Positions 1 to 32,576 of a stretch of 32,576 nucleotides of DNA are shown piece after piece (within the stretch, counting starts at the first letter, position 1; every line of letters begins with the position of its first letter). This DNA is from Bdellovibrionales bacterium RIFOXYC1_FULL_37_79 (GTDB taxonomy: Bacteria > Bdellovibrionota > Bacteriovoracia > Bacteriovoracales > Bacteriovoracaceae), in assembly GCA_001770015.1 (NCBI GenBank), contig MEQB01000046.1, positions 1 through 32,576 of the forward strand, given 5' to 3'. The notes under the pieces were generated by a model. The model was not told where the DNA came from. It was given only the letters and a program-made list of their open reading frames with translations, and made no database searches. The position numbers were made by a program, and so were the translations under genes.

Positions 1-216
1 GAAAGACTTGCCTTATATAAAACCATCTTGGAATTGGAAAAAGATTTATATGGCAAAACCAAACAGCTAAAATTTAAAAGGCCAGAGGTTGAACCAAAAG
101 GAGTCAGTGCCATTAATAAAAGGTCCAAACTGCGTTTAACATCCACCAACGAGCAACTGGAACTGCTTAAATCCCCAGACAAATTTGCGGATCATATGTA
201 CGATCATTACCGTTAG
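1..216 (+). CDS. 3' end of an unidentified gene (partial)
   Basis: The frame is open from the first base of the window to a TAG at 214-216, so this is the C-terminal 71 codons of a gene that begins outside. The residues are strongly charged and Lys-rich (for example KTKQLKFKRPEVEPKG) with no membrane segment or Cys. I do not recognise the family. The frame continues past the TAG with 44 more sense codons that encode a Cys-rich module (217-351). The stop could therefore be the natural end, or a nonsense mutation that cut off the module. Confidence 0.55.
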   Translation, partial: ERLALYKTILELEKDLYGKTKQLKFKRPEVEPKGVSAINKRSKLRLTSTNEQLELLKSPDKFADHMYDHYR

Positions 217-351
217 AATGCGCTAGATCATCAAGATTATAACTCCGCCTGCAATAAAAATACTAAAACTTACATAAAAAACGGTAGCTGCGTATGCAAA
301 AATCAAATGATTGATGCCAATCCCTGGTTTCCAAACTGCCCCAAAGACTAA
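217..351 (+). pseudogene. Cys-rich C-terminal module, copy 1 (gene remnant)
   Basis: The open frame directly follows the TAG at 214-216 and ends at TAA 349-351. It encodes QDYNSACN, a short spacer, then CVCK and ANPWFPNC. The same pattern (QDYxSACNxN...TY...CxCK...ANPWFPxC) recurs at 12604-12762, and its second half recurs at 9997-10080. There is no ATG, GTG or TTG start at its head, so it looks like the severed end of a longer secreted protein. Readthrough of the TAG is a less likely alternative. The four Cys suggest one or two disulfides outside the cytoplasm. I know of no named family for this module. Confidence 0.55.
292..341 (+). repeat. Direct repeat, left copy (50 bp)
   Basis: The bases match 10012-10061 at 49 of 50 positions; the one mismatch is A334 versus T10054. 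Both copies are on the same strand and in the same reading frame of the Cys-rich module (VCKNQMIDANPWFP). They bracket the whole fatty-acid cluster. Confidence 0.85.
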
Positions 352-503
352 ATGCATTTTATCACCCTAAAGAGGAATTATATAAATATTCTGCAAAGGT
401 AAGGCCTTTTACCTTTGATTTGTCTTCCGAAATTCAAAAACTAAAAGATGAAATCAATCGTCTCAAAAGAGAAAAAGGAAAGCCTGTTGTTGCTAAAAAT
501 TAA
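315..503 (+). pseudogene. Short open frame with coiled-coil end, possible gene remnant
   Basis: The frame is open after TGA 312-314 and closes at TAA 501-503. The readable part begins near 354 (AFYHPKEELYKY) and ends in a heptad-like charged helix (EIQKLKDEINRLKREKGK). No convincing start codon or ribosome site precedes it, and its head overlaps module copy 1 in another frame. It looks like the C-terminus of a lost gene. It could be chance coding in a small gap. Apart from these remnants I see nothing else in 217-537. Confidence 0.3.
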
Positions 504-537
504 GATAACAAAAACAAAGCAAGCTTTAGGGGGAGAA

Positions 538-1335
538 TCAAATTAGGTCTAAGAGTTTTTCAATTATCTCTTTATGATGGGTGATATTGATAAAATGAGT
601 TGCGTTTGGAACAGTTACTATATCAAACACCGAACTTAGTTTTAGCCTTTCAAAAGTTTCTTTGGAAATAGAGCTGAAATTTTCAGCGACAAGAATTATA
701 TTCTTTTTATCCTTGACCTTATTCATTTTATAAAAAATCGGCCATTGGTTATTTATTTGTAATGATGACATAACCTCATTTAATTTGTGAACGCCTGTTC
801 GCCAGACTGCTGGACCGTCAATGGTTGGATAATAGACCTGACTTGCAAGTAGGGATCGGGCATTTCTGTTTGGTACTAATTCTTGGATTTGTTTTTTTAA
901 ATTTTTCCAATTTTGATTCATATTGAGTCTGGGAACTACATCATATGTGAGTTTATAAAACTCTGTATCCTCAATTGGGGCAGGGGAAATGTCACCAAAG
1001 ACACCTCCTCGATATAATTGGGGAAATTTAGCCATAAAATCAAAAATAATTTTCCCGCCATAGCTGGAACCAAAAAAATAAGCACCTTGATTGCTATAAT
1101 GCTCTTCCAGAATTTGAGCAATCATATCCGAACCGTGATCATAATCAATCTTTTTTAAGTCACGAATTGCAATACTTTCCTTTTTTAATTCGTGATGAAA
1201 ATCAACAAAAATAACATGAAAATTAAATTGCAAAACTTCTAAAAATTTTAACTCCTCCGCTCCACCCATTAAACCGTGAACAGCTATTAATATTGGAAGA
1301 TTTTTGTTTCCTACTGATTCATAGTATAGTGACAT
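538..1335 (-). CDS. Alpha/beta hydrolase
   Basis: The 265-residue protein has an HGLMGG oxyanion loop (residues 20-25), the nucleophile elbow GSSYGG with Ser91, and a late His in ATHFIN near residue 247. This is a complete-looking alpha/beta hydrolase triad scaffold; the acid residue is not certain. There is no signal peptide, so it is cytoplasmic. Its ATG overlaps the stop of the upstream glutaminase gene by 17 bp, which implies translational coupling. As the last gene of the thioesterase-dehydratase-glutaminase unit it probably acts on an acyl thioester, ester or amide made by the cluster. Family membership is clear; substrate is unknown. Confidence 0.8.
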   Translation of the reverse strand: MSLYYESVGNKNLPILIAVHGLMGGAEELKFLEVLQFNFHVIFVDFHHELKKESIAIRDLKKIDYDHGSDMIAQILEEHYSNQGAYFFGSSYGGKIIFDFMAKFPQLYRGGVFGDISPAPIEDTEFYKLTYDVVPRLNMNQNWKNLKKQIQELVPNRNARSLLASQVYYPTIDGPAVWRTGVHKLNEVMSSLQINNQWPIFYKMNKVKDKKNIILVAENFSSISKETFERLKLSSVFDIVTVPNATHFINITHHKEIIEKLLDLI

Positions 1336-1930
1336 GAGGCTCTCCTTCGATAATCTGGTCGGGGAAGCTATTTTGAAGTTCTCGACTGGGTGTTGGTATT
1401 ATTTTTATTTCTTGTAATAAGTATGAAGTGGAGGCAAGTAAGAGTTTTAATATTTGAGTTTCATTGTTGGCGATATTGCTATTTGTGGACGTATAAAGAG
1501 GCTTTACTCCAAACGGATCCCTACCAAAATATACCTTATTCATCTTTTTATTATAAAAAATATAGGCATATTCACCGCAAACTTTTTTTAGGGATTGCAC
1601 TCCTTTTTTTGCAAAAAGATTAAGCAAAACTTCACTGTCAGATTGAGTATAGAATTTAACTCCTTCCTTTTCTAATTCGGTTTTAATTTTTTTATAGTCG
1701 TAAATTTCACCATTCACAATACCAATAATATTTTTATCATAGGAGATAAGAGGTTGGCCGCCAGTAGTTAGGTCAATAATACTTAGGCGTGTATGCACAA
1801 GAACGGCGTGATTGCTTGAATAATAGCCATAACCATCCGGTCCACGATGAATGAGAGAGGCGACAACCTGTTTAAGTTTTGTAGGATTAAATACAATGGT
1901 CTGGCCAAATTCTCCCCAAATTCCACACAT
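1319..1930 (-). CDS. Stand-alone class II glutamine amidotransferase domain
   Basis: The protein starts MCGIWGEFG, placing the N-terminal nucleophile at Cys2 as in asparagine synthetase B. Further hallmarks are HRGPDG, HTRLSIIDL, NGEIYD, SDSEVLL and FGRDPFGVKPLY. AsnB-type enzymes are about 550-600 residues, with a PP-loop ATP pyrophosphatase synthase domain after the glutaminase. This protein stops at 203, so the synthase half is absent. The last 45 or so residues do not resemble the AsnB linker I expect. It should release ammonia from glutamine for a partner. The acyl-AMP ligase of the same cluster is one possible acceptor system. Loss of an original synthase domain by deletion is the main alternative. 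It starts 9 bp after the dehydratase gene. Confidence 0.78.
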   Translation of the reverse strand: MCGIWGEFGQTIVFNPTKLKQVVASLIHRGPDGYGYYSSNHAVLVHTRLSIIDLTTGGQPLISYDKNIIGIVNGEIYDYKKIKTELEKEGVKFYTQSDSEVLLNLFAKKGVQSLKKVCGEYAYIFYNKKMNKVYFGRDPFGVKPLYTSTNSNIANNETQILKLLLASTSYLLQEIKIIPTPSRELQNSFPDQIIEGEPHVTIL

Positions 1931-1939
1931 TTTATTTTC

Positions 1940-2383
1940 CTAAATCCCTTGTTTTTCTTTCCACTCTTTTACAATTTCATCTTGCACAAGTTTTGCGGTA
2001 ATTTTTGGATCTAAAAAGGAATATAGAATTTCAGCACTTGATTTTTTTTCCCCGTCAACAGTGATTATTCCCGAACATCTTGCATATTGGGACGTCAATT
2101 GGGTAATTTCCGCTTTAATTTCACATTTATCACCCGGGAATATACTATGATAAAACTTTGCGTTCTTTACGCTGGCTAAAGCAGGAGCTAGGTTTTCGTT
2201 GTATATTTTAATACATTTTCCTCCAGCTTGAGCAATCATTTCAATTTGCAAAACTCCAGGAACAATCGGGTAATTTATAAAATGGTGCTGGAATATTTCT
2301 TCCGAACGAGTGAAGCATTTTGTGGCAGTAATTGTTTTTCCTGGATCACATTCGGTTATTCGATCAAGTAGGTACCATAGCAT
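1940..2383 (-). CDS. FabZ-like 3-hydroxyacyl-ACP dehydratase
   Basis: This is a hotdog-fold protein of 147 residues. It carries the FabZ signature HHFINYPIVPGVLQIE with the catalytic His near residue 34 and Glu48, followed by AQAGG. Size and motif match the FabZ family (about 140-150 residues). It would dehydrate 3-hydroxyacyl-ACP to enoyl-ACP in the elongation cycle. A good ribosome site (AAGGAG, 2388-2393 on the complement) precedes the ATG. The gene overlaps the thioesterase gene upstream by 20 bp. It serves the ACP, ketosynthase and reductases encoded on the divergent arm. Confidence 0.85.
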   Translation of the reverse strand: MLWYLLDRITECDPGKTITATKCFTRSEEIFQHHFINYPIVPGVLQIEMIAQAGGKCIKIYNENLAPALASVKNAKFYHSIFPGDKCEIKAEITQLTSQYARCSGIITVDGEKKSSAEILYSFLDPKITAKLVQDEIVKEWKEKQGI

Positions 2384-2795
2384 TTTTTTTCTCCTTGATT
2401 AAAATTTCAAGCCAGTCTTTTGGGAACTCGATCATTTTTCTTGCCTTGAGATCAAGCATGCCATGTCGAAGATTAGCAATGCAAACCTTTTGCTCGGCTT
2501 GATTAAAAATTGTTTGTTTCATATGAATAATTAAATTTTTTTCAATTCCTGTGATGCCAGTATTGACGTAGATCAACTCATTTAGGATAAGTTCCTTTCT
2601 AAATTTTATGGTACAATCTATAAGAACTGGCGCAAAACCTAACGAGTAAATATCTGGTTTATCGTAACAAGTACCCTTAAAGCAGCTCCAGCGAGCCTCT
2701 TCAAATATATTTAGATACCGGGCGTTGTTTACATGATTAGAGCCATCAATATCGTTTGGTTTTATTGTTGTGTGAAAGTTAAATTCTCTTTGCAT
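2364..2795 (-). CDS. Acyl thioesterase, 4-hydroxybenzoyl-CoA thioesterase/YbgC type
   Basis: The 143-residue hotdog protein has the motif DIDGSNHVNNARYLN at about residues 15-29. This is the Asp-containing active-site loop followed by HVNN, as in FadM/YbgC-type thioesterases. It would hydrolyse acyl-CoA or acyl-ACP and release the finished chain. It is the first gene of the leftward arm and is transcribed from the divergent intergenic region 2796-2909. Its 3' end overlaps the dehydratase start. Chain-length preference cannot be read from sequence. Confidence 0.82.
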   Translation of the reverse strand: MQREFNFHTTIKPNDIDGSNHVNNARYLNIFEEARWSCFKGTCYDKPDIYSLGFAPVLIDCTIKFRKELILNELIYVNTGITGIEKNLIIHMKQTIFNQAEQKVCIANLRHGMLDLKARKMIEFPKDWLEILIKEKKNAMVPT

Positions 2796-2909
2796 ATAAA
2801 AATTATTTCATACTTGGGGTCTTTATCCAAAAAAAAAATAAAAGGTAGAATATGCCAGATTGTTGTCTAATAAAATATTTTCGATTATTCTAAAAAATAT
2901 GAGGTTTTA
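2796..2909. promoter_or_regulatory. Divergent promoter region of the fatty-acid cluster
   Basis: These 114 bp separate the two divergent arms and must hold both start sites. The sequence is very AT-rich and includes an A-tract at 2829-2838. A GAGG ribosome site sits at 2901-2904 for the rightward arm. A weak rightward promoter can be proposed (TTGTTG 2860-2865, 17 bp, GATTAT 2883-2888). No clear operator palindrome is visible. Confidence 0.4.
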
Positions 2910-3647
2910 ATGGCCAAAATACTATGGAAAAATTTTGTATACCCGCAAGGTGATAATTTAGAAATAAAATCCAAAAAGATCAACTGTTTTTTTCCTAAGG
3001 GAAATCTCGAAAAAGTCAGAAGCTTTAATTATAACAACAAGCAATTGCTTGGGCAATTTGGTCATGTTTCCAGATCCAGTTCAAGGGCGTGTAGTTTATT
3101 GCATTTTGCATGTTCAACGTTACCCTCTGAGTGTTTAAATGTGATAAATCAAGATACATTCCGTGTTGGTATTTACTGTGCTGTAGAGAATGGTACAGTA
3201 GATTATGATATGGTGGAACGTATTCTTGCGCAGGACAGACAAGATTTTCATCGAAACTATAAGCGGGAAAGAAATCCCAAGATGTATTTGCAACAATTAC
3301 CCAATTTAATAGCAACGCAGCTAGGGATTTCTTATGGAGTAAATGGACCAACATATGTTTTTACTCATCCTGAACTTGGTTCTCTTCAGGCATTAGAACA
3401 AGCCGAATTTGATTTAGATCATTCATATACTAGTTTAGCACTACTTGTTTCTGCATTTAGTAATGAAGATGGATTAAATTTATTTAAAAATTCTAAACTT
3501 AGTGATTTGCCGTTGTCGGAATGCGGGGTAGCAATTTTATTGAGTGCTGGTGTTGAAAAATTAGATAAAATGGAGCCATCAGCGTACAATTATAATTATG
3601 GAATAACTAATCAATTAATATATAAATTTAATTTACATGAGGAGTAA
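2910..3647 (+). CDS. Beta-ketoacyl synthase-like protein lacking the catalytic Cys
   Basis: The 245-residue protein resembles only the N-terminal half of a ketosynthase. It has VGIYCAVENGT, then GISYGVNGPTYVFTHPELGS at the place where active enzymes have the nucleophile loop GPxxTxxTACSSG. It then has a CGVAILLS strand. No Cys occupies the nucleophile position, and the C-terminal half with the two catalytic His is absent. Length and layout fit the Pfam PF13723-type ketosynthase-like proteins found in aryl-polyene-like clusters. It probably acts as a chain-length factor or partner for the ketosynthase at 3907. The gene is 2 bp before the ACP gene. The family call is moderate; non-catalytic status rests on the visible motif loss. 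Confidence 0.7.
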   Translation: MAKILWKNFVYPQGDNLEIKSKKINCFFPKGNLEKVRSFNYNNKQLLGQFGHVSRSSSRACSLLHFACSTLPSECLNVINQDTFRVGIYCAVENGTVDYDMVERILAQDRQDFHRNYKRERNPKMYLQQLPNLIATQLGISYGVNGPTYVFTHPELGSLQALEQAEFDLDHSYTSLALLVSAFSNEDGLNLFKNSKLSDLPLSECGVAILLSAGVEKLDKMEPSAYNYNYGITNQLIYKFNLHEE

Positions 3648-3649
3648 AG

Positions 3650-3904
3650 ATGAATGAACAAATACTATTCGCTAAAATCCAAGAAGCTATTGCTGATATT
3701 TTAGATCTTGATGCGGATGAAATAAAAATGGAAAGTAAATTAATTAACGACTTAGGAGCGGAAAGTATAGATATGTTAGATATTGCTTCGGAACTGGAAA
3801 AAATAGTCAATCAGGAAGTTAATCTTGCACAACTTCGAGCTGCCTTACCAAATAATCGGCCTATGATCGTAGGTGATCTTGTAAATTTTTTAAAAAGCTT
3901 ATAA
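3650..3904 (+). CDS. Acyl carrier protein
   Basis: The 84-residue acidic protein has the phosphopantetheine site DLGAESIDMLD with Ser39 as attachment point; classical ACPs have DSLD. The surrounding helices (ADILDLDADEI) fit the ACP fold. It starts 2 bp after the ketosynthase-like gene and ends 2 bp before the ketosynthase gene, so it is the dedicated carrier of this cluster. No phosphopantetheinyl transferase or malonyl transacylase lies nearby, so those must come from the housekeeping set. Confidence 0.92.
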   Translation: MNEQILFAKIQEAIADILDLDADEIKMESKLINDLGAESIDMLDIASELEKIVNQEVNLAQLRAALPNNRPMIVGDLVNFLKSL

Positions 3905-3906
3905 GT

Positions 3907-5169
3907 ATGCCAAAACAACAAAATAAAGTATTCGTCACAGCCTGTGGAGTTGTTTCTTCCATAGGCTGCAGTGTTGAGTCTTTTACTCAAAATATGTTTG
4001 CAGGAATGTCAGGTATAAAAAACATCAGAGGTGTGGGTGAATTTCCCAAAGATTTTCCAGTTCCATATGCTGGTGTTATTGAGGATAAACTCGATCAGTT
4101 TAAATATATTCCTAGGCATATAGTAGAAAGCATAACCCAAACTGGTGAGTTAGCAAGATCATGGCGGTGTACTTTGCTTGCCTTAGAGCAGATATTTGAA
4201 AAAATAAAAGTAATCGAATCCATTGATGCTTTTGTATATGGAACTCCTGATGGTACTGGATATGAGGTTGTTGAAGATGCTTATCGCAAGAAAAATACAG
4301 GAGATTTTGATTTAAAACTTTTAAGCGGAAATGGATGTCATGATTTTTTAATTGAAAGTATTCGATCATACTATGGTGTTGAACTCGCACCAGATAAAAT
4401 CTATAGTATGAATGCAGCTTGTGCAACAGGGAATCAAGTGATTGGATTAAGCTTGCAAAGAATACGAGCGGGCATATGGGATCGTGTATTGGTTGGTGGT
4501 GTTGACACTAGATGTACATTGGCAAATATGATGAACTTTCACATGCTAATGGCACTGTCTACCGCAGATGTTGAGCCAAGTACTGCCAGTCGACCTTTTG
4601 ATAAGACAAGATGTGGCTTTGTAAGAGGAGAGGCAGCTGGCATTCTACTTTTAGAGTCAAAAGAGTCTCAAGCTAAAACAGGTAATCCAATTCTTGCGGA
4701 GATTGTCGGTTATGGGAATACATCGGATGCTTATCGTCTAACTGACCCAAGAGAAGATGGGCTTTGTTTAAAGAAAGCAATGGAAAATGCGATTATAGAT
4801 GCAGGGATTTATAAGGAACAAATAGATTATATAAATGCACATGGAACATCGACATTATTGAATGATAAAATAGAAACCATGGCTATAAAAGAATTGTTTG
4901 GAGATTATGCTTACAAACTAGCAGTAAGTTCTTTAAAATCGCAAATTGGACACCCTACGGTAGCGGCAGGTATTTTAGAGAGTATTGCATGTGTACAAAT
5001 GTTGCAACATCAAAAGCTGGCACCAACTATTAATCTTCATAATCCTGATCCAGATTGCGATTTGAATTATGTTCCGCTGGTAACTCAGGACCGAAAAGTA
5101 AATTATATATTAAGCAATAACATTGGTTTTGGTGGTCAAAACATTTGTATTGTATTAAAAAAAGCATAA
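3907..5169 (+). CDS. 3-oxoacyl-ACP synthase, FabF/KAS II type
   Basis: The 420-residue protein has the full Cys-His-His triad: Cys172 in NAACATGNQ, His312 in NAHGTSTLLND, and His349 in KSQIGHPTVAAG. The closing loop NNIGFGGQN near the C-terminus is also present. It condenses malonyl-ACP with acyl-ACP by decarboxylative Claisen reaction. Length matches FabF (about 410-420). It is the only intact ketosynthase of the cluster and probably works with the nucleophile-less protein encoded at 2910. Some loops (SWRCTLLALEQ, TPDGTGYEV) depart from standard FabF and suggest a specialised rather than housekeeping enzyme. Confidence 0.9.
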   Translation: MPKQQNKVFVTACGVVSSIGCSVESFTQNMFAGMSGIKNIRGVGEFPKDFPVPYAGVIEDKLDQFKYIPRHIVESITQTGELARSWRCTLLALEQIFEKIKVIESIDAFVYGTPDGTGYEVVEDAYRKKNTGDFDLKLLSGNGCHDFLIESIRSYYGVELAPDKIYSMNAACATGNQVIGLSLQRIRAGIWDRVLVGGVDTRCTLANMMNFHMLMALSTADVEPSTASRPFDKTRCGFVRGEAAGILLLESKESQAKTGNPILAEIVGYGNTSDAYRLTDPREDGLCLKKAMENAIIDAGIYKEQIDYINAHGTSTLLNDKIETMAIKELFGDYAYKLAVSSLKSQIGHPTVAAGILESIACVQMLQHQKLAPTINLHNPDPDCDLNYVPLVTQDRKVNYILSNNIGFGGQNICIVLKKA

Positions 5170-5179
5170 GGATGATACG

Positions 5180-5941
5180 TTGAAGAAATTAGCTTTAATC
5201 ACAGGTGGAACTTCAGGATTGGGCCTTGCTTGTTCAACAAAGCTTGCTCAAAAATATGATTTAGCCTTGGCTTATTGTAACAATGATGAAAAAGCGGAGA
5301 TTGCAAAGTCCGAGATCGAAAACAAATATCCCGAATGCCGCATTGAAATCTTTAAAAAAGAATTATGTAGTTATAAAACAGCTAAAGAACTTTATGATAG
5401 TGTGGTCGATAAATTTTTGTACTCCCCCTCTATCTTGATCAATAGTGCTGGACGTCTGAGGGATGGTTTGTTTTTAAATATGGATTTTTCAACTCAAGAG
5501 GAAATGATTAACGAGCATCTGATTACTGCAATGGCCTTATCCTATTTGTGCCTTAAAAATATGTACAAGGATAAATTCGGGAGAATTATTAATTTTTCCT
5601 CGGTAAGTGCCAATTATTTCAAAAAAGGCCAAGTCGGTTACGCCTGTGTTAAATCAGGGATTGAAGGGTTTACAAAGTGTTTGGCACTAGAGGTTGCTCA
5701 TCGTGGAGTAACAATTAATGCCGTGGCACCAGGTTTGATTGAAACTCCTATGACTCAAAATATGGTGAATGAATTAAGAGAAAATAAACTACTTCGAAAA
5801 AAAATACCAGTGGGCAGATCCGGCAAGCCCGAAGAGGTTGGGGAATTAGTACAATATTTATGTTCAGAAAATGCAAGCTATATAACTGGTAGTGTGATTA
5901 CAATAGATGGTGGTCGATCATTAGGAGATAATTCTATATGA
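5180..5941 (+). CDS. 3-oxoacyl-ACP reductase, FabG-like SDR
   Basis: This classical short-chain dehydrogenase has 253 residues: TGGTSGLG cofactor loop (8-15), NSAG (88-91), catalytic Ser near 140-141, and YxxxK as Tyr154-Lys158. The C-terminus GSVITIDGGRS is typical of FabG. It would reduce 3-oxoacyl-ACP with NADPH. The start is TTG at 5180, supported by AAGGA at 5168-5172; no ATG is better placed. The stop overlaps the next ATG by 4 bp (ATGA at 5938-5941), so the two reductases are translationally coupled. Confidence 0.88.
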   Translation: MKKLALITGGTSGLGLACSTKLAQKYDLALAYCNNDEKAEIAKSEIENKYPECRIEIFKKELCSYKTAKELYDSVVDKFLYSPSILINSAGRLRDGLFLNMDFSTQEEMINEHLITAMALSYLCLKNMYKDKFGRIINFSSVSANYFKKGQVGYACVKSGIEGFTKCLALEVAHRGVTINAVAPGLIETPMTQNMVNELRENKLLRKKIPVGRSGKPEEVGELVQYLCSENASYITGSVITIDGGRSLGDNSI

Positions 5942-6678
5942 AAAATACTTATGTAATCACTGGTGGTACTAGAGGAATAGGCGGAGGGATAAGCTTGAAA
6001 CTGCTGTCTCAGGGCCACAAGGTCTTTGCTCTTTATGCCAGAAATACACAAGAGGCGAATAAGTTAATCGAATTGGCGAAAAATCTACGAGGTGAGCTGG
6101 TTTGCCTTAGAGGTGATTTAACCATATCAGAGAATATGGCACAGATAGGCCAGCAAATTCTGGATTCTGCAGATAGTATTAATGGACTTATTCATTGTGC
6201 TGCAAGCGGTGTTCACAGAAGTGTTGATCAACTTAAAACCAAGCATCTTAGGTGGACCTTTGAAGTAAATTTTTTTTCATTTCATGAGCTTTTTCTCATA
6301 TTATTGCCCAAGTTAACCAAGGGCTCAAAAATAATAGGATTGACATCGGCGGGTAGTCAACGCTATTTACAACAATATGCCGCTGTTGCCAGTAGTAAAG
6401 GTGCTTTAGATGCACTTTTACGTCATTATGCAGTGGAATTGGCTCCGAGAGAAATTAGTGTAAATTTAGTGTGCCCTGGAATGGTTGAAACAGAAGCCAT
6501 AAACAGTTTTCCCAATCGAGAAGAAAGGATTAATGCCGCAAAAGCACTTACTCCCTCTGGAAGATTAACTACGGTAGAGGATGTGGCAAACCTCATCCTT
6601 TATATTTTGCTGGTAGAACATAATCAATTTACAGGTCAAACCTTCTATCTGGATGGTGGAAAAAGCCTTTTAGCTTAA
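5938..6678 (+). CDS. fabL: Enoyl-ACP reductase III, FabL-like SDR
   Basis: The 246-residue SDR has TGGTRGIGGG at the cofactor site. Instead of the usual YxxxK it carries Y-x6-K (Tyr147...Lys154 in QYAAVASSKGAL), the spacing that defines Bacillus subtilis FabL. The stretch around it (RYLQQY..., VELAPREISVN, FPNREERI, TPSGRL) also parallels FabL as I remember it. It would reduce enoyl-ACP with NAD(P)H and so completes the elongation cycle. The 3' end overlaps the convergent acyl-AMP ligase gene by 9 bp. A second ketoreductase role is the alternative, but the Y-x6-K spacing argues for enoyl reduction. Confidence 0.78.
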   Translation: MKNTYVITGGTRGIGGGISLKLLSQGHKVFALYARNTQEANKLIELAKNLRGELVCLRGDLTISENMAQIGQQILDSADSINGLIHCAASGVHRSVDQLKTKHLRWTFEVNFFSFHELFLILLPKLTKGSKIIGLTSAGSQRYLQQYAAVASSKGALDALLRHYAVELAPREISVNLVCPGMVETEAINSFPNREERINAAKALTPSGRLTTVEDVANLILYILLVEHNQFTGQTFYLDGGKSLLA

Positions 6679-8184
6679 AATTTCATACAACTCTTTTCGC
6701 AAAATTTTTCCAGCATCCGATCTGGGAAAAACTTTTTTTTCAACAATTTCTATTGGTACTTTGAATTTTCTTTTTAAATCTTGTTTAAGCTTTTTCTTTA
6801 GCCACTCAATGGATAATAATTCTGTATCGCCGGATTCCAAAAAAAGATATGCTTTATTTCTACCTCCTGTTTTAACAGGCAGGCAAACGGCATCGCTATA
6901 ATATTTTTTAACGTCTTCGCTATTCATGGCCATTTCTTCGATGTGAGTCCCCGAAATTCTTTCTCCGTTAATTTTTATAATTCCATCTGAACGACCAAGT
7001 ATAAAGAGTCTACCTTCAGATGACATGAATCCCATATCCCCAGATTTCAAGAAACCTTTCGAATCAATTACGTTTGTTGCTTCGTTGTAATACCCTTTCA
7101 TAACGGTCTTGCTTTTAATGAAAATATATCCTTCTTGTCCGGGTTTACACAGCCTGTTTCTCCCATCTCTGATTTGAATTTCCACATCTTCAAGCAGTCT
7201 GTAACCAGTATCCTCGGGGGTGTTTGAAGATGTATTGTGAGTACACATGATAGCAACACGAGTGGCTTCCGTAAGACCATATCCCTTGTAAATCTTAGCA
7301 TTCGGAAAAAGTTTCTGAGCAAATTTAATGTCAGAATTTGTAATCATACCACCTGATAAAGCGAGAATTTTTACGTGTAGAGCATCTGGAAGATTGCGTA
7401 TATTTTTTTCCTGTAGCAAGTAAGGAAGCAAATCAGATATCAATGCCAGATTATCTCCATTACTTTTTAGAATATTCCTATAGACATTATTCAGGTCAGA
7501 TAAAGTGGGAGTAATATAGGAATTTCCACCAGACAGGATAGTCGGAAAGAAATGTGTATTTATACACATTGTGTGGGAGAGTGGAAGTATTACCGTGGAG
7601 GTGGATTGTTGGTTGAGAGCAAATTCTTTTTGTAAGGCGTTTGCCAGAAAAACAGTCCCAAGAGCGGGAATCATCACCCCATGTGCCGTTCCCGTTGACC
7701 CGGATGTATATAGTATCATGCCTACATCAGATGGTAATTTATGAAATGTTTTTTGTTTTTTTACAATTTTTGTTTCTAATTTTATTTTATTAGATGCAAC
7801 TCTTTTTAATACTCCAAAATTTTTTTCATTCATGCTGATAAGTGAAAAACGCATATCATCCAAAGATGTAATGAGTAAACTCATTTCGTTTTGATCGATC
7901 ATTGTAAAAGAGTCTTTTTCTTTGTAAACAATAGGTATGCGATCACTGATTATAATTGCAATAATTGTGAGTACCTGAAGAATTCCATGCGGAAGAGCTA
8001 TACCAATTACGTCACCAGAATCTGTGGATGAGTTTAAGCTTTGAATAATGGGGGTAATTAATTCGGCAATTTGCCCCCCTGTTAAATTACAAGCATCATC
8101 ACTTAATAAAATGTTTGCTTGATAGTCTAAAAGAGCTGATTTGAGTTTCGTGGAAAGAATATGAGGTATGAATTGATTATTCAC
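6670..8184 (-). CDS. Acyl-AMP ligase (ANL superfamily adenylating enzyme)
   Basis: The 504-residue protein contains the ordered ANL motifs: P-loop YTSGSTGTAHG (about 159-169), YGLTEATR, SGDMG, GRSDGIIKINGERIS (hinge), and PRSDAGKILRKEL with the C-terminal catalytic Lys near 496. Both the large N-domain and the mobile C-domain are complete. It activates a carboxylate as acyl-adenylate and transfers it to CoA or an ACP. In this cluster the likely acceptor is the ACP at 3650, or an amine if the glutaminase supplies ammonia. Its ATG overlaps the end of the C92-like gene by 8 bp, so the two are coupled. Fatty versus aryl substrate cannot be decided. Confidence 0.88.
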   Translation of the reverse strand: MNNQFIPHILSTKLKSALLDYQANILLSDDACNLTGGQIAELITPIIQSLNSSTDSGDVIGIALPHGILQVLTIIAIIISDRIPIVYKEKDSFTMIDQNEMSLLITSLDDMRFSLISMNEKNFGVLKRVASNKIKLETKIVKKQKTFHKLPSDVGMILYTSGSTGTAHGVMIPALGTVFLANALQKEFALNQQSTSTVILPLSHTMCINTHFFPTILSGGNSYITPTLSDLNNVYRNILKSNGDNLALISDLLPYLLQEKNIRNLPDALHVKILALSGGMITNSDIKFAQKLFPNAKIYKGYGLTEATRVAIMCTHNTSSNTPEDTGYRLLEDVEIQIRDGRNRLCKPGQEGYIFIKSKTVMKGYYNEATNVIDSKGFLKSGDMGFMSSEGRLFILGRSDGIIKINGERISGTHIEEMAMNSEDVKKYYSDAVCLPVKTGGRNKAYLFLESGDTELLSIEWLKKKLKQDLKRKFKVPIEIVEKKVFPRSDAGKILRKELYEILS

Positions 8185-9760
8185 GAACTTCCTCTGATTG
8201 TGGGTGAAAATATTGCAGAAGAGATCTCATGGCTTTTCTCATGGAAAGAACATTCTTTTCATCTATTAAAAAATTTTCAACGTCAAATTTTGGACTAAGA
8301 TTATTTAATACGAGCTTGAAATGGGTGTAGCAAGGATCGAATGTTGGGATATTTTTCTTAACGGCAACTCTACCTTTGGGAATGGTGGTAGTAATTTTTC
8401 TGGCTACCTTTTTTGAGCCCGTGCAATATAATATTGTTTTCTCTACTTCTTCGTCAAAAAAAAGGCTGAAGGCGATAAGGTTAGGCTCACCTGCCGGAAA
8501 CGATGATACCTTTATCCCCGTTGAAAAGCGTAGAAGTTTTCCTGCAAAAGACTCGCTTGTCCTTATTTTTTCGATTGCTTCGGATTTTGCCTTAATCTTG
8601 TGTAATACTTTATTTGTCTTGATAGCTTGCTGTTGTAGAACCTTGGTCAGCACGTCACTTTCCAACTTGATTAAAAGATTTGTTTTAATATTCAACATAT
8701 CGGTGTACCCGACCAGGCTAAAACGTTTATCGTATGCAAAATCAGCCGGGGCAAGATATTCGCGGCTAATCGTACCAAATTGGACTATTAGGTCATAGGC
8801 GTATGATTCCGTGAGAGTTAATTCCAATACAGAAGAAATGCCGCCAGCGTGTAATGCTTCTGTAACCAATTCAGTGCAGGTAAATTCATTTTTATCATTA
8901 TTATCAACATTAGTGGTGAAATCGAATTTATATTTTTGTTGTTTAGATATTAAATTTTCAAAATAGTTACGAATTTGGTTTTGCCAATTAGGTTGTAAGA
9001 AACGTTGTTCTTCTGCTGTTAGACGATAGATTTCAAGATAGGTACTGATCTTATCATGGAGATAATGGGAAAGAGGGGTTGCCCTTATTCCACCTGCATG
9101 CATATCAAATACGGTCGGGATAGAACGACCTTTATCATGCATCATAACGAAAATGGCTGAGTGATTACCCGTTTGTTTAGTGTCACGAGTCGTGGATAGC
9201 AGTTCGTAGCCGTATGTGTTGGTATCTCCAACGATGATATCACCCGTTTTAAATTTAATTCCATGAAAATAAGCCTCTTCGCCTTGAACAGGATAATTGC
9301 TGGCTAACTTATAATCCTTCCAGTTATTAAAAAGCGACCAACGTGTGTCTTCTAATGTTTTTACATCCAAAAATTTCTCTGGTGCATGCTTGGAAGATCT
9401 AATCTTAATTTTTTTAGCCTGATTATCTTTCAAGATAAAAGGAAAGGAATCAAAGAGGTCTTGTAATTTTTTGTTGTCGTGGGGTAATTTATCAATGTTT
9501 TGAATAAGTTTTTGTGAGAACCAATAATTAAAAACTTCCATTTTGTATTTAAGCAGCACCAAATCATATTGATTAAAGCGCCCCCTGGGAAGTTGAATGT
9601 ATGAGTCTTGAATATTTTTATAGTCGGCCAAGGATTGTTCAATTTGTGTTTCGTTAAAATCAAATTGTTCAATATCATTCATAATATCTTGAATGGTACA
9701 AAATCCAGCCATGGGTACTAACATAACACAAAGATATATTATAAAAGATTTGATAGTCAT
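8177..9760 (-). CDS. Exported permuted papain-fold (C92/YiiX-like) protein
   Basis: Residues 1-21 form a signal peptide (hydrophobic stretch ending VPMAGFC). The core has TGDIIVGDT (172-180), the His motif GNHSAIFV with His200, and the Cys motif EFTCTELVTEA with Cys295. This order (His before Cys) matches the circularly permuted NlpC/P60-like families such as YiiX/Pfam Peptidase_C92. Relatives of that fold include peptidases, amidases and LRAT-type acyltransferases. About 150 residues before and 230 after the core are not assignable. A ribosome site (AAAAGGACT on the complement) precedes the ATG. Coupling to the acyl-AMP ligase suggests it acts on the acyl product in the periplasm, which is an inference. 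Confidence 0.75.
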   Translation of the reverse strand: MTIKSFIIYLCVMLVPMAGFCTIQDIMNDIEQFDFNETQIEQSLADYKNIQDSYIQLPRGRFNQYDLVLLKYKMEVFNYWFSQKLIQNIDKLPHDNKKLQDLFDSFPFILKDNQAKKIKIRSSKHAPEKFLDVKTLEDTRWSLFNNWKDYKLASNYPVQGEEAYFHGIKFKTGDIIVGDTNTYGYELLSTTRDTKQTGNHSAIFVMMHDKGRSIPTVFDMHAGGIRATPLSHYLHDKISTYLEIYRLTAEEQRFLQPNWQNQIRNYFENLISKQQKYKFDFTTNVDNNDKNEFTCTELVTEALHAGGISSVLELTLTESYAYDLIVQFGTISREYLAPADFAYDKRFSLVGYTDMLNIKTNLLIKLESDVLTKVLQQQAIKTNKVLHKIKAKSEAIEKIRTSESFAGKLLRFSTGIKVSSFPAGEPNLIAFSLFFDEEVEKTILYCTGSKKVARKITTTIPKGRVAVKKNIPTFDPCYTHFKLVLNNLSPKFDVENFLIDEKNVLSMRKAMRSLLQYFHPQSEEVRE

Positions 9761-9996
9761 AATTGAAGTCCTTTTTAAATCTTAGGCTTTACCTCCCTGG
9801 CGACAGCATAGTTTATAAGGGCCCGAATATAGCATAATGTAATGCTCGTGCAACCCGTACTGTAATAAATATAGCTTTCTCAATACCCACTTCCACCTGC
9901 TCTCAATACGTGTGTGTTAACCGATTCAAAATAAAAAATGCTATTGTTGACTGAAATTATCTGAACCAGGACCGTGTAATTACGGGTAAAACGTAA

Positions 9997-10080
9997 TCTT
10001 ATTTTACCTGTGTATGCAAAAATCAAATGATTGATGCCAATCCCTGGTTTCCATACTGCCCAACTGACGAAAAACCTTAG
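9997..10080 (+). pseudogene. Cys-rich C-terminal module, copy 2 (truncated)
   Basis: After an in-frame TAA at 9994-9996 the frame encodes SYFTCVCK, the shared ANPWFPYC, and a PTDEKP end with TAG at 10078-10080. Only the second half of the module is intact. Upstream NQD (9964-9972) may be the relic of the QDY start, but the SACN part is gone. It ends 12 bp before the convergent LysR stop. The rest of the gene gap 9761-10092 shows only AT-rich sequence with the promoter side of the C92-like gene. Confidence 0.6.
10012..10061 (+). repeat. Direct repeat, right copy (50 bp)
   Basis: This is the partner of 292-341, in the same orientation, with 49 of 50 bases identical. The distance between the copies is 9720 bp, and everything between them is the fatty-acid cluster plus its flanks. 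Sequence similarity falls off sharply on both sides of the repeat. Confidence 0.85.
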
Positions 10081-10092
10081 CATTAATCTTAT

Positions 10093-10902
10093 TCACATCA
10101 CTTCCAACAGTAATGAGATTTCTATTGGTAACTTGTGATAATTTAAGGTTGTGAAATAGATATCTGTACCTGATAATGACCAAGAAGTGGTATAAAATTT
10201 ATAACCACTAGACAAGCAATGCTTTGGAACAATTGCAATACCTGCACCACATTCAACTAGTTTCATAATAGCGGAAAAAGAATTAACTTGAATGTATTTT
10301 TGATGACTATGTTTTCGTTGGCATAAATAATCCGTAGAAGCATAAAAAATCCATGTTTGATTTTGAATCATTTTTAATTTTTCTCTTTCAGTTCCAGGTA
10401 GTGTTATTTTATGAGCAGATATGAGTACTTTCTCTTCCTTGAGAATTTTTCTAGAAGTCAAATAACCATTTTCAATTTTATTATTGGAAATGACACCATC
10501 CAACCTTCCTTCTTCAAGCATTTTGACCATATCTCCGGTTCTGGCAATCATGATATTAAAATTATATTTCTTTTCATTTAATAAATTTTGAATTCTATCT
10601 ATCAACCAGTTATTCACTATTCCTTCAATGGCACCAAGATTAATAAGAGATTTTTTTTTCTTTCCAAATTCAATTTCTAATTCTTTTTCAAACCTATTCC
10701 ACAAAGTAAAATATGCTACACCTTTTGGAGTAAGCACGACTTTTTGTGGTGACCTGATCAGCAATTGGATATTTAAATCCTCTTCCAGAAGTCTGATTTG
10801 TCTTGAAACTGCCGCTTGGGTTAAACCCATTACTTTACCTGCATTTGTAAAACTCAAACATCTCGCAACTTCAATAAACGATCTAACATATTGATAATTC
10901 AT
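10093..10902 (-). CDS. LysR-family transcriptional regulator
   Basis: Residues 1-60 form the LysR winged helix-turn-helix (RSFIEVARCLSFTNAGKVMG, then LTQAAVSRQIRLLEEDL). A periplasmic-binding-protein-like effector domain follows (for example GDMVKMLEEGRLDGVIS, ECGAGIAIVPKHCL). At 269 residues it is shorter than the usual 290-310 and stops at LLLEVM, where family members normally have one more helix. Its stop lies 12 bp from module copy 2, so the 3' end may have been trimmed at that junction. It is divergent from the secreted-protein gene at 11008, its most likely target. Confidence 0.88.
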   Translation of the reverse strand: MNYQYVRSFIEVARCLSFTNAGKVMGLTQAAVSRQIRLLEEDLNIQLLIRSPQKVVLTPKGVAYFTLWNRFEKELEIEFGKKKKSLINLGAIEGIVNNWLIDRIQNLLNEKKYNFNIMIARTGDMVKMLEEGRLDGVISNNKIENGYLTSRKILKEEKVLISAHKITLPGTEREKLKMIQNQTWIFYASTDYLCQRKHSHQKYIQVNSFSAIMKLVECGAGIAIVPKHCLSSGYKFYTTSWSLSGTDIYFTTLNYHKLPIEISLLLEVM

Positions 10903-11007
10903 AATTCATAATAAATATATTTTATCTTAAACATAATATAAATTAATTTTACTTATCTTGTAAAGCATTTTATAACTCAACAACTTTAAAATTTAAGGAG
11001 GGAAATT
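10903..11007. promoter_or_regulatory. Divergent LysR/secreted-protein control region
   Basis: The very AT-rich region contains the dyad TTAT-N7-ATAA (10922-10936), which fits the T-N11-A layout of LysR boxes. A strong AAGGAGGG ribosome site lies just before the ATG at 11008. LysR binding is inferred from position and symmetry only. Confidence 0.4.
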
Positions 11008-11892
11008 ATGAAAAAAATAATCTTATTAACACTTAGCTTGCTGATAACTATGTCTGCATGGGCAAACTTAAATCTTGCTGATGCAAGCAATGAACAAAGC
11101 AAAAAGGCAATGAACTTAAATTTCGCTTATGATTGGGATCCTCGCGTCGATCTTATTTTTGGTGAACATAATTATGATCCAAATAAAATAAAATATTATC
11201 AAAATACAATATCAGATTTTGTGATTTGGGATGAGGCTGAAATAGCTTTAGAAACTGCTTATCACGCAACAATGATTGCTTCATATAATATATTAAACAA
11301 AGAAATCGACACTATAATTTATTTATTCCAAAAACAAAGCACTAATGATCCATCTTGGACATTATTGGCCTCCAACGACAACTATGCGAATAGTTTTTTC
11401 TCCCACCTAACAATGAAATTAGAAGCAGGTCAATATCGAGTCGTTATTAGTAGAAAAAATACTAATTTACAATTTCCCAAAGACTATATGCCAATGGTTG
11501 ATTTAAAAGGAAAATGCCAAGGTGTGGGATGTAAGCCACCACAAGAACCCGCTCGTACATGTAATTTAAATGATGATTGGGACTGCCTCATTGGTGATGC
11601 AGTAAATGATTCAAGATTAACAATGGAAGTTGGAATAAATAATCTACCTCAACATGTTTTAAACACCGTACATGAGTCTATTGAGGCCATTAATAAAAAA
11701 TCTTTTCCAGATACTGATTATTCTGCCCATTTTTCCGCCATTTATGCAATTTTTCAAGATACCAATAAAACAGATGTAGTGGCCTATGCCGTTGTTGGTT
11801 ACGGTTATGGAGAACCAGACTACAATGAAGAAATAATATATGGCATTGATCTAGAAGGAAATCTAGTTTACGAAAATACGATAAATTGGTAA
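11008..11892 (+). CDS. Secreted protein with PPC-like domain, function unknown
   Basis: A clear signal peptide (residues 1-20, MKKIILLTLSLLITMSAWA, then NL) directs export. Residues about 98-152 (TIIYLFQKQ, SWTLLASNDNYANSFFS, LEAGQYRVVIS) resemble a bacterial pre-peptidase C-terminal (PPC-like) beta-sandwich. Next comes a Cys-rich linker (GKCQGVGCKPPQEPARTCNLN...DC), then a C-terminal domain of about 100 residues I cannot place (LTMEVGINNLPQHV, YAVVGYGYGEPDYNEEII). The CNLN piece resembles SACNLN in module copy 3, so the two may share ancestry. A strong ribosome site suggests high expression. No catalytic motif is visible. Confidence 0.7.
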   Translation: MKKIILLTLSLLITMSAWANLNLADASNEQSKKAMNLNFAYDWDPRVDLIFGEHNYDPNKIKYYQNTISDFVIWDEAEIALETAYHATMIASYNILNKEIDTIIYLFQKQSTNDPSWTLLASNDNYANSFFSHLTMKLEAGQYRVVISRKNTNLQFPKDYMPMVDLKGKCQGVGCKPPQEPARTCNLNDDWDCLIGDAVNDSRLTMEVGINNLPQHVLNTVHESIEAINKKSFPDTDYSAHFSAIYAIFQDTNKTDVVAYAVVGYGYGEPDYNEEIIYGIDLEGNLVYENTINW

Positions 11893-11978
11893 TCATCCAC
11901 TGGAAGGAAACTTCATTACCCCTATCCAGTTTACATAATTAAGCACCTAACTCATCGAAATGATTTCTTTTAAAAAAC

Positions 11979-12019
11979 ATTATAACTATTCTGTACCACT
12001 AGTACAGAATAGTTATAAT
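11979..12019. terminator. 41-bp palindrome, likely bidirectional terminator
   Basis: The arms are perfect: 18 bp (11979-11996 and 12002-12019) around a 5-base loop. On the complement strand a T6 run (11972-11977) follows within 2 bases. On the plus strand a T7 run follows after about 10 bases. It lies between the 3' end of the secreted-protein gene and the leftward pepN pseudogene, as expected for a shared terminator. Confidence 0.75.
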
Positions 12020-12045
12020 TAAAAAGTATTTTTTTAATTTCTTTA

Positions 12046-12597
12046 TGAAAATGAATATAATTTCTGCCAAACGTTCGGTGGATGGCCCGGATCATGTTGG
12101 GCACGGTTTTATTATAATCCTTCGAAGCAATGATTTTATGGAGTCTTTCCAAAGTATCAGGATGCAAAGAGGAGGCCTGCGCTCCCAACCATTTCATCAA
12201 GACTAAACTATCCTTGTGCCAACGATTATAAAATTTAGCTATCGCATCTGCTGCGATAAGGCATATGAAAAGGTACCTCCTCTCCCTCAAAGAGTTGTCT
12301 GATAAACACCTGGTACTCTCCACTCTCTTTTTGATAACTGGATTTTATTTCCAGTCGAGGTGTTCCTGCACGGTGATACCAGCTCTGTTCAAATTGTGAA
12401 AAATCATAATTATTATTGGCAGCACTCATCGCATGAATAAAATCGTTGGTAGTCACCGCCTGGCCATCAAAAAGTTCGAAATACTTATCCATACTTCTTC
12501 TAAAGCCCTCTTTGCCTAAAAGCGTATGAATCATTCTGATGACTTCCGCTCCTTTATCGTACACGGTAGGGGTATAAAAATTATTGATTTCAATATA
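12046..12597 (-). pseudogene. Aminopeptidase N (PepN) pseudogene, mosaic fragment
   Basis: Two blocks match the intact PepN encoded at 14813-17398 on the same strand. The first (12597 down to about 12263) runs from YIEINNFYTPTVYDKG to HMPY. The second (about 12235 down to 12046) runs from AIAKFYNRW to NYIHFH. Between them only a scrap like AADA remains, so several hundred codons are deleted and the frame shifts at the joint. Residues are about 75-80 percent alike by eye, so this is an old duplicate or a copy from a relative, not a recent one. It lacks the GAMEN and HEXXH catalytic motifs and cannot be active. No start codon context survives. Confidence 0.85.
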
Positions 12598-12603
12598 GTA
12601 TAT

Positions 12604-12762
12604 ACTCATTACCATCCCCCCCAGGAAGGACTCCAAGCACCTCAGGATTACGCATCTGCTTGTAATTTGAATGGTGAAACTTACTTGGATAGAAATGTAT
12701 GCAAATGCAAAAGTAATCATACTCAGGCAAACCCCTGGTTTCCCTACTGCACTGATGAGTAA
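12604..12762 (+). pseudogene. Cys-rich C-terminal module, copy 3
   Basis: The plus-strand frame encodes PPQEGLQAPQDYASACNLN, then NVCKCK and ANPWFPYCTDE, ending at TAA 12760-12762. It preserves the full module, including QDYxSACN and the four Cys. Its DNA is clearly diverged from copies 1 and 2, so amino-acid conservation exceeds base conservation. The left edge abuts the broken edge of the pepN pseudogene (12597). An ATG at 12526 in the same frame lies inside the pepN remnant and gives an artificial start. It is probably the surviving 3' end of a secreted-protein gene. The rest of 11893-12837 holds the palindrome, the pepN remnant and featureless AT-rich DNA. Confidence 0.6.
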
Positions 12763-12837
12763 TGGTGAACTTTTTCAGACTCAGTTATAAATAACTTGCA
12801 ATAGGGGATTTGAGCTATAGCTCTGACCAGTTACGAG

Positions 12838-13365
12838 TTACTGAAGATAAAAATCTTTTTCTTGCAGACCATAGCCTTGCTGTTTTTTAAATTCTGTTTC
12901 TGAATAGTTTTTGGAAAAACCATCAAGTTTAATTGATATCTCTGATAATAATTTTTCCAGAGAGATTCCTTGATGTGTTAGATCAAAAACTGTAAGTGCC
13001 TTGATAGCCGCTTTGTCTCCTGTGCAAAATTTAAAATTCTCATAGGCACCACTACACAATAATGCAATTGCCTCAAGTTCCCCAGGATCAATTGAATTAA
13101 AGTAGTCATCAGTTACTTTGTCTTTTAACAATTTAATATCGTCTGCGGTTGCCTCTAAAATTCTGACTCTCTTGCTAGTAATGTCATTACCAAGGTTGAT
13201 GTCATGTTTTTGGTTGTCACCTCTACTTATGAAATAAACTGCTTCATCACTGGCCACAATTGATGGGATATGAACGGCATAAAGTGAAACAACTCTATCC
13301 CATATTTTATTTCTATGCATGTCAATGATGACATTGGCATCAAGAATTACTAATTTCGATTTCAC
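12838..13365 (-). CDS. PIN-like domain protein, probable toxin
   Basis: The protein opens with LVILDANVIIDMH (first acidic residue of a PIN active site), then DPGELEAIAL (about residues 101-110) and CTGDKAAIKAL, giving the spaced acidic residues of PIN-type ribonucleases. I chose the GTG at 13365 (VKSKLVILDAN, 175 residues). It places the PIN strand at the N-terminus as usual; the upstream TTG at 13419 would add 18 unlike residues. The gene overlaps the end of the XRE-ImmA gene by 26 bp, so both are one operon. Pairs of PIN-like (DUF4411-type) proteins with XRE/ImmA regulators are known as toxin-antitoxin-like modules. RNA cleavage is inferred. Confidence 0.75.
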   Translation of the reverse strand: MKSKLVILDANVIIDMHRNKIWDRVVSLYAVHIPSIVASDEAVYFISRGDNQKHDINLGNDITSKRVRILEATADDIKLLKDKVTDDYFNSIDPGELEAIALLCSGAYENFKFCTGDKAAIKALTVFDLTHQGISLEKLLSEISIKLDGFSKNYSETEFKKQQGYGLQEKDFYLQ

Positions 13366-14485
13366 AGCTCTCAATATCCTCGACAAGACCACGTTCTTCA
13401 AGCACTGAACCAAGATCAATTAAAGGGACTCCTAACATTTTTGCAAATTTTGCTCTGGAAATTTTTCCCGTGGCATATGCTTGATATGACAGCCGCAAAA
13501 ATCGGTCGCTAAGAAGTAACCCTCTCTTTCTGGATTGATTAGCCAGGGTATTTAATCTAATAAACTCTGGATCTACATTTATTTCCTTTGCTTTACTCCA
13601 CGAAATAATCTGTAGATTGGCCATCCTATAGATCAAAGCAAGAGCAGATACTTCAAACTGTCGAGATAAGGAAATAATTTCTACATAATTGATACTGGTT
13701 GTCCCTGCCAATAATTTGGCAATCTCGTCTCTTACATTTTCCTCAGGGAGTAATAAGCCTGCTGCAAAACTTTCTGCCAGACGTTCATTTTTTTCATGCA
13801 ACAAGGAATTTTCATGCAGTATTTGAAATAAGCACTCATTCCAAGTGATTAGATGAAATAACTCATGAGCAATACTAAAATGTTGTCTCCATGGAACTTC
13901 ATTACAATTTAATAAAATACATGGGCCGAGTGAAGACGAAATACTGGTTGCCGCTGAACCACCATCATCCAAGTCTTCAATAATAAATTTTACTCCATAA
14001 ATATCTTCAAGAATCTGAGCTAAGGATTTTGCAGGAAATTTACCGAGCCCAAGCTGATCTCTCACCGATGCTGCCATTCTATAAACGTCGGCATCATTAG
14101 CACTATTCACATTTAAATCTTCATGAGGAAGCTTCCTCTCTTTTTTTTCAACTTTAAGTAACCTCTCCACCAGCGAATAATCCTCAGATTTTTTTAAAAA
14201 TTCTGCTTGGATTTCTTCATGGCGTTTTGGTTTTCTTCTCCAAAATACAAATGGAAGAGAAGCTTCACAAGATGAAAGATCTCCCATTAATTTGTTCATA
14301 TCAATTTTTAAGACAGAGGCGATTTTGGAAAGCTCCCACGCCTTAATATCTCTTTCTCCTCTTTCAATAGAAGAAATTTTGACATGCTCTTTCCACCCAA
14401 TTTTTTGAGCAAGATCTTCCTGGGAAAGATTCAATCTCGTGCGTTCTTCCTTGATACGCTTGCCTATAGTTTCTTTTACCGTCAT
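13340..14485 (-). CDS. XRE helix-turn-helix/ImmA-IrrE metallopeptidase regulator
   Basis: In the 381-residue numbering, about residues 10-65 form an XRE HTH (LNLSQEDLAQKIGWKEH, ISSIERGERD). A metallopeptidase domain follows with HELFH at 207-211 and the downstream ERLAESFAAGLLLP helix that supplies the third ligand. The start is the ATG at 14485, because GGAG stands 6 bases upstream. The ATG at 14497 has no ribosome site, and longer starts run into operator DNA. Such proteins repress their own operon and can be inactivated by self-cleavage or cleave a partner. It is the putative antitoxin/regulator of the PIN-like gene downstream. Two palindromes upstream are its likely operators. Confidence 0.85.
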   Translation of the reverse strand: MTVKETIGKRIKEERTRLNLSQEDLAQKIGWKEHVKISSIERGERDIKAWELSKIASVLKIDMNKLMGDLSSCEASLPFVFWRRKPKRHEEIQAEFLKKSEDYSLVERLLKVEKKERKLPHEDLNVNSANDADVYRMAASVRDQLGLGKFPAKSLAQILEDIYGVKFIIEDLDDGGSAATSISSSLGPCILLNCNEVPWRQHFSIAHELFHLITWNECLFQILHENSLLHEKNERLAESFAAGLLLPEENVRDEIAKLLAGTTSINYVEIISLSRQFEVSALALIYRMANLQIISWSKAKEINVDPEFIRLNTLANQSRKRGLLLSDRFLRLSYQAYATGKISRAKFAKMLGVPLIDLGSVLEERGLVEDIESCEIEISNS

Positions 14486-14498
14486 AGCAAGCTCCATA

Positions 14499-14533
14499 AT
14501 ATATATTTGTAAGAATTTCTTACAAATATATAT
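14499..14533. promoter_or_regulatory. Operator-like palindrome 1 of the XRE-ImmA operon
   Basis: The perfect inverted repeat has 17-bp arms around a single central base (14516). Its core reads TTGTAAGAA-T-TTCTTACAA. It begins 13 bp upstream of the chosen ATG at 14485, so a bound repressor would block RNA polymerase or initiation. Confidence 0.7.
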
Positions 14534-14552
14534 AAAATATATCACAATAATC

Positions 14553-14583
14553 ATAATATTGAAAGAATTACTTTCAATATTAT
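14553..14583. promoter_or_regulatory. Operator-like palindrome 2 of the XRE-ImmA operon
   Basis: The perfect 13-bp arms flank a 5-base centre; the core reads TTGAAAG-AATTA-CTTTCAA. This is nearly the same 19-bp site as palindrome 1 (shared TTGWAAGAATTWCTTWCAA). The centres are 52 bp apart, about five helical turns, so two dimers would sit on the same face of the DNA. Confidence 0.7.
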
Positions 14584-14772
14584 ACATAAGCATCTGATAT
14601 ATTTAAGTGTGTATTGGAAAATATTCTAAAAGCCCAACTATCTAAATTAACAGCATTTCTCGATTTCTCGATTTTTTTCCGACTATTTTACTAAAGTATT
14701 TTCCGCCAATAACCGATCATTTCAATAGGACATGTAACTAACCCCTACATATTCTCGAGTCAGTTCTCTACC

Positions 14773-14804
14773 AGGCCAGTTTCCCCAAAACTGGCCTTTT
14801 TTTT
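14773..14804 (+). terminator. Rightward intrinsic terminator with no assigned gene
   Basis: The 10-bp arms AGGCCAGTTT/AAACTGGCCT enclose a 5-base loop and are followed by eight T on the plus strand (14797-14804). The T-run direction means it ends rightward transcription. The only neighbours (pepN and the XRE-ImmA operon) are leftward. It may end a small RNA that starts within 14590-14770, or block transcription running into pepN from behind. I see no ORF in 14594-14770. Confidence 0.75.
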
Positions 14805-14812
14805 ACCCTGAA

Positions 14813-17398
14813 CTACCCCAAGATCTTGCTGATGATTTCATAGGTGTTTTTGGAGATATTAGCAATTTTGGAAACCCTGTGAATCTCTCGACCCATAATC
14901 ACCCGATTTTCGGCAGGCACTCGTTTAAAATCACTAAAGAGTTTCGAGAGCGCTGAAGACATGGACGGATTAAAAGTATCAATGTCGATGATCGCATCCG
15001 CAATAAATTTATAACCAAGTCCATTTGGATGATGAAAATGAATATAGTTTCTGCCAAATGTCCTATGAATGGCCCGGATCATGTTGGGTACGGTCTTATC
15101 ATAATCTTTTGAAGTGATAATTTTATTGAGCCTGGAAAGCGTATCTTTATTGGGAGAAGAAGCCAAGGCCCCCAACCACTTCATCAAGACCAGCTGATTG
15201 GACCCCCATCTCTGGTAAAAACGCTCTATGGCCTCTTGCCTTTTAGGAGCATTGGAATGCACCAGTAAATGGAAACACATATATTCTTCGGTCATATTTT
15301 GAGCTTTAATAAAATCATTAAAGCACATACTAAAAATATCTTGATCCCCAAGACTCATGAGAAAGGATAGAATTTCACTGCGCAAGTCTCTCTTGCCTAC
15401 CTGACTTGGAATAAACTGATACTCCTGCGTATCTTTTAGCTGTGCATACATACCAAGCAAAGTCTCCCTATGCTTGGCAGCCAAGGTCTTTTTAAGTTTA
15501 TCCAATCCCTCAAACACCTCTTGATAGGGAACAATATCCAACCTCTGGTGAATATAACTCTCCGAGGGAAGTGAGATCAGTAAAGCCTTGGTAGCTGGAT
15601 CAACTCTCCTGTCTTTTAAAACTTCTCCCCAGGCATCAAGGTAATCATCTGCCAACACCGAATTTTTATTTTGCAAATATTCCATGACCGCATCTGCCGC
15701 AAGCTTGCGCCCTATCTCGTAGCGGGAAAAGGCATTGCTATCTAGTTTATACAGATTATAGGCATCACTCCCTGAATAATCATAGTGACTGATAACCGGG
15801 GCAGAAAAATCACGGTTTAGGGACAGATAAGGTTTCCTCAAAATATCTCTAAACACAAATTCACTGACTTCAGCTTTTATTTCCAGACAGTTATTTTTGA
15901 CAGCATAATCCTCACCTGATTCATTCACCAGTCCGATCTTATAGGGCATATGATAAGGAGTCTTGCCATCATTTAAGAGTTGTTTGATGGTAATTTTATA
16001 TTCATGTTTCTGCTCATCATAATCAGATTTGATTTCCAACTTGGGAGTACCTGCCTGATGATACCAGGTTTTTTCAAACTGTGAAAAATCATAGTTGTGG
16101 TTTGCCACACTCATGGCATGAATAAAATCGCTGGTGGTGACTGCCTGGCCGTCAAACAGTTCAAAATATTTATCCATTCCCTTTCTGAATCCATCCTTAG
16201 AAAGCATAGTATGAACCATGCGGATCACTTCCGCCCCCTTGTCGTAAACCGTGGGTGTATAAAAATTATTAATCTCAATATAAGAGGAAGGCTTGATCGG
16301 GTGTCTGGTCGGTCCCTGATCTTCGGGAAATTGCAATTCCCGCAAAGCCTCGACATCTTGAATCCGCTGCACTCCCCGGGCATTCATATCCGAAGAAAAT
16401 TCCTGGTCTCTAAAAACCGTAAGTCCTTCTTTAAGGGTTAATTGGAACCAATCCCTGCAAGTAATCCGGTTTCCTGTGTAGTTATGAAAATATTCATGCC
16501 CCACCACTCCTTCAATTCGTTGAAACTGAAGATCGGTGGCGGTCTTGGCATCGGCCAGCACCAGTGCCGAATTAAAAATATTCAGTCCTTTATTTTCCAT
16601 GGCACCCATATTAAAGGAGTCAACCGCTACAATCATGAAAATATCAAGGTCGTATTCCAGCCCAAAAGTCTCCTCATCCCATCGCATGGCCTTTTTCAAG
16701 GATTCCAGTGCAAAGAAACAACGATCTTCGTTTCCTTTATCGCAGTAAATTCTAAGATCTATTAACCTATTTGATCTGGTTTGATACTCTCCCTTGATCA
16801 TTCCGAGATCTCCGGCCACCAGCGCATACAGATAGGAAGGCTTATAAAAAGGATCAAACCAGACCGCATAATGTAAACCATTATCCAAATCACCACTGTC
16901 AATGAGATTACCGTTACTTAAAAGCACTGGATAAAGTTTTTTATCAGCGATAATTTTGGTGGTGAATTTCGCCATGACATCCGGCCTGTCAATATAATAA
17001 GTGATCCTTCTAAAACCCTCCGGTTCATTTTGCGTACAAAACAGGTCACCGGACTTATATAAACCTTCCAAGGTTTTATTTTCGATGGGATTGATAGTGT
17101 TTTCAATTTCCACCACACATTCGTCTTTTCCACTTAAAATCTTTAAATACTCATCAGTGACTTCATATTCATCATGAGATAGCACTCTTCCATCCATCGT
17201 GACCTTGACCAGGGTTAAATTATTAGCATCAAGTATGATAGGGGCATTCGCACTCTTGGTCTTTTTCTTTATAGTAAGCTTGGAAGAGACCAAGGTCTTG
17301 GAATCGTTTAACTCAAAGGTCAGATACACGTTATCAACGGTATAATCTGGTGCTTTATAATCACTTAATTTTTTCACTAATGCGTCTTGTATATTCAA
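14813..17398 (-). CDS. pepN: Aminopeptidase N (M1 family zinc peptidase)
   Basis: The 861-residue protein is close to the 870 of Escherichia coli PepN. It has the substrate-binding GAMEN motif (MGAMENKGLN, about 264-268), the zinc site HEYFHNYTGNR at 301-305, and the third ligand Glu in LKEGLTVFRDQEF about 19 residues later. The HPIKPSSYIEINNFYT stretch and the C-terminal helical domain are also typical. It removes N-terminal residues from peptides in the cytoplasm, useful in a protein-consuming organism. AAGGAGTT lies just before the ATG. It follows the DUF2797 gene by 30 bp, so both form one leftward operon. A degraded partial duplicate lies at 12046-12597. Confidence 0.96.
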   Translation of the reverse strand: MNIQDALVKKLSDYKAPDYTVDNVYLTFELNDSKTLVSSKLTIKKKTKSANAPIILDANNLTLVKVTMDGRVLSHDEYEVTDEYLKILSGKDECVVEIENTINPIENKTLEGLYKSGDLFCTQNEPEGFRRITYYIDRPDVMAKFTTKIIADKKLYPVLLSNGNLIDSGDLDNGLHYAVWFDPFYKPSYLYALVAGDLGMIKGEYQTRSNRLIDLRIYCDKGNEDRCFFALESLKKAMRWDEETFGLEYDLDIFMIVAVDSFNMGAMENKGLNIFNSALVLADAKTATDLQFQRIEGVVGHEYFHNYTGNRITCRDWFQLTLKEGLTVFRDQEFSSDMNARGVQRIQDVEALRELQFPEDQGPTRHPIKPSSYIEINNFYTPTVYDKGAEVIRMVHTMLSKDGFRKGMDKYFELFDGQAVTTSDFIHAMSVANHNYDFSQFEKTWYHQAGTPKLEIKSDYDEQKHEYKITIKQLLNDGKTPYHMPYKIGLVNESGEDYAVKNNCLEIKAEVSEFVFRDILRKPYLSLNRDFSAPVISHYDYSGSDAYNLYKLDSNAFSRYEIGRKLAADAVMEYLQNKNSVLADDYLDAWGEVLKDRRVDPATKALLISLPSESYIHQRLDIVPYQEVFEGLDKLKKTLAAKHRETLLGMYAQLKDTQEYQFIPSQVGKRDLRSEILSFLMSLGDQDIFSMCFNDFIKAQNMTEEYMCFHLLVHSNAPKRQEAIERFYQRWGSNQLVLMKWLGALASSPNKDTLSRLNKIITSKDYDKTVPNMIRAIHRTFGRNYIHFHHPNGLGYKFIADAIIDIDTFNPSMSSALSKLFSDFKRVPAENRVIMGREIHRVSKIANISKNTYEIISKILG

Positions 17399-17428
17399 AG
17401 CTTTAACTCCTTAAATTCTGTTTCAATT

Positions 17429-18241
17429 CTACCTAAGTTCTATATGATAACCACCATGGTTTCGAATATTAATAACACCAGTATCCAAGATTAAATACTG
17501 CCCCTTGATCCCCATCAGTATTCCCTCTATCAGATTGACCTTGTCCAAATTAAACGATGACACTTTATCTGGGTAGGATAAAATTGGATATTGAAATTCA
17601 TAGATTTGCTGATCTTCCAATAACTCAATATCATCGGGTGTAAACGACTCTTCTAATTCATCCAAATTCTTTCCGCAAGTAAAAAACAACTGCTTTTTTA
17701 AGTTTAAATAATTAACCGGTTCGGGAACACCTTTTAACATATTTCGCCAATTGGTTTTATCATCCATCATGGAAGCAAAAAGCTTCTCAATCATACCAGC
17801 TTCCCTCCTATTTTTAGTTTTTATTATTGGAAGAGCTGTGTGAGCACCTTGATCAATAAAACGGGTGGGAATTTGAGTCAGCCGAGTGACCCCCACCTTC
17901 AAACCGGAGGTATTGGCAAGGTAAACGATATGGGGTTTCATACAATGCTCTTCCCCCCAAGAAGGCTCCCGACAAGTGCCCAGGTGATAATGACAAAGAT
18001 GAGGTGAAACAATACACTGGTCATTTTGGGCCAGGGTTTGAAAACATTGATAACAATATCCACTTGAATAGGTTTTTTTTATGAGCGTATTACAGTGCAA
18101 GCAAGTGATTTGGTGCTTAAAAGTAATTTTGATTTTTCTTCCAATAAAATCATTGAGCAAAAAAGCTTGGTCCGCAGGCCCCAAATAATATTGAACAGGA
18201 GTAGCATGCTCGGTTATCATCTTGCTAAGTCTAAAATCCAT
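17429..18241 (-). CDS. DUF2797 family protein with zinc-binding Cys pairs
   Basis: The protein (270 residues from the ATG at 18241) carries CLHCN and CYQCF, two CxxC pairs that form a zinc knuckle, then CHYHLGTCREPSWGEEHC with more Cys/His. Next comes HIVYLANTSGLKVGVTR, a strand pattern like the core of GIY-YIG nucleases, the hallmark of DUF2797. I chose the ATG at 18241 because GAGGA stands 9 bases before it; a GTG at 18259 would include that ribosome site in the coding region. The function of the family is unknown; nucleic-acid binding is plausible. It is the first gene of the operon with pepN. Confidence 0.82.
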   Translation of the reverse strand: MDFRLSKMITEHATPVQYYLGPADQAFLLNDFIGRKIKITFKHQITCLHCNTLIKKTYSSGYCYQCFQTLAQNDQCIVSPHLCHYHLGTCREPSWGEEHCMKPHIVYLANTSGLKVGVTRLTQIPTRFIDQGAHTALPIIKTKNRREAGMIEKLFASMMDDKTNWRNMLKGVPEPVNYLNLKKQLFFTCGKNLDELEESFTPDDIELLEDQQIYEFQYPILSYPDKVSSFNLDKVNLIEGILMGIKGQYLILDTGVINIRNHGGYHIELR

Positions 18242-18369
18242 AGAACACATTCCTCTCACTTTAAATCATTTTAGTAAACCAAGCATGAATTTGCTTGTAC
18301 TTTGCAATTTTTTTAAATGGATATTAAACTATATTAAGGTGATAAATACTTTTTAAATATGTTTTATTT

Positions 18370-19104
18370 ATGATTTATTCTAACGACAAACATTTTTTCA
18401 ATAAAATAAATAATCAGGAAAGAGAGGAACTCTTAAATCATTTAGGAAACACCTCCTGCGATATCTTTCTCTGGCTCAAAAATGAACCGGAGAACCTGGA
18501 ACAATTTAAATCGGTGGGGATTCTTTCTGATAAAAGAATCTGTCTTGAAATCAGTGGCTCCCTGCTAAAAAAAATCACTTCCTCCACCCTGGTCAATAAA
18601 ACCATTTTAATTAAATTTAATATTAAAAATTATTTTTATTTTTCTACCGGTCACCTGTCCAGCGGCGCAGACAATCGCTACTACCTGCTCGTGGGAAGCC
18701 CTATTTTCAGACACGAACAAAGAAAAGATTTTAGAATTGAGGCCAGCCGTTTGCACCGAATTCAATTTAAAGTCGATGATGAAGTTTTTGAAGGTCTCGA
18801 TGTCTCTGCAGGCGGCATAAGCTTTAAAGCAAAAATCAAAAATAACGATCGCTTTAAACCAGGTAACAATTATCCCGGATGCAAATTAAGAATTAATCAA
18901 TTCCAGTGTAATATCCGGTCCGCTAAAGTGGTTAAAACTTTTGAAAAAATTTACAAAGACAAAACCGATGGTAAAAATTATAAATTTCTTACGGTTTGTC
19001 TTCAATTTCATGGCCTGACCGAAGAAGAAGAAAATGCCTTGGCTTCCTTTATACTAAATGAAGCCAGAGGCATTATGCTGGCAAAGAAGTTTTTGAGCAA
19101 GTAA
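18370..19104 (+). CDS. YcgR-like PilZ domain protein (c-di-GMP receptor)
   Basis: The 244-residue protein has a YcgR-type N-terminal beta domain (about 30-115), then a PilZ domain opened by RKDFR (RxxxR motif, about 119-123) and LDVSAGGISF (D-x-S-x-x-G). These are the two c-di-GMP contact motifs, and both are intact. YcgR-like proteins act on flagellar motors or other surface machinery when c-di-GMP binds. The gene is divergent from the DUF2797-pepN operon and stands alone. The ligand call is strong; the target is unknown. Confidence 0.88.
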   Translation: MIYSNDKHFFNKINNQEREELLNHLGNTSCDIFLWLKNEPENLEQFKSVGILSDKRICLEISGSLLKKITSSTLVNKTILIKFNIKNYFYFSTGHLSSGADNRYYLLVGSPIFRHEQRKDFRIEASRLHRIQFKVDDEVFEGLDVSAGGISFKAKIKNNDRFKPGNNYPGCKLRINQFQCNIRSAKVVKTFEKIYKDKTDGKNYKFLTVCLQFHGLTEEEENALASFILNEARGIMLAKKFLSK

Positions 19105-19194
19105 GAACGCCTATGAAACTAAGTTAGAAATAAATATTTTTTATTTATAAAAAAAATGAACTATTATTAATTTTTCATTAATCGACCATTCAAG

Positions 19195-19241
19195 TTGACT
19201 ATACTCCATAGAAAATGATAAATTGACACGCTATATATAAT
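19195..19241 (+). promoter_or_regulatory. Promoter-like sequences upstream of spt
   Basis: TTGACT (19195-19200) stands 16 bp before GATAAA (19217-19222). A perfect TATAAT is at 19236-19241 without a matching -35. Either could drive spt-cerR. The spt ATG at 19297 has only a weak ribosome site. Confidence 0.3.
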
Positions 19242-19296
19242 AAAACTTAGTAATTTTAATATTAACAACGCCTAGTGCTTAACAGAAGATGTAAGA

Positions 19297-20496
19297 ATGT
19301 TAGAATCATTTGTTAATAACAAGTTAATTCAGAAAAAAAACATGTTAATTCAAAGTAATCTTTATCCCTTTTTCAGAGCGATCGGAGATACTGTTGGTTC
19401 CAAGGTTTATATAAAAAACCAAAAACAGATAATGATTGGATCCAATAATTATCTGGGACTGACTCATCATCCATACGTCAAAGAAAAGGCCATCAAGGCC
19501 ATCGAACAATTTGGCACTGGATGTACGGGCTCTCGCTTTTTAAATGGCAATCTGGAAATGCATGAAGAACTGGAAGAAAAACTGGCCAAGTTCATAGGCC
19601 ACAAAGCGGCTTTGATTTTTTCCACTGGCATGCAAGCCAACCTTGGCGCTATCTCATGTATTGCAGGTCCCCGTGATTGCATTATCTCGGATTTGGAAAA
19701 TCACGCTTCCATCATAGATGGCACCAGACTGGCATACGGCACCGTCTTTAAATACAAACACAGCAATATGAATTGCCTCGAAGAAGTTCTGCAAAACGTC
19801 CAAGAAAAATACCAACGCAAAATAATTATTACGGATGGTGTTTTTTCCATGACCGGAACCATAGCCAACTTAACTAAAATAGTTGAACTGGCAAAAAAAT
19901 ATGGGGCCTTGGTCTATGTGGATGATGCCCACGGACTCGGAGTGCTGGGCCATCAGGGTAAAGGTACGATTAATCACTTTGCAGTGACCTCCGATGTACA
20001 CATCAATATGGGCACCTTCTCCAAGTCCTTTGCTTCGATCGGCGGATTTATTTCCGGCTCCAAAGAAGTCGTAGATTTTATCAAACATTCCGCCAGATCA
20101 TTTATTTTTTCGGCATCCATGCCGCCGGCAGCAGTTGCCACCGTTGCTGCTTGTATCGATGTAGTCACCACAGACCCTAGCGTACTTTCCAATTTATGGA
20201 GTAACGTCAATTTTATGAGACATGGCTATAAGGAGATTGGCCTTTATACTTATAACTCCGAAACCCCCATCATTCCTATTTATGTGGGAGATGATCTGAA
20301 AGCTTTGCAAGTCTCCAGCTACCTGACAGGGAAAGGGATTTTTTCCACACCAGTAATAGCACCCGCGGTAAAAGAAGGAGAGGCCCTCATTCGCACCAGC
20401 TATATGGCAACTCACGAAAAAGAAGATCTTGCCAAAGTTTTGGAAGTTTTTAGCGATGCCAAAAGACTATTTGAACTTCCCTCCATTTTTAATTAA
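19297..20496 (+). CDS. spt: Serine palmitoyltransferase-like alpha-oxoamine synthase
   Basis: This is a PLP enzyme of 399 residues, fold type I. It has the PLP-stacking His in DLENHASIIDG, the Asp/His of VDDAHGLGVLG, and the Schiff-base Lys243 in GTFSKSFASIGGFI. The wording of that last motif is closer to bacterial serine palmitoyltransferases than to BioF or Kbl. It would condense serine with an acyl thioester to 3-ketosphinganine, the first step to sphingolipids. An NAD(P)-dependent epimerase-like reductase gene follows after 6 bp, as expected for the CerR step. BioF is the main alternative, but no biotin genes are near. Sphingolipids are established in Bacteriovorax stolpii. Confidence 0.82.
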   Translation: MLESFVNNKLIQKKNMLIQSNLYPFFRAIGDTVGSKVYIKNQKQIMIGSNNYLGLTHHPYVKEKAIKAIEQFGTGCTGSRFLNGNLEMHEELEEKLAKFIGHKAALIFSTGMQANLGAISCIAGPRDCIISDLENHASIIDGTRLAYGTVFKYKHSNMNCLEEVLQNVQEKYQRKIIITDGVFSMTGTIANLTKIVELAKKYGALVYVDDAHGLGVLGHQGKGTINHFAVTSDVHINMGTFSKSFASIGGFISGSKEVVDFIKHSARSFIFSASMPPAAVATVAACIDVVTTDPSVLSNLWSNVNFMRHGYKEIGLYTYNSETPIIPIYVGDDLKALQVSSYLTGKGIFSTPVIAPAVKEGEALIRTSYMATHEKEDLAKVLEVFSDAKRLFELPSIFN

Positions 20497-20502
20497 AAAA
20501 TA

Positions 20503-21501
20503 ATGAAAATTTTAATCACAGGTGCCACCGGTTTTGTGGGATCTCACCTGGTTGATCACTTCGTATCCGACGGGCACGAGGTTTACGCGCTTTTTAGAAG
20601 TGAAACCAAATTACATGAGTTCTCAATCAAAGGAATACCTATTAAAGGAGATTTTTCCAACTTTGCGTGGCTCAATCAACTGCCCACCGATTTGGAGGCC
20701 GTCATTCACACCGCCGGACTCGTCCATGCCAGCGACACCGATGATTTTTACAAAATAAATGTGAACGCTACGGTGGATCTTATCAATCAACTTAAAGATA
20801 AATATTCCCATCTTATTTTTGGATTAATTTCATCTCAAGCGGCTTCTGGCCCCAGTCTTAAGGTCACAGGTAAAGACGAACAGGCCAAAGACCTGCCCGT
20901 TAGCCATTACGGAAAATCCAAACTTCTCGCAGAAAATAAATTAACCAAGCTCTCACCCCATACTTGGAAAACTTTCATCATCAGGCCCCCCATGGTTATT
21001 GGCCCGCGGGATTTTGCCATGCTTTCCGTTTTTAAAATTGTCAAAACCGGACTGGTTCCTGTGGTCGGCAACCCCGATCAAAAAATCTACAGTTTTGTTT
21101 CCATTTTTGATCTGGTTAAAGGCATCACCGCTGCCACCTATCAAATCCAAAAAAGCAACCGTCAAATTTTTTATATTGCCCATCCCCAACCGGTTTCTTA
21201 TCGAACGATCATTTCTGCCATCAGAAGAGTCATGACGATCCAAAACCAACCATGGTTTTTGTTTGTGAGGATGCCATCTTGGATACTGCTGGTCATCGCT
21301 TATCTGTTACAACTTATCAAATATTTTTTTCCTCCCTTTGATCCTCTACTTACTCCTGATAAAATCAAAGAAATTATTCCAAACCAATGGGTCGTTACCA
21401 GTAATAAATCCATGGAATGGTTACAAATAAATTATAACTGTGATCTGGAGACCGCCATTAGACTGACTTATGAGGATTATAAGGGAAGAAGTTGGTTATA
21501 A
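20503..21501 (+). CDS. cerR: Extended SDR, probable 3-ketosphinganine reductase (CerR-like)
   Basis: The 332-residue extended SDR begins MKILITGATGFVGSHL (Rossmann GxxGxxG) and has YGKSK as the catalytic Tyr/Lys. A hydrophobic stretch near residues 258-275 (SWILLVIAYLLQLIKYFF) suggests membrane association, useful for a lipid substrate. In Caulobacter the 3-ketosphinganine reductase CerR is an epimerase-like SDR of this kind. Its position 6 bp behind the serine palmitoyltransferase gene supports that role. A sugar epimerase or dehydratase is possible by family alone. The 3' end overlaps the convergent tapT gene by 25 bp. Confidence 0.72.
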   Translation: MKILITGATGFVGSHLVDHFVSDGHEVYALFRSETKLHEFSIKGIPIKGDFSNFAWLNQLPTDLEAVIHTAGLVHASDTDDFYKINVNATVDLINQLKDKYSHLIFGLISSQAASGPSLKVTGKDEQAKDLPVSHYGKSKLLAENKLTKLSPHTWKTFIIRPPMVIGPRDFAMLSVFKIVKTGLVPVVGNPDQKIYSFVSIFDLVKGITAATYQIQKSNRQIFYIAHPQPVSYRTIISAIRRVMTIQNQPWFLFVRMPSWILLVIAYLLQLIKYFFPPFDPLLTPDKIKEIIPNQWVVTSNKSMEWLQINYNCDLETAIRLTYEDYKGRSWL

Positions 21502-22094
21502 CCTCGTCTAACCAAATCAGTCCGATATACCATGGTTTTTAATATTTCCATCAAATACCAGAATGGTTGCTCCCCTTCAAGCTCCTTAAGCGCATAGCTG
21601 ATCGCCTCCAGCGTACAAAGTGCACCGGGAAAGGGTTCTTGCCTGAGTGAGTAAATCGAATCGTAATTTTCTTTTAAGCACACGGACTGGACCGACGCAA
21701 ATCCTTTTTCCCTCATCTTCACTTTCTTGGCCTGATGCCAGTTTCCGTCTGGAACGATTAACTGTACCGGTTTATCAAACTGACTTACCAAGGTTTTGGT
21801 TAATGGCAAGGCACCTGCTTCAGGAAACAAAAATAGTGGGATATATTCATCAGATAAAACTGCCGCCGCCTCGAAATGATGATTTACTTCTCCCCTTATA
21901 AAGAGGGAACAATTATCAAGGGCCTGTTTGGTGATCCAGGCCGTATTACTGGGCAGCTTGCGCTCAGAAACATGCATAACGATAGACACTTTGGTTTTTA
22001 AATGCAAACGAGAAAAATGATCACAAAAACAAAAATTTTTATGAATCTTGCAACCCGAACATCTATCCTCTATACCGGCCCGTATTCTTACCAT
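21477..22094 (-). CDS. tapT: DTW-domain tRNA-uridine aminocarboxypropyltransferase
   Basis: The protein has the N-terminal Cys cluster CSGCKIHKNFCFCD, typical of the DTW family, then LFPEAGALPL and the signature VPDGNWHQAKK. The classical D-x-T-W has Asn in place of Thr here. The family makes acp3U in tRNA from S-adenosylmethionine (TapT/YfiP and the eukaryotic DTWDs). Length (205 residues) fits. I chose the ATG at 22094 (MVRIRAGIEDR), just after the stop of the PAP2 gene (22097-22099), over a start 15 bp upstream that would overlap it. Confidence 0.82.
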   Translation of the reverse strand: MVRIRAGIEDRCSGCKIHKNFCFCDHFSRLHLKTKVSIVMHVSERKLPSNTAWITKQALDNCSLFIRGEVNHHFEAAAVLSDEYIPLFLFPEAGALPLTKTLVSQFDKPVQLIVPDGNWHQAKKVKMREKGFASVQSVCLKENYDSIYSLRQEPFPGALCTLEAISYALKELEGEQPFWYLMEILKTMVYRTDLVRRGYNQLLPL

Positions 22095-22096
22095 AA

Positions 22097-22894
22097 CTAA
22101 AAATACCAAGTCAGGCGTGGTCCTATGACTGAGTGGTAATAAGTCACTCCCACCGCTACATCATGTTGCCAGATCCATTTATAAAAAGGGTGATTATCCT
22201 TATAGTGATTTGCCTTTCTAACTCCTTCAGAAGCAAAAGCTGCCAGAAAGAAGGAACCCACCACATCGCTCATAGTATGTTTGCCTGACTTAATCCTTTC
22301 CTTGGAGGCAAAATAAAACATGGTCCCGGTGGGCAGCAAGGTCCACGGGCCATAAAATTGAAACGTCTTAAATAGCAAGGTTGCGTATGGCACCACATGC
22401 CCTGACGGAAAAGACGAATCTCCTCTGAATTTGGTTTCCCATGGGGACAAATCGGACTGATCCGGGCGCTCATGAATCTGGACAAAACTGATCAACGCCG
22501 ATTCTGCAAGCGTCAGGTATACGGATGAGGTATATTCCAAAGCAAAATTAAAAAGTTTATTATCATCCAGTTGACGGCTGAGTGAATAGCTCACTATCGG
22601 AATGACCGGAAAGGTTAATACAATCCCCATATCGCTGATCAGCTCCTCGTGTTTCCTAATTTTTTTTTGTTTAAAAAGTGCGGTATATCTGGCATCGTGA
22701 TCAAAACTATGCCACAGAGAGGGAACCGCCGCCACCCCATAGTAAACATTTTCTCTTGTTGCAAATTGCTGATAAGAAGATGCTAACATCAATTTCAGAG
22801 TATAAATGGAGTCATCCACCACATCTGCCTTTTCCGCTGAATATGAGATAAAACTAAAACAGGATAGAATTACAATAAAAGATCTGACTTGCAT
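22097..22894 (-). CDS. PAP2-family phosphatase-like protein
   Basis: A signal peptide (residues 1-19, SFIVILSCFSFISYS) is followed by a PAP2 core: HERPDQSD, SSFPSGHVV (motif 2 with catalytic His), and KSGKHTMSDVVGS (motif 3, His and Asp). The first motif lacks the usual Lys seven residues before Arg, so activity may be altered. PAP2 enzymes remove phosphate from lipids such as phosphatidate or undecaprenyl diphosphate. Several hydrophobic segments fit a membrane location. It overlaps nothing but sits 2 bp before tapT, in one leftward unit. A sphingolipid-phosphate substrate is possible but only by neighbourhood. Confidence 0.78.
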   Translation of the reverse strand: MQVRSFIVILSCFSFISYSAEKADVVDDSIYTLKLMLASSYQQFATRENVYYGVAAVPSLWHSFDHDARYTALFKQKKIRKHEELISDMGIVLTFPVIPIVSYSLSRQLDDNKLFNFALEYTSSVYLTLAESALISFVQIHERPDQSDLSPWETKFRGDSSFPSGHVVPYATLLFKTFQFYGPWTLLPTGTMFYFASKERIKSGKHTMSDVVGSFFLAAFASEGVRKANHYKDNHPFYKWIWQHDVAVGVTYYHSVIGPRLTWYF

Positions 22895-23041
22895 ATATAC
22901 CCCACCAATCTTGCTGGCTTGCTAATATCGATTAAAAGAAAAAAAGTCTATGAAAATAGTTTGCTCTTTTTGATAATAAAATATATTTACGCCACCAACA
23001 CCTTTCCAAAATTAAGTTATTAAATGTAAGAAAATAGTCAT

Positions 23042-23245
23042 ATGACAACACCGAAAAACTCTTTAGAATTTAATTACGAAGACATTTTAAAAAACACGTT
23101 CTTCGACGTTTTGAAATGGAATTTAAGGCGTCGATTTTCAAAAAAAAATCAAACATATTTATTAAAACAAAATAGAAAATTTAGAATAAACGGAATCGTT
23201 GGTGCGAAAATTACTCCAATAGGAATCCATATCAGGGGCTTTTAA
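23042..23245 (+). CDS. Small hypothetical ORF, doubtful
   Basis: The 67-codon frame starts at ATG 23042. The part outside other genes (codons 1-40) is protein-like (LEFNYEDILKNTFFDVLKW), but the last 28 codons run antisense through the 3' end of the outer-membrane gene. The upstream ribosome site is weak. It could be a small gene or the head of a truncated one. I do not recognise it. Confidence 0.25.
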   Translation: MTTPKNSLEFNYEDILKNTFFDVLKWNLRRRFSKKNQTYLLKQNRKFRINGIVGAKITPIGIHIRGF

Positions 23246-24499
23246 GACCTCTAGTCCTAGCACCAGACCGATTGATTGATTATTCCAGCCAATTTCAGTT
23301 TTAACAATATTATCCTGGCGCTTAAAATCGTAGTACCACTTAACCAAAGTGCTAAAATGGTCAGTGAAACTTAAGGTTCCCCCGACTCCGACTGCATCGA
23401 TAAAACGGGATGCCTCCTGAAAAAAACTGTCCTTTTGGATGCTTTCTTTCGACAGAAGCCTTATATAGTTAAGCGAAATACTAAAAGTGTCACGGGGAAT
23501 AATCGTCGTGTAGTGCAGATACGTTTGCGCAATATAAGAAGGTCTGATGTCAAATTCATCATTTTTAACCGGCCGCTTTTGTGGTTCCACTTTCAAGGGA
23601 TCTATCGACTTAAAAACGTTATCCAGCTCGGTGTTGGCATCAATCACTTCCACCCCCAAAAAATTACTGGTAAATGAGTTCTGATAGCCGGTGAGCAGGC
23701 CATACACACCATGATAATTGACAAATGGTTGTGCGGTTACTTCGGCTGCATCAGGCAAATGCACCCGATTAAGCGGGGTCCTGGCGTTGATTCTCAATTT
23801 ATTTTCTGGTTTGTAGAGAGCATAGGTGCTGCATAAAAAATTATTATAGTCGTACGCTAGATTAAATCCTAAAGACTTTTGAAAGACCACATCACTCCAC
23901 TTGGGTTGCTCCAGCTCATACACGATCGGTCTCACTCTCCCGTAAAGATCCAGTTTAGATGGATAGGCCACTGAATCAGAAGGCGACGAAATTTTACCAT
24001 CTTTCACCTTTATACCCGGATTTAACTGAGGAACATAAAGATAGGATAAGAAAAGCGAGGTTTTTAAGTGACTCCATAAGGTTTGTTCGTAAAAAATGCC
24101 CACCAATCCCTCGGGTTGGTCATCCAGCAGATCATAGGATCTTTGAGCATTAATATGATTAAGGCCCCAAAATTGTTCATACTTGTTCCAATTAATAAGT
24201 TTTCTTCCCAGTATTAACTGATTGGAACTATTCTCCCGAATAAAGTAAATCTCGGGAGCAGAATACATAAATGCGTCCGTTGCGTAAAAATATCTGGCAC
24301 CAGCTTCAAAGTAATTGTCATTTCTTTGGGTGGGTTTTTTTGATTTGGCATCAATGCTAAGCCAATCCTTCACCCCGTTTGGATTAATAGGCCTATTAAT
24401 TGAATCTCTGAACTCATAGGAAAACTTTGAGGTGACAGACCAGGCTGCCACACTAATAAAAAAGGGGATTAAAAATAGGAGCTTTACTAGCATTATCAT
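23162..24499 (-). CDS. Outer-membrane beta-barrel protein, function unknown
   Basis: Residues 1-20 or so form a signal peptide (MLVKLLFLIPFFISVAAWS). The rest alternates polar and aromatic residues in short strands (FEAGARYFYATDAFM, LKTSLFLSYLYVPQL, DTFSISLNYIRLLS). It ends in Phe (KFSILF), the usual outer-membrane barrel signature. At 445 residues it could form a 14-18 strand barrel. It stands alone with convergent and divergent neighbours. A porin-like or adhesin-like role is possible; nothing more specific can be read. The start may be either of two nearby ATGs (24499 or 24493). Confidence 0.75.
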   Translation of the reverse strand: MIMLVKLLFLIPFFISVAAWSVTSKFSYEFRDSINRPINPNGVKDWLSIDAKSKKPTQRNDNYFEAGARYFYATDAFMYSAPEIYFIRENSSNQLILGRKLINWNKYEQFWGLNHINAQRSYDLLDDQPEGLVGIFYEQTLWSHLKTSLFLSYLYVPQLNPGIKVKDGKISSPSDSVAYPSKLDLYGRVRPIVYELEQPKWSDVVFQKSLGFNLAYDYNNFLCSTYALYKPENKLRINARTPLNRVHLPDAAEVTAQPFVNYHGVYGLLTGYQNSFTSNFLGVEVIDANTELDNVFKSIDPLKVEPQKRPVKNDEFDIRPSYIAQTYLHYTTIIPRDTFSISLNYIRLLSKESIQKDSFFQEASRFIDAVGVGGTLSFTDHFSTLVKWYYDFKRQDNIVKTEIGWNNQSIGLVLGLEVLKAPDMDSYWSNFRTNDSVYSKFSILF

Positions 24500-24667
24500 T
24501 ATTGATTTCTCAATTATCCAATAAAAAGCATCTTTTCAAGCTATATTACCACGTTCACTAAATTATTCTGAGTAAACCCCAAGGCTGGGAATAATTTATA
24601 GAGAAATTTACAGAAAGAAAATAGTCTGTTATATACAATATCTAAATATTTCAAATGGTTATAATTA

Positions 24668-26866
24668 ATGGGAAGAACCACTTCGAAAATTTTTATCCTC
24701 ATCATCGGCATTCTTTTTTTTCAAGGATGCGATTTTACAGATAGGCCCGCCAAGGATTTGGATGTTTACCATCTCAAAAAACAATGCGAACTTAACACCG
24801 ACGCCTTCTCTCACTTCCTGGAAAAAGACATCACCCGCGATATTGACTGCTTGGAGATCAATTTTAATCAATTTATGGCGGGAGTGCTCACTGGTGATAC
24901 CAACGGGATTAGACAAAACGACCTGGTTCAATTTGTCAGAGAATATTTTGATGGAGACACTCAAAACATCGTTGCCTCTTTGGATCTTCTTTTTAATCTT
25001 AATACGCTGCTTTTAAACGACTACGAATGTCGCATTCAAAGGCAAAATATCAAACCAATCTTTGAAATTTTAAGAACGTCTAACCAGTATCTGGTGAAAA
25101 TCAAAAAGATATATAAGGAGATCAATGACCGGAATGCCCTTTACTACCGAAGCGTTATTGACCAATTACTAGGCCAATTCACCAACTCAATCTTACTGAT
25201 TATAAAAAACAGGGAGGCAGGCCCCCACATTGTTCTTAATACCAATCATTTGGTAGAACAGATTCTTGATCATTTTTCCGACAACACTTATCGCAACATG
25301 GTTAACAAGTTAATTCCTATTTTAAAAGTGGCACTCCTGGGTGGGCAACCGGATCAGATTACCTACACGGAGTCCATCTCGCTGATAAAAAAAGCTTCCA
25401 AAATACTCATGGTTGCCTTTGACGGAATCTATCTGCAAAAACATCACTTTCAAAATATTAATGATTTTTATCACCTCCAGCTCCAGGCAGCTAACCATTT
25501 ACCAGGCCTTTTAAACCAGAACTTCCGAATTGACGATGTTTTGTTTACCCACCAACAAATTATCGATTTAGCAGACGAAGTAATAAAAATATTAGCTGAA
25601 GAAAAAAATGAAAAATTAACCACCAGTTTTCTTGATAAAATTTTAAAAACACTCAAACCCATTGCGATCGGTGGGGTGTATGAAAATTACACCTATCGGG
25701 AGGTACTCGAACTTTGTAAGCATTTAAGTGATTTTCTAGAAATTCGTTTTTTTTATAGCACCACCTGGGATCACTACGAAAGTAGCTTAGTCGTTAATGC
25801 TCAAAGCTATGGAATCACCATTTTACCACCCAGCAACTACCCCGGGCTATCTCAAGAAAAAATCTATTCCTTACACAAAGTATTTAATAAAATCCTCAAG
25901 CAATACCGTTTTTTTAAAAAAGAAAATGGTCTGCAATATTACACCCACGGATATAAGCGAAATAAAGCCAGTATGCTGGAGATAGCTTATTACCGGTGGG
26001 CCCTTGGTATTGTCGGCAAACCCTATAGCGAAAGTGCGCAGGAAATTCAAATTAGCATGAAAACCCTGGAACGACTGCTGTGGGATTTTAAATCTCTTTT
26101 AGAAGAGTTCAACCTCTGGTCTGCCTACCCCGAAACCTTCGCCCGCAACACCATTTTGTTGGGAGATCTTTTTCAATATCAGTCCGATGGAAACTTACTC
26201 CTGAATGTGGATGAAGCCTCCGAGTATTTTATTTTGGTGGTTAATGCCGTGACCGTCAAAAATGAAGTCACCCAGGAAATGAGCAAGGTTTGTGACTTTG
26301 GAGCCGATGTTGATAATCCGACATTTCAGGTCCAGTGTTTCAGAAAAAATCTACCTGCGATCATGTTCAACAACCTAGGATACCAAGAATATATGCCCAT
26401 GCTTTACGACTATCTTAAAAAAGCCGGTCCGGCGGTTTTTCAAAAATACCTCTACAAGGTGGAATACTTCGCTCGGGATATTCCCGATGATACTATTCCC
26501 ATTGGTCCACGGGATATGACGCTTATTTTAGGTGCTTTACTCAATATTGAATCCACCTTTATACGTTTCGACACCGATAAAAATAATATCATTAACCCCA
26601 AAGAATTATGCCCGCCGGCTTATGGGGTTTACAAACAGGCTATCATTGATCTTGTTCACCAAAAGGACCCCGACATCGATGTAACCGGCTATGAAAAATC
26701 CATTTTTCTCTATTTGGTGAAAAAAATGGAAATCCCTACTAAACTCCAGCTAGGCCTCTATCACCTAAGTGGAGACAAAAAATTTGATTCTCACCGTGCC
26801 AATATAGGTGCTATACTTTATAATCTGATAAAAATGAACAAAGAAAAACTACTTAATCAACGATGA
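24668..26866 (+). CDS. Lipoprotein with C-terminal EF-hand loop
   Basis: The signal peptide ends in FFQGC (lipobox, Cys21), so this is a 732-residue lipoprotein. The body is helical, with no family I recognise; features include CEL and CRIQR Cys residues and repeated LxxLL-type helices. Near residue 635 it has DTDKNNIINPKEL, which fits a 12-residue EF-hand calcium loop (Asp-x-Asp-x-Asn...Glu). The stop overlaps the start of the PilZ membrane-protein gene by 4 bp (ATGA at 26863), so the two are co-translated. It may be a periplasmic or surface partner of that c-di-GMP protein. Confidence 0.72.
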   Translation: MGRTTSKIFILIIGILFFQGCDFTDRPAKDLDVYHLKKQCELNTDAFSHFLEKDITRDIDCLEINFNQFMAGVLTGDTNGIRQNDLVQFVREYFDGDTQNIVASLDLLFNLNTLLLNDYECRIQRQNIKPIFEILRTSNQYLVKIKKIYKEINDRNALYYRSVIDQLLGQFTNSILLIIKNREAGPHIVLNTNHLVEQILDHFSDNTYRNMVNKLIPILKVALLGGQPDQITYTESISLIKKASKILMVAFDGIYLQKHHFQNINDFYHLQLQAANHLPGLLNQNFRIDDVLFTHQQIIDLADEVIKILAEEKNEKLTTSFLDKILKTLKPIAIGGVYENYTYREVLELCKHLSDFLEIRFFYSTTWDHYESSLVVNAQSYGITILPPSNYPGLSQEKIYSLHKVFNKILKQYRFFKKENGLQYYTHGYKRNKASMLEIAYYRWALGIVGKPYSESAQEIQISMKTLERLLWDFKSLLEEFNLWSAYPETFARNTILLGDLFQYQSDGNLLLNVDEASEYFILVVNAVTVKNEVTQEMSKVCDFGADVDNPTFQVQCFRKNLPAIMFNNLGYQEYMPMLYDYLKKAGPAVFQKYLYKVEYFARDIPDDTIPIGPRDMTLILGALLNIESTFIRFDTDKNNIINPKELCPPAYGVYKQAIIDLVHQKDPDIDVTGYEKSIFLYLVKKMEIPTKLQLGLYHLSGDKKFDSHRANIGAILYNLIKMNKEKLLNQR

Positions 26867-27609
26867 AACAAAAACCAGTCCTTATTATTATTCTTGCGAT
26901 CTTTCATTTTCTCCAACCATTTATCAACATCGTTTACCTGAAACTGACTACCCATTATGATTTTTTCATGATTTTTCAGAATTTACTGGAACTGGATGGC
27001 GTAAAGAGTCTATTTGATTTCTGGCTACTTTTTCCGCTGGGGGGATTGGCCTTGCTACTGGTTAGAAAATGGAGCTTCTTTATTTTTGTTTTTGTACAGT
27101 TTTATTCCATTTACCTACACCTGTTTTACGAAAAATATACCTGGCCTTATGTCAGTGAGCACCCTCTATCTTTTTCCATCATTTTACTAATATTTAATAT
27201 TTTCTTCATTATCTATGTCTGTTTGCCCAACATTCGCGCCCTCTTTTTTGATGAAACCAAACGCTGGTGGCAAACCTCTCGTCGCTATTTTATCAATACC
27301 CCGTGCCAGATAACTGTCATCAGTTCTGGTTCCGTATTTAGTTCGCGAATCATCAACGTTTCCAAAACCGGGGCGTTTGTTGAAACCAGCATTGATCTTC
27401 CCAAGGGAACTATCTTAACGATCGCGTTTAATTATAAATTAATCAGCTACTCATTAACGGGTAAAATCATTAGCACGCATGCGATCAATGACATCAGAGG
27501 ATCAGGTATCAAGTTTTTACTGGATAAATTTCACTCCAATGAACTGCCTGCCATCAAAAATCTGGTTAAAACGCTCAAGAAAATACAGACTCAAAATATA
27601 GGAAATTGA
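26863..27609 (+). CDS. Membrane protein with C-terminal PilZ domain
   Basis: The first 130 residues hold about four membrane segments (7-26, 52-68, 70-90, 103-125). The cytoplasmic end is a PilZ domain (about 139-245) with NVSKTGAFVET, the (D/N)xSxxG motif. The companion RxxxR is not complete: the site reads RRYFIN. Binding of c-di-GMP may therefore be weak or lost. It overlaps the EF-hand lipoprotein gene by 4 bp, which implies a joint envelope function. The family is certain for the PilZ part; the membrane part is unassigned. Confidence 0.78.
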   Translation: MKQKPVLIIILAIFHFLQPFINIVYLKLTTHYDFFMIFQNLLELDGVKSLFDFWLLFPLGGLALLLVRKWSFFIFVFVQFYSIYLHLFYEKYTWPYVSEHPLSFSIILLIFNIFFIIYVCLPNIRALFFDETKRWWQTSRRYFINTPCQITVISSGSVFSSRIINVSKTGAFVETSIDLPKGTILTIAFNYKLISYSLTGKIISTHAINDIRGSGIKFLLDKFHSNELPAIKNLVKTLKKIQTQNIGN

Positions 27610-27648
27610 ATCAAACATCAGTATTATTAAAAAAATCGTCATTAATAG

Positions 27649-27774
27649 TTCGATTTTATTAAACCTTCATTTATAGATACTGCATGGACAAAGATTCCTG
27701 ATCGTGAGATTAATCATATGGTTATACCCGGTAAATTGAGTAATCACGCACTAAAAGAACTTTTTAGTTTTTAA
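27649..27774 (+). pseudogene. Short open frame, possible 3' remnant of a lost gene
   Basis: After TAG 27646-27648 the frame is open to TAA 27772-27774 and reads like a protein end (AWTKIPDREINHMVIPGK, then SNHALKELFSF). It has no start codon or ribosome site at its head. It could be what is left of a gene deleted between the PilZ gene and the ATP-citrate lyase operon, or chance. Confidence 0.3.
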
Positions 27775-27798
27775 ACATATTTTACAGGAGAATAAAAA

Positions 27799-29082
27799 AT
27801 GGCACAAAAAGGTATTCGAGAATTTGATGCAAAAAGAATGCTCGCCAGGTTTTTACCTGAGTATACGTCATCAGTTAAGTATGACGGAAAGATTGCTTTG
27901 GTAACACCTACCACCGACTTTGATCACTTGGCCAAAGACTACCCCTGGTTAAACTCAGGAAAACTGGTAGTCAAACCAGATCAACTTTTTGGCAAAAGAG
28001 GAAAAAATAATCTTCTTTTAATTGGTGCTGACTATAAGGGTGCTCAAGCATGGATTAATGAAAGGATGAATAAGGAAGTCACCATCAAGCAAACCACCGG
28101 GACCACGACCGGAATACTCACCCATTTTATGATTGAGCCGATGGTCGAACACAAAGACGAATATTATGTTGCGATCAAATCCAGTAGGGCCGGCGACACG
28201 ATTTATTTTTCCTTGCAAGGTGGAATCAACGTCGAAGAAAATTGGGATAAAGTCAGGGAACTTACGGTCCCGGTACTTGAAAGTATTGATTCCCAAAATT
28301 TAAACCAACTTGTTCCCAGTGATCTGGGTCCGCAAAAAGAAGCCGTCATGGATTTTGTTAAAGGGCTTTTTAAAGTTTATCAAAAATTGAATTTTTCTTA
28401 TCTGGAAATCAATCCATTTACCGTGGTACACAGTAACGTTGTACCCCTGGACACCGTGGCCAAACTGGATGACACCGGGGCATTCGAATCCTCCAGAGAT
28501 TGGGGCGAAATCGATTTTCCACCCTCCTTTGGGATGAAAACCAGGCCAGAAGAACAAATTATTAAGGAGCTGGATGAAAAATCCGGATCATCATTAAAAC
28601 TTACGATCATCAATCCAGAAGGAAGAATCTGGTTGATGGTGGCAGGCGGTGGAGCATCAGTTATTTATGCTGATACGGTAGTTGACCTCGGGCAAATGAA
28701 AGAACTTGCCAACTATGGTGAATACTCCGGCAACCCCACCACCGATGAAACTCAAGTTTACGCTGAAACTATTTTGGAAATGATGACCAGAACCAAACAT
28801 CCAAACGGAAAAGCCTTGCTCATTGGCGGAGGAATCGCAAATTTCACGGACGTGGCCAAAACTTTTACCGGCATAAACAACGTACTTCGAAAATACCAGG
28901 CAAAATTGCGAGAACATAACATCAAAATTTTTGTAAGACGAGGTGGTCCTAATTACCTCGAAGGACTTGAGAAAATTAAAAAACTCGGTGAGGAGCTTAA
29001 TATCTCCATAGAAGTCTATGGCCCAGAAACCCATATGACCAAGATTGTTCCCCTAGCTGTAAAAGCTCTGGGCCTAAACTAA
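27799..29082 (+). CDS. aclB: ATP-citrate lyase, ATP-grasp subunit
   Basis: The 427-residue protein starts MAQKGIREFDAKRML, like the N-terminal (ATP-grasp/succinyl-CoA synthetase beta-like) part of eukaryotic ATP-citrate lyase (plant ACLA, about 423 residues). It continues with VVKPDQLFGKRGK, ATP-grasp elements around TFMIEP/LEINPF and WLMVAGGGASVIYAD, the citrate-site region. With the next gene it cleaves citrate to acetyl-CoA and oxaloacetate using ATP and CoA. AGGAG precedes the ATG, and the partner gene starts 13 bp after the stop. Naming differs: bacterial small subunits are called AclB and plant ones ACLA. Confidence 0.88.
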   Translation: MAQKGIREFDAKRMLARFLPEYTSSVKYDGKIALVTPTTDFDHLAKDYPWLNSGKLVVKPDQLFGKRGKNNLLLIGADYKGAQAWINERMNKEVTIKQTTGTTTGILTHFMIEPMVEHKDEYYVAIKSSRAGDTIYFSLQGGINVEENWDKVRELTVPVLESIDSQNLNQLVPSDLGPQKEAVMDFVKGLFKVYQKLNFSYLEINPFTVVHSNVVPLDTVAKLDDTGAFESSRDWGEIDFPPSFGMKTRPEEQIIKELDEKSGSSLKLTIINPEGRIWLMVAGGGASVIYADTVVDLGQMKELANYGEYSGNPTTDETQVYAETILEMMTRTKHPNGKALLIGGGIANFTDVAKTFTGINNVLRKYQAKLREHNIKIFVRRGGPNYLEGLEKIKKLGEELNISIEVYGPETHMTKIVPLAVKALGLN

Positions 29083-29095
29083 GCGGGAGGATACC

Positions 29096-30916
29096 ATGAA
29101 TAACAAACCAGAATATATTTTATTTGATAAAGACACTCAGGCCATCATTTTTAATTACCAGCAAAATGCCATCCAAAGGATGCTGGATTTTGACCATGCT
29201 TGCGCCAGAAAAACACCATCAGTTGCATCTATCGTCAATCCAACCGGCAAGGCAGGTTTTCATAAAGCTTACTTTGGACAAAAAGAAATTTTAATTCCCA
29301 TTTACCCGACCTTAAAAGAAGCATCCGATAATCACCCAAATGCCGACGTGGTCATTAACTTTGCATCTTTCAGATCAAGCTATGCCACCAGCAAAGAAGC
29401 TTTAGAAAACAAAAATATTAGAACTGTCGCCATTATTGCAGAAGGCGTTCCCGAAGCTCGCGCTAGAGAACTAGCCGAAATTGCCAAACTAAAAAAGAAA
29501 TGGATTATCGGCCCCGCCACGGTAGGGGGCATGGTTGCCGGAGCTTTCAAAATTGGAAATACCGCAGGAACTATCGATAATATTATTGAATCAAAACTCT
29601 ACAAACAAGGAACAGTGGGTTTTGTTTCCAAATCCGGTGGGATGAGCAACGAAATGTATAACATCATTGCAAGAAACACTGATGGACTTTACGAAGGGCA
29701 CGCCATTGGTGGAGACCGTTATCCAGGTTCCACTTTGATTGAGCATCTACTTAGAATGAATAAAAACCCTGATATAAAAATGCTGGTATGTCTTGGCGAA
29801 GTTGGTGGTGAAGATGAATATCAGATCATCGATGCCATGGAAAATGGTGGCATCACTAAACCGATTGTTTGTTGGGTCACAGGCACCTGTGCCAGCATGT
29901 TCTCCTCAGGGGTTCAGTTTGGACATGCCGGAGCCAGAGCCGATAGCAACAGGGAAACCGCCAAGGCCAAAAATGAAGCCTTGAAAAAAGCCGGGGCCAT
30001 TGTCCCAAACTCTTTCGATGATTTCGGCGAAAAAATCAACGAAACCTGGAAAAAATTAAACATTAAAGAAAAAGTGGTTCCTACTCCTAAAATCACCCTT
30101 GATTACAATGAAGCCAAGGCCCTTGGAATGGTCCGAAAATCCAGTAACTTTATCTGCACCATATCTGATGATAGAGGCGAAGAGGTTACTTATAACAAAA
30201 TGCCCTTATCCCGAGTCATTAATGAAGGACTGGGAATTGGTGGCGTTATTTCTTTGCTTTGGTTTAAAAAACAACTCCCTGACTATTGCCATCGCTTCAT
30301 AGAAATTATTCTGCAAGTCTGTGCAGATCATGGCCCAGCAGTCTCCGGTGCCCATAACACCGCCGTCACTGCCCGCGCTGGAAAAGATCTGATCTCCTCT
30401 ATTGTTTCCGGAATGCTCACCATTGGACCTAGATTTGGGGGAGCCTTGGACGGTGCCGCTTCAGATTTTAGTCACGCACTGGATTCCAATATGACGCCAC
30501 TTGAATTTGTAAATAGTATGAAAAAGAAAGGAGATAACATCCAAGGCATCGGCCACCGCATAAAGTCGGTTCAAAATCCGGACATTCGGGTCACCATCAT
30601 TAAAGAATTTGCCAGAAAACACTTTCCCAGCTGCAAGCTACTGGACTACGCCTTAGAAGTTGAGAAAATTACTACCTCAAAAAGAAATAATCTCATTTTA
30701 AATGTGGATGGTTGTATTGGAATTTGCTTTGTGGATATGATGAGATCTTGCGGATCTTTTACGCTGGAAGAGGCAAAAGAATATGTGGATATGGGCGCCT
30801 TGAACGCTTTATTTGTACTTGCCAGGACCATTGGTTTTACCGGCCATTATCTTGACCAAAAACGTCTAAAACAACCTCTCTATCGGCATCCATGGGATGA
30901 TATCGCCTTCTTATAA
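29096..30916 (+). CDS. aclA: ATP-citrate lyase, citrate-synthase-like subunit
   Basis: The 606-residue protein matches the C-terminal part of ATP-citrate lyase (about 608 in plants and Chlorobium). The succinyl-CoA synthetase alpha-like half has VSKSGGMSNE and FGHAGARADSN with the phosphohistidine at His277. The citrate-synthase-like half has GPAVSGAHNTAVTARAGKDL, GPRFGGALDGAA and GIGHRIKS. All key blocks are intact. It acts in the cytosol with the ATP-grasp subunit to make acetyl-CoA for lipid synthesis, or in reverse-TCA carbon fixation in autotrophs. GGAGG precedes the ATG. A large hairpin follows the stop. Confidence 0.92.
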   Translation: MNNKPEYILFDKDTQAIIFNYQQNAIQRMLDFDHACARKTPSVASIVNPTGKAGFHKAYFGQKEILIPIYPTLKEASDNHPNADVVINFASFRSSYATSKEALENKNIRTVAIIAEGVPEARARELAEIAKLKKKWIIGPATVGGMVAGAFKIGNTAGTIDNIIESKLYKQGTVGFVSKSGGMSNEMYNIIARNTDGLYEGHAIGGDRYPGSTLIEHLLRMNKNPDIKMLVCLGEVGGEDEYQIIDAMENGGITKPIVCWVTGTCASMFSSGVQFGHAGARADSNRETAKAKNEALKKAGAIVPNSFDDFGEKINETWKKLNIKEKVVPTPKITLDYNEAKALGMVRKSSNFICTISDDRGEEVTYNKMPLSRVINEGLGIGGVISLLWFKKQLPDYCHRFIEIILQVCADHGPAVSGAHNTAVTARAGKDLISSIVSGMLTIGPRFGGALDGAASDFSHALDSNMTPLEFVNSMKKKGDNIQGIGHRIKSVQNPDIRVTIIKEFARKHFPSCKLLDYALEVEKITTSKRNNLILNVDGCIGICFVDMMRSCGSFTLEEAKEYVDMGALNALFVLARTIGFTGHYLDQKRLKQPLYRHPWDDIAFL

Positions 30917-30924
30917 GACTTTCT

Positions 30925-30976
30925 GGTTCTTTTTTGCGACCGCTGCTACTTATGCTAGTGGCTGCAAAAAAGAACC
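30925..30976 (+). terminator. Hairpin terminator after the ATP-citrate lyase operon
   Basis: The 13-bp perfect arms (30925-30937, core GGTTCTTTTTTGC, and 30964-30976) enclose a 26-base loop with further short pairings. It lies 9 bp after the aclA stop and before the regulator gene at 31014. No clean T-run follows, so efficiency is uncertain. Confidence 0.6.
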
Positions 30977-31013
30977 GTGTACCAAAAAATAAATTATGCT
31001 AAAATAATTAAAT

Positions 31014-32372
31014 ATGAAAATTCTTTATATAGAAGATAGTGATGAAGTCCGACAACTTTATGTTGTTTTACTTGATAATATTTTTCCTGATGTCAGCATT
31101 GTTGAAACCTATAGTGGCAATCAAGCGGTAAACATCCTCAAAAAACAAGAAAACTTTTTTGATTTGATCATTTGTGACTACGAAATGCTCGATGGAAACG
31201 GAGAGGTGGTTTACGAGCACATAAAAAATACCAATGACCAGGCAGCTTTTTTACTTTTTAGTTCTAAAAAACCGGATGAAATTCCCTATTTTAATAACTT
31301 TCCTGAAAGAAAAGGAAGTGATTTTTTTATTCACAAATCGGAAGGTTTTAATCATTTTAAAGAAAAGATATTACAAATCACCCAGCATGAACTTATATTT
31401 TTAAGGAAACAATTATCTTTTAAAAAAATTAGAATCTACAATTTCTGGAAATTTAACACCGCCTTATGTGATATTTTTCTAAGATTGTCCGATTCCAAGT
31501 ATGTAAAAATTATCAAAGGTGGCGATCGCTACACCAGAAAAGACATTGAAAAATATGTTCATAAGCAACAAAAATTTCTCTATATCCGTTCCGATGATTT
31601 TTCATCCTTTGCGGTGACGCTTGGTAAAACGCCCTTTTTAACCTTCAATCAAGATGAAGATAATATCAGCGAAAATTCCATCACCACCACCCACGCCATG
31701 ATCCATGAATTGGTTTTAAGCGTGGGGATCTCCCCCCAGGCCATCGCCCTTGCGGAAAAAACGGTTAATGATATTGTCGAATTAACCAAAAAAAACACAG
31801 AACTGTTTAATTTATTACTGCAAAGCCGGGAGAAAAAAGATTATATCTACGACCATAGTTATTTACTTTCTTGCATTTGTGGCCATTTTGCCTGGTATAT
31901 GAACTGGGCAACTTCGGAAGTGGTCAAGAAACTGGCAGTCGCATCTCTTTTTCACGACCTGAAAATATCCGACCCTGACCTGGCCTTTATAAATGATTTA
32001 AGCGATCCGCAAATCAAAAAACTGACCCCTGAGCAAATAAAGGAAATTAAAAATCACCCTTTCAATATTGTCGAATTAATTAAAAATAATCCCAGCATTG
32101 CAACAGAAGTGGATACCATCATTTTACAACATCATGAAAAACCAGATGGCACCGGTTTTCCCAAAAAACTTTCCGGCAAACAAATCCATCCCTTGGCATG
32201 CACTTTTATTATTGTCCACTACTTCGTGGACAAGATATATGAACATAATTTTGATGCCTCACAGCTGGTTAACATTCTTTCCGGTATGAAAACTTATTTT
32301 AATGTTGGTAATTTTATTGATCCCATGAGTGCCTTTATTAAAAGCTTTGATCTTATTTTAGAAGACAAATAA
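31014..32372 (+). CDS. Response regulator with HD-GYP-like output domain
   Basis: The receiver domain (1-125) has the acidic pocket IEDSDE, the phospho-acceptor Asp55 in IICDYEML, and Lys in FIHKSEG. A middle region (130-280) is unassigned. The end is an HD-type phosphohydrolase: FHDLKI (HD pair), NHPFNIVELI, and HHEKPDGTGFP, where HD-GYP enzymes have HHExxDGxGYP. GFP replaces GYP, but the metal ligands look complete. It is probably a c-di-GMP phosphodiesterase controlled by phosphorylation, consistent with the two PilZ proteins in this window. No histidine kinase is adjacent. Confidence 0.83.
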   Translation: MKILYIEDSDEVRQLYVVLLDNIFPDVSIVETYSGNQAVNILKKQENFFDLIICDYEMLDGNGEVVYEHIKNTNDQAAFLLFSSKKPDEIPYFNNFPERKGSDFFIHKSEGFNHFKEKILQITQHELIFLRKQLSFKKIRIYNFWKFNTALCDIFLRLSDSKYVKIIKGGDRYTRKDIEKYVHKQQKFLYIRSDDFSSFAVTLGKTPFLTFNQDEDNISENSITTTHAMIHELVLSVGISPQAIALAEKTVNDIVELTKKNTELFNLLLQSREKKDYIYDHSYLLSCICGHFAWYMNWATSEVVKKLAVASLFHDLKISDPDLAFINDLSDPQIKKLTPEQIKEIKNHPFNIVELIKNNPSIATEVDTIILQHHEKPDGTGFPKKLSGKQIHPLACTFIIVHYFVDKIYEHNFDASQLVNILSGMKTYFNVGNFIDPMSAFIKSFDLILEDK

Positions 32373-32395
32373 AATAAATAATGATGCAACCTAGG

Positions 32396-32576
32396 TCATT
32401 CGTTAGGGATTAGCGGAGAAAAGGCCACCACCGGCGACAAAATCCACAGTTGATAAATGGCCCTGGTCATTGCTAGATGATGCTTTCTTCTGGAGTAATC
32501 ACTCACCGGATAATTATCTAAATCCAGATCTGGGATAATCACATAATCAAATTCCAATCCCTTCACTTGTTCAAGC
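32396..32576 (-). CDS. UvrD/Rep-type helicase, C-terminal end (partial)
   Basis: The leftward frame is open from the window edge to TGA at 32396-32398. It encodes QVKGLEFDYVIIPDLDLD, the motif V region of superfamily I helicases, then HHLAMTRAIYQLW, the motif VI arginine region. About 60 residues are visible, so the exact member (UvrD, Rep, PcrA or a HelD-like protein) is open. The gene is convergent with the response-regulator gene. Confidence 0.75.
   Translation of the reverse strand, partial: LEQVKGLEFDYVIIPDLDLDNYPVSDYSRRKHHLAMTRAIYQLWILSPVVAFSPLIPNE

Follow-up and report, generated by a model that had tools for sequence, protein, structure and literature searches.

The window analysed here is a stretch of 32,576 bases that makes up the entire contig C46. 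The host bacterium is a relative of predatory Bdellovibrio-type bacteria. Positions 538-9760 carry the following genes.

538-1335, minus strand: alpha/beta hydrolase, a probable acyl-thioester hydrolase or transferase (weak MenH/esterase matches)
1319-1930, minus strand: truncated AsnB-like amidotransferase, consisting of the glutaminase domain and the last 58 aa (GATase_6/7)
1940-2383, minus strand: FabZ-type 3-hydroxyacyl-ACP dehydratase (DH; FabA-like Pfam domain; FabZ NCBIfam model 90 bits, under the cutoff of 113)
2364-2795, minus strand: 4HBT hot-dog thioesterase (PF13279)
2910-3647, plus strand: half-size ketosynthase-like subunit without the catalytic Cys, a likely CLF-like partner (weak PF00109 and PRK06519 matches; fold comparison)
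3650-3904, plus strand: dedicated acyl carrier protein (ACP; PP-binding; phosphopantetheine Ser in LGAESID)
3907-5169, plus strand: ketosynthase (KS) with a full Cys-His-His triad
5180-5941, plus strand: FabG-like ketoreductase (KR; Y-x3-K; TIGR01830 197 bits, under the cutoff of 298)
5938-6678, plus strand: FabL-like enoyl-ACP reductase (ER; Y-x6-K; FabL model 202 bits, cutoff 328; next best model 117)
6670-8184, minus strand: acyl-adenylate-forming ligase (AMP-binding; PF00501 123 bits)
8177-9760, minus strand: C92 (YiiX/YaeF-like, permuted papain) protein with an N-terminal signal-peptide-like segment (PF05708 33 bits)

By their coordinates, these genes form three compact transcription units. 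The first, on the minus strand, holds the 4HBT thioesterase, FabZ-type dehydratase, amidotransferase and alpha/beta hydrolase; the second, on the plus strand, runs from the 2910-3647 gene through ACP, KS and KR to ER; and the third, on the minus strand, holds the C92 protein and the AMP ligase. The open reading frames lie where the original prediction had placed them, in the three tightly packed units it described, and domain searches matched the families it had named for the FabZ-like, thioesterase, ACP, KS, AMP ligase and C92 proteins and the two SDRs. Two same-family genomes repeat these genes in the same arrangement (56-85% identity in one, 53-83% in the other), and the syntenic clusters there end at the same borders, the alpha/beta hydrolase and C92 genes. 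This neighbourhood is therefore not due to chance, and the cluster at 538-9760 is, as judged from these sequence comparisons, real.

The KS retains the predicted catalytic triad, with Cys172, His312 and His349 in invariant alignment columns. It scores 330 bits against the fabF model, under the cutoff of 494, and in trees the cassette KSs cluster apart from FabF, ApeR and ApeO, with some weak inner forks and several long outgroup branches. The second SDR had been called a Y-x6-K enoyl reductase, and this assignment held: Y147-x6-K154 is invariant across seven sequences, and the best solved match to its profile is the enoyl-ACP reductase 3oic/3oid (217 bits; next 145). With 202 bits against an equivalog cutoff of 328, it is FabL-like and not FabL proper, and it may not be active in each reduction cycle. 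A KS with a putative Cys-less CLF partner, a free-standing ACP, a KR and a DH, the features of a highly reducing type II PKS, appear together at the locus.

The subunit encoded at 2910-3647, upstream of the ACP gene, was overlooked in the original description of a mini type II fatty-acid/polyketide cluster. The acyl/polyketide set is as described, but the presence of a CLF-like subunit moves the system from a mini FAS to the KS/CLF type II PKS kind. The product is 245 aa long and, in an alignment read by eye, has no Cys at the KS nucleophile position. A CLF profile built from three sequences did not match E. coli ApeC, and a PDB sequence search with the subunit returned no match; fold comparison was therefore used. 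An AlphaFold model of medium confidence (pLDDT 75.8) gave the ishigamide CLF chain 6kxf_B as the top Foldseek match, and the half-size CLF ApeC (6qsp_B) was matched over the whole length. Aryl-polyene CLFs are half-size, with a single thiolase domain (PMC8358021), and the combination of a KS with a half-size CLF is found here by fold and size, without close sequence similarity. The CLF-like gene adjoins ACP-KS in all cassettes; a search for it on plasmids did not find it. The 2910-3647 product is likely a CLF-like partner of the KS. The assignment is graded no higher because the TM-scores, at 0.49-0.61, are modest and a large number of FabF chains fit the model about equally well.

The gene at 1319-1930 had been described as a glutaminase. 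It does encode a class II glutamine amidotransferase domain, but this is the remnant of a larger AsnB-like enzyme. The homologue in L008 is 657 aa long, with glutaminase and asparagine-synthase domains, and in blastp the product aligns to it in two pieces, keeping aa 1-152 and the last 58 aa. DNA breakpoints indicate that an in-frame internal deletion of ~1.39 kb took the synthetase domain. The lost domain was not found in the rest of the genome, where another AsnB-like protein, encoded on C39, shares just 31% identity. An AsnB enzyme combines a glutaminase domain with an ATP-dependent synthetase domain; the pair is incomplete in this genome and intact in L008, L036, L039 and L040. Identity between the remnant and intact homologues is 71-73% in all three pairs, with no faster divergence. 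dN/dS was dropped because synonymous sites were saturated, and dN alone showed no acceleration. Since the remnant has not diverged faster than its intact homologues, the deletion may be recent, an assembly error, or tolerated. The suggestion that the product is amidated thus fits the relatives with an intact AsnB, but the amidating domain is lost here.

The remaining finishing genes vary in how firmly they are assigned. The predicted hydrolase matches the alpha/beta-hydrolase family, but only through weak MenH-type matches; the best solved match to its profile is 7c4d, a putative esterase, and Ser91 of a GxSxGG motif and His247 are conserved across the Bdellovibrionota clusters. In the C92 protein, His200 and Cys295 are conserved in L012, and no solved relative was found by sequence. 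Its C92 domain and signal-peptide-like N-terminus are consistent with the proposed modification of the product in the periplasm, and that proposal has these two features as its basis.

Housekeeping fatty-acid synthesis is encoded elsewhere in the genome. Contig C1 carries FabF (589.9 bits, cutoff 493.75), FabH (370-382 bits, over the cutoff) and FabG together; C2 encodes a FabI-family protein, and on C64 FabZ adjoins LpxA, the latter recognised by eye. A FabD-like ORF, recognised by eye only, stands beside FabH on C1. PF00109 matches in the genome are confined to FabF, a double-KS megasynthase and the cassette KS. The idea that the cluster is the organism's only FAS II, which the original prediction had named as a finding against it, is rejected in view of these separate FabF, FabH, FabG, FabI and FabZ genes, and the claim of a specialised set beside housekeeping FAS stands. 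The second such finding, an aryl-polyene cluster with an ammonia-lyase elsewhere, does not hold either: the single aromatic ammonia-lyase is HutH-like and stands alone on another contig.

A CLF profile search of 369 genomes of the phylum (E 0.001) gave any match in 17. Inspection of the neighbourhoods showed the core in G029, G075, G056, G208, G368 and G181; the G117 locus ends at a contig edge, and G355 has no KR and ER nearby. Named records with matches are Bdellovibrionales and Bdellovibrionota MAGs and two Chlorobiaceae MAGs. The collinear six-gene core FabZ-CLF-ACP-KS-KR-ER is present in a few Bdellovibrionota and in roughly one in ten genomes of Chlorobia, the class of green-sulfur-bacterium relatives. 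Among 98 genomes covered by a class-level search centred on one Chlorobiaceae genome, 10 carry the cassette KS at E < 1e-195; a second group at about 1e-81 to 1e-88, clearly apart, is taken to be FabF. The FabZ-type gene is kept in nearly all cassettes read, and the FabL-like ER is present in every complete core read. Gene order is kept in the Chlorobia loci read; for L091 the automatic ORF listing shows neither FabZ nor ACP, possibly as a result of overlapping frames. In the window's close group, FabZ is placed in the divergent unit.

The genes around this core differ between the two phyla. All uncut Bdellovibrionota clusters contain the AMP ligase and the alpha/beta hydrolase. C92 is present in the window, L008 and L036, and the 4HBT thioesterase, among the relatives' clusters, in L036 only. 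The genome of L016 has a 43% identical AsnB homologue on another contig, a patatin-like protein is encoded next to the ligase in L009 (with a similar-looking ORF without a Pfam match in L040), and the L037 ligase has a C-terminal phosphopantetheinyl-transferase family match under the curated cutoff. Chlorobia clusters begin with an AcpS-type gene and later include a LolD-like ATPase, a LolCE-like permease and a LolA-like protein; most also carry a KAS III/type III PKS-like enzyme. The position of the Chlorobia core beside these genes points to a lipid that may be exported towards the envelope. In trees the Chlorobia sequences form one group within the cassette KSs, and transfer of the cassette between phyla, in either direction, is likely.

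The gene set probably assembles a special, reduced fatty chain and carries out its final processing. We consider it reasonably probable that the locus is an accessory, fully reducing type II PKS/FAS in which a KS and a half-size, Cys-less CLF-like subunit make a chain-length-controlled, largely saturated, specialised acyl chain. In this proposal, the AMP ligase would most likely load a carboxylic-acid starter onto the ACP; alternatively, it might reactivate the finished acid. ApeH loads a carboxylic-acid starter onto ACP in aryl-polyene synthesis. In the cispentacin system the starter is loaded by the adenylating enzyme AmcH (PMC10698177). The KS/CLF pair would then repeatedly extend the ACP-bound chain with malonyl units from the housekeeping supply, with the CLF-like subunit setting chain length and KR, DH and ER reducing the growing chain. 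Because of this reduction, the product would be largely saturated and not a polyene. Release or transfer of the chain would fall to the alpha/beta hydrolase, together with the 4HBT thioesterase in clusters that have one; in relatives, the AsnB-type enzyme would amidate it; and the C92 enzyme may act on the product outside the inner membrane.

The locus could instead be a partly reducing, polyene-type system, aryl-polyene- or ishigamide-like. The FabL-like protein would then work a single time, late, or in a role other than enoyl reduction. The half-size CLF recalls aryl-polyene clusters, and an adenylating enzyme, a thioesterase and a DH also occur in the E. coli aryl-polyene cluster. However, invariant Y-x6-K in the ER of every complete core read argues against this reading, and the locus has one ACP and one DH, without an ApeR-type second KS, MMPL or LolA; the ligase is just 21% identical to E. 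coli ApeH. We regard the polyene reading as unlikely, and the earlier argument that an enoyl reductase speaks against a conjugated polyene is upheld by the FabL-type ER in the operon.

Equally improbable, in our estimate, is an accessory FAS that feeds a lipid made elsewhere, for instance by sphingolipid-like enzymes encoded at 19297-21501 or by a type III PKS on contig C36; the ligase and hydrolase would then do no more than recycle acyl groups. The reductive cycle is complete, a serine-palmitoyltransferase-like gene lies 10 kb from the cluster, and the type III PKS on C36 is accompanied by MMPL and a UbiE-type methyltransferase. Chlorobia cores also have a type III PKS-like gene alongside. 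Yet, judged from ORFs, no such serine-palmitoyltransferase-like gene is apparent beside the L008 or L036 cluster, and a type III PKS is present in 0 of 7 cassette-bearing Bdellovibrionota relatives as compared to 16 of 22 cassette-free members of the family (hypergeometric ~0.001, assuming unrelated and complete genomes). A product feeding a type III PKS in Bdellovibrionota is, by this contrast, unsupported.

Very unlikely is a cispentacin/coronafacic-acid-like system, with the half-size subunit as an AmcG-like cyclisation factor for one condensation and cyclisation and the FabZ-like protein as AmcE-like: AmcG is likewise without recognisable motifs and is the partner of a KS (PMC10698177), an ACP, DH-like protein, KS, partner and adenylating enzyme are all at the locus, and FabZ and KS weakly match the AmcE and AmcF models, but the AmcF match is generic, since that model scores the housekeeping FabF at 217 bits and the cassette KS at 161, the FabZ-type protein scores 90 bits with the FabZ model against 34 with AmcE, there is no NCBIfam AmcG match, and a dedicated KR and ER are outside the amc set.

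Beyond the accessory, fully reducing synthase proposed for this locus, we tentatively suggest, at somewhat less than even confidence, that FabZ-CLF-ACP-KS-KR-ER belongs to an undescribed KS/half-CLF subfamily and forms a portable type II cassette that is fully reducing. It would have passed between Bdellovibrionota and Chlorobia and would have a different set of finishing genes in each. In Bdellovibrionota it would work with a ligase, a hydrolase and an amidotransferase, in Chlorobia with a KAS III/type III PKS-like enzyme and a Lol-type envelope exporter, and new exported lipids would result. The KS/CLF type II systems known so far yield aromatic compounds or conjugated polyenes. If the proposal is true, a KS/half-CLF with its own ER means that this machinery is also able to make chain-length-controlled saturated chains, and the line between fatty-acid and polyketide synthases is blurred. 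Lol-type export genes accompany the Chlorobia version, which suggests that its product belongs to a new class of outer-membrane or periplasmic lipids; these could be looked for by mass spectrometry in core-bearing strains.

Searches made mostly without subscription literature found no paper describing the gene set, and nothing usable on FabL with type II PKS, type II PKS in Bdellovibrionota, type III PKS in Chlorobium or AsnB in polyketide amides. Bdellovibrio and Chlorobi are unmentioned in the main text of a 2023 catalogue of type II KS-CLF pairs. Given this catalogue and the lack of a describing paper, the gene set was rated a variant of the KS/CLF type II synthases and not a separate category. 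The claim that the combination matches no named pathway agrees with these searches, but the core is common to Chlorobia and is not unique to the lineage.

Among known systems, the aryl-polyene ApeO-ApeC systems of E. coli CFT073, Xenorhabdus and Acinetobacter share with the locus a KS with a half-size, single-thiolase-domain CLF, ACP, KR, hot-dog DH, thioesterase and adenylating enzyme. Over 259 aa, the cassette KS shares about 34-37% identity with ApeO and ApeR. Unlike the locus, the E. coli CFT073 cluster has ApeR as a second, FabB-like KS, a second ACP, a second DH, MMPL, LolA, a glycosyltransferase and an acyltransferase; a second KS, ACP and DH, MMPL and LolA were not found among the locus ORFs, whereas the FabL-like ER, alpha/beta hydrolase, AsnB and C92 are added here. 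A classical aryl-polyene cluster is rejected on these differences. Ishigamide-type highly reducing type II PKSs share a KS/CLF with KR and DH logic, and the ishigamide CLF is the best fold match, but that CLF is ~360 aa as compared to 245 aa in the window. Known members make polyenes and are not known to have a dedicated ER. The cispentacin AmcB-H KS-CYF system shares a KS with a motif-poor partner, ACP, DH-like protein and adenylating enzyme; however, the amc set is without KR and ER, the window is without an aminotransferase, and the Amc model matches are weak and generic. Housekeeping type II FAS shares the ACP, KS, KR, DH and ER steps, with an ER that resembles B. subtilis FabL, but the locus differs in its CLF-like partner and in a KS that falls outside the FabF clade.

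Clusters in Chlorobia (loci L014, L090-L095 and L100) carry the FabZ-CLF-ACP-KS-KR-ER core together with one or, in some cases, two KAS III/type III PKS-like enzymes. LolD/LolCE-like ABC and LolA-like genes accompany the core there, and these clusters possibly represent a separate, exported lipid pathway.

In the window organism's own genome (G000), a type III PKS is encoded at locus L098 (G000:C36:150500-164500), where genes for a UbiE-type methyltransferase and for YceI-like and MMPL proteins accompany it. Type III PKSs are frequent in this organism's family, yet none was found in the seven cassette-bearing relatives (0/7). Locus L010 of the same genome (G000:C19) encodes, at L010:7888-14244, a PUFA/PKS-like double-ketosynthase protein of 2118 aa, with a C45 acyltransferase domain at residues 1005-1294.

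Within the window, 10 kb from the cluster, a serine-palmitoyltransferase-like gene (483 bits, under the curated cutoff) is followed by an extended SDR (19297-21501, +), a possible start of sphingolipid synthesis. Aminopeptidase N is encoded by an intact gene and by a second copy, partial and broken, at 11970-12720 (-):

14813-17398, minus strand, aminopeptidase N, intact copy

A similar cysteine-rich ending (NPWFP-x-C) is encoded twice, in short stretches at 261-350 and ~12526-12762; on its left, the contig may break off at a repeat.

Two succinyl-CoA-synthetase-like genes lie side by side at 27799-30916 (+), the second encoding 606 aa with an additional C-terminal part. This pair recalls ATP-citrate lyase, which functions in the reverse TCA cycle.
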